Source: Climacium dendroides (lineage: Eukaryota > Streptophyta > Bryopsida > Hypnales > Climaciaceae). From it: 64,000 bases of DNA. The notes below the pieces were generated by a model. That model ran no database searches, was not told the origin of the DNA, and saw nothing but the letters and a program-made list of their open reading frames with translations. Location: positions 1,984,001 through 2,048,000 of the forward strand of contig OX467090.1 in NCBI GenBank assembly GCA_950106755.1, given 5' to 3'. Positions 1 through 64,000 of the stretch are shown piece by piece. The position numbers and the translations under genes are program-made. How positions within the stretch are numbered: the stretch's first letter is position 1; each line of letters begins with the position of its first letter.

Positions 1-257
1 TCTACACCTAATATTTTTATTTTTTTCAAAAATATTTAAAACTGAGTCAAAGAAAGAATTTCAAAATTTATCTTAGAGTAGAATTTTATAACTACCCATA
101 AACTACCCACAATTAAAACTCCGCATAACTTTCATCTCATTAATCAAAATAAAATAATTCACAACTTTCCACATATATTTAGAGGTGGGGGTGGACCTAC
201 ACTGACAACCATGTTCATTTAATCTGTCACTTTAAGCATTGACGGGAATCTTGCAGT
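1..257. other. AT-rich intergenic DNA, no gene
   Basis: No coding potential is visible. The stretch around 90-170 (AACTCCGCATAACTTTC and flanks) resembles the interior of the TTAA-flanked element at 44602-45179, near 44850-44900. It may be a truncated copy of that family cut by the window edge. This is inference from a by-eye match. Confidence 0.4.
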
Positions 258-681
258 TAGGGTAGAACCACCCATTACTAACCACAACCTCATGAGCAAT
301 CAACAGGGGCTGAAATTCAAGAGCTGCTGGACTAATTTCCACACATTATTTCTTAATCTTCCACCATCAATTCCTCCATTCTTTTCATGACACATCTGCT
401 TGGTTTGGTGTGCCAAAGTGAACAAGAAGCAGTCTCTTAAATGAGCAGTTTTGGAACAGTCTACACATTGGACATGGGTCCAGACATTGGACATGGGTCC
501 AGACATTGGACATGGGTCCAGACCAACTTTTGCCTTCCAAATTTCATAGTAATTCCAATTCAAGCAATAAAATTACCAAATTTTAGCATTCTCTGCACCT
601 GTGAAAACATTTGCTTCATTACTGTACTCCACCTCAGGTCCACAGTTGCTTATTAAGTTGGTTATGGGTGGTTCTACCCTA
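258..681. mobile_element. MITE-like element with TAGGGTAGAACCACCCAT inverted ends
   Basis: The left end reads TAGGGTAGAACCACCCAT and the right end carries its exact reverse complement (ATGGGTGGTTCTACCCTA), with weaker similarity further in. The interior has no gene, contains a 19-bp tandem repeat, and matches 5790-6050 in the opposite orientation. No clear target duplication beyond a possible TA was found, so the superfamily is not assigned. The short ORFs inside are not credible genes. Confidence 0.6.
465..521. repeat. 19-bp tandem repeat, three copies
   Basis: The unit ACATTGGACATGGGTCCAG is repeated three times head to tail with no visible mismatch. It lies inside the inverted-repeat element at 258-681. 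A single related unit (ACATTGGACATGTGTTCAG on the minus strand) is present near 6020-6040, so the array expanded in this copy only. Confidence 0.85.
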
Positions 682-2350
682 TGCATGTGAAGAATGTGTC
701 TGTTCACGTTTATATGAGCATCCTACTCATCAATTGCTGGGCCTGGCTTGTAATTTGTAGCAACTTCGTGGACGGTTATGAGGCTTTTGCTGAAGATAAG
801 TGGGGCACTTTCAAAATTGGCAATCTTCAGTTTCATGTGGTGAAGTTGTGTGTGCGTTGTATGGTACAGTGATGGAACTCAAATGAACTGGGCTTATTCA
901 ACAAAAATTTAAAATAGACTAGTCAATTATAGTAACATTTAGAACATCATTTTGTTATTCAAACTGTAGTCCTGATACGAATTCTTCTTTCTATGGGTGT
1001 ATTTTTCTGTCTTCCTTAGAACTTCCCTAAAGGTTTATTTCAACTTCCAATTCATACATTTAGATGCGACAACACTTGGGGTTAAGTGATGACAGTTTAG
1101 GGGTTATGTGATGCATAATGGGTGTAGGCATTGCATCATCCCAATGGTCTCTGTATATGTATATACAAGGATCGAAGCCCCTTGTCATTGCCATATGAAG
1201 TTCCTATGACCTGAAGTGTATGAATTCTGCCCTTGATGCTAAGTACATATTAATTGAATGCACATTTATGCTTTTAAAAAAAAAACTAAAAGCTAAAATT
1301 TCAAAATAATCCCTAATATTAGGGTTTCTTTTACAAGTTCAGTTGAAAAAAATACATGAGTTACAGAATCACAGAGTTCACCAATATGCCCAATTCCACT
1401 AAGTGCTGCTCAACTCCACTGATTATGTCAGGCCTGGTTTGCACCAGTGACTAAATATGAACGTGCAAAAATGCAACAATGTGAGTGCTATCAACATGTA
1501 TACTAACTCACTTTGGTTACGGCAGACCTCTGCACTCCAACGTTGCTCTTGCATTGCAGTGGTAAGACCCCTCTCTTCATTAGAATGGTACAATAGAAAC
1601 AGATTCAGAATCAAAAGCATGCAATACAATAATTTCTTGGGATCACAAACCACCAGTGATAACAAAACCTTACAGATATTACCAACATTTACCAAAACAC
1701 TGAGTTTATGACAAGGTGGCTTGAAGCTGCAAAGTCCTGTCAACCAGTATGCAGTATGTGCTAAACTTACAGCCTGTGAAATCCTTATACAAAACTGGAC
1801 ATAAACTGATGTAAGAATTGACTTGCACTGGTGTAAGAATACGCGAACCTCGCTCTAGAATTGACATAAACTGGCAACCTCGTGTTGGTAAATAACGTTG
1901 CTCTCTGCCAACAGTGATCTACTAAAAAGAAGCACACTTACAAGCTAATCAGGTTTAGCTATTTAAACACACAGTAACCCTAATTACTTAACGGATGTTA
2001 AGTATTGCCAATTGGATGTAAACCTAACGTAACCCTAGTGGTGCTACCCGATGATCAACACCTTGTTCTAGAATTGACATAAACTGGCGATGAAAAAGGT
2101 GGAACAACAAAATAGTCAGAGCTTGATTGTTTGCTTGCAATCATATTGACTCAAAGTGGAGTTATAGGAGGATCAAAAACAGTTCGTGTGTTAGGAACCA
2201 CCCCTACAGAAGTACCCAAAACGGTGCACGTGGGATGTAAAAATGGAAATGACTTCATATAGTGAGAAACTGCCAACTCGTATGTGTGATTTTAGGCTAT
2301 TGAGTAAGTGACATGGTTCATCATCATGTGTGATTTTACTCATAATAAAG
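682..2350. other. Intergenic stretch with one short direct repeat
   Basis: No supported gene. A direct repeat of about 21 bp (CTAGAATTGACATAAACTGG plus one base) occurs at 1855-1875 and 2068-2088; the start of the same word recurs near 13229. Open frames on both strands near 1423-1743 overlap each other and have no recognisable family, so they are left out. Confidence 0.5.
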
Positions 2351-2359
2351 ACCTAAAGT

Positions 2360-2990
2360 TGGTGAAGTCTATAGAATGACTTTGAAATATCAAGAAAAAG
2401 CAAGGAAAATTGTAAAAAACACATATGAGGCTAAACCTTCTACTAAAATGTTTCTCAGTTACTCATAGCTTCTTGGATTGATGTGAAATTTTAACCATAA
2501 AAACTAAACTAGTATGTGCAACTTTTTTTTTAAAATTATTAGAAACAGACATTGTATGAAGAAGAAACAAGCCGCCAAGGTTCATTGTAATCCAAAATGT
2601 TAGGATTTTAAACTTTTCCTCCCAAACATTCAAAACAACTTGGATTGACATGAAAGTCTTACCACAATAACTAGACTTCAAGGGAAATATAATTCAATTT
2701 TTTTTTTTATTGAAAACTAACATTGAATGAAGGAGATATAAGCCCCCAAAGTTGCAGCCATCAAATGCAATTTTATAGATTGAATTTGAGCTTTGATTGC
2801 CTTCCAAAAAATCAATACATCTTGTATTGATTTGAAAATTTTACCACACAAACTAGAAGAGAGAATACAAATTTTTCAACAAATTATATTGAATTTGGAC
2901 ATCATATGCAAAAGTTACATTCTTTGAATTGGATTTGAAACCATGTGAAGAAACCTTTGAGTGTTTAGTGGTTGCAATGAATTTTGATTT
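2360..2990 (-). repeat. Dispersed repeat with ~180-bp internal units (reverse copy of 15387-16354 interior)
   Basis: Three degenerate units of roughly 176-183 bp start near 2463, 2637 and 2820. Each contains a TTGGATTGA-like word, then a poorly conserved CCACA-AACTAGA block, then TTGAATGAAGGAGATA-like sequence. The reverse complement matches 15420-15990, including the flanking words CTCATATGTGTTTTTT. The copy here lacks recognisable element ends, so it is probably truncated. Confidence 0.65.
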
Positions 2991-3261
2991 ACAATTGGAA
3001 ATGAATTGAATGGTCAAGTACAGTGGATCATTCTTAGACTCATTGGTTTTATTAAAAGGCATGGTTAGGATCGTTCTTAAACTCACTGGCTCCATTCAAT
3101 GGCATGTTTTGATTGATTACAATTGCACCTATGAACATTAATAGGGACATGTGCACCTCTAACTTTGAAAAATCATATCTTATTCATTTCAAGTCAGAAA
3201 ATTAAACTTAAAATTTTCACTGCTGTATTCCTCATTTTTCTTTCTTCCACAAAAATGTAAA

Positions 3262-3621
3262 AAAACTTTGGGTCCACCCATTTTTGTACACAGGACTTTT
3301 TTCTTTAGATGAGCGCTTTCTGAGCCTTCTACCTTACCAATAATCGCATCCACCATGCAGTTGGCAACGGCAGTGACATGCTTCTTGATAATGCTGGGCA
3401 AGTTGAGGTGCCCTGACAACACTGCGTTGATGTTGAAGGTGGAGGTGACATTGACCAGCAGATGTCGTGGACTGCATTGAACAGCAGCCTCACCGCTTGC
3501 ACAGTGACGACCACAGGAAGATCCATTGTCTTACTAGACCGAATGGTGTGCACCCCAAGCTCAATCACACCAACTTCCTCGTTATGATACAACATCATCA
3601 TGTGGCTGTCACTGTACCTGC
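3262..3621 (-). pseudogene. LEA_2 (LEA14/NDR1-HIN1-like) gene fragment, frameshifted
   Basis: Translation on the minus strand gives EVGVIELGVHTIRSSKT, then DLPVVVTVQAVRLLF, then after a one-base frame change near 3462-3472 VNVTSTFNINAVLSGHLNL and ANCMVDAIIGKVEG. The pattern of a beta-rich stretch ending in a strand with a conserved Cys (VTAVANC) resembles the C-terminal half of plant LEA_2 proteins. The family assignment is inference from that pattern. A 3' splice site (TGTGTGCAG) precedes the segment near 3622, and a possible donor (CCCTG then GTGAGT) lies near 3865, so an upstream exon may exist. The frameshift suggests a pseudogene or a sequence error. It is one of the few host-gene-like traces in the left half of the window. 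Confidence 0.45.
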
Positions 3622-3699
3622 ACACAGTTTCCAAAATCAAATTCAAAATCATTTAGTGAATCCACCGTATTCTTCTACTCGGAGATGAACCAAGTAAGG

Positions 3700-5785
3700 T
3701 AGGAGCACCCATAACCGTCAAAATAAGCAATTCAGTAGAGTTAAAGACATCTTTTTCTAGAATTTTTTTTATGCAATATTAGCAACTGAAAATCATGAAT
3801 TTAAAAAAAAAAGGAATTTTTGGACAAGGCATCTATTTTCTATGAATTTTCAAAGTAGAACTCACCAGGGCACCCTATACCGCACTCTAGTAAATCTACC
3901 TTGATTCTCACAACAAAATCTAAAATATTCAAAGTTTACCAATCAAAATTAAGAATGGGTGATAGTTTGGATTCACCATCTCCAACCTCAATGCTGCAAA
4001 CAGTTTCAAGTCCATCCTCTAAAATTTGCAAACTGGGATGCAAATTACTTCCAAAGCTGTGGAATCTGTACTTCAGGAACACATAACTACGCCAAATGCA
4101 GTTTACAATCACCAACCCAAAACCAAAATCATAGTTATAGTACAAGATATGGTTTTAGAAGAAAACTTTTGCATCACTTAAAATTTATAGGGTTACAGAT
4201 CTTCAACTTTCGACAAAATACTTATTTTTAGCAAATTTTCAAATTTTTAGTTGGAATAAAAATTCATTAGATTTTAGAAACTTCAATTTTGTGAGTTTTG
4301 ATTGAAAGCAAAAGAAATCATTTTGAGTGTCAAAAGCAAGTTTTATGGGAAAAGAAAATCAAAGTACTATAATGCATTGTATAGGTATATCATTTTTTAT
4401 AAACTACTATGTAATAAATAACAAAACCACTATTATGACTCAAAGAATTAACTCGATGGTATACATGTAACATCTATAAAGTTGCACATTGAACTCCAAA
4501 AGGTGTTGAAAATCATCCATTTTTCAATATGATAAATAATTGTTTCACCATCCAAATGACATTACTCGTGCTTAGCGTCCTTCTAAGCTTAAATTCCATG
4601 TCATAAGGTATGTTCACACTTGTAATGTGAATCCAATCTAAATGTAGGTCTAAATTCATTTCTAAAACTTTTAGTAATAACAATAACAACAATCTTTAAT
4701 ACCAAGTGCATACATTCCAAACTTGTTTGCAAGCTCACTAAAATACAACAATTGAAAGTAGGATTGAAGTACTGGCCATAGGATCAATATGACAAACCCA
4801 CATAAACATATGGCATACTAGCAAGACCATTGGATTGAATTTTTCATTACAACATTTAGTTCCATTGGTTACTTGTCACTGTGGACTCATGAGGTAACTT
4901 ACACCTAGAATTGTGCAAATAAGCAATTTAGTATGGTTTCCATTATTACATTGAAATTGCTTTCATAGGGTCTTCTTCACTATCAAAAGTAGATTCTAAA
5001 TTATCCTAGGATGAATTTTGGGGACACCCTATTAATGAATTAAAAAAATTGAAAATATTGAAAATAGGTGTTTTTAAACTAACCATAGACTCATGAATAG
5101 TGGGAGTACATTTTAGGTAAGAACCTAGAGTGGTCAATTTTAGAAAGTGGTCAAGATTAGGTGTAGTTACTTTAAACACAATCCACTAAGGATGCTTTAA
5201 CTATACTCATATCGTTTTCAACTACTATTCCCTCTACACCAATGACAATCAAAGATCAAGGATCATCATTCACTCTTAATAATTAATTTAAGTTGGTATA
5301 TATGATTCACCATATCTTAAAGATTACCATAGAACTTCTAATAAACAACATTCTTTAAAGTAATAAACCTCTTTAAAGTATTATAGATTGTTGATCTTCA
5401 CATGGACTCCATACAAATGTCATGAATGCAAATGACCCTTCCTTAGTGTAATAACCTCTTTAATGTAATGTGTCAAACCAATCTTGGTCGGATTCTTCAT
5501 AGAAGATATATTATTGAATGTTTTTTTCTCCATCCTAAAACTAATTAAATCCCCCTAAAATGGAATCTATTATTAGAATTTTTTTTGCCAACCCTTACCA
5601 CTGGGTAGGGTATAACCGTAACTTGTGAAGGAGAGTGTTGTTGTACATATTGTGTACGCTTTGTTCATCATGGACAAAACCTTAAGTTTATGTAATTTCT
5701 GTCCCTAGAGTTTCAAATTTGAACTGCCCGTGAATTACTTTCATTTATTATCATGCCCCAGACTTACCCTTTCTGTGCCCAGCTG
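3700..5785. other. AT-rich intergenic DNA, no gene recognised
   Basis: Only short overlapping frames occur. No family, RNA gene or clear repeat boundary was recognised. The minus-strand frame at 3936-4145 lies next to the LEA_2-like fragment and could be part of the same decayed gene, but nothing in it is diagnostic. Confidence 0.4.
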
Positions 5786-5789
5786 AAGT

Positions 5790-6050
5790 CAGTTTTTGCA
5801 ATCTGCAGTCAGTAATGGAGATATTTTTTGAGTTTTAGCAGCTTGAGGGTGAAGGCACTCATAGCTGATAAAGAAGCAATTGTGGACATGATTTGTAGTG
5901 CAAGGTAAAGCAAATATTTCTTGAGGTGCAGAGATAGAAATGATAGGGGATTGCCAAAAATTTGGTAATTTGTTCACTCAAATTAAAATTACTAATGAAT
6001 TGTGGAAGGCAAAAGTTCTGAACACATGTCCAATGTCTAGAGTCATTCAA
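5790..6050 (-). repeat. Reverse copy of the 300-610 repeat
   Basis: The reverse complement aligns with the interior of the element at 258-681. Both contain an ACATTGGACATG word, then TTTTGCCTTCCA, AATTACCAAATTTT and CTCTGCACCT in the same order and spacing. The terminal inverted repeats of the first copy are not seen here. Confidence 0.65.
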
Positions 6051-6064
6051 TTCAGATCATCTAA

Positions 6065-6846
6065 CCCCAAAGTAACATCGAGGACAAAAAGTGTCCTCGA
6101 CCATTTTCAACCTCAACTTCTGGTCATGTGCTGAACTGCGATGGAAATTTGCAAGAAAGAACATTTGTAGATCAAGATTCTAGCTATTTGGCAACACCAA
6201 ACACACAAATTTTGGTGATGCAACGTGATTTATGTGTTGCATGAAAGATTCACAGTAGCCTGTAGTATTGCAAATGCCCAGAAAAATGATGGGGCGCGCT
6301 CATGTCACGGGGGTAAGTTCGGTGCCATGTACCTTCTGCCCGGAAAAATACAGCTTTGAAACAATGCACCAACCAACTTAGATTCTAGAGTTCGTCGTTT
6401 TACGAATTTTGTGAAATTTTCAAAGAAAAGGATACCATTTGAAGTATTGTGACTTGCCTCTAAAAAGAACATCGAATATGCCAAAGTGTTTGTCATTTTG
6501 CTAATTTCTGAAGAAGACATGGCAGCTCATTTGCCGAGGAACAATTTATTAGTTCCACTCAATAGGAAATTTCAAAGTTTCGTTGCCATACTTGGTGCTC
6601 AAAGGCAAAAGAACCCAGCCAGCTACTCCTTTTTTGAGGTGCAGATAACATTTCGTCATGAGAAAAAATATGCTAAAGAATAAAATTATCGGTTCAAATT
6701 TTTTGACGTGATCAAGGGACTTGTATACTTTCCTTTTGTATAGTTCAATTTTCCTACAAAGCCCCCAATTTGCATTCAAGAATTTTCAAAATTGAACATC
6801 TGACGCACTGTTTCTTCGATTGAAGAAATTCCATATTACTTTGGGG
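6065..6846. mobile_element. TTAA-flanked (piggyBac-like) non-autonomous element
   Basis: The left end reads CCCCAAAGTAACAT and the reverse complement of the right end reads CCCCAAAGTAATAT (one mismatch in 14). The right flank is TTAA (6847-6850); the left flank is CTAA (6061-6064), one change from TTAA. Just inside the left end is a hairpin word, GAGGACAAAAAGTGTCCTC, which is shared with the element at 15387-16354. A second palindrome (TTTCTTCGATTGAAGAAA) lies near the right end. There is no coding capacity. TTAA target sites with CCC-starting ends are the hallmark of piggyBac elements; the assignment is inferred from ends only. Confidence 0.65.
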
Positions 6847-6854
6847 TTAAGAAC

Positions 6855-7425
6855 TACTGTCATGCTCATCACTTATTACTTTATTGCTCACAACTTCCTA
6901 CTTTTTTGCTCACTACTTTGGGATACATGACCTCACTAGTCCCAACCTGGAAAGGGAGGGAAAAGAAAACACATTCCAAACTTTGGTTGGAAATGTGTTC
7001 TATTTTTTGTTGGAAATAACTACCCCCTACAAGTTGGATATGGATTTGTGGTTAGGAATGGATGGTCCTACCTTATTCCTTCCATTCCTATATTAATTTT
7101 TTTGTTTTTGTTTTTTCATGAAACTCATAGACAATTTCCATTGATGAAAGGAAATGGGACACTAAACCAAAGAACATAGTTCTCGGCGGGATTTTTTTAC
7201 ATTTTCCACAATCAAATTTCAAAACTAAAACCTTTTCATTTCTTTAAAAGCTAAGGTGAGAGAAGCAAAGTCAGAACTAACAGTCAACAGACGAGAAGGT
7301 AACTATCTAGTGAAAAGATGCACCCCCACCCTTGTCCCCTCTCTCATTTTTTATTTAAAAAAAATTTCAAACTGTAGATCTTCCCATAGAAAAAAATAAA
7401 ACCAATCTCCAAGTCGTTAATCTAG
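6855..7425. other. Intergenic, no gene
   Basis: No coding potential is visible. A single copy of a unit (CATAGACAATTTCCATTGAT) near 7125-7146 matches the tandem array at 15167-15354. Confidence 0.4.
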
Positions 7426-7618
7426 AATACAGATATAGATATGGATATAGATACAAATATAAATGATAGACATGGATACATGTAAAAAAACATATATGGA
7501 TACGGGTACAACTATAGGTATGGATATGGATATAGAAGATGGATACAAGTATAAAAAACAGATATGGATATAAGTATGGATATGAATATGAGTACAAAAG
7601 ATGTATACATGTATACAC
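7426..7618. repeat. Degenerate GGATAT/GATACA minisatellite
   Basis: About 190 bp are built from imperfect 6-bp words such as GGATAT, AGATAT, GGATAC and GTACAA. The Tyr/Ile/Leu/His-rich frame on the minus strand is an artefact of this repeat and not a gene. Confidence 0.8.
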
Positions 7619-7619
7619 T

Positions 7620-8214
7620 AAAATCCCATATCAATTATAGAACCTTGTGTCAATTTGAAATTACAAATTAGAGGTGGGGGAGATATTTAGGGTTTAGTTT
7701 GGGTTGGAGGTTGGGTTGGGGAATAACAAAAATATTTAATTTGGATCGCGAGGAGGGGGGATTGGGGAATTAAAAAAAATATTAAAATTGGATGGATGAA
7801 TGGGGGTGTAAAACCTCTGCCTCACTATATGCTCAAAATACAGGTACACAAACCCAAAGAGTTTGGTCCAAGCCACCAAACACAAAGTAACAATAAGATC
7901 CAATACAATGTAGGAAAATACCCCCAACTTCAAATGACAAAGTTTCTAAGTCATCTAAAGGTTGGATCTTTGGCCAAAAAACCTTCTTTGAATGAAACTT
8001 GTTTTCTAGGTCCTGTGAGTCTATTTACTTTCTCCATTTTCTACTTTGCACAGAAAAATACGTAGATTTCTTCAACTTTTTTTTTCTTGCTGATGTTTCC
8101 AAATTACAAGTAGTAAGTTTACTTTATTTCCCCCAATTTTGTCAACCAACTTTGATTGGCCACCGATTTTTCCTAAACATTGGCACTTTCATTGATGTGA
8201 TGAAAATTGCCATG
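7620..8214. other. Intergenic, no gene
   Basis: A G-rich strand segment (GGGTTTAGTTTGGGTTGG, near 7689-7707) is followed by AT-rich DNA. No feature was recognised. Confidence 0.4.
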
Positions 8215-8290
8215 CCAGCCTCTAAGTTCAGTGGCAAGTGAGAAACTGGCTTCCACACGAGAATCATGAAAACCAGGTTTGATCCCTGGC
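8215..8290 (+). repeat. tRNA-derived SINE head (candidate)
   Basis: A box-A-like word (TAAGTTCAGTGGCAAG, near 8223-8238) is followed about 40 bases later by a box-B-like word (GGTTTGATCCC). This is the internal RNA polymerase III promoter layout of tRNA-derived SINEs. No cloverleaf of normal length forms, and no tail or target duplication was defined, so this is a head only. Confidence 0.4.
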
Positions 8291-8883
8291 AATGTTCCCA
8301 GAATACATATATGGTAATTTGCAGGTATGCTATAACCGTGTCTAACATGGGGCTATTTCCGCGAATTACCATAGATTACCGTAGAAAACGCTTGATAAAT
8401 TCTCCAAAAACAACTAGAATTATTCATAAATTTTTTGGGGTCTGGTAGAGCACAACTTGCAATAAGTGTGCTAATGAAGTGTTTATGGCAGAGTAATTCC
8501 CAAGACTCTTATTGGGTGAATTTATGAATTGCTTGGAGAGTTTGTGGAAAAATAACAAAAAAAAATTCATTTTTTTGTGTGTTGGGTGCCTTCATTTTTT
8601 AAGCCAAGTCCAAATTCCATTGCTTAGATATAATAGATCATTATTCACAAGCAACAACCCAATGCTTACAAACATGCCACAAATAAGGAACCAACTAAAA
8701 GAAATGAACAAATACAAACAAATGTACGTGTGAATGAAACAATTCAAACAAATGAACATGTAAATGATCAAACAATGAAACTCCCCAAACACCTACAAAA
8801 TCTGTAAAGCAAAAGTGATAGAAGTAGGAAAGAAGCCAAATCTGCACACACAAAAACCATTTGAAAGTTAAACTTAAAACATT

Positions 8884-8945
8884 GACAAGGGATTTGAACC
8901 CTCTTTACTCTAAGAACAAGTCTGCCCTACCGCAGTGTCAATGAT
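8884..8945 (-). repeat. tRNA-like SINE head or tRNA relic
   Basis: On the minus strand the segment reads CACTGCGGTAGGGCAGACTT, then GTTCTTAGAGTAAAGAGG, then GGTTCAAATCCC, then TTGTCAA. It has a box B, a D-arm-like hairpin (CTGC/GCAG) and six paired acceptor-like bases. At about 57-60 nt it is too short for a functional tRNA. The layout fits a SINE head better. Confidence 0.4.
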
Positions 8946-9190
8946 CAGCACACACACCACAAAATAAACAAACAACATTAGCTGCAAAAGTTAGAATGAA
9001 GAAGGCCAATGTTATAGCAGCCTCTCTGAAGGTCAATGCTGCCCCACATTCCTCCTTGCTTAGAGCTCCTCCTTGCTCAAGTGTGCTAGTCCAAGCACTA
9101 TGAAGTTCAATGTTAAGACAACACATAATGTTTGAGTACCAAAACAAAGTAAATGTCATGAAATGTATGGCTCATGGACAAGAAGGATAC

Positions 9191-12105
9191 TCATAATGCA
9201 ATAGCATATAAGACATCTCCATGCCACCCATGTTTCATTACATTTTTCCATGACTCAATGGCCTTCTTATATGGAAAATTCTCTAAGTTGTAATACTTTT
9301 GTCCGAACATCCGCACCACCAATGGTAAGTGCTTGCCTAGGTGGTTCCTCTAGTAAGACTTGAGAAACTTGAGCATGGAAAACAACGCTCATTATCCATC
9401 AAACCTAGCACGAGACAACAACCAATTTCTATAAGTTTGAAGTATTTAGAAATGAGCTTGGTTAAATGCTATGATTGAGATAAATCCCGCTAGAGCAAAA
9501 TTACATAATTAACCTTGGAAGATGATGCACATGCTGCATCACAATTAGCTTTCATAGTCATCTTGAACAACCTTGTTGATTGTCAAGTTTCAAAGCAAAC
9601 AACATTTTAGGCGCTGTAAAGGTCGTTTCTCCTTCCTACAGTGCCTTTCTTACATTGAACACTTTTGGGTGAGAGTAAAATTTCTTGAGAATTGCTAAAT
9701 GGTGATTGAATTTCTCTTCTACACCCACTTGCTTCCAATACTGCAAATAAATTATTCTGAACGCATCTAGCAACTCCTGCTACGGGAATCGCCTATTGAG
9801 TTCATCTGAGAGGGACTAGGTGATTTTTGCTAGAGAGAAATATGGTAGTCAATAACACTTATTGAGAATTGCTAAATAGCTATTCCCTCATAAGTAGCAA
9901 TTGGGAGCTTACCTTCACCAAATCCGCAAGTTACCTTCCAATAAATCACAACTTGCCTTCAACAAAAGTGCAGCTTACCTTTACAAAAATCGCAACTTAC
10001 CTTTAAGAAAACTGCAACTTACCTTCACTCAATAGCAACTTATATTTACTGAACAATAGCTTACCTTCACCCAACAGCAACTTACCTTCACCAAATTAGT
10101 AATCGGTAGCTTACCTTCACCAAATTGTAATTGGATACCTTAAGAAAATATGCCACTTTAAAGACATCAGCCACCCTAAGCAACCTAAGGAAATCAACCA
10201 AAAGAAGTGGAGAAAAAGACCACCCTAACCACCAGACAAAAAATGAAATAATGCAAACAAAAATGGCAGACTGGAAAAAATTGCAAAGGTATAAAAAGTG
10301 CAACAAATCTTTACAATTGCATAGTCCTACACTCAAACGACTAAAACAATGTAACAAAGATAAAAAGACTTTGAAGTATAGAAGATGAAAAAATTGCAAA
10401 CAAAAAAAATACAAGGCTGAAGGACGTACTAGCAAATTGCAGTTGTATGTTTGACTGAGTGCCTAAGGAGTCCTCTTCTATTACAAATTTCTAATTTCTC
10501 GTCAGCTTGCAGTGGCAATAGAGAAACGCGGTCGTGATTCCAAAGTTAAAGAATAAATACAAAGTGTCATGCTCCTCCGACATATCCTTCCACTCTAAAG
10601 GCAAGTTGGAGCAAGATAGGGAAATGAGTTCTTTACATCGGCTGAACTCTGGAGTTTTGAATGCCGTAGTGTCATCGACAAACATCCTTGCCAAGTTTGC
10701 TTGACAGACCTTTATGGACTGGAGGAAGTCACAAATGAAAACATCTCGAGACTAGGAAAGTTTGATGAGGTAGTACACAACATTGAGCAAGGGGATGAAA
10801 CACGCAAGAGATAAGAGCACCTCAACATCGGCCAGATAACCAAAGTTCGTGGCCGCTACAGCATTCGCTTTGGCCTCCATATTAAGGCCCATCATCACTA
10901 CGAGAGTCTTGTACTTAGACATGATCCGTTGCGCTAGACTACGCATTGAGATCCACCTAGCGTTGACGTTCTGAAATATTTTATTCCCCTTTGTCTCAAC
11001 AAGATCAGCCAACTTTTGTAATTCCATATGGCATTTGTGGCAACAACAAAAATAAGAGTATAGAAATTGACACATGGCCTCCAACCTAGACACCATGGGG
11101 TAGTTAGATAGAGTTTCAACATCCAAATTGATGCGATGACTTGCACAACTTACTCCTAAGTAGAATGGCATCCATTTCTCATGAATCTGGATGGACACTC
11201 CAATTTTTGGTCCCTGAAACGTGCTTACACCATCTGCCCGAAAGACACAAGTTTACCAGCGATTTTATCACAACCAAGTCCTCCTTCGACCAGTACTGCA
11301 TGCATTATCACGTCTGTGAGGTGATCTGTAGTCCCACAGTTAGATACGCAAGACAAATAGAGCAAGTATGGAACTCTTTCCCAAGATTCTACAGCATATA
11401 CATGAATACCAATCCATGATGTGTTATCGACTACTGTTACTTCATCAGCAAAGATAGACACAATCCTGACAAATTGCAAGACAACTTTCAAAGTAGAATA
11501 GACATAAGAATAAAGATGTTCACTCATTTTCCACCCTGGTGTTTTGGACCAATGCTTTTTTGGAACCTTCTTTATCTTTAAGTGCCTTAGTAAATATTGC
11601 TCTTGCTCATAGATGCACTTAGACCAACTCAAATTGAGAACTTGAAACAAAGTTGAAAATTGTATTGCCTTTCTACTCGTTTCACCTTCAAAGCCTGCAA
11701 TTAGTTGGTCCACAATAGTGCCAGCCACACAATGCCTCGCCCACACCTTGGTAAATTGAATGTGTTTGTAATCACGCTTGAGATAAGTGTCGTCTTTCTT
11801 CAGATTTGTGATGAGCTCACTATCGTACTTGCAAGAACGCTTCCCCTTGTGCTTTTCAAGGTTGTCACCTTTAGGCACCAAAATCTTCTTCTGGCCGCTT
11901 ACTACACGTCTTGTACACAATCCTAGTGAGATTTCCAAAAGCATCAAATTCTACTTCCCCCACGTAAAGCGATAGGCCCATACTTCTTGCCATTTCCTCA
12001 TCACAGTGCTAGGCTCAATTTTTCGACATTTGCACAACTTCAAAACAAGGGCTTGTTTGCCATTGTTGATCTCAAGCGTTAGTTCAGCCACTTCTGCTGA
12101 GCAGA
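9191..12105 (-). pseudogene. hAT-family transposase, decayed
   Basis: The minus strand carries collinear pieces of a hAT transposase of the DUF4371/ZNF862-like kind. The N-terminal part contains STVMRKWQEVWAYRFTWG. A central part contains HWSKTPGWKMSEHLYSYV and ADEVTVVDNTSWIGIHVYA (first catalytic-region Asp), then ADGVSTFQGPKIGVS (second catalytic-region Asp). These are followed by CASHRINLDVETLS and ETKGNKIFQNVNARWISM. The C-terminal dimerisation region contains YLQYWKQVGVEEKFNHHLA, NERCF and LVVRMFGQKYYNLENFPYKK, ending at a stop near 9191. Damage includes in-frame stops near 11951, 10749, 9780 and 9636 and a one-base frameshift near 11225. The C-terminal pieces lie beyond a 0.6-kb gap (about 9835-10490) filled by a tandem array, possibly an intron. 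Terminal inverted repeats were not identified. Family recognition is firm; the exact limits are not. Confidence 0.8.
9906..10133. repeat. Degenerate ~28-bp tandem repeat (CTTACCTTCAC) inside the hAT relic
   Basis: About eight units share AGCTTACCTTCACCAAAT-like sequence at 25-30 bp spacing. On the hAT coding (minus) strand each unit reads GGTGAAGGTAAGCT or GGTGAAGGTAAGTT, so it contains a GGTAAG word resembling a plant 5' splice site. The array sits between two collinear hAT coding segments, where an intron or insertion is expected. Confidence 0.75.
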
Positions 12106-12109
12106 TTGT

Positions 12110-13200
12110 TGCCTTTGAGAGCAGAAGGAAGTGGTTCAGGTAAGGAATTGGACAAATGTGTCTCCGAGATGCAAGTCATCTCAGTTGAAGTAAACGCTAG
12201 GAGGTATTTCCCTAACCCAATTGAATTACACAAAGAACCAAAAGTCCTTACGAGGAACTTCTCAGGCAATATCAACTTGGCACCATTGTACAATCGTTGC
12301 CCTACACCTAGCCATCCACAAGAAAAAACCACAAGAGTAGAACTACACAATCCAAACACATGCACAAGACGAACAAAGCAGAAAAGCAAGCAACAACAAT
12401 TCACGGATTTGGAAACAGAAAAATACAAGTACAATAAGCACAATTCACAAAAAACACAAGCACACGAGGAAAGAGTTGGAGGGTGCGCCATCAAAGGAAT
12501 GTGAGTATTTCATGTCGTCTTTAGCAAGTGCAGGCTGCAAGTTGGCTGAACCCGCTTAAAACTCTAGAAGTCCAAAATCCACATTGGAGAGCGCTTCTTG
12601 CAATTCTCCAATGAACTACCCCAGGGTCCAAGCCACCCAAAATTGGAACCCTAAACACGCATTCAAGCCAAATAGCCTCCATTTCCCCATTGGAGTGTAT
12701 GCACGGGAAACAATTCTTTCAACGTCCCTCAAATTTTCACATTAGAAAGGAATTGGCAGATTTGGCACTACTGCTGAAAAGCAAATTTCTAGAAAATATC
12801 GTCGCTCATTGAAAGCCCAAGAATAACTCTCGTATTGGGAACGGACCAATTTCCAAGAATGACAACTTTTAAGTAAATGCAACAAGGAAAATTGTCTGCT
12901 AAATGTGCAAGTACCAAGGAGAATTACAACTAAACTTATAGGATGTAGAGGAGACGTACTAAAGCCTAGATACAGGTGGAGGTAACAAAGGAGAAGATGC
13001 CTACAATAGAGCCATCCAACTCCAATCGAACAATGCAGGTAAAAACTTTGCTAACCCTAATTTTCAAACCCCAGGATGAATGCTAAAGTTTCAATGGATG
13101 AATACCTACTTTTGCATCCACCTATTGATGATGGGAGTAGAATTGTTCAAATTTTTAAAAACACTCTGAAATTCTACACTATGTGTTTCATACTGTGCGT
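12110..13200. other. Intergenic DNA with a small hairpin, no supported gene
   Basis: Overlapping open frames on both strands at 12084-12504 have no recognisable family. A hairpin with a 9-bp stem (CATTGGAGA/TCTCCAATG) lies at about 12581-12611. The right end of the hAT element probably falls in this stretch but could not be located. Confidence 0.4.
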
Positions 13201-13204
13201 TTAA

Positions 13205-13770
13205 CCCCTAAACGTCTGGATTCTTCTCTAGAATTGACGATTTGGAAAAAATCATTATAAGATACTATTTGGAAGAATATTTTGGAAGTGATATACAAAG
13301 AAAAGTTGTAGATTTTTGAGTTTTACATTCCATCCATATGGTTAGATTCATCAATGCTATCACCAATAATTTTCTATAAATTTGGAAAGGGAAATTTCAA
13401 AATTCCTTCTAGATTTACAGGCAAAATATTATCATTTTTTGAGCAAAACATATTGGAGTGGATTCAAAATGAGATTCTCTTGACATGGTGATTTTTTGAA
13501 ATTTTTGTGTTCTTTACATCTATGACCTCATTTTTGCAAACCTAGTTTCGAACTAAAGTCAATGCAATTTGACCACTTGACACACTTCCACATTTGTAAT
13601 TTTTTTAAAAATTGTATTCTAGTAACACCAAATTCAACCATTAGATAAGACAAGAACTTGATAAAGTATCACCAAAAATTAGAATGACTTTCATCCAAGC
13701 AGAAACGAGACAGAAACAAGAACTTCAATTTGTTCATTGTCCAAAAAATGGATGTCGGAGCGCTCCAGGG
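13205..13770. mobile_element. TTAA-flanked (piggyBac-like) element, candidate
   Basis: Left end: TTAA (13201-13204) followed by CCCCTAAACGTCTGG and a small palindrome (ATTCTTCTCTAGAAT). Right end: CCAGGG followed by TTAA (13771-13774). Apart from CCC and the TTAA sites the two ends match poorly, so the pairing is less secure than for the other members. The size (566 bp) is in line with them. No gene is inside. Confidence 0.45.
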
Positions 13771-14065
13771 TTAAGCACACACAAAAATTTGGTAGAAACA
13801 GAGCAAAATTTTGCTAGTTTAGGGAACACTGGTCTCCACCGGCTTTGGGCCAGTGCGCAATATGCATGTGAGCTCATTTATGAAGAAATTCACATTTCAT
13901 GTTCAGTTGCCAATCAATGTGAGGAACTGCAACAATATTCAACAGACCCAAGCCTTTTTGTACTGTACCACTCATTGGAACATTCCAGTCTTCTTCTTTT
14001 TTTTAATACTTTATTCATTATTTTGGAGATTATCAAACCTGATTTGGACTAACGGAATTGCTAAT

Positions 14066-14487
14066 AAGGTAGTATGATCTAGAAGCGACCGTTTTAGTTA
14101 AGGGTTGTTCCACCTTTTTTACAGGTTTGCATGAATAGAAATATTTTTACCTCATTCATTTTTCAGGGAAAGAAAAATAGATGTCCAATGTAACACAAGT
14201 GGTTTCATATTTTTTTGACGCATTTTTTTGAATTAGTTATGAATTTCAAAGAAATTTGTTGTAGGTACCTATTTGTGACCCTAGGTCTTCCAAAATGCGT
14301 TGACTTGTAACTTCTAAAGGGAGTTGAAGAAATTAAGGCCACCAATTGGCTCTTGCAATAAAGAATGTTTTTTTCTTGATTCAATCAATAGCTAAAGAAG
14401 TCCATTCAAGGACCAAATCAAATCCATTCAATACCTTTTTATAGAAGACATTTCAAGAGGATGGGTGCTTTTAAAGCATACTACCTC
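14066..14487. mobile_element. MITE, AGGTAGTATG family, copy 1
   Basis: The ends are AAGGTAGTATGATCT on the left and, reverse complemented, GAGGTAGTATGCTTT on the right. The interior is homologous to the element at 31565-31876 in the same orientation, sharing words such as TTTATGAATTT, TTTGTGACC and TTGGCTCTT with the same spacing. No target duplication is clear. Confidence 0.7.
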
Positions 14488-14525
14488 AACAACACTACCA
14501 AACAACTCTAAACTTTAATTCAACA

Positions 14526-14806
14526 AACTAAGGTAAAACAATCCATTGTGGTTACATGATCCTATAGTTGACACTTAGGAAATGACCCCATTATGTTTAT
14601 TATCAAACTCTTTTGGGCCATGATGCACTAAATACTTCAAAAATTTATAGCAAATTCATATTTTGTAAAAAAAAATATACAAAAATTTCAATTGCTCTCA
14701 TTGTTTCTCAAACTTTTATTTGTGTGGGATAAAATTTTTAAAAATTCAAAAAAGACATAAGGCCAAACTCCTAACCCTAATTACAATGGATTGTTTTACC
14801 TAAGTT
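14526..14806. mobile_element. MITE with ~27-bp inverted ends (AAGGTAAAACAATCCATTGT)
   Basis: The left end contains AAGGTAAAACAATCCATTGT and the right end carries its near-exact reverse complement, ACAATGGATTGTTTTACCTA. It is about 281 bp long, non-coding, and follows the previous MITE directly. Confidence 0.7.
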
Positions 14807-15166
14807 ATTTATGGGTCATTTATGAAAGCAATACTTCTAGTAATTACTAACAAAAGCTTCACCATCAAGCCACAACATAAAGGAAGGTTTAAACGTAGAA
14901 AAAAAATTATCAATGTAGCCAATTGTTTCTTTGATACTCATGTGATACTTGGTGATATTGATATCAAAACTAGGTGATATCTAGGTAAAAATTTGGCTAT
15001 TGGTCTTAAAACGTAACAATATTTTGACTATTTTAACCCCCAAATGAAAATTTCCTAAAAAAATAGCTAACATTTTCTTTGCTACAACCAATTAGTGAGA
15101 AATTGTGTATTGAAAGTAACACATTGATTCCGTGTGATACAATTGAACTCCAGATGGAACTGTTCA

Positions 15167-15354
15167 TTAATTGTGTAATTTTTCTTTTTCTTGAAACACA
15201 TAGACGATTTCCATTGATAAATTAATTGTGTAATTTTTCTTTTTCTTGAATCACATGGACAATTTCCATTCATGAATTAATCCTATAATTTTTCTTTTTT
15301 CTTTTTCTTGAATTACATGGACAATTTCCATTGATAAATTAATCATGTAATTTT
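15167..15354. repeat. ~55-60-bp tandem repeat, three copies and a partial
   Basis: The unit runs from AATTAATTGTGTAATTTTTC through TTCTTGAATCACATGGAC to AATTTCCATTGATA. Three near-identical copies are followed by a partial fourth. A single related unit is present near 7106-7146. Confidence 0.8.
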
Positions 15355-15386
15355 ATGCTTGTGACGGATGGACCAAGTGTTATTAA

Positions 15387-16354
15387 CCCTAGACTGCCCA
15401 AGAGGACAAAAAGTGTCCTCACATAGTTTTAAGTTCTATTCAAACCACTGTAACTTTTGCATCCAATGTCCAAATTCAATAAAACTTGTTGGAAAATTTG
15501 CGCCTTCTTTTCTAGTTTGTGTGGTAAAATTTTCAAATCAATCCAAAAGTTAATGATTTTTTAGAAGCCAATCGAAATTCACAAGCTCAATTTGATTCAC
15601 CAAAGTGCATTTCATGGCTGCAACTTCGGAGGCTTGTATCTCCTTCATCCAATGTTCTATTTCAACGAAATTTATTGGATTAGATTCCCCTTGAAGTCTA
15701 GTTATTGTGGTCAAATTTTCATGTCAATCCAATTTTTTTGAATGTTTGGGATCAATTCGAAATTCAAAATCCCGCCATTCTTGGACTACAGTGAACTTTG
15801 GCGGCTTGTATCTTCTTCATACATTCTTCGTTTCCAATAATTTTTTGGGGAAAGTTGCGGAGACTAGTCTAGTTTGTGTGGCTAAAATTTCATATCAATA
15901 CAAGAAGTGATGAGTTATTGATAAGCATTTTAGTAGATGAAGATTCAGCCTCATATGTGTTTTTTGCAACTTTTCTTGCCTATTTTTTGACATTTGCAAG
16001 CCATTTTGCAAACACATTGAGTCAATTGAATGATAATTTTTTTTCACCAATGTGTTTGTATGTTGTTTTTAAATCACTTTATAGTTTTAAGTTTTTTCAT
16101 TTGAGTAGGTTTTGGAATCGAATTTCACCTCCAAGTGTGCTGCAAGGAAAATTTCAGCATCTTTTTTCAACACTAAAACATTATAATCTTTCAATCCATG
16201 CGGTCAAATGACTCCAAATTTGTTCCATGTCATCTACAGCATGTTTACTACAAGATTGTATGGTTAAGATCTGTATAACTTAGTCTCATTTAGATTTTTA
16301 GCACTTCAAAAGCTACAATGTTTTTAATCCAATCCGGCCATGGGCGGTCTAGGG
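15387..16354. mobile_element. TTAA-flanked (piggyBac-like) element, 968 bp
   Basis: The left end reads CCCTAGACTGCCCA and the reverse complement of the right end reads CCCTAGACCGCCCA (one mismatch in 14). Both flanks are exactly TTAA (15383-15386 and 16355-16358). The subterminal palindrome GAGGACAAAAAGTGTCCTC (near 15403) is shared with 6065-6846. Inside are about three degenerate ~180-bp units, homologous in reverse to 2360-2990. No transposase is present. This is the best-defined member of the TTAA set. Confidence 0.75.
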
Positions 16355-16359
16355 TTAAC

Positions 16360-17110
16360 AATAGCAATTCTAGGTACCATGTCAACTACATTGAAAAGCT
16401 GAATATCATATATGCACAAGATTTCAATAAGGTGTGGGATATTTTTTGGGTAATAACATGTTAGAACAACAAAGACAAAAGGGGTAGGAGGAAGGGGGCG
16501 GCCAAGGCAAGAAGGACCACTTCTATTCCTTTCCATTAGAAGGGATGCCACTTATTGATTCTCTTATCTACAATAGTTTTCTTTAACCATGAAAAGATAC
16601 AAGATACAAAAAGAGTCTACTTATTTTCAAAGTTCATGTAGACAAAGAATTGTGCATGTTCATGCAAGCAAAGGACAGTTGTACAATTGATGACTACAAA
16701 GATGGACCCCTTGTTTCAAATTTGGTAAAATAGTCAAAGATAAAATATATGGTAGTTGTCAAAAGTTGACCTTTCAACAAAGAGTAATGAATGGTTTACT
16801 CTATACTTATAAATACATTTCCTATTTGTCAATGAACCCCAAAGATATCCGTCTACCATCTAGATCATTCCTTGAATGTACCCTAGAGATAGGGTTTGAG
16901 CCTATACTTCTTGGTTGGGGTTGCACTGCATTTGTTCTTTGTTCACATGGTCAAAGCTCCTATTATCTTGTTTGTATGGTCGGAGCTCGGTAGAAACTCC
17001 ATTGCTTCAAATTTTGAGGACACATTGGACGATGCGCTCAATGAGTTAAGTTCCATTCAATTTCTGTTGCTTCTGAGTTGAAATGCATTTTGAGATTCTT
17101 TTGGGTTTGA
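16360..17110. other. Intergenic, no gene recognised
   Basis: Open frames at 16324-16551 (minus) and 16766-17081 (plus) are short, overlapping and unassigned. No repeat boundary was found. Confidence 0.4.
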
Positions 17111-17111
17111 T

Positions 17112-17176
17112 TTGTTGGGTTGTTAGGGAATGGAAGTTGTTGGGTTTTCAGGGAATGGAAGTTGTTGGGTTTGGAG
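17112..17176. repeat. ~26-bp tandem repeat
   Basis: Two full units of GGGAATGGAAGTTGTTGGGT with variable linkers and a partial third lie head to tail. The sequence is G/T-rich on the plus strand. Confidence 0.75.
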
Positions 17177-17639
17177 GAGGGGAGTGTGAACCACTGTAAT
17201 GGTTCACCTCGAAGATGATGGAAAATATAAAAATTATGTGTGAGATTTCAAGTTCAAAAGTGTTAGTTCATTAGATTAAACTATAACCATTAGTTAGAAG
17301 GCTTTTAATACATTAGATAGGAATCTATTTCAAAATTACAAACTAAAAATATTTAAAAGATAAGAAATACAAAAAGGGAATTGAAAACCAAGATTAGAAG
17401 TTGAAAATAGAGCTAAATATAAATTGAAAACCAACAAAAAAGAAGAAATATGAAATGCACAAAAAAAGCCATCAAACATATAACTACTAGGAAGGCACTA
17501 ACATAGTGATAGGAGTACTATTTTAGGTAAAAATAATAATTAAAAGGTATTTTTCAGTAAATTAAGGATGGATGAAGGTAATTAGGAATGTGAATTAGTT
17601 GGAAAGTAGGTAAAGGTCGAATTAGGGTTAGGAGATTCT

Positions 17640-17675
17640 TTCCTTCTCTCCTCTCTCTCTCTCTTGTGTGTGTGT
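17640..17675. repeat. CT/GT microsatellite
   Basis: A run of CT dinucleotides (TCTCCTCTCTCTCTCTC) passes directly into GTGTGTGTGTG. It lies just upstream of the 177-bp tandem duplication. Confidence 0.85.
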
Positions 17676-17803
17676 GAGATTTTGAAAAGAAGGATGTTAA
17701 GAAGTGATGGCAAGGAGTTAGGATAGGATTAGAGCCAATTTGTCGAGTAGGTTTCCACCTTGGGGGTGGAAAGTGAAGATTGAGGAGAAATGGGGGAGAG
17801 GAA

Positions 17804-18157
17804 GTCTGCTGCCACGGCTAGGGAAGAGTGCCAACTTTGCGGGCATCCAGCGAGAGTTCTACAACGAATTTGAGGCTGAAATTTGGAGTGATGAAGCGCG
17901 TGGAAGTTAGCTTTCCAACAAGCTATGGCTCGTCCCCAACGGAGCTTGGACGAGATCACGGCAACCGATTTAGTGCGAGGAGGTCTGCTGCCGCGGCGAA
18001 AGGAGAGCACCAACTTTGCAGGCATCTAGCGGGAGTTCTACAGCAAGTATGAAGCTGAATTTTGGAGGGGAAGTGAAGGATCAAGGTAGCTTTCCAAGGA
18101 GACTATTCTCAAGACAATTGGACAAGTATAGAGATGGCAATGGCCGTTTTAGTGGCC
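17804..18157. repeat. Tandem duplication of a ~177-bp GC-richer unit
   Basis: The segment starting GTCTGCTGCCACGGCTAGGG near 17804 recurs near 17981 as GTCTGCTGCCGCGGCGAAAG. Shared blocks such as CCAACTTTG, GAGTTCTAC and AGCTTTCCAA occur in order. The copies are diverged, with the second half poorly conserved. The overlapping frames on both strands come from this repeat and are not called as genes. Confidence 0.7.
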
Positions 18158-18159
18158 GC

Positions 18160-18900
18160 TAGTTTGCTATGGGACTGAGGTGATGTTCACTCAATGTTTG
18201 TACTTGGTTGAAGTGCAATTTTGATTGCAATTTTTATGGAATTGTTGGTTGTTTTTGGATTATGTGGGTGGTGAGCTTTATGGACAAATTGGGGTGAATG
18301 TAGAAGCACTCACTTAAGATTTAAGAGACATGTAAAAGAAGAGAAGGTGGAAAGAGAGTGGGGTTGAAGGTTTTGGATGGGATTAATGTGTGCTGGAATT
18401 TCTCAATTAGGGCTCAAATCTAGCCCTTGGAGCTATCAATTGCACTTTTGAGCTCAACTTTCACCTAGGAACATACCCTAATTCACAAGGTTGGTGAGGG
18501 TAAGAATCTAAGGAGGTTTTAAGGCAATTGGGTAGAAGAAGATGTGCTGGAATAAATTTGAGATGCCAATTTTACCCATTTTGAGCCCTAAGTGGAGGTT
18601 TTTAAGTGCCATTTTGACCTAGGAGGATGCTACAACTTCTTAGGTGATGTTTTAGAATATTTAGAGAGTGTCATTGGACCTTTGAGGGAGTTGGTCAAGC
18701 TACCCTTTTTCCCACCTAACCTCATACACATGAAAATTGGATAAAAAACTTGATAGAGTCCATTGCTTGGAGGCGTTAATTAGAGGTCCCATACACTCCT
18801 CCCGGCCCAACCTTGTGGATGTATTTTGCCTCACGGTGAAATTCACTCACAGGGAGTATAGTAGCAAGGCTGAAACTGGAAAGGAATTGACGAAAGCTAG
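18160..18900. other. Intergenic, no gene recognised
   Basis: No motif, splice pattern or repeat boundary was recognised. Confidence 0.4.
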
Positions 18901-18916
18901 GTTCGGAGGTGGTACT

Positions 18917-19470
18917 GGGGGGCGCACTTTCTCTTTAGTGGTTAGTGTGCGAACAAAACTTTGGACCTCCTATATATATTTTTTAAGTTTAAATAAAATT
19001 AAATGAAACAAATATGAATAGATTTTTCTACTTTGAAAGTTTATGTTTTAAATTATTGATATTTTTATTTATTTATAAAATTAGTTATAAATTTTTGAAG
19101 TAAAAAGATACACTGTAGAATTGAAAAACAACTTTCACACTCCTATATTATATAAGAAAAAATTGCTTAAAAATGAATTAAAAAATCCTAAAAATAACTC
19201 TCTATTGAAAGCTCGTTTTGAATTGAATATTGTTGCAATGGTCATCTAAATGTGTTCTCTAAAAATATTTGAGTTAAAAAGAACATGCCATTTTAGTGCA
19301 TTTTTAACCTCTTCTAGAAATCATTTCATACTTTATTTGAGTTTGAAGTTTTGGGAGTAGAATCCTATAGTCATTAGTAAACAATTCTCTAAATTTGAAG
19401 TTAAAATTATAGTTTATTAGAAACCACTTGTTCGCCCGTGGTTTGTTGTAATAGAACTAAGTACACCCCT
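18917..19470. mobile_element. MITE flanked by a 13-bp direct repeat
   Basis: The sequence CGGAGGTGGTACT (18904-18916) recurs as CGGAGGTGGTGCT (19471-19483) immediately outside a segment with related inverted ends. The left end is GGGGGGCGCACTTTCTC and the right end, reverse complemented, is AGGGGTGTACTTAGTTC; both continue to a GCGAACAA word further in. A duplication of about 9-13 bp would fit a MULE-type insertion better than Harbinger (3) or hAT (8). The interior is AT-rich and non-coding. Confidence 0.6.
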
Positions 19471-19870
19471 CGGAGGTGGTGCTAGAGTAGAATTTTGGAG
19501 ACAAGCACAAACTCATGAAAACTATACAATTAACAAAAGGAACAAGGTGGAAGGAGTAAGGTGGACACTGCAACAAGTCGAAGCAGGTCAAAGACATACT
19601 TGCGCACATTCAAACAACACGTTCAAATAGCGGAGCAGACAGAATTAACGAGACAAATCACCAACCTCAAGAACAGCCAAGAACCCACCTCAAGAAATCT
19701 CAATTTGTCAATCTTTGTTTGGATCTACTAAGTTCCCTCATGTTTAGCAGCCTCACAAATTAAGCTCCTCTATATTTAGTTAATTCATTTTAGTTTCAAC
19801 CTTGCTATCATATTCCCTCCAAAAACCCAACAACTACAATTGCTAGTGCTCTAACTTCGAGGCACTACCA

Positions 19871-20840
19871 ATGTCTCAGATTTTGAAGGGGTCTACCCAG
19901 AAAGGTCAAATGCCAACAGACCCGAAAGAAACTGTGGTCCCTTCAAAAAACCCAGCTAAGACTACTAAACATATTGGTGATATTACCAAATATACTTCTA
20001 CTTTAAAGCAAAAGACAATACAAAATCCAACGCTTAACAAACCTATCTTCAAACAAATTGTTGCTAAAAGAGTTCCTAGAACATGAGCTCTATTGCAGCC
20101 AAAAGAAATGGATATAGGTGTAACAATCTCTATCGGTATGCCCTTAGAGCTTCTAGGAAAAATAGAAGAGTTTTTATACAAGTAGTGTATTTTTGGGCTC
20201 TACTCAATTGAATGTGGCAGCAATATGAGCAAATTGTATTTGCAAATGGTTTGTTGACCACTGACCTCTTTTATTGACATGGTTAGCAAGAAAATAAAAA
20301 AATATCTTGAATAGGATGATTCCCAAAAAGCACTTGTGAAACACCACATCCTTACAAAAGCACTTCATAATACTAGTCTCCACACTTTCATTGGGATGTT
20401 GGGCTACTGCATCAAAGACAAGGGAAAAGATCACTTTTAATGTATGTATAGAAATGTCAATGATGCACAATTCAAGGAAGGTGTGGAGGAGTGCATTAAA
20501 CATGGTACTCCTTTTGTTAAAAAAACAGGTCGTACTCACTCATACTAATCTCATCAAGAGAGCTGCTACTTACTGCAAGTATAAAATGCGAAAACAACTC
20601 AGTAGTACGCTTCCAAGAACTCTCTTGCCTATGCTCCAATTTGGATAGTATATACCATCTACTTCTTGGATTCTGCTTGTCTGTTAGGATGGCATGGAGT
20701 TCTACACAGTTGCTTCCCTTTGGAAGTATATGATGAATCTTCAAGCCCTAAAAATAGGTGATGTCACTTTTCTTCGAGCACACCAACCCAGGTTCTTGCT
20801 TAGCAGACTTGGGCTGACAACGGCTTGCTACAAAGTTAGA
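19871..20840 (+). pseudogene. Decayed coding sequence of unknown family
   Basis: One plus-strand frame stays protein-like from 19871 to about 20546 despite several in-frame stops (near 20084, 20186, 20258, 20312 and 20436). Readable blocks are ISIGMPLELLGKIEEFLYK, then ALVKHHILTKALHNTSLHTF, GMLGYCIKDKGKDHF and FKEGVEECIKHGTPFVKK. After a frame change near 20530 it continues as THTNLIKRAATYCKYKMRKQ and LSSTLPRTLLPML, and then as MEFYTVASLWKYMMNLQALK. Codon-level conservation across stops shows a once-functional protein of 300 residues or more. I do not recognise the family. Its setting among transposons suggests mobile DNA, but this is inference. Confidence 0.5.
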
Positions 20841-20844
20841 TGAG

Positions 20845-21955
20845 GCACATGAAGGTGCAGCCCACTAGTATGACATTTCAAGTATTTTCTAATTTCGTCT
20901 TATATTTCTCCATTTGCTTTTCCTTGTTTTCTATTTCTGTACAACTTTGCCTTCATCTTTGTTTCCAGTCCTCTCTCCACTTTGCTAAGTTCTTTTCTGT
21001 TTCTCTTGATGTTTCTCTTGTAGATGATGTACTTGTACCACCTGTGTACTTGAACTGAACAATGTCATTGTTCTTGATGGATCTCAGGACAACTGCTCCC
21101 TCAACAGGAGTGTGGCATGGAAACAGACTTACATCAAACACCTGTTACAAGTTGTCCAGCTATGTACATTCCAGGGTGAACAGAGACCGTGACATTGCAA
21201 ATGACCTCACACTATAGTTATTGGCATGCAGAACTTTGTACATTTCATACAACTTTTACAAACCTTTTTTTTTGTGGGGGGAACACACATTTTGAGCGTT
21301 TTTGTTTACAATTTTCCTTCTAATACTCTTAATGCTGAAATTTTCAGGACTTAGTGAAATCTGAAATTTCAAAACACTTTGTGAAATCTGAACTTTTCAA
21401 GGCTGTGAAACCTGAAATTTTCTATTCCACTACTATTTTTGCATTCTTTGGCTTATTTGCTTGATTTTTCTTAGTGTTTTTATGTTTTCTTTTTGTATGA
21501 GAAATAATGAAACACACAATCTCTCACAATGTACTGTAAAGTGGCAGTAATTGCCATACCCAGTTCATCCATACCCATACCCAATACTCCGTCGTGCTTG
21601 TTACTTCCCGTCAGACTTTGGATACTAGAAACAATGACCGAGGACCATGGTCCATGGCCCATGGGATGATGGTGGGATGTGTGGCCTTATCAGATTTGTG
21701 TGGTCTTATCAGATTTGTGTGGCCCTATCAACCCTGTGGAGGACCAGGGTGAACCCCAAAAGAGACTTTTTTCCTGCAGCACTTTAGACTTGCCAGAGTG
21801 TTCATTTTAGAGGGGTTTTTTTTAAAGTTTTTTTTTCCTTCTCTGATTGGAAATGAGTTTGAATTGCAAAAGAAAGATAAAATAAAAGAAGTTACAGACT
21901 GGTCATGGCACAACAGCTGCCCAGGAGAAACCTGGGAGAGGGAGGGAGGACTGAC
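20845..21955. other. Intergenic DNA with two short tandem arrays
   Basis: About 21334-21421 holds three to four units of TGTGAAATCTGAAATTTTCA-like sequence at 26-30 bp spacing. About 21679-21735 holds two to three units of GTGTGGCCTTATCAGATTT. No gene is supported. Confidence 0.6.
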
Positions 21956-21958
21956 TGA

Positions 21959-24507
21959 GAGCATCCCCACCCCCACTCGCCCAACTTGGCCGGGGGAGGT
22001 TTGGGCAGGGCCGGGAGCCTAGGACTGCCCCACTGTGGCACTGGCCCTTTTTTTAAAAGCACCGGGCTCGCTCAAATACCTCCGGGGTACGTTAGGTGTC
22101 AGTGAGCAAGGCGTTTTTTGTGGAGCCCGGAGTTGACAAAGAGGTAAGCATTTTGCATTCAATTTCGTGTTGAAATTTTGTTTTGTGGAACCATGGCAGG
22201 GCGCAGTCGGATAGCTGTGAGAGGACCCAACTGAGAGTCACAGTTTTCTAAATTGGCTACAACTTTTGATTGGATTATTAGAATAGTCTAAGATTTGGTA
22301 CATATTCTAATAGTAGTTGAAGGCACTTGTATTTAAATTTGTGGGGGTCTTGGACACTTTGATATTTTTCTATGATTTTTTGACTGATTTAGCTCTTTAT
22401 TTTTTGAAGGATAGGCTTAGTCTTTTTTTGAATTGGTGTTTGAAATTTTTTAACATAATTTCAACTTTATTTCAATTATTTGCAGATGCTTATCTCAACG
22501 TTTCAAACATTGGGATTGTCATTTTTGAATTTTCTAAATTTTATTCAAGCATCTAAATATGTTGTGACATTTGATTCAAAATGATTAGAATAATTCCTAG
22601 AAGGCTAAAGCATTTAAGCAATCAATGACTATTTGAAGATAGTAAAATAGTTGATAAAAAAACAAAAATAAATTATTTCATATTTTTAACTACCACATGT
22701 ACCTTCTTTTCAAATTTCATGTAAAATTAATGTACAATGCAAAAGTCATGAAAAGAAATCAGAAATCCTAGACAAAGGACCAAGAAAATTTATAGAATTT
22801 CTTGAAATTATTCTATAAACATGTGAGTCTATGTCATGTTGGCTCCTTTTAGAGTCCACAAGTGTTGGATGAGGTCACCTCTCAATCCATAGTGGCTATC
22901 AACATCTTCTATCTCTTTAGTGCTAGTAATTAAGTCATCAAATGTTAAGCCTCTACCATATGGCATAGACGTACCCCTCTGCAACTCTACCACTATGTCC
23001 TCAAGGCCATCTACATCCTCTTCATCCTCCACAATCATGTTATGGAGGATGCAACAAGTGAACATGATATCTGCTATAACCTTCATACTCCTTTGCCGAC
23101 ATGGATTTCTGATGATAGCAAAGCGGGCTTGAAGAACACCAAATCATCATTCCACATCTTTTCGAACAGCCTCTTGTCGTTGTGCAAAGTACCTTTTCTT
23201 CTCTGTGGTTGGTAGGTGGATACTTTGGATAAAACAAGCCCAAGTCGGGTAGATGCCATCGGTCAAAAGATAATATCGATCATACTGGCAACCATTGATT
23301 GTGAAATGCGTGTCACGATGCTCACTAGTCAACATGTTATGGACCAATGGAGAGCGGTCCAAAACATTAAGGTCACTATTAGACCCTGGAAGTCCAAAAA
23401 ATGCATGCCAAATGTGCAAATCCTTAGTGGCTATGGCCTCAAGAATGATAGACTTCTTGCCTTCTCTATCCCCAAAATCTCCTTGCCAAGCCACAGGACA
23501 ATTTTTCCATTCATAATGCATGCAATCTAATGAAGCAAACATACCCGAAATCCTCGAGCTTCATTCAAAGCCAAGTGTTTGGCAAAGTCTGCTTCTGTCG
23601 ATTGCCTCAAATGATGCTCCTCAAAAATGGCCCGAATAGCCACACAAAACCTTTTCATAGACTCCATTGCGGTTGACTCACTTGTGCGACAATATTCGTC
23701 AGTGGCATCTGCACAAACACCATATGAAAGCATACGCAATGCAGCAGTCTTCTTCTGATGAGGAGACAATCCCCAAAACCCGAATGCATCCCTCTTCTGC
23801 ACGAAGTAAGAGTCATGAGCACAAACTTTGTCCATGATATACACAAACAATGAACAACGCATTCTATAGCGTCGTCTAAACAATGAAGCTCTATATACAA
23901 GAGATTCACAAAAGTAATCCTTCATCATCCTATCATACATCCCATGACGATCTCTATCCACATTTGGGGCTTTTCTAGGTTGAGATCCATCCACAACAGA
24001 AGGTCTGGTAAATCCATTGCTCACCCTAAACCGTAAACCCAAATTCATGTTAAATGCCAACTCCTCCTCCTCATCACTATCGTCAAAAACATCTCAACTA
24101 GCAAGTAACCGAGCCCTCTAAGCATCCATCTCTCAACAATCACCCAAAAATTTAGAAGAAAAAAGAACAAGAGAACAAGAGAACAACAAACTCAAAGCTT
24201 GCAAGAAAAGAGCAAAAAACAAGCCACAGTCAAAACACCGCTCAGTCACCCAACAACAAAATATCAGCTTAGTCATTCACCATAGCAAAAAAATCTAATT
24301 AAACTTAATGACTGAGTTAATGAGCTTACAGGGCTAATTATACTCGATTGCATCAATTGCCCCCTCTGACCAGAAGTATCGGGCTCCCAATCCCCTCCAG
24401 ACCAGGCCACAGTGGACTACCTAGGAGTCCCCGTCCCCAGAGCATCAACCGGGCACGCTAGAGGAAGCCTGCCGTGGGCATTTGGCCGGCCCACGGTGGC
24501 GATGCTC
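21959..24507 (-). mobile_element. PIF/Harbinger element 1 (2.55 kb)
   Basis: Left end GAGCATCCCCACCCCC and right end, reverse complemented, GAGCATCGCCACCGTG form short terminal inverted repeats. Each is flanked by the same 3-bp duplication, TGA (21956-21958 and 24508-24510). The interior holds a single minus-strand PIF transposase pseudogene. The Myb/SANT partner gene normal for PIF elements is absent, and about 870 bp left of the transposase is AT-rich and non-coding, so the element is internally deleted or the partner was lost. Three-bp duplications and a DDE nuclease are established features of this superfamily. Confidence 0.85.
22829..24129 (-). pseudogene. PIF/Harbinger transposase (HARBI1-like nuclease), broken
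   Basis: DDE-type transposase that would cut and join element ends in the nucleus. Readable blocks are RRRYRMRCSLFVYIM, ALRMLSYGVCADATDEYC, ESTAMESMKRFC, then MFASLDCMHYEWKNCPVAW (first catalytic Asp), GLPGSNSDLNVLDRSPL (second Asp), LLTDGIYPTWACF and QEAVRKDVE (catalytic Glu). The tail reads LHNMIVEDEEDVDGLE. All three acidic residues remain. Damage: a frameshift near 23540, two adjacent stops replacing Arg-Cys just after the Glu motif (E**FGVLQ, where element 2 has ERCFGVLQ), and two stops in the N-terminal leader near 24100-24120. Start placed at the ATG of the MDA leader at 24129. Confidence 0.85.
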
Positions 24508-24699
24508 TGATGGAGGCTTTGAATTGATACAAGTTGAGTTCCACAAAACGATGCATCTGAGAAAGTTTGACAGAAAGCGACATGTGACTGAAAAAGGTTC
24601 AATAGAAAGTTACATGTGGCTGAAAAAATTTGACCAAAGTCATAGTTGTTTTACCAAGAAAAGAATAATAATAGAAAACACTAGAGTTAATCCTAAAGT

Positions 24700-24954
24700 A
24701 AGGCCATATTCGTTATATTGAGACTTTTGGTAGTCTCATTTTTATCCTCGACTCGAAGATAAATCATTATAATTGTTCAATTTTAAGACTATTTGGTAAG
24801 TTGAGATTTCAATGTATTAATATATATAAAAACCTTTGATTTCCCAAAGGTTGCAGGTTCATCTTATCCTCGACTCGAGGATAAATCACTATAATTGTTT
24901 TAGGGTTGTAGTCTCAAAATGTGGAAATTGTCTCATTTTAACGAATAAGGCCAT
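24700..24954. mobile_element. MITE with GGCC-TATTCGTTA inverted ends
   Basis: The left end reads AAGGCCATATTCGTTATA and the right end, reverse complemented, ATGGCCTTATTCGTTAAA. Both continue to TGAGAC. The word AAGT occurs on both flanks (24696-24699 and 24955-24958) and may be the target duplication. Inside, a palindromic word TCCTCGACTCGAGGA followed by TAAATCA-TATAATTGTT occurs twice in direct orientation. Confidence 0.65.
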
Positions 24955-24989
24955 AAGTGTGTGCAATGAGGAATTAGGAGTCTGAGTTT

Positions 24990-25150
24990 GAGGAATACAC
25001 AAGACGAAACTCCTTGAAGCACCCAAACTTGGGTGTGATGAAGTTTGGTGCTTTGTTTCTTTTGTACTATTCTTAGTTAAGCCTTCTTCCAACTCTCCTT
25101 GTACAAATTGGGGTTCACTTTACAATTAATTCTATTGTCTTCAAGGTATA
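24990..25150. repeat. Dispersed repeat, copy 1 (partner at 29572-29735)
   Basis: The two segments share, in the same order, AATACACA, GACTCCTTG-like sequence, GTTTCTTTTGTACTATTCTT and AGATAAACCTTCC-like sequence, then AATTAACTCTA-like sequence. Similarity is moderate and no ends were defined. Confidence 0.55.
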
Positions 25151-26416
25151 AAAAAGAAATATCAAGTGCAATGTGAAATTAAGTTGTTTTTAGACTTTTG
25201 GGGTACTCTTAAGTTTTAATCCAATTCATTTCAAATTTGAGAATCTATTTAGACAATATATAATTTTGATGAATGTTTAATTGACAATATTTAATTGAAG
25301 TTTTAAATTCTAAATTTATTTTAGAATGATCCATATTGTGTCATTAGCCTTGTAACACCACCATAGCCATTTTGTGGCTTTTGGATGACAATAAAATGAT
25401 TTGTAGAGAGATTAGAAACATTTTCTCATCCACTTATTTCTTGTTGACCTTTCATAGTGGGTCACTGGGTCATGAAGAGTATCCAATTGAGTTTGTAGTC
25501 TTGCCAATGTTTGTCTTTACATAAATGAAAAGTTAGTAAAAAAATGGATCACAAAATATGCTAATTTAGTATACTTTTGGAAGTTGTTGTTCCTTACCTT
25601 AAATTTGAAATTTCCCCATAAAAATGATATTTTTTGAGTTTGAGCCCAACTAATAAAATTAAGGTCATCTACTCTGATGTCTATTCCAATTTGAATTTTG
25701 AAAAAAATTCCTAATAATGAATATTTTATTGCAATTTGAACTTTGGATGTATTTTCAATGACTATTGACTTCTAATTTCATAATGACACAAAAATTCAAT
25801 TTACACCATGATATTCATCACTATAATATACATACATGATTAGTTTTCCTATTTTTTGAAATAATTTTTTATTTGATATAATTTTTCAATAAAGAAGACA
25901 TGTAATTTCATCTATGAAAAATAAATACAAAATTTTCATTCATATCTATTTGCAAAATGGTAGCAAACTATGTGATGAACATTGAGGCTTGATATCAATG
26001 GTCATGGGTTTGTCCTTTAAGGGCCAAGGACTGTTTGATTAAAGATCCTAAATGTTCAAAATCTTACATTCTACCCAGTATGAAGACGTAGTTGAACCCA
26101 ACTTAATGGTAAATGCCATGGCAATGCATATATAATAGACACATTAATTGAATAATTCCTTAAATATTGATAAATTTTGTATTTCAATAAAGTAAACTTG
26201 TAATTTTATTGAAATATGGAACTCTATGAAATATTGATAAATTCCATGATATATAGATATAGATAGATACATACATACAATCATTCATTGATCATCTCTA
26301 AAACTAAAGGCTTAGACCAATCCATTGGAAGCTAAATTTCAAATGAAATTTTAAAAGATATAGATTTGATAACTTATTGGCTATGATTGAAGGTTAGGAG
26401 GCTTTGCGTCCACTAA
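25151..26416. other. AT-rich intergenic DNA, no gene
   Basis: Nothing recognisable except a short ATAGATA/CATACATA microsatellite near 26248-26279. Confidence 0.45.
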
Positions 26417-26990
26417 GAGCATCACCACTCCATTTGATCATCACATCAAAAAGTAGTAAGGCACTTGTTGCCTTGTGAGATGTGCCGGTGCACTCAAGAC
26501 CCAATGCTCCACACCAACCACCTCTTAAAGTCCTTACTAAAGTTCATCTCTTTCTTTTTACATTTCTTACTAGCATCCACATCTTCTATTAAGGCCGTAG
26601 TCAAAGTTGACCAAATTAGTGTGGGTGTAAAAATATCTACTACAAAGGTTCTCCATTGTCGAGCAAATGTGGGAGTGATGAGAACACGGTTGCTAGTATG
26701 TGAGCCTAGGAACCTAGAAGCCCAGGCTTCTATATTTTGTACAAATAATGGTTATTGAGTAATTATATTGTAAGTATGTATGTTATAGATACCTTTAATA
26801 GTTGTAGAGTATCTACGTACATCTAAGCTCAAGGCTTGTAGACTCACATTTCTAGACTCACATGTTAGCATTGTTGTGATGAGAAGAACAGCACAACTTG
26901 TTCCACGACAATTTACTAGGGTGGAGCCATTTTTATCTAGATAGGCGTGGCAAGCTTGGAGTGGCATTGGCAAGGCTAATGGCAATGCTT
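26417..26990. mobile_element. Harbinger-type MITE with TAA duplication (candidate)
   Basis: Left end GAGCATCACCACTCC follows TAA (26414-26416). The right end, reverse complemented AAGCATTGCCATTAGCC, is followed by TAA (26991-26993). The interior is partly palindromic: GGTTGCTAGTATGTGAGCCT near 26687 pairs with a diverged reverse copy near 26850-26880. The end match is partial but the GAGCATC word and 3-bp duplication agree with the two larger Harbinger elements here. Confidence 0.55.
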
Positions 26991-26994
26991 TAAA

Positions 26995-29571
26995 GTTAGT
27001 GTGAGGAAGTTTGAATAGTATCTTATTTGGAAACTATACCACTTTATAGAATATAAATGAAAGTGCTACAAGGATAGAGACTCTCATAGTGTACATATCT
27101 TCTTGTTCCTCTTGTTTATTCATCTTCTCCTCCCCCTTTTTCTTTCCTTCTCACCTTCTAGTAAAATTTCAACAATTAAGATGCCACGAAATTGAGGACA
27201 AAACTTGTAACCAATGAGTACAAAATTTATTCATAAAGTTTAAGTCAATAGTATATAGTACAAAATATACATAAGTGACAATGCAACTATTTTAGTGTGA
27301 TTTTAAAATGGGATTAGCAATTTCAAAAAATAAGACATGAAAAAATAAAATTCATTCATTACAATAAATACTTCAATAAAATTTTAGTTATTGCAGTGAA
27401 GCTACAACTATTGCAAAAATAATACATTATCTATAGTAAAACAACAATCCAACAATAAAAATAGAATTCAAATAGTAAAATTATACCTTATAATAGTGAA
27501 TTAGCCTTTCTAGTAGTAGACAACATTTAAGACTAACATTCCACTTTCTTGAGGTGGACAATGCGTTTTTCGGTGTACAAAGCAGAAGGTGTTCCTATTT
27601 GGGGCAATTGAATAGGCTTTGGAATTTCATAGTCAATAACAACCCCTACCTACCTACACACCTATCAAGTATGCACTCACAAAAGACAACCCATATAGGA
27701 ATGGCTTTGTCACCCTATAAATCTTGCAAGATAATCTTTAGGAATTGTTTCAATGCAAAATTTGAATGACCATGAAACCTTATTCATTTTTAAACATGTA
27801 GAATTTCATCATTTTATCTTCCATTTTCAACCTTAATCACTCCTCATTTACAAAAGCTAGTATAAAGTGAACTTGGTTTGGCCCCTTCTTCTCCTCCAAT
27901 CACAATGTTCCAAATGCTTTGGTCATGGCCCTTGGTCACTAGTGTAAACGAGACCCTAAATGGATTTGTGTGCATTTTGATGTATCAAAATTTAATTTCT
28001 AGCAAATAGGACACCTTTTGTGATACCAATTTACCAAAGTTACATAGTTGTGAATTGGTGCATGTTGAAATATTATTGTTACATACTAATTTCTATAAAA
28101 ATAAATATTGTGGTAACACTAATCTTCTTGGTGATGCTCATTTTCCTACTTAGTAGTAGAATAAATTAATGTAGCCATAGCAACCAATTTTGAATGTGGT
28201 CATTTGAGATCCAAATAGAGGTGGTACAAAATGTGGGGCAATGCTATTGAATTAGCATGCCTTTTTATCAATTTAATTTTTTCCTTCCACCTTCTACTTG
28301 CTTCTACTTCACAATTTTTTAAAGTATGAACATCTATCTTTTTAATATCATTCTTTTTCCCCCTCATGTCCTCCAACACAATTTTCCAAAATAATTTTTT
28401 TTAAATCAAAAGTAATAGTGAAGGAAACTTAAATTGATCCCTAAAGATCAAGTGGTTGTTGAACAACCAATTGAAAATTTAGGTCGGTTTCTACAAAGTC
28501 AATTTTGAAAAGATCTTTCCAAAATTTTGACACAAGATATAGAATATCTCCCCATGGTGGAAATTTAATCTTTGTATGATTAGATGCATGGATCAAAGAT
28601 TGTGTTGTGTGACGTTTTTTGGACAAGGGAGGTAATTTTAGACAACATGTAGAAAATTCCTCTTCCACCTTTGAATTTGGAAAGATTGATATATAACTAA
28701 CAAGATTATATAAGATGCAATTGTTAAAAAAAATCCATGTGTAGTACAAAAATCTCACTCTAGCAATTAACCCATAAACTACATTCATTGGCTTAGAAGG
28801 CAGGCCAAAGGAGAATAAAAATTTCCTTGAAGCAAGGTATAGGCCTTTTTGCTTGCCCAAAGTTTGTATGGTCAAGACTTGCTAAAGTGAATACTATATA
28901 GGGCTATGACTTTGCAGACTAAATGTATTGCATGGCAAACCATATTCACTATTGAAGTAAATATAGTAGGTTGAAGTATTCCCCCAAATACAAAAACTAT
29001 TTTTTAACAATGATTCTCTCAAAATCAAGCTTAAGAGGCTTGGCCTATTATAAGCCTATTGACCTTGTTGGGCAATGTTGGAAAAAAATATTCCAATTCA
29101 AACACTATAATTTTTCATTTTGTGTGGTTAAAGATTTTGAAAAAATTCCCACTCATTTCCATAGTTAGTAGTCTATTATAAATTTGCATCATGGTTGGAT
29201 ATTTTTTAATCTTTTTCATGTTTTATCTTACTGCCTTGAAAGTGACACTTTTTGAAGATGTATGTCCACAATGTGTCCCAATCTTCTTGAAGTGAAGAAG
29301 ATTCAATGCTAGGTGATGTGATACGGAAAGGTGTAGAAAAGTGTATTTTTTTCACTTTAAACAATAATATCTTGGAATTCATTTTTGCCATACTTCTTCC
29401 ATACATTTTCATATCAGTTTAAAACAAGGTCTTATGGTTCAAAATGCAAAATAGAATAAAAATAAAAATGAATTTTTTTTGTCCTCCAAAAGAAGATTTT
29501 GTGATGTTTTTTTTGTTGAATACTAGTATTAATCATAAAGTGTATACAATGCTAGACCATGGCCAAAATTA
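26995..29571. other. AT-rich intergenic DNA, no supported gene
   Basis: The longest frame is a minus-strand ORF of 144 codons at 28441-28875. It has no recognisable domain and a composition like the surrounding DNA, so it is not called. No splice structure or element ends were found. Confidence 0.4.
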
Positions 29572-29735
29572 GGAAAATACACACTGGATGAGACTCCTTG
29601 GAGCAACAAAACTAAGGTCCAATGGAGTTCTTTGCCATGTTTCTTTTGTACTATTCTTAGATAAACCTTCCTCTGAACTCTATTTACAAACATCGGATGA
29701 ATTTTATAATTAACTCTACTGTTATGGAACTTTTG
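29572..29735. repeat. Dispersed repeat, copy 2 (partner at 24990-25150)
   Basis: Same orientation as copy 1, sharing the block GTTTCTTTTGTACTATTCTT and flanking words in order. Confidence 0.55.
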
Positions 29736-29739
29736 GAGA

Positions 29740-30640
29740 TAGTAGTAGTAGTATGAAGTGATGAAAAAAAGTTCAGAATTATAAAATAACACAAAAATCT
29801 ATGTGCCCTCTATCCCCCCCTTTTAATGAAGGACTACAATTAAAATCCACTAGAAGGCTACAATATTTTGTTTCATTTTATATTTTATAATTTAATCACA
29901 TCATCTACCTACAAAAGTAAGTTGGGGATAGGAACATAGGACCTCACAAACAAAGGGTTCCAAAACCTATTCTTTTTTCTTTTATTCAGTGAAGTAATAG
30001 AACACAATAAAACTAATTTTTATGTGATGGAGAAATATAAATAGATTATTTTGAAATCCAAAAAATCATATGAACCCAACACTAGACATGTGAATTTCTG
30101 AGAAGGAATCTAGCGGGCAATGTGTATCCAAATTTCTTTGGATGTGAACATAAAAAAAAGAAAGGGTGCAATTTGCAAAGAGGAGAGAGGAGGTGCATCC
30201 TATATGCCATGGACCTTGATATTGAATTGCTAGTGTCCAAAGCATCTTTCCATGAGCTCTCAAGATGTGGAGGACCCAACATTGACTACCCTATCCTACA
30301 TACGGAGAAAACCAATCAAAGAATGAAAAAGAGGCGCTTGGGTTTCAACCAGATTCAAAATTAAGTTATACCTGCTGCACAGGCTCCATCCAAAAGTTGA
30401 GATTTTCATAATTTCATATTGTCCAATAGATTGAAATTGAACGGAAAAAAGAAAGAAAAAAAAATGGAAGTGGATCCCACCGTTGGTGCAATTGTTTGGA
30501 AGGTGGAGATGGCCCCTGGACTTTCCATGGGGAGGGAGCAGCTGGTCCCAAGTCGTGCATGTTGTGCGGAGAAAGGTAATGGCGCGCATTGGGCCTTGGG
30601 AGCCGCCCACACCACACCACCAACAAAACAACTGCTCAAA
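29740..30640. other. Intergenic, no supported gene
   Basis: Several overlapping frames near 30296-30790 on both strands have no recognisable family. The stretch 30470-30640 is GC-richer than its surroundings but no gene structure could be built. Confidence 0.4.
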
Positions 30641-30641
30641 G

Positions 30642-31174
30642 GTAAGGTGGGAGGAATGAAACAATGAAAGGGTTGCTGCACCAGAAGCTCCCACTCTCCT
30701 CACATTGAGTTGGACCATTGCTAACTTTTTATTAACTTGGTTTGAATAGGCCTTTGGCACTTTAGGAGTTAAGTTCAGTATAGCTCGCATTTAAGAGCCT
30801 TGTCTATTACTTTTTGCATGCTACAGTGCTTGTTTTCAGACCGCATGTGTGTGGGTTTTGCAAGGCCTAGGGATCATAAATAGGTACCTATGGCAGAGTT
30901 CTTTGAAAATTCATAAGTAATTCATAAATACTCTGAAAAATATGAAATCACTTGGGTTAGGTTCCAAATCAAATTTTCTTCAAGTGAAAAATAAAAAATA
31001 ATAATTTCATGCATCTAAAGACCATCAAAAAGGCCGACCAGCCTGTAAAGGGTGGCTTTATGAGTCCACTACCTTAAGGTGGGAGGAATGAAAGGGTTGT
31101 TGAACCAGAAGTTCCCACTCTCCTCACATGGAGTTGGACCATTGCCAACTTTTTATTAACTTGGTTGAATGAAT
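30642..31174. repeat. ~100-bp direct repeats separated by ~330 bp
   Basis: Segments 30642-30745 and 31076-31174 are nearly identical. Both contain AAGGTGGGAGGAATGAAA, CTCCCACTCTCCTCACAT, GAGTTGGACCATTGC and AACTTTTTATTAACTTGG. The layout could come from a local duplication or from an element with ~100-bp direct terminal repeats; no diagnostic internal signal was seen. Confidence 0.7.
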
Positions 31175-31564
31175 CTGCTTGTTTCGTTATAATATGTCGG
31201 TGTGGTCAGGCTGAAATTGTGCCAACTGACCAGACAACTACCTCACCTCATGTTGAAATCCCACGAGACTGCAATTTGTTTACAGGCAGGACGATAAACC
31301 CGTTCCATGAAGTGGAACCAAAGGGTGAAAATGCAAGTATTCTTTGAAAATTTCTAACATGAAAAGATTTACAAATTTTGAATTCATATTTGCAATTAGA
31401 GACCCCAAATTAGTTGGGAGAGGTTAAGATCATACCCTAGACATGGCACAATCTGTGTTGCATGGGTGGGTCCAGTGATTCATAGCTTGGGTTTAGAAAA
31501 TTGCATGTGCCTCCATCTGGACAAGCAGTAAGGCATGAGGGAACTTCTTAGGTGAAGGCAACCT

Positions 31565-31876
31565 AAGGTAGTATGGCCTTAAAGTGACCTTTTAAGGGCT
31601 GATTCGCCTTTTTCATAGGTTTCCATGGACAAAATGATTTTTAGCTCATGTTTCAAAGAAAGAAAAGTAGATGCAAAACACAACACAAATTGTTTCATAT
31701 TTTTCCAAGCATTTTTGAATTATTTATGAATTTTCATAGATTCGAGTCATAGGCACCAATTTGTGACCATAGGTGTCCCAAAATCCATCCCCTTGTGACT
31801 TTTAAAGAAATGTGTAAAAACCAAAGACAATGATTGGCTCTTACAATAAAGAAATAATTTAAGGCCATACTACTTT
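31565..31876. mobile_element. MITE, AGGTAGTATG family, copy 2
   Basis: Left end AAGGTAGTATGGCCTTAAA; right end, reverse complemented, AAAGTAGTATGGCCTTAAA. This 19-bp inverted repeat has one mismatch. The interior matches copy 1 at 14066-14487. Confidence 0.75.
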
Positions 31877-31948
31877 AATTACTAAAGCAACCTAATTTCA
31901 CTATTTCACTATTTAGTGTAAGCGTAAATCAGGGAAGCAGTTAAGGGT

Positions 31949-32048
31949 TCATGAATGAGATTCTCTTGTGATTTTCACACTAACTTGAATAAATCCAAAA
32001 CTGTGTCATGAATGAGAATCTCTTGTGATTTTCACACTAACTTGAATC
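31949..32048. repeat. Direct repeat with 57-bp period
   Basis: The block TCATGAATGAGA-TCTCTTG (one base varies) followed by TGATTTTCACACTAACTTGA occurs at about 31949-31990 and again at about 32006-32047. Confidence 0.8.
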
Positions 32049-32929
32049 ATCCTGTCTTTTGGGTAGATATTGACATACAAGATTTTTTCTGATTTATTTT
32101 CTGATTTGAATCTCTATACTAATTTCCCATAGGTATGAGATTTTAACCTAGATAGAAACTGAACAAATTTTGTGCAGTACATCTCATCAGGTGTGACACC
32201 TCCCCCAAGTTCTTATATTTTACAGAAGGTATTCCACCAGCAAACAATATGGGTTATATAAAAAACTTTTGAATGTATGTATTCTTGTGTATTTTCATAT
32301 GTAATATGTATAAATTAAATGTACGTATTTGTATTTTGTATTTAAACTGAAAAATGAAATCAACGACATGGAGGGGGTTAGTTTTTTTTTCAGGATTTAA
32401 TCTAACGGCTTCTGTTTTTTGGAGGGGTGGGTGGGCACAACGGAGATGGTTGCATCTTTTCAATGGATAGTAACTGTGCCCCCTGCCAACAATGATCCAG
32501 ATTATAAAAAAGAAAAATCTACAGACAAGAAAAAAAAGTTGTAAATTAGTAATTGAACTAACTTAGAGCATCCCCACCAACTCTTCCGTTTCTCTATCTG
32601 TTTACTGAGAGCATCTCCTGCGGTCCTCTTAGTTTGAGCCTGTCAAATGGGTTTTGGAGGGAAGAATGGCCAAGTCAAGGGCTATTAAAGTGGGCCTGGT
32701 TAAAAAATCTCTTGTGGACCGGAGTGAGAGGGCCAGTAAAGAACTTTTTTAACAACAGTTGGCCCATGACTTGGAGCCACAAAGGTAGACCTAAAGCCAC
32801 CGTGGCTACCGTCAAGAGCCGCATCCTCCACAGGCTGCTACAAAGACAGGGAGTTTTTTGCGAAGCTTTCTTTCACATGCTGTGTCTACTGAAACCCTAT
32901 TTTTTTATTGTTGCTTTGTGTGAGGCTCA

Positions 32930-34346
32930 ATGGACCTAAATCGATGGAGGCAGATGATGGAAACACAATTGAAGGCAGCTCATGAGGATGACAAACAAGA
33001 AGATGCAATCAATCGTCTTATTGTGGATCAATTGCAACAAAATCTTGAAGCTGATGCCGAAGTTGTGAGGGGAAGGCACGGAGGTTCCAGGGAAGGGAGA
33101 TCGGCCAACGTGGTTCGCAATCGAGCACAAGGGCATAATCGAATGTTTCAAGACTACTTTGCTGAAGAGCCGGTATACTCTAATCAATTATTTCGACGTC
33201 GTTTTAGAATGCGGCATGAATTATTTTTGAGAATTATGAATGAAGTATGTGAGCATGATTCTTTCTTCTTGCAAAAAAGGGATGCCTCAGGGTTGTTTGG
33301 TTTATCTTCTATCCAAAAGTGCACAACTGCACTTCGCATGTTGGCATACAGAGTTGCTCCGGATGCAACTGATGAATATTGTAGAATCGGGGAATCCACA
33401 GCTATGGAAAGTATGAAGAGATTTGTAAAAGCAGTGAGGGTTGTCTTTGAGTCGCAATATTTGAGACAACCAACAAAGAGGGACTTGGAATACCAAATGT
33501 AAGTCAATGCTGATAGGGGCTTCCCTGGGATGTTTGCATCGATAGACTGTATGCACTGGGAGTGGAAGAATTGCCCCGTAGCTTGGCAAGGGCAATTTCA
33601 AGATAAGGATAAGAAACAGTCAATTGTACTTGAGGCCATCGATCAATCTCTTAGGATTTGGCACGCCTTTTTTGGCCTTCCAGGTGGAAATAATGACATC
33701 GATGTGCTAGATCGTGGGCCATTTGTGAATAATATGCTCTGTGGTGAATCTCATGGAGTCAAATTCATTGTAAATGGTCATGAGTACCCTCGGTACTATC
33801 TTCTTGCTGATGGCATATATCCAGCATGGTCTTGTTTTTGTAAAGACTATTCAAGAACCGCAAGACGAAATGAAATCACATTTTGCAGGAGCTCAAGAAG
33901 CAGCCCGAAAAGATGTAGAGCGATGCTTTGGTGTTCTACAGGCTCGGTGGGCAATAGTTCAAAATCCATCACGACATTGGGAGATTGAAACTATTCAGGA
34001 CATTCTCATAGCCTGTGTTATCATGCACAACATGGTTGTAGAGGACGAGCTAGAGCTAGGACACTTGGAGAATTTGTTTGAGGATTTCAACCCAATGCCA
34101 ATGCATAGGGATTTGACCTACGGTCAATTAGTCCAACAGACTCTAGAAATAGAAGACCAAAATGTCCACTACTCATTGAGAAGAGATCTCATCAAACACT
34201 TGTGGAATACAAAAGGGGTACCCAATTTTGAGATTGCAAAAACTATAATGCTATTTGTATGCCGTAGCTCAAACCATACCACATTTAAACAAAATCCAAC
34301 CAATTTGCAAAAAACACAAAAAACAAAGGATCCACACAAATTCTAA
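32930..34346 (+). pseudogene. PIF/Harbinger transposase of element 2, broken
   Basis: DDE nuclease of the HARBI1 type. After a coiled leader (MDLNRWRQMMETQLKAAHED) come FRRRFRMRHELFLRIMNEV, ALRMLAYRVAPDATDEYC and ESTAMESMKRFV. The catalytic blocks follow: MFASIDCMHWEWKNCPVAW (first Asp), GLPGGNNDIDVLDRGPF (second Asp) and QEAARKDVERCFGVLQARW (Glu). The tail reads IMHNMVVEDELELGHLE and LRRDLIKHLWNTKG. Two defects are visible: an in-frame TAA at 33500-33502, and a one-base frameshift in a T5 run at 33835-33839 just before the Glu block. The last ~38 codons to 34346 run past the conserved HLWNTKG end and may be read-through. Otherwise the protein is full length, so this is a young corpse or an element with sequence errors. 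Confidence 0.88.
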
Positions 34347-34458
34347 AAATATGACTAATAAAATGAAATATGATTCCAAAGACTCTAGAAATAACTCACA
34401 CAACCAATCAAAAAATAATACAAAATCACATACAAGTGCTACGAACACATTTTAAGAA

Positions 34459-35105
34459 ATTAGTCAAATAAATCATAGTTCACGAAATCCACCAAAATTC
34501 CAACCTTTCCTATTCCAAAATTTCACAAAAACTCCCCCGTACCTTGCATGGATCCCCAAAAAGCACCTTCTGAAAAAAATTGCACTCACGACCGCCAACT
34601 CATATTTTTTAAAAATAAATGGCAAAAACAATCAAAAAATCATAGAAAAATCCAGAAGCGTCCAATGCTCCCACAAATTGGCACACATGAGCTCCATAGG
34701 CTCTAGAATATGTCCACAAAGTCTAGGCTAATTTCAAAAACACACTCAAAAGTTCTAGCAAAGTGTGTTGAAGCTTACTAAATCTTTTTAAATCTCAACC
34801 TTTTCTATTCTAGAATTTGTCAAAAACTTATTAATATGAGTTTTGTGGTTTTAATTTATCAATGGAACTCATTTGATTCAAAGAAAAATTTCTTTTTGTG
34901 TTTGTGCATTTTACTATGTGTATTTTCTTAAAGTCATATTGAATACTTTTATGAGTAGTTGACTATTTTCTAATGACTTTCTTTTATACGAATTTGCATA
35001 GGGTTAGGAATGAAAGTGAGTGGGAATTCCATTTTTATTCTAAACTAAAGGGAAAATGTAAAAGAAGCAGAAGTAGTTATAGTCGTTGTACTTTTTTAGA
35101 ATTGG
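34459..35105. repeat. Left arm of the long inverted repeat flanking the dioxygenase gene
   Basis: About 647 bp whose reverse complement matches 37041-37676 over nearly the whole length. Shared words include TTGCACTCACGACCGCCAAC (with one difference), CATGAGCTCCATAGGCTCTA, TTGTCAAAAACTTATTAATA, AAAGAAAAATTTCTTTTTG and AGGGAAAATGTAAAAGAAGC. Its outer 270 bp also match a third copy at 37731-38030 in reverse. Confidence 0.85.
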
Positions 35106-35276
35106 AGGGTATAGTAAGATCTTAGAATTATAGAGTTACTATGAGAAAGGACATTTTCAACAATGCAATGTATTATAAAATTTTGATATTTACATATATA
35201 AATCTTACAATTGTTGGCTTAAGCTAAAACCATTTTTATTAAATTACTATACAATTCACTACAAAAATCTAAATGT

Positions 35277-36870
35277 CTATTGTCCATGACTATTTTGTGG
35301 ATCTATTGTATACCAATACTTTTTATGTGGAATTCCTGTAGGTTTATCAGTTTGAGCTATCAATTGATTCTCTACTCTTGTTTTCAACCACTTTTTGTTT
35401 GTAAGGGCTAATCCCAATGTATAATTTTCTATTGCATTATCCCTTGTATCAAAGTGGAGGGTTCCATGAACATATTTTTCACTTTTAATAAACAAACCGG
35501 GTCCATTATTGGTTTGAAATTTGTATAGATATTGGTGAAGGGCAAATTGTCCTTTTAAGGGATCTCCAGATGTGAACCATGTTATTATGGAGGATTCTAT
35601 ATCCAAAGGATCAACATGAGGCTTGATGAAAGAATTCTTACTAAAATGCAATTGACAAACATTTGTTGGACTTTCATTAAGACCAACAAATATATGACTT
35701 GTATTAATTGATTGTTGATGAAAGTGATGATCAATTTTTTCACCAAATGTTGACATTGCACTTTTCCATATATTACTTGCAATTTCATCTCCAATGTCTT
35801 TGAATGCCTTTTCTTGATGAAGTGATACCTTTGATGAGTGATATGGAACAACATTGCCAATGGCATTAATCCCTGCATTTGAAGAATATCCATGGCTAAT
35901 ATTTTTATAGAGTCCACGTTGCGAAGTTTGGGCTTTCTTTTTTACTTTTCTTTCCATAAAGAGGAGCCCCTTCATAATATACATTTGCTAATCTCGATGT
36001 AGAGTTATATGTGCCTTCACTTAACATTCGTGGAACATAAATTAAAATAACATGATCCAACTCCAAGTTCTTAGTGTTAAGAGTAACTTTGGCACCATCA
36101 AAGATTACAAGAGATTTTGATATAGTGGGTACTAAATTATCATCTTGAAATACATCTTCCCACTTATACTCATCATTATTATATTCACTCAAGTTCCAAT
36201 ATGGTGTTGTATTAATCATGATGTTATTTTGATTTGGTATATTTGAATAGACAATGTGCATTGTTATTCCCATTGGTAAATTTAAAACATGACTAGTAGA
36301 GTTATATAATGTGCAATCTAATTTCACTTCACATTGTATAACTAATCCCAATAGTGCATTATCCTTTTTTGTAGCAATATAGTTTTTGCAACCTTCAATA
36401 AATGCATGATAATCTATTAGGGATTGAATTATGAACCCTCGACAAATCCATAAATTCAACATAGGCTTACAATGAATTTTGTAATCCAAGTCCATATGAT
36501 TTGGACATAATTTACATCTTTTCCCTTCATCTTTAAATCTACCAAGGCAATCGTTACATATTTTATGACAATCATATATAATTGTACCTTTGGTTAGATC
36601 AACATCTTCACCATCAAATAACTTTCTAAAAATTTGATTTTTCAATGTAAATTCACAAGGAATAACATACATTATAAAATGACGCAGTCGCTTACGATGA
36701 GGAAAATAAGTACTTCCAATGGATCCAATCTCATTAAAATGTAGTTCGTATTGATTGTCATCTTCCAAAAGTCTCCTCCCTTCTACTTTGGCATATTCAC
36801 GTGGGGTAGAATTTGTGTGACTCTTCAAATTTTTGTTTCTAAGTCTTTTAGGATTTGATGAAGAAGCCAT
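35277..36870 (-). pseudogene. TET/JBP-like 2-oxoglutarate/Fe(II) dioxygenase, one frameshift
   Basis: The N-terminal frame (36870 to about 35938) carries a Cys/His cluster, with Cys at about residues 101, 105, 108, 119, 122 and His 125 (YDCHKICNDCLGRF, then RCKLCPNH), likely zinc-binding. A one-base shift in a run of six T (35938-35943) leads into the C-terminal frame. This has the dioxygenase signature: FIKPHVDPLD (the HxD iron motif), then about 48 residues later YVHGTLHFDTRD (distal His and a candidate 2-oxoglutarate Arg). FALHQYLYKF and GPGLFIKSE fit the barrel strands between them. This order matches the double-stranded beta-helix of TET/JBP-type enzymes, which oxidise methylated bases; activity here is inference. 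ATG chosen at 36870 (MASSSNPKRLRNK). Combined length is about 530 residues, with no intron seen. The homopolymer shift could be a sequencing error, in which case the gene is intact. Confidence 0.6.
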
Positions 36871-36969
36871 TGTGCACAAAAATCCAACAACTCAAGTAAA
36901 TATATAATTTGTAGAACAATAAATGTGCAAGAGAGCAAGAAACATATACAAAAAGAAAACTAAGCTTCA

Positions 36970-36977
36970 TTATATAT
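36970..36977 (-). promoter_or_regulatory. Candidate TATA box for the dioxygenase gene
   Basis: The minus strand reads TGTATATATAATG about 100 bases before the chosen ATG, a fitting position for a plant TATA box with a short 5' leader. A second TATATA word lies only about 30 bases before the ATG. Confidence 0.35.
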
Positions 36978-37040
36978 ACATAGTTAATAAAAATAAAAGT
37001 AATGTTCTAAAGAGAAAGCAATGCTCCAAAGTAAAAGGAC

Positions 37041-37676
37041 AACTCTAAAAAAGTACAACGACTACTTCTGCTTCTTTTACATTTTCCCTTTAGTTTAGAA
37101 TAAAAATGGAATTCCCACTAACTTCCATTCCTAACCCTACGCAAATTCGTATAAAAGAAAGTCACTAGAAAACAATCAACTACTCATAAAAGTATTCAAT
37201 ATGACTTTAAGAAAATACACATAGTACAATGCACAAATACCAAAAGAAATTTTTCTTTGAATCAAATGAGTGCCATTGATAAATTAAAACCACAAAACTC
37301 ATATTAATAAGTTTTTGACAAATTCTAGAATAGAAACGGTTGAGATTTAAAAAGATTTGGTAAGCTTTGACACACTTTGTTAGAACTTTTGAGTGTGTTT
37401 TTGAAATTAGCCTAGACTTTGTGGACATATTCTAGAGCCTATGGAGCTCATGTGTGCTAATTTGTGGGAGCATTGGACGCTTTTGGATTTTTCGATGATT
37501 TTTTGATTGTGTTTGCCATTTATTTAAAAATAAATATGAGTTGGCGGTTGTGAGTGCAATTTTATTTCACAAGGTGCTTCTTTGGGATCCATGCAAGTTA
37601 TGGGGAAGTTTTTGTGAAATTTTGGAATAGGGAAGGTTGGGATTTGGGGTGATTTGTTGAGTTGTGACTAATGTGA
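37041..37676. repeat. Right arm of the long inverted repeat
   Basis: Reverse-complement partner of 34459-35105, with small indels. The inner boundary lies at the word CAACTCTAAAAAAGTACAAC. The outer boundary runs into a perfect hairpin at 37664-37712. Confidence 0.85.
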
Positions 37677-37712
37677 CTAATGCCCCTTGGAGGCATTAGT
37701 CACATTAGTCAC
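37664..37712. repeat. Perfect 21-bp-stem hairpin at the arm junction
   Basis: GTGACTAATGTGACTAATGC plus one C is followed by the 7-base loop CCTTGGA and then the exact reverse complement. The stem itself contains the word GTGACTAAT twice. It lies exactly between the right arm and the third, partial arm copy. Confidence 0.9.
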
Positions 37713-37730
37713 AGTTGACTAGATTAGCCA

Positions 37731-38030
37731 CAACTTTTAAGTGTGTTTTTGAAATTAGCCTAGACTTTGTGGACATATTCTAGAGGCTATGGAGCTCATG
37801 TGTGCCAATTTGTGGGAGCATTGGACGCTTTTGGATTTTTCTGTGATTTCTTTTTATTGTTTTTGCCAATTATTTAGAAAAAATATGAGTTGGCGGTTGT
37901 GAGTGCAATTTTTTTTAGAAGGTGCTTTTTTGGGATCCATGCAAGGTATGGGGGAGTTTTTGTGAAATTTTGGAATAGGGAAGGTTGGATTTTATAGGGA
38001 TTTTTTGAACTATTTTTAATTTAGCTAATA
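37731..38030. repeat. Third, direct partial copy of the arm
   Basis: Matches the outer ~270 bp of 37041-37676 in the same orientation, from AAGTGTGTTTTTGAAATTAG to GGAATAGGGAAGGTTGG. At its far end (GATTTTTTGAACTATTTTTA) it matches the outermost left arm better than the adjacent right arm does. It may therefore be the true right terminus, with the copy at 37041-37676 being internal. Confidence 0.75.
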
Positions 38031-38355
38031 TATCAAAGGGATATTGGAACTAATGACGTAATCTTGATTTTTTCTTGTAGAGTCATTTTGGGGATTGTTT
38101 TTTGAATTTTTCTTCTCTAGTTTTTTTGTATTGATGTGTAGTGTGTTTAATTTTTGTACTTTTTTAGAGGATGGTTTATCTCTTTTTGTTTGTTGTTTGT
38201 TTTTAGAGTATTGATTGGAGTTTATGATTCTAATTTTTTTTTTGTTTTCAATCTTTTTCTGTTGATGTTTTATAATGTTTCTTTTATAGGTTTTGATTAA
38301 TACAATAGGTTTGCTTTGGAAAGCTTGATAGAAATATAAATAATTTTTTTTATCA

Positions 38356-39925
38356 TCAATAGAACTGTGAATCGTTCAAATTGAATGGTACATTTGATTG
38401 CTGATCTATACTCATGTTCAAATTCTCCTCTTCACTATCAACTTCTGTACTATTTTGGCTTGTTGTTGGATTATGCCTATGCATCATTCTAGGATCTATA
38501 GTACCAACTACTACATTTTGTGAGTAGGGAGAGAGTAGCTCCACTTGTGAGTGATCAAAATGATATCCTGAATGGCTTGGTGTTGATCTTTGTCTAGTTT
38601 GGTGGAGCTCATTGTCTCCCCAAAAGTCATCTTGATGTTGCTGTGTCATCCTATTGTGGTGGTTGTTGATATTGAAGCTACTATGTTGTGGCTGCAAGTA
38701 TCTTGGGGTGGCAAGTTCGAACTCCTCCCTTGCCATGTACTCGTCCTCAATGTTCACTTGTTGTGATTGAAGATTCACATGTTCTTGCCAATTTTGCCTC
38801 GGTGGGAAAAGAAAGCTAGAAGTTGTGGCAAGTGGGGGAGGAAATGTTCCACCACGGGAATTGCTTCTTGAAAGGCCTGTTGCAGAAGCACCCTCCCTAC
38901 TTGAATTCACCACCCCCACCCCACTTACATGTTGTTGGTCTGCATTGGCCATATACTCTCCAACTCCCACCGCTTCCTCACACGCTTCTCCAATTGCAGC
39001 TACAGTTGCCGCAGTCTTTGCAGCATCTATTTTTTTTCTCTCTTCCAATCGATATTTCAATTTATCCATTTCCTCCCTTCTTTGGAGTCTAAGGTATTCA
39101 TAAGCTTCTTCACTATCTAGGGTTGCCTCAGACACTAAAAAAACATCAAAACAGATTGGTCAAGTAAAATACCGGACTTCTCTCGTGTTGCAGCTGCCAA
39201 TTCCAACGTTGCATCTGCTTGAGCCCGCATTGCTGATTCTCGACCACGCACCATCCGCTCATCTTCTTTTGCATGTCGTGAACCTTGTGGCCACTTCAAA
39301 GGTCTAAAGCTACGCTCAGTTGGGGTGGAATTTGGAGTGGACACCACTGGAACTTCGACCCCCGAAGACGAACCACGATTGAGCTCCTCTTCTGGATCTG
39401 TCACCACGCTCTGAGCTCTTCTTGGCATTGTACTAGTTCGCCACACCTCTTCCCACACCTCAGCCCAACGAGGACAATCCTTCAAAATGAGCCAACACTC
39501 AAAATAGACAAATTTCTTCTTCTCTGGATGCTTGTGTTGATATAAGCTAAGAGACCAAATTCGCAAATCCTACTCCGACATGCCACTTATATCCAAGTCC
39601 TTCACTTGTTGATAAACCCCACTAAATTTGGAAACATCGTGCTTGATGCAACCCCACTTGCTCTCCAAGCTCCTTGCCGGCCGCTCTCCACTTCCTTCAG
39701 GCTTGTATTCGTTGTAGTGATGGGCAATACGCTCCCAAAAATTCCCATTCCTCTGTCCAATACCAACTATAGGATCCTGCGAAATACACAAAAAGATCTA
39801 CACAATTGAATCTCCTCATCAATGATGTATTTCTTGCGCTTCTGTGCTGGTGTTGCTTGTGTCGCCCGTGCCGCAACTACCGGAGGGACGCTGGAGGGAG
39901 AATTCAAAGACGGTAGGGCGGCCAT
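38356..39925 (-). pseudogene. Myb/SANT-like PIF ORF1 (DNA-binding partner), broken
   Basis: Companion protein of PIF/Harbinger transposase, known in the family to bind element ends and help nuclear import of the transposase. The trihelix/Myb-SANT region reads KRKKYIIDEEIQLCRSF, then SQDPIVGIGQRNGNFWERIA, then ARSLESKWGCIKHDVSKF. A Pro/Ser linker and an Arg/Glu-rich coiled coil follow (YEYLRLQRREEMDKLKYR). The tail is Gln/Asn/Ser-rich and ends in NLNDSQFY. Defects: a frameshift near 39790 after CRSF, an in-frame TAG after SGMSE near 39568, and a frameshift in a run of seven A at 39137-39143. Start placed at the ATG of MAALPSLNS. It faces the transposase gene, as in complete PIF elements. Confidence 0.8.
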
Positions 39926-40674
39926 GGAAAAAACTTGCGGCTTCCACGGTGGCAATTTTGTCAACTATTTTGCCCTTGACTAATTAAAATACCGAATCCA
40001 ATGATGAAGAGGGGCCGTGAAGGTCCCCTGTAGAAATGGAAATTCTAGCAGGGTAGAGACAAAAACTAGAGGCCCTGCACCTCTACATCCCCACCTACAG
40101 TGCTATTGGGGATTGGATTTTACACGGCCGTTCAAATGTACGTTGGGAGGGCCGTTCCAACGGACTGCAGGAGATGCTCTGAGCTTGGGACATCAAATAG
40201 GAATGAGACCTCGCGAGTTCTCCATATGAGCCTCTGGATACAGAACTGAAGAAGAGTTTTACAGAAATTTGTGTATTTTAGAGATACAGGTTTTGGATAA
40301 AGGTTGGTGTGTTAAAATTTTTGTATCTCTATCTACATATGAGGTCCTCTCCCTAAAGCTTTAAGGATACGGAACTCACTGGTGGGTGTGGGAATGCGAT
40401 CCCACATGCTAGACCCATAATACTAGCATAGGACGGAAAAATTCAAAAATTGTCTCTTTCAGAAGGAAAGTTTTTGAGTTCTCCTAGGAAGTTAAGGCAA
40501 ATTAGGAAAACCGGATTTCCGGATCCGGAAAAATTTCATTAGGGCTAAAAACCTGAAATCCGGAACCCTAGAAAGTTCCGGATATCGGATGACGGCGCTG
40601 GCCCTAAACCGGAAACCGGATCCGTACTAGGGATAGGGTTTTGCCGCCAAAACCTGTCCCGTACATCGGGCCCG

Positions 40675-40682
40675 TATAAGAG
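40675..40682 (+). promoter_or_regulatory. TATA box upstream of the gag-like ORF
   Basis: TATAAGAG lies about 200 bases before the ATG at 40878 and is followed by a GC-rich leader. Position and sequence fit a polymerase II core promoter. Confidence 0.45.
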
Positions 40683-40877
40683 GGGGACTGTAGCTGGCCG
40701 CGGGCACACTTATCCTCTTTCTTTTGTTCTTCCGCCGGCGTATTCCGTTTTCCTCGCTTCGTTAGAATTCCGGTAGACTGAGGGACTGTGTGAGTTGCGA
40801 TCGTGCAGGGGTTACCGGAGTGACAGTTGTGAGCAGAGATTTAGGGAGAGATTGTGTGAGGATTGATCGTGAGCACA

Positions 40878-42988
40878 ATGGCTTCTAGGGCAAGCCGGCG
40901 GAAGTTGAAGGACTTGCCTGAGGATTCAGAGGACGAGGCGCCGGCACCTATACCTCGACCAAAGACCATCCTGGTGATGAAGGTGGTTCCGGAGGTTCCG
41001 ACGGAGGAGGACCGACTGGCGCGCCTACGGGAGCATCTCCGCAACATGGGGTGTGACGGACTCCTAGAAGTGCCGTGGGGAATCCGAGAGGAGAGCCTGG
41101 TTTCGGACATACTTCGTCCGGAAATTGGTATCTTGGATACTACCATTCGGGCAAGACCAGACCAGTGGACGACTGGACGGTGAGCACTTGGCGGGCTGTC
41201 TACAAGTTCCGGGAGGCGCCGGACAAGGTCATGGAGAAGAATCAGGAGGTGATGGAGGGAGAGTTCCGGGTGCCCGCCAATCCGAAGGAAGGTAACCAGG
41301 TTTCCGACCTGGTGAATCTGGAGTACCGGGATGTGGTAGCGTTTCTCAACCCTATCCTCCATCCCACCAAGCCGCGGCGAGTAGTAGCGAAGGTAGCCTC
41401 CACCATCTTGGGGACCCTCCAGGGAAAGATGATGATGGATTGGGCAGCCATCATCCACGAGCTAGTCGGAGACTTAGTGCGTGCCCTCCGGTCCAGAAAG
41501 AAGAGCCAGAGTCCTCTTCCGGCATATTTGTCTCATTTGTACGCCCACCACTCTCTACTCAAGGCGAATGAGGAGAGTGCGTACCAAGACCTAGTCCAAC
41601 TGCAGCAGTACGGAGGAGAGGAGCCCTCGCCTCGAGACGGACCGGACGATGAGGACACTGAGGAAGAGGAGCCGGTCTCTCCGCTAAAGAAGAAGAAACG
41701 GCGGAATAGGACGCCGCCGATAAGTCCATCAGAGGAGCCTCCTACACCGGAACCACAGGAAGAGGTTCAGGAGGTAAAGACGGAAACCGGACCTGTTCCG
41801 AAGGGAGTCCAACCATCCTTACAACTGGTTGGGCCGATACGACCGCACACCGTCGCCACTCAGGCTGAGGCCGAACCCTCCCGGACCCGGATGATAGAGG
41901 TGGAGGAGAGGGATCGGACAACCATGCGATTGGGAGGGTCGCCCCTAGAAGACATCCAGGAGATGGCTCAGCATCTGGTGTGACGGGTAGACGATCTCTT
42001 CCAGATCTGCGAGAACTATGATGGAGCCCTCAAACGAGTGTACCGGAAGATGGCGCTAACCGCCCGGAATGCCATTTTCCGGAGGACGGATGCATTGGTG
42101 GCAGCGGAGCAACAAAACAACCTCCTCATAGCAGAACAGAAGAATTTGGTAACAGAGCTGGGGGCGTTGCGCGTAGAAAACCGGACGTTGCGAGACCAAG
42201 TCCGGAACTCGGAATCCCGCTGTGTGGATTTAGAGAGCACCATCCGCACCGCTAAGGAGACAGCTTGGCTCACAGAAGAAGCTCATCGCCGGTAGATAGC
42301 GGCCTTATGTGAAAGTGTAGTTCAGCTCTGGAGCTCTCTAGAGGTCCCGACAGACTACATCAACAAGGCCCGGCTGTTTGAAACTAACCTCGATGCAGCC
42401 GCCAGCTCAAGCCGGGTTCCTATCGTTAAATGCTTACTGGAGCAGGCAAGACGAATGGATACATCCCGGGCCGTGATGAGGGAGATGCTGGAGTACATTA
42501 TGTCCACAGAGTCGGATCCGGCACCTCAATCTCCCCCGTCAACGCAGACTTTGGTGGTTCCGGAAAGCAGCGATCCGGAACCTATGGTTACGGAGGTTTC
42601 ACCGGTGGTCCCGGTAAATCCAGAACTTTCACCACCAGTTGGAAGACCAGAAGAAGTGGACTGGGGAGCAGTGGTACCTCCGGGAAGTGAAGACCTGCTG
42701 CCGGTGACTCCGACCATTGACCTGACGGGTGCTTCTCCGGAAGTTCACGCCAGACAGACAGTACAGTCTTCTCCGCGTCATAAGAAGACTCAGAAGGATG
42801 CAAGAGGGAGTCCGGACACTCAGGTAGTCGGAACTAGGAGTGTAGACAGGGACACCAGTATTGTGGAAATCCCAAGATGGGGCCAAAGGGGTCCGAATCT
42901 GTTTTCTCCGAAGGGTAGTTGGAAAGAGGTAAAGTTGGATCTTTTGAAGGACTATGTTCCTCCTAAAGATCCAGATTCAAAAGAATAG
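40878..42988 (+). pseudogene. Gag-like / plant-mobile-domain-like protein, broken
   Basis: Starts MASRASRRKLKDLPEDSEDE, then RLREHLRNMGCDGLL and RPEIGILDTTI. After a frame change near 41150-41180 it continues as STWRAVYKFREAP and VVAFLNPILHPTKPRRVVAK, then ILGTLQGKMMMDWAAIIHEL. An acidic and basic linker (DEDTEEEEPVSPLKKKKRR) and proline-rich stretches follow. The same frame then runs through two in-frame stops (41981 and 42293) into a coiled coil (LIAEQKNLVTELGALRVENR) and a Pro/Ser-rich tail ending at 42988. The block around NPILHPT to IIHELVGDLV resembles the putative plant transposon (plant-mobile/gag-like) domain; I hold this loosely. Total about 700 codons. There is no enzyme domain, so it was probably a structural protein of a non-autonomous element. 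Confidence 0.55.
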
Positions 42989-44601
42989 TATACAGTAGTG
43001 TAGTATAATACCGGAGTCCGGCCGTCAAAGCCGGAAAAATAGGATCTGGAATCTTCCGGAAATCTAGCGAACCAGTAGGAATGCTTTGTAGGATTTTTAG
43101 GATGACGTTAGTCTTAGTATAAGTAGGATTTTTAATGACCTTTCTGGTCATTCACAACCATCTCATAGTTTCAGCATTGTACCTTTTGCGGAGTTTAATT
43201 CTAAAGTGTGTTGGAGTATCCAATCTCTTATCTTTCTTGTGTAAGGTATATGTTTGTGAGAGGTGTGAGTCCGTTCTTGCGTTTCCGGGACTGAGAACTT
43301 ACCTTGTGTGGCAAGAATCGATGTTGTGAGAGTATCCGGATGTATTAACTTGAGGGGGAGATCAATCGGATGGTTCCGGCAGTAAGGTTAGGGTAGTACT
43401 GCTCGGATGCCAGTATAGCCTGCGTGTAGGATATAGCCCTAGGGGAAAAGGGGTATCTGAGAGGCTGCTAGCAAACTTCCGTGTACGGAGGTATTGCCGG
43501 ACGTGCCCAAATTTCGGATTGCCGGAATTCCTCGTAGAACAGAGTTAAGCCCCGGCACAAGCCCAAGAAAGTACAGGAGAAACCAGCCGGTCGACAGGAG
43601 GCTCAGTGTTCGGTTAAAAGTTAGAATGTCGTTGTAGTTCTTGACCGTCCCTCTGTGACCTAATCCGGAAGAGCTTCCAGATTTGTGAGGCGATGAAACA
43701 GGAGGATACTTCCGGTCCATGAAGAATTAGGTTGTTGTTAGTATTAGAGAGAGAGAGTAAAAGAGAGCGTGTTTCCGGACACGGTAAGCATCCGGACGGT
43801 GGATCTGGCCACTCGTCATCCAAACCCAGGGATCCCGGAAGGGACACTGAAACGGTTTCCGGATCCTTCCAGAACCCACTAGGCACTAGTGTCCGGACCA
43901 GACCGAAAGTCCGGAATAAGCCGACGGAGAGAAAAGTGAGTGCTTAGACTGGGATAGCCTATGAAACTGTAATCCACAAGTCCTCGTGGGAACGATTCCG
44001 GAGCGGTTTACTCTAAGAAGGCCTTTGGTGTGAATTAAGGGCTAATTGGAGGAATACTGGTCCGACTAATCGCTACAGTGGGGATGCTCTTATCCCACCT
44101 TAAAGCTGGCTTCAGTTCCTCCCAGCTGGCTAGTCTTTGAATCAGAAGGGTTTTGAACTGTTCTTCTTCAGTCAAATTGTTGGGGTCTTGACTTGCAGTT
44201 CCCATTGGACATGGAAGTCTCACCAACTCAACCCTCATAACCGAATAAAGAGTCGCACTTGGAGAATAAATAGTCACACTTGGTGTTAAAAGAGTGTTGT
44301 TATTGAAGATCTTGGAAACAAATTTAGACCTATTTCTAGATTGGATTCCCATTGCAAACATCCCCTAATACCAAGTGCAAACATACCTTAAGTTCATAGG
44401 TTAATTCTTCTTCTGCTCAAATCCAAATACATAATAAGGTATGTGCACCTAAAATGGACTACTAATAGGTGACAAAATTTTATTTACTTAAAAAATAGTT
44501 TATTTAGTTGCCCAAGCTGTCTGTTGAACAATGAAAACTACATATCATGTAGTAGCTTTTGAACCTTGTAGCTAAAAGTTATGAAAAATATTGGGCCTTA
44601 A

Positions 44602-45179
44602 CTTCTAAAGTCCCAAGGCCATTTTTGGATCAAAACCACTTTAAACTACCACTTCTACTACGTTCACCTACAAAATAAATTTTTAAAAATGTTTTTAAGA
44701 ATTTGACTATAGGATCTTGTTCTACACTTGTCTTAAATCACATGAATTTTTTTTGTGATTTTTGACTATATAGATTGAAAGATATTAGCATTCAAAGTGA
44801 AAGAAATAAATTTCTTTCAAGAAGTTGCTATGATTACCCACAAAACAAGAAGCTCCATAACTTTCACATTTCTAATCCAAATGGAATGAATCAATGATTC
44901 CCATGTACAAAAAAATATAATCTACAAGGAAAATAATATTAAAATTTTCATTTCAATTTTTTGTGGATTTTTTTTGCTGGATGGTCTCCCCAATTTTAAG
45001 GTTATTGTGGCATAACTTTTGCTCTCAAGCACTAATTGAAATAAAAATTATATTCCTAGAAAGCTCATAAGTTTTTTTATCTGATGGAAAAGTTTCAAAA
45101 AGTTTCAATAAAAATTGAGATCATAGAAGCGTGTCCAAAATCCATTTTGTCCCCCCTAGGGACAATGGGACTTTAGGGG
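44602..45179. mobile_element. TTAA-flanked (piggyBac-like) element
   Basis: Left end CTTCTAAAGTCCCAAGG after TTAA (44598-44601); right end, reverse complemented, CCCCTAAAGTCCCATTG before TTAA (45180-45183). The interior is non-coding. A block near 44690-44810 recurs at about 48920-49040. Both target sites are exact. Confidence 0.7.
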
Positions 45180-45184
45180 TTAAA

Positions 45185-45890
45185 GCTACTCCTAGGACAC
45201 ATGTTATGTGAAAATTTCAAAGACAAAAAAATAAAATTCCCATTTGTAGTGAGCTGCCCAAAATTGCTATATTGCCAAAAAAAACTTTAATGCTTTGGGT
45301 GTAAAAATGAAGGGGACCGCAACCTAAACTTCCCACACAAAGCAATGTGTCCATAGAGATTATGTACTTGGAACATTCATTTCAATTTAGAGAATTCCAA
45401 GTGCACAATTTACCTTATGAAAAATGAAAATCCATAATTTGTTTTGGTACCTTTTACTTGAATTAAAATAGCAATATACATTTTAGAACTTGAATGTGTA
45501 CCACTGTTACAATTTTGTCCACAATAGAATTGCTCCCATTCTGTTTGTAATGGGGTAGTTTACCTTAGTTACTATACAATTTTTTAAATCCAATAAAGCG
45601 ATGGGGGCACAAAATGAAAATGGAAATGTAGGGCAAGTGGAAAAATATTTTGAGATATTTGCCTTTTGTGTTTCATTGGATGATTTAGATCTATACTAAT
45701 GTAGCCATCCTTTTGTGAACCTTTCTAACAATTAGAATTCGGCTTATAAAGCACACACTAAAAATCTAAAATGAAGTCTTTCCAATTATTTTACCCTAAA
45801 ATCACAATGGCTTTCTAGGAGAAGGTGGCGTTTTTAGAACGAGAAGAAGAAAAGAAAAGAAAGGAGATAGATGGGGCTTTCAAGGCAACT
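45185..45890. other. AT-rich spacer between two TTAA elements
   Basis: No coding potential and no recognised repeat ends. Confidence 0.4.
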
Positions 45891-45895
45891 TTTAA

Positions 45896-46531
45896 CCCCT
45901 AAATGTGCAAGACACCAAATTTTGGTGTTGACAATATTTTGAAGTTATATAAATCGTAACCAAATTGTTATTTTTAGAAGTTTATATTTTTGAAAAAATC
46001 TCTTTGAAATCTAGTTTTAGCATCAAAAATCCAATTTTGAAAATTATTGATTATGATTTTTCTATTCAAGATTTTGTACAAAGGTGTTCACTACAATCTT
46101 GACTTTTAGTAGTGGTGAGGGCTCTTGGAAATGAGACTCAAATATACTAGATCTTGGAGAAATAATTACATTAGAAATTCATTTCAAAAAATTTTAGAGT
46201 AGAATTTGAGAAGCCATCAATTGATTGGGGTTATACATTTTAGACTCTTTTCTTTTGGTGACCAAATTTTTAGAGTTGACATGTGAACAGAAGATTGAAA
46301 GACTTCAAATCACTTTCGTAGTTTTAACACCTTCATGATCAAACATTATAGTCCTTTATTCCATAAGTGATATTGTTGTGTTTTCTTTCCCTATGTGATT
46401 TCTAGCATGTTTAGTTTGAATTTGTATGGTTACAATGGAAAAAACCCTGATACAACTTATCAAAATATTAGCTTTTTGTGCAATTTAAGCAAATTCCTAG
46501 AAGCTCAAAAAATTCCTTGGGCATTTAGGGG
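45896..46531. mobile_element. TTAA-flanked (piggyBac-like) element
   Basis: Left end CCCCTAAATGTGCAAG after TTAA (45892-45895); right end, reverse complemented, CCCCTAAATGCCCAAGG before TTAA (46532-46535). A subterminal palindrome (ACACCAAATTTTGGTGTT) lies just inside the left end, as in the other members. No gene inside. Confidence 0.75.
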
Positions 46532-46535
46532 TTAA

Positions 46536-48855
46536 TAAGGGTGTCACCATGTTGTTGATAGAAATGGAAAGAATCATTAGTTTCACTAAGGTAACACCTC
46601 AAATGATCCAAATAAGGGTTTGAGCATGGTTCTTATTATTGAACTTTAAAGGCTTTTGTTGGATGTCATTGACAATCATAAAGAGAATTATAGTTTTTTT
46701 TTAAATGAAATTTTGGACGTATTGAAACCAAGTATCTTAATATCAATCCTAGGATCTTTATCATGAGTAGAGGTTGTATATTTTCAGCAAGAATAAACAA
46801 AGAGAGCTCTTATCAAGTTGCTTGTGATTCTCGGGCAAGTTTCAAATGTCCTATTGAACTTTAAAATTGGACACTTGTAAAACCTTTTCTATTTACAAGT
46901 ATTTTGGACACATGTCACAACTACACATACATAAAAAAATTGAGATTATTTGGGAATTAACACAAAGAACTCAATATAAACTCCCTTTGAAAAATATGTA
47001 GAAGTTGGTTTTGGAAAAAAGGTCACAATTAGTTGCAATTACAATAGAATTTCTTTAAAGTGAACTTCTATAAGCCAATAACCTCTCTAAAGTGATATTA
47101 ATCCTTTGGTCTCATCCTAAATACATTGAAGATGCACAAGTTAAATAAAAAATGAGAAAACAATTTTCACTAAATTTGGGATTCAAATGTCACTTTGGTG
47201 AACGTTACTTTAGTCCAAGAGTGTAATGGAATTGCAGCCTATTAAAAAAATCTTCAAACATCATGAATCCCCTAGCTTCTCTCTATAGCACTAATCTCTC
47301 TAATGTAATATTCTCCTTTGCTCTTGGGGCTATTACCTCATAGAAGTTCTATTGTGCTTGAAAACAATTCCAACCCATATAAGTGTATTGTCTTTAATGA
47401 ACAATGTCGTTAAAACATGTACAACTCGTTGGTTGGTCAGATGAGTGTAATAAGCACAAAAGAAATTCATTTAGATATTTACAAGAGGCAATTGTAGTCT
47501 GACTTTAAGTTTTGATTTCAGCCTATTAGGTATTTTGGGTGTTCATTTGTAGTTTTTACATATCGATAGCTTGTTAGGGTGGTTTACTATCACTGTTTAC
47601 CGATTGTAGTTAGTTCAAGCCAATAGGGATTGCAAGGGACTTTTTGCCAATTGGTAGTTATGTTGGTCGATATAGCCCGTGAACTTCCAATTGGTAGTTC
47701 AATTGACCTCAGTGCAATAGGGACTCCTTCCGTAGTTGGAAGTAAAACAAATTTGTTATAATTTTTGTGTTTTTGAATACGAACTTAGTGTTTGTTTGCA
47801 ATTGTGAGTTTTGTGTGATGTGTGTGATTGAGATGCTCATTGTGTGTGAGTTTGTGTCTAATTATGTGATTGTTTGTATGTTTTGACTATTTTGTGTATA
47901 AGTGGTGAATTGTGAGATCAATTGGATAAGTTGATTATGATTTAATAGACTCAGTGTCAATTGGAGTGTATTAATTGAGTAAACGTAGAATACTGGAACT
48001 ATGAGAATTGAATATGACCGATTGGAGTGAGTTGTTGGACGTATATGAGAATTGGAGATTTAAGAAATTACGATTGTGGAATTGGAGTGTTAATTGTGGT
48101 GTATGAATGAAATTTATTAACTGGACATCAATTGGAGACAGGATTGGAAAATTGGTGTAATGACTGAGTGTAAATTAGAAAGATTAGTTGAACCGATTGG
48201 ATGTTGAACAGTGGTGTTTACCAAATATTGGAATTGGATTAAAATGCAAATAGTAGCAATTGAGAAAAATCCATGATGTATAAATTGTGATTGTAAATGA
48301 AAGATTAATTTAAAATAGTTGATTGAAAATTAATTTGAAGAATTATAGAATCACAATCTGTAAGCATTGATTTGGGATTCATAAAGTTCCAATTAGAGAG
48401 AATTGGATTGATGTAAAAGATGATGGAGAATATGCTATGGAAGATTTCAATTGGAGAAGTTGACGATTATTGTTGTTGTAGCAAATAAAGTGGAGATCAA
48501 TTAGAGATAAATGCGAATTGGTGATTAAAGCTTAGGACAAGGAGCAATTGGAATAAAGCTAAAGAAAGATTTGCCATTGAACTTTTGATAAGTGATCTCA
48601 AATCATAACCTATTGATGTGATAAGGAATAAAAGTGTAAGTCAAAATCATGCAATTGACGTTTTCGGGAGTAAATAGCATTACCTATTGAAATAGATTAC
48701 CTCCTAGAGTTCGAACTCTACCCTTAGGAATTTATTTTTTAATTAGAAATAAAAACCTACTCACAGAAACTTACATCCTAATTATTTATTAATAATTTGA
48801 CTAAACTACTCTATAAGATATGAATAATAACAATAATTTATTTTCTATTTTGTTG
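46536..48855. other. Non-coding; ATTGGAG-rich, C-poor stretch at 47800-48650
   Basis: No gene is supported. Between about 47930 and 48560 the word ATTGGAG recurs many times at irregular spacing, and the plus strand is strikingly poor in C. No fixed period was found. Confidence 0.5.
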
Positions 48856-48863
48856 AGTTTTAA

Positions 48864-49100
48864 TCCCTAAAGTCCTAAAATCCATTCAAAATTGCTATTT
48901 GTATTGCAAAGAGCAAAAAACTTTAAATTTTTCTTACACATCTAATTGTAGAATCTTGTACTACACTAGTGTAAGAATGTGTGGAAAAAATTTCAAAAAC
49001 TTTGAACATGCAGATTGCAAGATATTTGTATTTAAAGTTAAGAAAACAAGTTTTTTTACAACTTGATTGACTAGGTTTTTTGGCTTTGAATCTTCTTAAC
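48864..49100. mobile_element. Partial TTAA-type element
   Basis: TTAA (48860-48863) is followed by TCCCTAAAGTCCTAAAA, close to the ends of 44602-45179. The following ~200 bp match that element's interior, sharing ATCTTGT-CTACACT and AGATTG-AAGATATT-like words. No right end was found. Confidence 0.5.
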
Positions 49101-49318
49101 TTAAAATTTTGCACTGTTGATTTTGATTTTCTAATTTACTATATTGAACAATTGAATTGAGAATCTAGAAAAAATAATTCAACAAAAAAACACTTAATTT
49201 TCAATTATTGAAATATTGTTAAGTAGAAGTAGGTTCAAGATTGAATTGATAACTAATCCATTAAAAGCTATGGAATGGATTGAAACACAATAATCACAAT
49301 GGTGAGATTGTTCCAACG

Positions 49319-49385
49319 ACGCTAGCATGCGAGCTTGGAGCGGCGAGCTTGTGAGCGGCGAGCGAGGAGCTCGTGAGCAGGGAGC
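49319..49385. repeat. GCGAGC-rich short repeat
   Basis: Imperfect head-to-tail words of the form GAGCGGCGAGCTTGTGAGCG and GAGGAGCTCGTGAGC make a small GC-rich island in very AT-rich DNA. Confidence 0.7.
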
Positions 49386-49679
49386 CTGAAAATTAATTAT
49401 TTTTAAATTAAAAGTAAATTTAAAAAAAATAAAATTGGACTTAAAATTTATTTACTTTTTTTAGTAAATTATGAGTCCTATGACCGCTTGCCCTATTACC
49501 GTGCTTTTCACAAAGTTTTCATTTTCAAGGTAGTAATTTCTTTTATATGGCAAAATTAAAGAATATTACTTCTTTCATGTTTAACCAGTTCCCTTCAATG
49601 ATTGCATTTGTGATGTCCATAAACTATAAAAATAATAATCCTACTACAATTGCTTTGCTTTTAGCTCAATACAGGGATT

Positions 49680-49765
49680 GCACCTTGGCATAATTAGAAG
49701 CCTCACGGGATTCGAACCCGGGCCACCTCATTCTAGTCTCATAGACCTCTCGCAATTTTGCTAAT
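49680..49765 (-). repeat. tRNA-derived SINE head
   Basis: On the minus strand a box-A-like word (TTAGCAAAATTG) is followed at polymerase III spacing by GGGTTCGAATCCCG, a perfect box B. The cloverleaf is incomplete, so this is a SINE or tRNA relic and not a working tRNA. Confidence 0.5.
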
Positions 49766-50007
49766 ATACTCTCAACTTAATGGAGTGACCACATCTTCAC
49801 ATAGAAGTTATTTAAATGGGTAACGGTTTCATCATCCCAAAGAAGAATTACACAGAAAATGAGAAGTACAAAATTTTATAACCATACAACAACTACAAAG
49901 CAGACATTTCATAAAAAAAACACAAATGCCAATATTTTGCAATTCAATTGTTTAGAACTTCATATTCATAGTATATAATTCAAGTACATAGAAAAAAATA
50001 TTTGTGC

Positions 50008-53000
50008 CTATTCCGGAATAGTAATAATCCCCGCTCGAACTAAGAGAACCTTTAACTCGTTGAAACTATAGCTTGGTGCATGAATGAATTTGTCATCCTC
50101 CATGCTCATCTTGCAGAAGTATCGATACAAGTAGTACAAATGCTTGCAATTAACATATTGCTGACGTCCTCCAATGGCAGATACAACCATACTTACAAAG
50201 TCTGGACATGTGCAGGAAGGGAACATACCCATTGTAATGCGATACACATTTTTTTTGTCATCTGCTCCTGTCTCCAATGATACAATTGCACCTAGACCTG
50301 GTAATGGAAGCAAGGTCACTCCTATGATTTGGCCTTTGATATTCCTTGCACTTTCCCACTTGTTCCGTTGCTCTATTGTGGGGGCATTTGCAAGTCTACG
50401 AATACTACGATTGTTCCTCACTGTTGGATACACATCTGCATTTGATGGCGGTGCATGATCATATAAAACAGTCTGAAAAACCTTCGACATACTGAAAATT
50501 TTACGTGGTGATAAAGTTGGTCGCTCCTGCAGACAGAATCCCGCATGCTGCAGGAGCAAAGTCTCTTCCCGACTTAAATTGGTCCCACTTAAAACAGGCC
50601 AAATGTCTGGCAAACTTGGCCAGTCAATGACCCACTTCCGCTTTGTACCTTTCACACAACGTTCAATGTCATCTGAACAAAACCAGAAGTCACTTATCAC
50701 CTCTCTCCTGCTTCCGTAATCTTCTTTTCTTCCGCGATAAGTTGGAGCTGGTGTTCCCTTCCGTCCCTTCGAGATTTTTGCAGTGCATTTCATATTTGAC
50801 CCCCGCTGTTGAGCATAACATCTTGCATTCGATTTGTGGCTGATCCTTGCAATGTGCCACTTAGATGTATCACAGTCACTTTCAAATGCAACTGTAACAT
50901 GATTGAAGTCATTTGTCCCTTGTTCTTTTCCTTTGTCACTAGAAGACTCCACCCCAACCACAGATGACCTTGTACGAATACGAGGTTGCGAAAAATTAAC
51001 CTTGTCCGGTCGATGTGAATCCCCTGCATCACCAATAGGTACGTCCAACTTCCTCTTTGTGCTTCCAAAGATTTCCTCTCCCTCCAAGTGTGGTACACGA
51101 ATTCCAAAACCTTCACATCCAGGTAAGGTATTCAATGCCTGTGCCATCTTCTTAGGGTCTCCACTTCGTCTAGCAGCTCTCAACTTCAACTCACCTTTCG
51201 ATGGGCCACATCCAGATGCATGCCCTTTTAAATAAGCTCGATAGTTAGTCATTTGCATCCACGCACGGATGCTGTCATCGCATGTAGCATCAAATAGATT
51301 GTTTCCTCGATTGCCAGACATTTGGAGCCACTTATTGTGAATTGTCTCCGACAAATTGCAAGAAGGCATATCCGCCATCTCTTCCAAATTCAAATCCTAC
51401 ATTGCATCACAAGCAGAGAAAAAAAAATTGCAGTCAATTCCATACATTACAATCTTCCGCAATAAAAAAAAGGACTATTACATCCAGTAATTTAATTTAG
51501 TTTAGGGTAGAATTTTGAAGACGACAAAATCCTTCATGCTATTCTTCATAAACGATTTCTCTATGCGCTTAACTACTAAAACACCAAGAAAAATATTAAC
51601 AATTAATACCATTTCCTTTAATTCTATTCACCTCCCTTTATTTTAGATCATTTACGTATCCTATTTTATTACTAAAACGAAGACCATGTCCTTGGGGTAG
51701 TCTTCTATATCTACTCTAATGTACATGATACAGAAATGTTGTACTCACCATTTGCATGAATCCCCCCCATTGCCGATATCGAAAATGCCAAAATGCTAAC
51801 CAGTGATCTAAGTGATGAAGCGCATCTTCAGTTGCTGCTCCAGATGATAACCACCATGACTTAATTGCTAGATATCGTGTCTCCGCTTCTTCCATTGTCT
51901 TCGAATCTTTGTATTGTTTACAAAGTTTTGTATGCTGATGTTGGAATTCCTCCTTGATGTATTTTTGAGTATGCTTCTGAAGTGAAGTGCTCCAATGCAG
52001 TAAGCATGTTCGCTCACGATTCTCCATTCTGTCACTAGCTGAACCATTTCCATAGACTATACGAACAGCATTCCAATTTGCCATAGCGCTATCTGCCATG
52101 AATCCCTTGAAGTTTGGGTGATGTACTCCGTTTCGTGACATGACGGCATTCAAACACTTCCAAAATTGCACTTGAATTTCAGTATCTTCAGATTGCATAT
52201 CACAGACTGCAATGGTCATTACCTTCTTGTATTGTGCATCATAAACATGACATGCCATTGTTGTCCACTCCTTCACACGCTTCACATGGTCAAACATCAT
52301 CCAAGCATTCTCCAAATTCCCTCCAGGTTGCATGCGCTTCACCAAATCCACTCCACTTCCAGGACCTTCAGTAAACATCTTGAAAATGTAAACTTTCTCC
52401 TTTCCCTGTCCTGGAAATACGCTGTCGTGAATGAATTCAAACTTTGATTCCTTCTTCATGGTCATGATGTTATCAATTACACCTCCTCCATTGCTTGAGC
52501 GAAATGATGATATGACATTTCTAACATTCGGACTGCTTAAGAATTCAAAGCGATCCATCACTTCCTCCAACTCTTCTCCCTTCAACATTTTTTTTTCCCC
52601 TTGACCATCATGAAATAAATAGTTCGTCAAAAACTCTTTGCTTGCAGACAAAGCAATTGCTGAGTTAGTGGCCTTTGGTGTCTTAGCCACTTCATCTGCT
52701 AGAAGTCCACAAATTTTTTTTGCAGAATCCCTGTACATTCCTTTTGCAACAGGGTGAGTGTGGTCTCCAAAGTGAATTGCAGCTCTACTCATATGTGGAT
52801 TAGCACTATAGCAATAGTAAATCCGAGCATCACACACACTTAGGCATGATGGTGAAATCTTGCACACTTTGCAAACAAGCGTACAATCTTTTGAAGTATT
52901 GTTTCCTACTTCAAAAGGAAATGTTGTGTAGCCACTCCATTCTGTCTCATTGCGTTTAGAAGTCCTCTTCACATAATCACAATCTGGATTCTCACAAGCA

Positions 53001-53908
53001 AGATGACCTGCACAATATGACTTACGGAACTTCAGATTGTCAGAGTTCTGAATGTTTGTAGTCACCAATTTGCACCAAGGATGTCCATCGTATCGCTTAT
53101 CCATTCCTTCCAAGTTCTTCGCTGCTGCTGAAGAGGACGACAGTCGACAAGGAGGCAATTCGAAAATGACATTTCCATTGAATATGGCTGGAAGAAATTG
53201 CACGCGGTGATGCTTCATACTGTTGAGGTCCATTGTGGATAACTCGTTCCTTGAACGATGCATAGATGCCAATCTCTTCAGGCATTCTATTATACTCAAT
53301 CGACTGATTGCACTTGGATGCAACGGGGGACGTGACACAGAAGAACGCCCTGGACTACTGGATAGGGTGTTCTGCACCGAAAATGGACTTCCGTTTTCAT
53401 TTAGAGCAGCCTTGTTAGGAAGCAATGGCTCTAACACTTCTAACTGAAGAGATTCTCCTGATGAATCGCTAGACAACTCGATAACAGAATCTTCTTTCTC
53501 TAGTTTCACTGCACGAAGAACAGAACCATGTGGAACAGCTCTAGACACTTCTCGAGTCGAACTAGGAGATAATACATAATTAACATACGGCATATTGACA
53601 GTAGAAGTATCTGAATGCCGACTTGGGATTTCTGATGATGAAGATACCAAACACAAAGGAAGACCGTAAGCTCTATAGTTCCCCTTCGATAGATACCAAC
53701 AATGACCACTTTCTTCTTCAGACTTCACCATAGGAATTGACTCTTGCACTTGTCCTGACAGTGACATCCTCTCTTCTTCAACATAAATGGAAGATTCTAC
53801 AAACTTGAAACGAACATGTAAGAGATGGCTCAATACTTTTGCTCGTCCTCCTTCATTAACCGGAAAAATAAGTGGAACTTCATATCCATCTACACGAATG
53901 GAAGCCAT
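50008..53908 (-). CDS. MULE-type transposase-related protein: WRKY-GCM1 zinc region, DDE-like core, SWIM finger
   Basis: Two exons: 53908-51749 (720 codons) and 51396-50008 (462 codons plus stop). The intron is 352 bp, phase 0, with donor ATG|GTGAGT and acceptor TGTAG|GATTTG. The joined protein has about 1182 residues with no stop or frameshift. A Ser-rich, disordered-looking N-terminal 270 residues is followed by a Cys/His region at about 275-390 (WCKLV, SYCAGHLACENPDCDYVKR, CKVCKISPSCLSVC, HFGDHTHPV), as in WRKY-GCM1 fingers of MULE transposases. The core at about 540-720 contains HVYDAQYKKVMTIAVCD, FKGFMADSAMANWNAVRIV and RTCLLHW, fitting the MULE DDE fold with its C-x2-H insert. A SWIM finger (CTCPDF, NCKHLYYLY) lies at about 1115-1139. 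ATG chosen at 53908 (MASIRVDGYEV). No terminal inverted repeats were found, so it may be a domesticated transposase or an active element whose ends I missed. Confidence 0.85.
51397..51748 (-). other. Intron of the MULE/SWIM gene
   Basis: GTGAGT at the 5' end and TAG at the 3' end on the minus strand, with a phase-0 junction. Splicing removes the stop codon that otherwise ends exon 1 near 51716 and joins two long open frames. Confidence 0.85.
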
Positions 53909-53917
53909 GATATACAA

Positions 53918-55460
53918 ACCATATGCAAAAACTACACAAGATGTAAGAGTGTAATCCTTATAGGTCAGTGCTGAACCACTTCTTTTTCTACGGTATAATA
54001 ACGTACATGGAATTTGAATTCCACCTCAAATTAGGAGGCGTAGGAATGGACGACCCTCCTTTCTTAGTTACTATTATTGAATCCAAATTTTTAGGTAGCC
54101 ATTTTAAAGCACTTATTCTGCACCGCCTTCCTATAATACATTCACAGCATCTCAGAGGCTATGTTCGGCATCATAATTATGTGTCCACATCACCTATGCA
54201 ATAGAAAAATGAAGCACCTACTTTTGAGCTGCTTCAATTAGAATAATATTAAACGCAAACATGTAGCTATGTCAGTTAGTTCCAAATTGTGTGTAAATTA
54301 AGATTTCAGAATATGGTTTAGGAAAGTTCACTCATGGTTATTTTTGATATTTCTCTAGTATGAGATGGCATTTTCAAATGGACAATTTCAGCGCCGACGT
54401 TATCAATTAATATCACAATGCAGCAAAATTACCTCACATTCAGTGGTTGGATGAAAATTCAAAAATCAGGTGAAAACATAGTATAAAAAAAAGGGCGGGG
54501 TTCACAATATCAATTGCACCACCCAGCCTTAAGTCTCCTTGTCAAAGCGCATAGCTCTCCCTCTTTCTTATTTCAATCCTTTCTTTATTCCGTGCAATTG
54601 TATAGATATTGCTTTCACTTGCATTTTGAGTTTCAATGACTGCGACTATGTTTTCAGTTTAAAGATTCTTCAGCGCTTGTTTTCAATTCTTAGAAGATAG
54701 TACAAACTAGTACTCATTCTCACGTTGATCTCATTTGGGCATTAGAAGTCATCTTTCAATTCTACAGCTTCGGAGTTCATTCACCGGAAGAAGCCACGAA
54801 CTACCGTGACTGTCGTCAACTTAAACTGGAACATTTTTTTTGATTAGGAGCGTTCATCAATCATCCATCCTTGAAGTCTAAGTTCTTAAAGTACTTTTAT
54901 ATTAGGACTCCTGTTCTTCTGCAACGTCTTAGGACTTGGTCATTCTTTTCTTCATGTGGAGAATAGATATTTCATTAAAATGATGCCATTTTAACGCCAT
55001 TTTTCTACTCTTTTTCTACAAATGGTGTACATTTAGAACACATGCTCTAAACTGATGTAGGACTGGTGTACATTTTAGAACACATGCTTTAAACCTGCAA
55101 GTGCCAAGTTTGCGGAATAATGCCGTTTTAACGAAATATCCGTTAAGGGTTGTGCTAAATCATCAATTCCTCATTATTTTTTCGATTGATCGCGTCTCTT
55201 CAACACTCACAGAATGTCTAGCTTCATTCACACGTGGCAAGGTGAGGGGGTTGGTAGTTTAGTACTTTTTGGAACCCTGACAGTTGTTGTCCATACCGGT
55301 ACATCTGTGCTGGGCCGGTTCAAGGGTAGTCAATTACCAAACCCACAGTCCAAGTTTTCCCCATAACGCTGTTTAACTTTCTTAAATGATTTCACGTCAG
55401 CAAGCCATTTCGCGTGCCGGACACTTCTAAAATGGCTTTTGTTGCTTTCACGATATGTAG
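53918..55460. other. Intergenic DNA upstream of the MULE/SWIM gene
   Basis: No gene is supported. A direct repeat (GGTGTACATTTTAGAACACA followed by TGCT-TAAAC) occurs at about 55023-55052 and 55070-55098; the first copy lacks one T. The promoter of the leftward gene should lie near 53920-54300 but no clear TATA box was chosen. Confidence 0.45.
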
Positions 55461-55481
55461 AGTAAGAGCGCGTTTCCATTG

Positions 55482-55518
55482 ACCGCCTGGACCTCCAGGT
55501 TCGGGAGGTCCAGGCGGT
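55482..55518. repeat. 15-bp-stem hairpin at the left end
   Basis: ACCGCCTGGACCTCC, loop AGGTTCG, then GGAGGTCCAGGCGGT: a perfect stem directly inside the terminal repeat. The terminal word TTTCCATTG is repeated just after it. Confidence 0.9.
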
Positions 55519-56324
55519 TTCCATTGGGGGGAAGGGGAAGCTGGACCTCCAATCAGACGTCCAGGTCCCCCTCCAGCCTCCAGGCCTGTTGAAGCTGAAA
55601 AACAGACCTGGAGGGCCTGGACCCACTGGACCCCCCCAAACTTGGAATACGACAGCCCATGTCGTGCTACAGGGTCCTGCAAAAATTCTCTGAAAAGTTA
55701 CTGCGGAAGCCTTGTTTGCCATATGTAAATCCAGAGTGGTTAGTAATTCTGTGTTCCCATTTCCAAAGCCCTGAGCAGCTTGGGCATGGGGGTATGGCTC
55801 CCTTGCTAGGCTGGGAAGAAATGCTGAAATTTTATTTTATAATTTTTATTGATTCTTTACACTGACTGCTGAAGTGATTGAGTTGAGTTCATTATGCTGA
55901 GGGTATTCATGTTGATATCACAGAATTTTTAATTATTAAATTTTCATCATAATTTTCAGTATTTATATTAATAATAAAATAATAAGACTAATATTACTTA
56001 ACAATATGAAATATGAAATAGTAATACTATTAAATAATTAATAATGTTTATATTAATGTTAGAATAATTATAAATATTAATTAACAATGAATAGTATGTA
56101 AATGAATGCTGAATTTTTTTTCATAAATAATATAATATGTGAATTTTCAATGGGTAAAATCAGTTCAAAGGAAAAAAAACATTACAAGAATAAAATGGAC
56201 ACTAATGGATTTTAATTAACTCTTAAAGGACCAAGCCCTTTTATTTCCTTCCTAGAAAACAATAATTAAAAGCAATAATTGAAAGCAATAATTAGTAATA
56301 CGAATTAATAATAATAATAAAACA

Positions 56325-56525
56325 ATAATGAATAAAATTAATTAATAACAGTAATTAACATAATTAATTAATAACAATAACTAATATAATTAATTTCTAA
56401 CAGGAACTAACATAATTAATTAAGAACAATAATTAACATAATTAATTAATAACAGTTATTAACCTAACTAATTAATAACAGAAACTAATATAATTGATTA
56501 ATAACAATAATTAATAGAATTGATA
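56325..56525. repeat. ~30-bp AT-rich tandem repeat
   Basis: About seven imperfect units of AATTAACATAATTAATTAAT plus AACAATAA-like sequence fill the middle of the TAA-flanked element. Confidence 0.75.
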
Positions 56526-56992
56526 TGGCTTAAGTTCAGTATATACCTTTTCAATTTACTTCGGAGTAAGCTGAGTTAACAACCGTTTTCTAATTGCCTT
56601 GCTATGGCTCCTCCAGGACCTGGAGGTCCAGCTTCCAATGGAAAGCTGGACCTCCCTTCCGGCCATCCGACTCCCATCCAGTCCGCCCTCCAGGAGCTGG
56701 ACGTCCACGAGGGTAATGGAAACAGCCTCTAAATTGAAGACTACCATTACAACAAGTCTCCAACAACCAACTGAACTGAAACCTGTGAGCGATGCTATGG
56801 TTTCTGAGCGATGCTATGGTTTCATCAGAGGAGTTTTGAGACGGTCATCAAACAAATATTATCCTTTTTGTGCTTGCCATGAACATTACTGTAGTGATTT
56901 ACAGAAGAGTGGTCCACATGTTCTGTGCAAAGAGACAGTAGAATACGAGTGAATTAGCACTCATAGACTAGTATGTCAATAAACTCAACGTC

Positions 56993-57268
56993 TCACAGAA
57001 TCAAGGAAAACTGAGATAATCTCGGCAACAACTCCAGTGCAGAAGTTGTAATTTCGAAATCTAAGTTGCCGTAACAGTCATCCCGAGTTTCAGTGCTGAA
57101 CTCTGCGGCAATTGGGCGACCTGCATGACCTGTAACAATTTTTTGGTGCATCCATTTATTCGATCTGTTATCGAAGACCCTTTTTCTCCCACTACGTGAT
57201 GGATTTGGACCAGCCTTTTCCCATTTCCAGATGATGTCACAAAGACCTAAAACCTCACGATAGCACAT
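56993..57268 (-). CDS. Unidentified ORF, possible exon or gene fragment
   Basis: Protein of about 90 residues with coding-like composition (CDIIWKWEKAGPNPSRSG, KWMHQKIVTGHAGRPIAAEF). No family is recognised. It lies left of the first 111-bp repeat and may be a piece of the same decayed gene as the ORF at 57342-57680. Start and integrity are uncertain. Confidence 0.3.
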   Translation of the reverse strand: MCYREVLGLCDIIWKWEKAGPNPSRSGRKRVFDNRSNKWMHQKIVTGHAGRPIAAEFSTETRDDCYGNLDFEITTSALELLPRLSQFSLIL

Positions 57269-57280
57269 TGAATCCAGAAA

Positions 57281-57391
57281 AGGGCCGCCGAGGACGCACC
57301 TGACACCGCAAGTTGTGCGGTGCTTTATCAGCCGCTAGACCCTATCTCCGGGTAAGCCGATTCCAGGGTAGGCAGGTTGTAAAAAAAAAAA
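57281..57391 (+). repeat. 111-bp direct repeat with A11 tail, copy 1
   Basis: Begins AGGGCCGCCGAGGACGCACC, contains a hairpin (CACCGCAAGTTGTGCGGTG) and ends GGTAGGCAGGTTGT followed by eleven A. It is nearly identical to 57655-57765, with about four differences. The fixed A-run length argues for duplication, or a TRIM-like pair of terminal repeats, over two separate retropositions. Confidence 0.8.
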
Positions 57392-57680
57392 GCGCAGCTC
57401 GGTCGATGATCAATCGCCCATTAGTTACTGACTTTTGCACGGGTTGGCATGCATGCATGAGGCTTCGGAATTGCTCGATCACCTTGTTGACTTGTTGATG
57501 TAACTTGCACAGTAAAGTATATGTAGAATAAATTGCTCTAACTATACGTGAGGCAACTTGTGAATGCCTTTCGGCGCATGTTATGTAAGCTTGTGGAACG
57601 TCAATGGTCTTCCAACTTGGCCAGGTGTTCAGAAACTGCTCCTGCAGATTTTCAAGGGCCGCCGAGGACGCACTTGACAC
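57342..57680 (-). CDS. Unidentified ORF between and overlapping the 111-bp repeats
   Basis: About 112 residues including QEQFLNTWPSWKTIDVPQAY and LHQQVNKVIEQFRSLMHAC. The last ~20 residues are encoded by copy 1 of the repeat (through its poly-A run, read as Phe) and the first few by copy 2. The central part is coding-like. Not recognised; possibly host sequence into which the repeats were inserted. Confidence 0.25.
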   Translation of the reverse strand: MSSASSAALENLQEQFLNTWPSWKTIDVPQAYITCAERHSQVASRIVRAIYSTYTLLCKLHQQVNKVIEQFRSLMHACQPVQKSVTNGRLIIDRAALFFFTTCLPWNRLTRR

Positions 57681-57765
57681 CGCAAGTCGTGCGGTGCTTT
57701 ATCAGCCGCTAGACCCTATCTCCGGGTAAGCCGATTCCAGGGTAGGCAAGTTGTAAAAAAAAAAA
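57655..57765 (+). repeat. 111-bp direct repeat with A11 tail, copy 2
   Basis: Same sequence and orientation as copy 1, 374 bp downstream. It is followed by GGGCGCAATTTGGCACCGGA, whose TTGGCACCGG part is reminiscent of a reverse-transcriptase primer-binding site. Confidence 0.8.
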
Positions 57766-57942
57766 GGGCGCAATTTGGCACCGGAACCCGGCTTTCCGTT
57801 CATCTCGCATGGCCAGTTGTGTTTACCACAAATGGTCGACTTGGAGTGCTCATTCTGTCCCGGGATTCTCTTGCACAGCGCTCCAATTTAAACTCACAGC
57901 GCTCCGAACCGAATTCAGATTCAATGAACCACAATTGCTGAG

Positions 57943-57982
57943 AATTAACTAAACGGCGTTGAAATTAACTAAACGGCGTTGA
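57943..57982. repeat. 20-bp tandem duplication
   Basis: ATTAACTAAACGGCGTTGAA occurs twice head to tail, about 200 bp before the presumed start of the ParB-like gene. Confidence 0.9.
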
Positions 57983-58173
57983 AACTTTCGTTACCAATGA
58001 AAGATCATCCACCAGGTCACCGTCACTTTCCCCGTCACAGCACCCTTCCCTTGTGCGGCCCTCTCTATGGACACTCAGTCTTTTGTTTTTTAAGAATTCT
58101 TTTTGCACCTGAGAAAGAGACGGCTGCAGCTCTGTTGCGGGAATTTCAGGAAACCGTACAGCTTGGCTCCACG

Positions 58174-61100
58174 ATGAGGCACACTCGTTCTCGCGCGAGA
58201 TTGGACTCCAGCTCTCCTGCATCGCAAGAGCAGGCGTCTGTGCATACGGTAAGTTCAGCTCTGCATTTTTTTCTGTTTCCAGAACAGTAACTAACGGTGC
58301 ATCTCCTTGTGCATTCCGATTCCCCACTGAAATGTTGGGGTCCTCTAGCGACTTCGGGGAAGACAGTCGGATCCGACGCTTCCTCTACTAGTCGCTCCTG
58401 GACCCCCAAATTTGAGTGCGGTCATCGCCGCAGTTGTCCTTTTTATCTTCTTGTTGTTGCTGTACCGATCAAAGATACTTCTTTCTTGAAATTCATTGTG
58501 GTTTTAGGAGTATGCACAAACGGGGAGTGAAACTAATGTATATTATTGAACCCGGACTATGCTTCAATGAATCCCGATTCCCAAAAGCAGTAAGAAGTGT
58601 GAACTGATCTTGAATGAGATCAGCAACAACCTTCAGATCCGAGGTGTGCGAGTTCTTTTGAGAATGTGGAACGATTTCAAATTTCAGCTGAACTACGTAT
58701 GTCCAGTGGAAAGACAGAGTATTGAATTCTCAAGCCACCTCATTTTGGGGGGTCCTCGACAGTCCAGTGAACGGACAGTCGGATCCGACGGTCTCCTTCC
58801 TGGTGGTAACGGGACCCCCTTCTTTTGATATAATTCTTGGATTCTCTTAGAAAGGTTATAATTTTTCTAAGTTTCTACACTAGTCGACTTTTGAAGGCTC
58901 CAAGTTGCTGACTTGCTGTGAAGGTAGAATGCATAGGTGGCGAAAGCTGGCAGACCAAAGTGGGATTTAGGGTGTTTGGGTCGAAATCCCCCGCTGTCAT
59001 ATGCCATAGCTGGCGTGGGTTTATAAGGTTCCAAATTCTGGAAATATGTGGGTCGTGGTGACCATAGGGAATGTACTATCGGATCCAATGGTCTATTTGC
59101 CGTTGCTGCCTAGACCTCCGAACTTCTAATGTTTGAGTTTTAATATTTTTGTTTTTATTTGAACTTTGACTCATTTGTATTAATTGCGCAGCGTTTGATT
59201 GTAGTTTTGAAGTCTTCTTAAAGTTTCAGGAGTTGACCTTGACCTTCATTTTTGATATGTGACGAGTCTTTTAATTTTTTTTATAATTTGCATTTAATAT
59301 GTAAGAGTGCCTTTTTGTTTATGGTTACTTCAATTGAAAAGGCCAAACAGAAGTTGTTGTTTATTCGCATTATGTCCTTAAGAATGCTGACGACAGAAAC
59401 TACGGCAACTATAATCCCATGACGGGGGGTGTAGGACTTTCTTCATCATGGACCATCAGATGTGACTGTAAAAAATCATGTTAGCTATAGACCCCTCCGT
59501 TTGACAATAAAATTTTGTACTCTTTCTGAATGTGTGGTATTATAGTAATTTCTAAAATTTAAGTACATTTGGGCTCTTTTCTAGTAGGTTCAGTTGTAGA
59601 TGAAGTGAATTTGTACATTCAATAATGTGTATGGTTTGATAAGTTGGTACTATTCAACAAAGAAAAAATGATGTTAGTGTTCATGACTTTCTCTTTAGTT
59701 TTATTAAATCTTGTGATTGTCATTTGGGAAAGAATATAGTGATATAAAATTAGTGACGTTTTATGTCGTCTAATTGGATGTGCAGGGAGGACATCACAGG
59801 AGTACATCGACAGGAAGAGACCGTCCTCCAAATCCCCCGTTGCTATCAAGGGCTGGACCTTCTCACATTTCGACACCATCACCAACGGCCACGGAAGTCT
59901 CCAGCAGTTCGGAAGAAGATGAACGAAGAGAAGAAGAAATGGTAAGTTTTTCCAAATCTGAATAAGTGCACATTATTTGGCAGATGTATACAAGAAACGT
60001 GCCCTCAATCATGTGAGTGATCCAAGGATTGTGCATTATTCTATGTTAGTGTTGTTTTACACTAGATTTGGACGAATCCTTAAAATAAGGATGCATTTAG
60101 TCATAGGACAGCAGAGCACTCTCTACAGAGTTCAGAGGAAAAACAACACTAATAGGCAGAGTTATATTACTGACAATGCACCTATAATTCATGAAACTTT
60201 TGATTGTACATGGAGCACAATTACACATAGTGAAGATGTTGTGTTCATTGATCTTTGTTCAGTCTCAAATTGACATGTAACAAACTTCTATGTTGTATCT
60301 TGTATTGGTTTATTAATTTATTTGGTTATTTTGGTGTGTTTTTGAAATTGTTACTTTAGAATCATTTTCAATTATTAATTTTGTACAAAGCTCGTCTGTG
60401 ATGGTCTTCATTGTAGACATATTAGTTACCTATGTAGTTTGAAATTGACAGTGAGTTCATAGTATTCTGTTGGTCATTGTCTTTGTTGGAATCCTTTCTA
60501 ATTCTTTCATTTTCATATTTGAACTTTCAGATGCAAGACGATACAACTAACCTTTGGGTAGAGGAAACCATTCCCGAGACTCAGGCAATCGAAGCTTCAG
60601 AGCAACCAGACATTGAACAAGAAACTGAAGATGAAGATGAAGGTGAACATGAGTACGGGGTAGGTGATGCAAAGAAGGACGTTGTAGAAGATGAGTCTAA
60701 AGACCTTCTAGAGGATGACCTTCGGCAGTATCACAAGGTAGATGCTGTGAAGTCTATTGCAGCTTTGCGGATGAAGCCGGACCACCTATTTCGGTTGCAA
60801 ATACCATTGTGTAGAATGGTAGCCATGCCTATGGTAAGGCCCACTCTTGCAAGTGACCTATTGTTACTAGAGCATGAATTTGTGAATGGCTATAGAGATG
60901 GAGCCGCAGTGTTTTATGTGACAACAACAAATGAGGGAGGGGAGAGTTTGGAGTTCATGGAAGAGGAGATGGAGGCTTGGGGTCCTATTTGGAAAGAGAA
61001 AAATGCCATTTTTACCTCGCACTTAGAGTCAGTGCCCGAGCTCAGGTTTATGAAAAACTTGAAGTTCTACGTTTGCGATGGAAACCATCGGCTAATTTCT

Positions 61101-64000
61101 TGGATGACCCACATCAAGAGGCGTCACTTCGGTGACGCAGATTGGCACTGTGCTGTGGATTCCATTGTCCTAAACACAAAGGGGAAGACGGAGTTGGTCA
61201 TGCATGTAATGCATGACATAAATAAGTAAGTCTTTTTTTCCTTTTTAATATGGCATTGTCTATTATCTTTATTTGCATATTTTTTTTTATGATTGTATTT
61301 CAAGTTTTTAATTAACCCATTTTATCAAATGAATTGTAGGTCGACGGAGGATTCACATGTGAAGACTAATCTTGTCCACACATTATACAGAGTCCAAAAG
61401 TATGGACTTCTTCCCATTGACAAGTTCAAGGAAATGTTGAGGCCATCTGAACTCAAACTATGTGATGCAGTGAAGATGAAGAGGACTTGGTATACTATGC
61501 CTGTACAGGTCTTCACTTGTTTTCTTTTCCGGGTAAGAGATGTCTTCAACAATTATGAATTACTGGATGCATGTTTTGTTGTCATGTGGTTGGATTTGAG
61601 CTTTCAAGCTGTTTGTAATTTAATTTATCATGTAATTTTTGCAGCAAGAGATAGCTCAAGCTGCAGATGGAGCAGTACGAAAGTACCATGAAGTCACTCC
61701 TAAGGAAGAGAACATGCCAGAAGGGGTGGCACATGCAATGAGAGCTGGAGCACGGGAGAAGATAGGGAAATTGAATATAAAGATGATGAAACTTGTTACA
61801 GTGGCCAATCCAGCTCTCAAGCCAGAGTTCCTACAAGAGGTTTGTGTCTTATGCATATGCAACTACAATTTGACTCCTATTGTTGAAAATGACATTTGAG
61901 GCTAACAAAAAATTTGCAAATTGTAGGTGGAAAGGCATTGGAGTGCTAATGAGATTCCAGAGATGACTCTGGAGAAGCTACAAATGGTTGCAACTTGCAA
62001 CACTACACCAGCACATAAAATAAAGTTCTTGAAGTGGTGGAATTCATCTGGGCCATCACGTGATGCTAGGCGTTTTCCGCCGAGGCCAGTGTCTGAGATA
62101 TTACTTGCACCATTTTTAAACAGATGTGTTTGGTATGCTGGGGTGAGAGCTTGTTTCCTTTATAAGTGCATGCATTAGTGACTAGGACTTTAGGAAAAAA
62201 ATAATAACATTTTGCCCTGCTTATACATACGGTAGGATAAAACAGTTTTCCTATTTTTTAAGAACATGCTCAATATTGGAACGTTGAAAGAAGTGTATAC
62301 AGTTTTATACATGTATTGTAATCTTTGAACTTTTTACTTACTACAAAATTGAAGTGTAGGTGCATGGAGTAATTGCATTGCATTGTATATTTTGGACAAA
62401 GCTTACAAGACCTTTGTCTCTTAGATTGAAGATGCAGCCGTGAAGGAATTCGACAGTATTGTGAAGGGTGACAATATTGCTGTGAACATGGACGTACCAG
62501 AGCAACCAGATACCTTGGTGGACTACCTAGAAGGTTGGAGAAAGAAGATTTGGGATCAAGGGTTCTTACCACACTTGAGAGGAGCAAATTATTTCAAGAA
62601 GAATGACAACTTTGAGGCCTATGAAGGGTCCAAGCAAGCGGTGCGAAGAGTTCTTTTTCGGTAAGTGTTAAGTAATCTTAAGTGTTCATTGTATTTATTT
62701 TGTACTTCATACAATGAAGTGAAGAATATGTCATTGTATGTCAGAAATGTAGATGTGCAAGAATACTTATAAGGAGTTGGGGACTATGGGCACAATTGAA
62801 GAGGTTTATAGTGTAAGTTGAAAAGTTGTATGACATGATTCAAAGTTTGTGGACAGAGTTCTTGCTCCCTTTGGTCTTGTTTGTTGATGAATTTTTTTTT
62901 TTTAAATTGCAAATAAATTAATGAAGTGTATTTGAAGCATTTCTTAGTATAAATGAAATCTTGCAATCTGTTTAAACAATATTGTGATGTGTTTTGATTT
63001 TTCTTTTTTGCATTGTACAATGGAACTACAGATACTTCAAGTTTGAGTTGCTGGGCAAAGGTGCAATTGAGAAGAAAGACTTCCCTACATTCCTATCGAA
63101 TTTCTTAGACCGTACTTCCCCGAGTTGCATGTACACTTCCATGCAACTGAGGACGTATACAACGGCCCATCTTGGTGGTGGTGGATGGTACCTTGACTGC
63201 CCAATTTCATACACACATCCATCGGAATCACAGCTCCGGAACTCATTGGAGGGTATTGGTGCCATTGATTTGGAAGTGGATGAGTTCGTAGGGATGACCG
63301 ATGTCCAGAAACGGAGGGCCATTTCGAAGAGGGAGTCTAGTGACAGGAAGAAGGCAGCAAAGCTTAAAGTTGCATTGGAGAACAAACAGAAGAAGGAGTT
63401 AGAGCGTTTGGCGAAGTTGGCAGAGAAGGAAAAGGAGAAGGAAAAAGAGAAGGAAGAAAAGGCTAAGGCGAAAGGGATGAAGAAAGATGAAGGTGGACCC
63501 GTTATTCCTACATCATCAACGGTGGACCAGAGCTCTGAGATGGTAGGAAGAAGTCAAAGCGGAATGAAGAGGAAGGCAGTCCTACCAGACTTCAATGAAG
63601 ATATGGTCACCCAGGGGACTCAGCTGGTTCACATTTCAGACGACGAAGAGGTATCGTCGGAGGAGTTAATCCTGAATGTCTCCATCGAAGACATCATGGA
63701 AAATGAACTAAAACCTGGGCCGAATTGCTACACTGAGGTTATTGATTTCCTAGAAAAGGTAAGGATTTCTTGTTTTTGTTCTTTACAAGATCATTTAGAA
63801 GTCCAGAATGAGAATTCCATCTTAGAAACTACTAATTGGTACCAAATTTCCTATTGTAGGTGGTAGTAGAGAAAGACAGGGAATACGATGGGAAGGTAAA
63901 CAAATTTCCCGGATTTGACTTGATGGTCTTTGACTGCCAAGAGAATTTGCCGGTGCCGGGGTGTTCATTGACAACAGATATTATACCGGCGTGGAACTCA
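58174..64000 (+). CDS. ParB/sulfiredoxin-like DGNHR domain protein, multi-exon, runs off the right edge
   Basis: Exons: 58174-58248, 59786-59941, 60531-61225, 61340-61508, 61645-61839, 61927-62142, 62425-62660, 63032-63758 and 63860 to the edge. All junctions are GT-AG and preserve one frame, giving about 870 residues with no stop. A Ser/Thr-rich and acidic leader is followed by a domain at about 155-310. This contains LFRLQIPLCRMVAMPMVRPT and FYVCDGNHRLISWMTHIKRR (DGNHR near 260), the pattern of ParB/Srx folds. Helical segments follow (MKRTWYTMPVQ, VERHWSANEIPEMTL, YLEGWRKKIWDQG), then a highly charged coiled coil (KELERLAKLAEKEKEKEK). The last exon reads FPGFDLMVFDCQENLPVPG, which occupies the place of a methyltransferase motif IV but lacks DPPY; that comparison is speculation. 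The start is uncertain because the frame stays open upstream to 57979. I know no named family; nucleic-acid or nucleotide binding is inferred. Confidence 0.8.
58249..59785 (+). other. First intron of the ParB-like gene with a triplicated block
   Basis: Donor ACG|GTAAGT and acceptor TGTGCAG. Inside, a block containing ACAGTCGGATCCGACG occurs near 58363 and 58774, and a diverged third (ACTATCGGATCCAATGG) near 59074. All lie in similar surroundings (GGTCCTC upstream, GGACCCCC or GACCTCC downstream). The core GTCGGATCCGAC is a 12-bp palindrome. An unrecognised internal exon cannot be excluded. Confidence 0.55.

Follow-up and report, generated by a model that had tools for sequence, protein, structure and literature searches.

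A PIF/Harbinger transposon family of Climacium dendroides carries an extra gene, and its product is probably a TET/JBP-type iron dioxygenase, predicted to relieve the element's silencing by way of methylated cytosine. Harbinger elements bounded by terminal inverted repeats and 3-bp target-site duplications (TSDs) contain the gene, which is found again next to the transposase in diverged families of such elements. Its diverged copies have been under purifying selection.

The element and its gene in the window

The window, the whole stretch of 64,000 nucleotides analyzed here, contains a complete Harbinger element. The initial annotation had described, within such a transposon, two long inverted arms and a third partial arm around a minus-strand gene with the motifs KPHVD and YVHGT and a Cys/His cluster, all of which we could place:

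32606..32608, no strand: left TSD, TGA
32609..40179, no strand: complete PIF/Harbinger element, 7571 bp, with termini GAGCATCTCC...GGAGATGCTC
32924..34343, plus strand: Harbinger transposase gene, broken, in pieces 32924-33499, 33503-33985 and 33774-34343
34459..35104, plus strand: left inverted arm
35280..36870, minus strand: TET-like gene, split by a single break into two frames; open copies at full length occur elsewhere in the genome
35466..35468, minus strand: distal iron-ligand His (YVHGT), aligned with the distal His of NgTET1
35601..35603, minus strand: Asp lined up with NgTET1 Asp234, which contacts 5mC, and with CMD1 Asp350
35610..35618, minus strand: HxD within KPHVD, an iron-ligand motif that lines up with its NgTET1 counterpart
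about 36505..36570, minus strand: Cys/His cluster, weakly RING-like, conserved in alignment A5
37040..37681, minus strand: right inverted arm
37724..38037, minus strand: third, partial arm, equivalent to the arm's outer ~300 bp, a repeat dispersed in the genome
38356..39923, minus strand: second Harbinger gene, of Myb/NAM-associated type, broken into frames
40180..40182, no strand: right TSD, TGA

The transposase gene and the Myb-side gene flank the TET-like gene, one on each side. The former, interrupted by an in-frame stop at 33500-33502 and a frame change further on, matches Pfam PF04827 (E 3.3e-45, on 33503-33988); the latter matches PF14303, NAM-associated (E 1.6e-7, on 39135-39569). The Myb/SANT model itself was unmatched by the Myb-type genes, PF14303 being matched instead. 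Together with both element ends and the TSD, these matches confirm that the TET-like gene sits between the transposase and the Myb gene of a PIF element. The TET-like gene itself is read in two minus-strand frames, 36870-35905 and 35987-35280, and is broken in an A-rich stretch where they overlap. With its transposase and TET-like frames both broken, the window element is non-autonomous. Its N-terminal Cys/His cluster was considered as a true RING and rejected: the best E-values, 0.083 for PF13639 and 0.072 for PF14634, fell below the cut-off. Element E2 of the window, additional to the four elements found with the TET-like gene, has terminal inverted repeats and a 3-bp TSD, TGA.

Relationship of the protein to TET dioxygenases

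Profiles of the protein core were built from 10 rows (A4), 8 rows (A6) and 12 rows (A7, the widest); A6 and A7 consist of hand-picked diverse rows, and A4 leaves out the degenerate P0020, P0021 and P0022 as well as rows covering little of the core. Searched against 177,635 PDB sequences, A4 had NgTET1 in its top two places, followed by CMD1, at weak E-values of 0.43, 0.56 and 1.5. CMD1 was the top match of both A6 (E 0.23) and A7 (E 0.04), again weak, with NgTET1 off both lists. Every one of these TET E-values is non-significant taken alone, and with P0001, A2, P0025 and A3 as PDB queries no TET chain appeared at E<=10. The core aligns with NgTET1 over 55 columns without a gap, the two iron-binding His lie 50 residues apart in both, and NgTET1 outscores 20,000 shuffles of itself against the core profile. 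Alignment to NgTET1 by hhalign gave E-values of 0.0012 and 0.002, yet probabilities of just 20% and 14%.

The initial annotation had called the protein a TET/JBP-like dioxygenase and proposed an HMM search against families. That search returned no named family: across Pfam, PHROGs and NCBIfam the best E-value was 0.02 and no oxygenase was matched, although Pfam misses NgTET1 too. AlphaFold models of the whole protein (A1) and the catalytic half (A3) were unusable (pLDDT 29 and 35), and Foldseek of the low-confidence A3 model against the PDB gave noise. What stands of the annotation is that the protein is best read as a TET/JBP-like dioxygenase and that its gene travels with a transposon; the relationship to TET/JBP is supported but not proved by these sequence comparisons.

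We next considered the active site, counting residues in every row with a core match at E<=1e-5, 37 in total, broken copies included and gaps left out; some of these rows are pieces of one copy, and two from locus L015 are halves of one duplication. The HxD...H iron triad is present, with the HxD His in 29 of 33 rows, the HxD Asp in 32 of 33 and the distal His in all 29. On the 5mC side, the position of NgTET1 Asp234 holds Asp in 30 and Asn in 3 of 33 rows, and Ser occupies the Ser238 position in 31 of 32. A7 alone gives His 11/12, Asp 12/12, Asp234 11/12, Ser238 12/12 and distal His 12/12. According to the sections cited here, human TET2 has Asn at the Asp234 position (PMC7854593); the roles of these residues toward iron, 2OG and 5mC follow the corresponding sections of PMC7854593 and PMC11040006. 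Neither 2OG-anchoring Arg was found: 32 of 34 rows have Ser at the Arg224 position, and the Arg289 position is Thr in 13, Lys in 12 and Ile in 1 of 26. The 5mC-stacking Phe295 of NgTET1 is replaced by Thr (13), Val (12) or Lys (1 of 26). Because R224 and R289 are both missing, we call the protein TET-like and not a proven member. The likeness to NgTET1 (PDB 4LT5, 5CG8) thus combines identical iron-ligand spacing and a kept Asp234 and Ser238 with the loss of Arg224, Arg289 and Phe295.

These losses, the weak TET similarity and the extra Cys/His cluster would also fit a relative of the iron dioxygenases that has lost oxygenase activity, or acts on a substrate other than DNA such as RNA or protein, and serves the transposon in some other way. 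We regard this as a serious but clearly less probable reading: almost every row, those from broken copies included, retains the iron ligands and two 5mC-side residues, and the top-scoring solved relatives are 5mC DNA enzymes. A more specific proposal, which we hold only tentatively and rate below the previous one, is a TET lineage that plant transposons carry across Harbinger families of deep divergence and that, like CMD1, might anchor 2OG non-canonically, use ascorbate or another co-substrate and place a new mark on the 5mC of its own elements, the gene serving as an anti-silencing module that Harbinger lineages exchange. CMD1 is the best PDB match of A7, with the HxD, the Asp at His+5 and the distal His aligned. 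It is an accepted TET homologue in which both Arg are present and 2OG is unusable, as stated in the part of PMC7854593 cited. It differs in being encoded by the algal host and in using ascorbate to produce 5gmC (PMC7854593, same part), whereas here a transposon gene encodes a predicted enzyme.

Genomic copies, vehicle and selection

In the 412.6-Mb genome 85 stretches match the gene, often several per copy, and 20 neighborhoods were fetched, picked among the better stretches. A Harbinger transposase and/or Myb-type gene is present in 10 of the 20 (L009, L010, L011, L015, L016, L017, L022, L023, L024 and L026), and the arms are absent at seven of these ten. Two further loci, L020 and L021, have a Harbinger-type end ~0.8 kb from the TET-like gene; the remaining 8 of 20 show neither a Harbinger gene nor a nearby element end. 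Wider Harbinger queries found nothing at any of the 10 other loci, nor in any of six extra flanks of three of them. Relatives with only 30-33% protein identity likewise lie beside Harbinger genes. Because Harbinger genes accompany half of the fetched loci and distant relatives alike, mostly without arms, we conclude that Harbinger is the vehicle and that the gene is a resident of a Harbinger lineage, not a separate unit.

The distinguishing features of PIF/Harbinger were all found, namely the transposase, the second Myb-type gene, and terminal inverted repeats with a 3-bp TSD. Both ends and the TSD were recovered for four gene-bearing elements: those of the window (7571 bp, TGA), X009 (9286 bp, TAA), L010 (5935 bp, TAA) and X022 (9504 bp, TTA). 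The L011 transposase matches PF04827 (E 1.1e-78) and PF13359 (2e-12), and the second gene of L022 matches PF14303 (E 4.5e-11). At X017 the transposase, TET-like and Myb-type frames are open from stop to stop over 435, 553 and 277 aa; the Myb-type gene presumably belongs to the same element as the TET-like gene, the left end lying outside the sequence reached. At L027, one of the ten loci where the Harbinger queries found nothing, a DUF7869 protein adjoins the TET-like gene (E 2.4e-45), and a second kind of transposon may therefore carry it.

Over five families, transposase identity is no guide to TET-like identity: 73% versus 37% for X017/X022, 67% versus 78% for X017/L015, and 54% versus 68% for X009/L011. 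The gene is opposite to the transposase in the window, L009, L010, L017, L023, L024 and L026, and in the same orientation in L011, L015, L016 and L022. These two patterns suggest exchange or inversion. Neither the A1 alignment nor the window protein had a relative in viral contigs, and prokaryote contigs searched with P0025 held none either.

The left and right arms (~645 bp, inverted) align at 92% over 648 columns and contain a single ungapped 473-nt stretch that is 95% complementary, far above chance; the third arm (37724-38037) matches 34451-34762 at 89% over 314. The genome-wide arm search proposed in the initial annotation found the full arm at five places representing three elements, with the TET-like gene adjoining every time and Harbinger genes in all three. 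Full arms are a trait of one subfamily, and their outer ~300 bp form a dispersed repeat that occurs also away from the gene. It had been suggested that the arms move a mobile unit of their own, hitchhiking in a second transposon. A MULE-like or foldback unit of this kind, carrying the TET-like gene and landed in Harbinger, would suit the long inverted ends, as in a foldback element, and would account for the pair of arms around the gene in the window as well as at the C1:44.39 Mb copy, and for 54-bp arm pieces ~1 kb from the gene stretches C38:22317416 and C37:5296762 (the neighborhoods of both lie outside the fetched set). We consider it very improbable, given the armless Harbinger loci and distant relatives described above, the confinement of the full arm to three Harbinger-bearing elements and the dispersal of its outer part. 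By eye, no TSD was seen at the arm ends in the window, and no case was found of gene and arms travelling together independently of Harbinger. We therefore do not accept the arms as the terminal repeats of a carrier; they are likely flanking repeats of one subfamily and not movers of the gene.

Three full-length open frames of the TET-like gene exist in the genome, of 532 aa (X022), 537 aa (X009) and 553 aa (X017); the window copy is broken. Five comparisons of diverged copies over 289-355 codons gave dN/dS values of 0.14-0.18, both copies lying beside Harbinger genes in the L015/X017 pair only. Six comparisons among young copies gave 0.6-1.5. Throughout this analysis, comparisons with the window copy include some out-of-frame codons because its two frames overlap. 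The open frames and the low dN/dS of diverged copies indicate that the protein has been kept by selection. That the gene is a passenger or a fragment captured from the host and plays no part in transposition, which the many broken copies including the window's would fit, is the least probable reading in view of this selection, the three open copies and the recurrence of the gene next to the transposase in diverged elements.

Known systems and significance

To our knowledge, plants do not use TET-like enzymes for undoing DNA methylation. Our literature search for a plant transposon with a TET-like gene found no case; a fungal parallel is published. The TET-bearing Harbinger elements named PHISTA occur in rust fungi (Kojima 2025; PMC12730594), and in the sections cited here they resemble ours as Harbinger-superfamily transposons whose transposase is accompanied by a TET/JBP gene (TET-like in ours) and one further protein. 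These fungal elements are described there with a 2-bp TSD, TA, and a third protein without Myb/SANT, whereas ours have 3-bp TSDs (TAA, TTA, TGA), a third gene of Myb/NAM-associated type and a TET-like protein too distant for Pfam. Set against that description, the 3-bp TSDs and the NAM-associated third gene place our elements outside PHISTA. Fungal transposons that encode a TET enzyme are believed to evade methylation. The Introduction of the PHISTA paper describes plant Vandal/MuDR anti-silencing proteins, which likewise are transposon proteins regulating their own epigenetic silencing; these appear there as sequence-specific regulators, with no mention of a dioxygenase (PMC12730594).

Erasure of methylation on its own transposon is, on the sequence evidence, the most likely role of the protein. 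The predicted enzyme would oxidize or otherwise modify methylated cytosine on its own element, the action on 5-methylcytosine being one that we infer. Host glycosylases of the DEMETER/ROS1 type, able to excise 5-hydroxymethylcytosine, would then finish the erasure, and the element would benefit by escaping silencing. In the cited parts of PMC10573277, ROS1, DME and DML3 excise 5hmC, active demethylation in plants runs via their own glycosylases with animal TET/TDG separately evolved, and 5hmC is reported in several plant species.

If this reading is true, plants would provide another example of such a transposon, the second and of a different build, in a kingdom with glycosylase-based demethylation, and the TET-like gene would be one possible source of plant 5hmC. 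It opens the question of whether cytosine is modified, and methylation reduced, in elements with an intact copy relative to sister elements lacking it.

Carrier of the TET-like gene

The two inverted arms, the third partial arm and the minus-strand, two-frame gene described in the initial annotation were all confirmed in the window sequence.

Features of the main element in the window
32609-40179: main PIF/Harbinger element, ends GAGCATCTCC...GGAGATGCTC, with TGA repeated outside both ends
34459-35104: left inverted arm, 92% against the right arm over 648 columns
35280-36870, minus strand: TET-like gene, two overlapping frames
37040-37681: right arm, inverted relative to the left arm
37724-38037: third partial arm

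The element's transposase matches PF04827 (E 3.3e-45) and its Myb-side gene PF14303 (E 1.6e-7). These two families point to a plant host. Because the transposase and TET-like frames are both broken, the window copy cannot be autonomous. A 51-bp palindrome (37663-37713, 90% self-complementary, GTGACTAATGTGACTAATGCC...) lies where the right arm meets the third partial arm, and a G+C-rich block (40400-43000, 54%) with long frames and CpG above its surroundings adjoins the element. A second Harbinger element (21959-24507, TSD TGA) has broken transposase frames and no TET-like match; an arm-like stretch (22253-22404, 73%) downstream of its transposase corresponds in position and orientation to the main element's left arm. 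Elsewhere in the window, two long minus-strand frames of 462 and 769 aa (50008-54025) are perhaps another transposon; a SWIM zinc finger in the former scored below threshold (E 0.099). A 131-bp fragment (57649-57779) matches eukaryotic LSU rRNA (RF02543, 61.7 bits).

In the same genome (412.6 Mb, 123 contigs), at least 85 stretches match the TET-like gene, often several per copy, such counts being lower bounds for large families. Among 20 neighbourhoods taken from the better matches, and thus not a random sample, 10 carried a Harbinger transposase and/or Myb-type gene near the TET-like gene, and two (L020, L021) had a Harbinger-type end and nothing else of Harbinger. The remaining eight loci yielded no Harbinger gene even with wider queries, three of them with 3.1 kb extra per side, and no Harbinger end motif except a lone one about 4 kb off in L013. 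Arm matches longer than 100 bp were found in three of the 20 neighbourhoods (L009, L010, L016), with a 47-bp piece in L014. Genome-wide there are five whole arms, spread over three elements and always beside the TET-like gene. The arm's outer ~300 bp is a repeat dispersed through the genome, in part as inverted pairs that are not near the gene. Two arm pieces of 54 bp were also found at a distance of about 1 kb from other TET-like stretches, outside the fetched set. Since the extra partial arm of L009 lies on the opposite side of the gene compared with the window, the arms duplicate and shrink. We assign the TET-like gene to the Harbinger element rather than to the arms.

Elements with the TET-like gene, both ends and a TSD, besides that of the window
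X009: 9286 bp, TSD TAA
L010: 5935 bp, TSD TAA
X022: 9504 bp, TSD TTA

A further element, X017, has stop-to-stop open frames for transposase, TET-like and Myb-type proteins; all three transposase motif regions looked for are present, and its left end lies beyond the stretch covered. At C34:28203600-28222400 (L015 and flanks), a TET-bearing Harbinger element forms a large inverted duplication with two 8.9-kb halves 99.5% alike, and L011 has a similar mirror arrangement. L027 has a TET-like copy and no Harbinger genes; some 1.6 kb from that copy, at L027:261-2543, lies an open frame of 761 aa with DUF7869 (E 2.4e-45), perhaps part of a second transposon that carries the gene. Several minus-strand frames beside another copy (L025:7134-9844), which may be transposase-like, gave no Pfam match at E<=0.01.

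Probable relationship to TET enzymes

Pfam, PHROGs and NCBIfam gave no family name for the TET-like protein, two structure predictions gave no usable model, and PDB searches with whole-length or single-sequence queries found no TET. Pfam silence says little, because Pfam misses NgTET1 too. With a ten-row profile of the 117-column core, 5cg8 and 4lt5 (NgTET1) and 7cy4 (CMD1) ranked first to third among 177,635 PDB sequences (E 0.43, 0.56 and 1.5). CMD1 topped the lists from eight diverse rows (E 0.23; next unrelated match 0.45) and twelve rows (E 0.04; next unrelated match 0.39). The PDB holds many 2OG oxygenases, and others of this class were absent from all three lists. As controls against the core profile, NgTET1 outscored 20,000 of its own shuffles and AlkB did not stand out.

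The core aligns with NgTET1 over 55 columns without a gap, with HxD and the distal His falling on those of NgTET1. In NgTET1, Asp234 (CMD1 Asp350) bonds N4 of 5mC, Ser238 stabilises the oxidised C5 group via water, Arg224 and Arg289 anchor 2OG, and Phe295 stacks on the ring, as described in PMC7854593 and PMC11040006. Across all 37 rows matching the core, broken copies included, the Asp234 position is Asp in 30 of 33 and Asn in three, and the Ser238 position is Ser in 31 of 32. The Arg224, Arg289 and Phe295 positions are mostly Ser, Thr/Lys and Thr/Val, respectively, and hhalign against NgTET1 gave the same register. The contacts to iron and base thus look preserved in sequence, and those at the co-substrate site do not. 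Such a protein could still be active without canonical 2OG binding, since the TET homologue CMD1 works with ascorbate and is unable to use 2OG (PMC7854593). Judged from these profiles and residues, the protein is probably a TET/JBP-type iron enzyme.

Open copies and selection

Protein searches recovered 26 relatives (P0002-P0027): six at first, then 21 (those six and 15 new), then seven (two old, five new). P0003 is full-length (546 aa, 51% identity); some, such as P0020 and P0021, are broken at the motif. Among the matching stretches in the window's own genome are three full-length open frames, at C1:44388432 (537 aa), C1:18592027 (553 aa) and C35:29707043 (532 aa).

Among 15 pairs compared, five diverged ones (X022/L025, X022/L027, L025/L027, X022/L019, L015/X017) had dN/dS of 0.14-0.18 at dS of 0.9-2.4, partly near saturation; only in L015/X017 do both copies lie beside Harbinger genes. 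One further diverged pair, L019/L018, gave 0.43; X009/X017 gave 0.275, X017/X022 and L015/X022 were saturated, and six comparisons of young copies gave 0.6-1.5. These ratios argue that the TET-like gene is kept by selection, in the usual pattern of a transposon gene, constrained while moving and neutral after a copy lands.

Known systems and proposed role

According to Kojima (2025; PMC12730594), TET genes occur in DNA transposons of fungi, in eleven lineages that include the Harbinger-related PHISTA, and genes have been exchanged between these lineages. The present family has a plan in common with PHISTA, but its host, TSD, third gene and TET subfamily are different. Among the open-licence papers searched, none showed a plant transposon with a TET-like gene.

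We propose that the element encodes a transposase, a Myb-type partner and a TET-like protein that would modify 5mC on or near its own element. As ROS1, DME and DML3 are reported to excise 5-hydroxymethylcytosine (PMC10573277), a plant could finish erasure without TDG. Silencing of the element would thereby be relieved, as has been proposed for the fungal TET+ transposons (PMC12730594).
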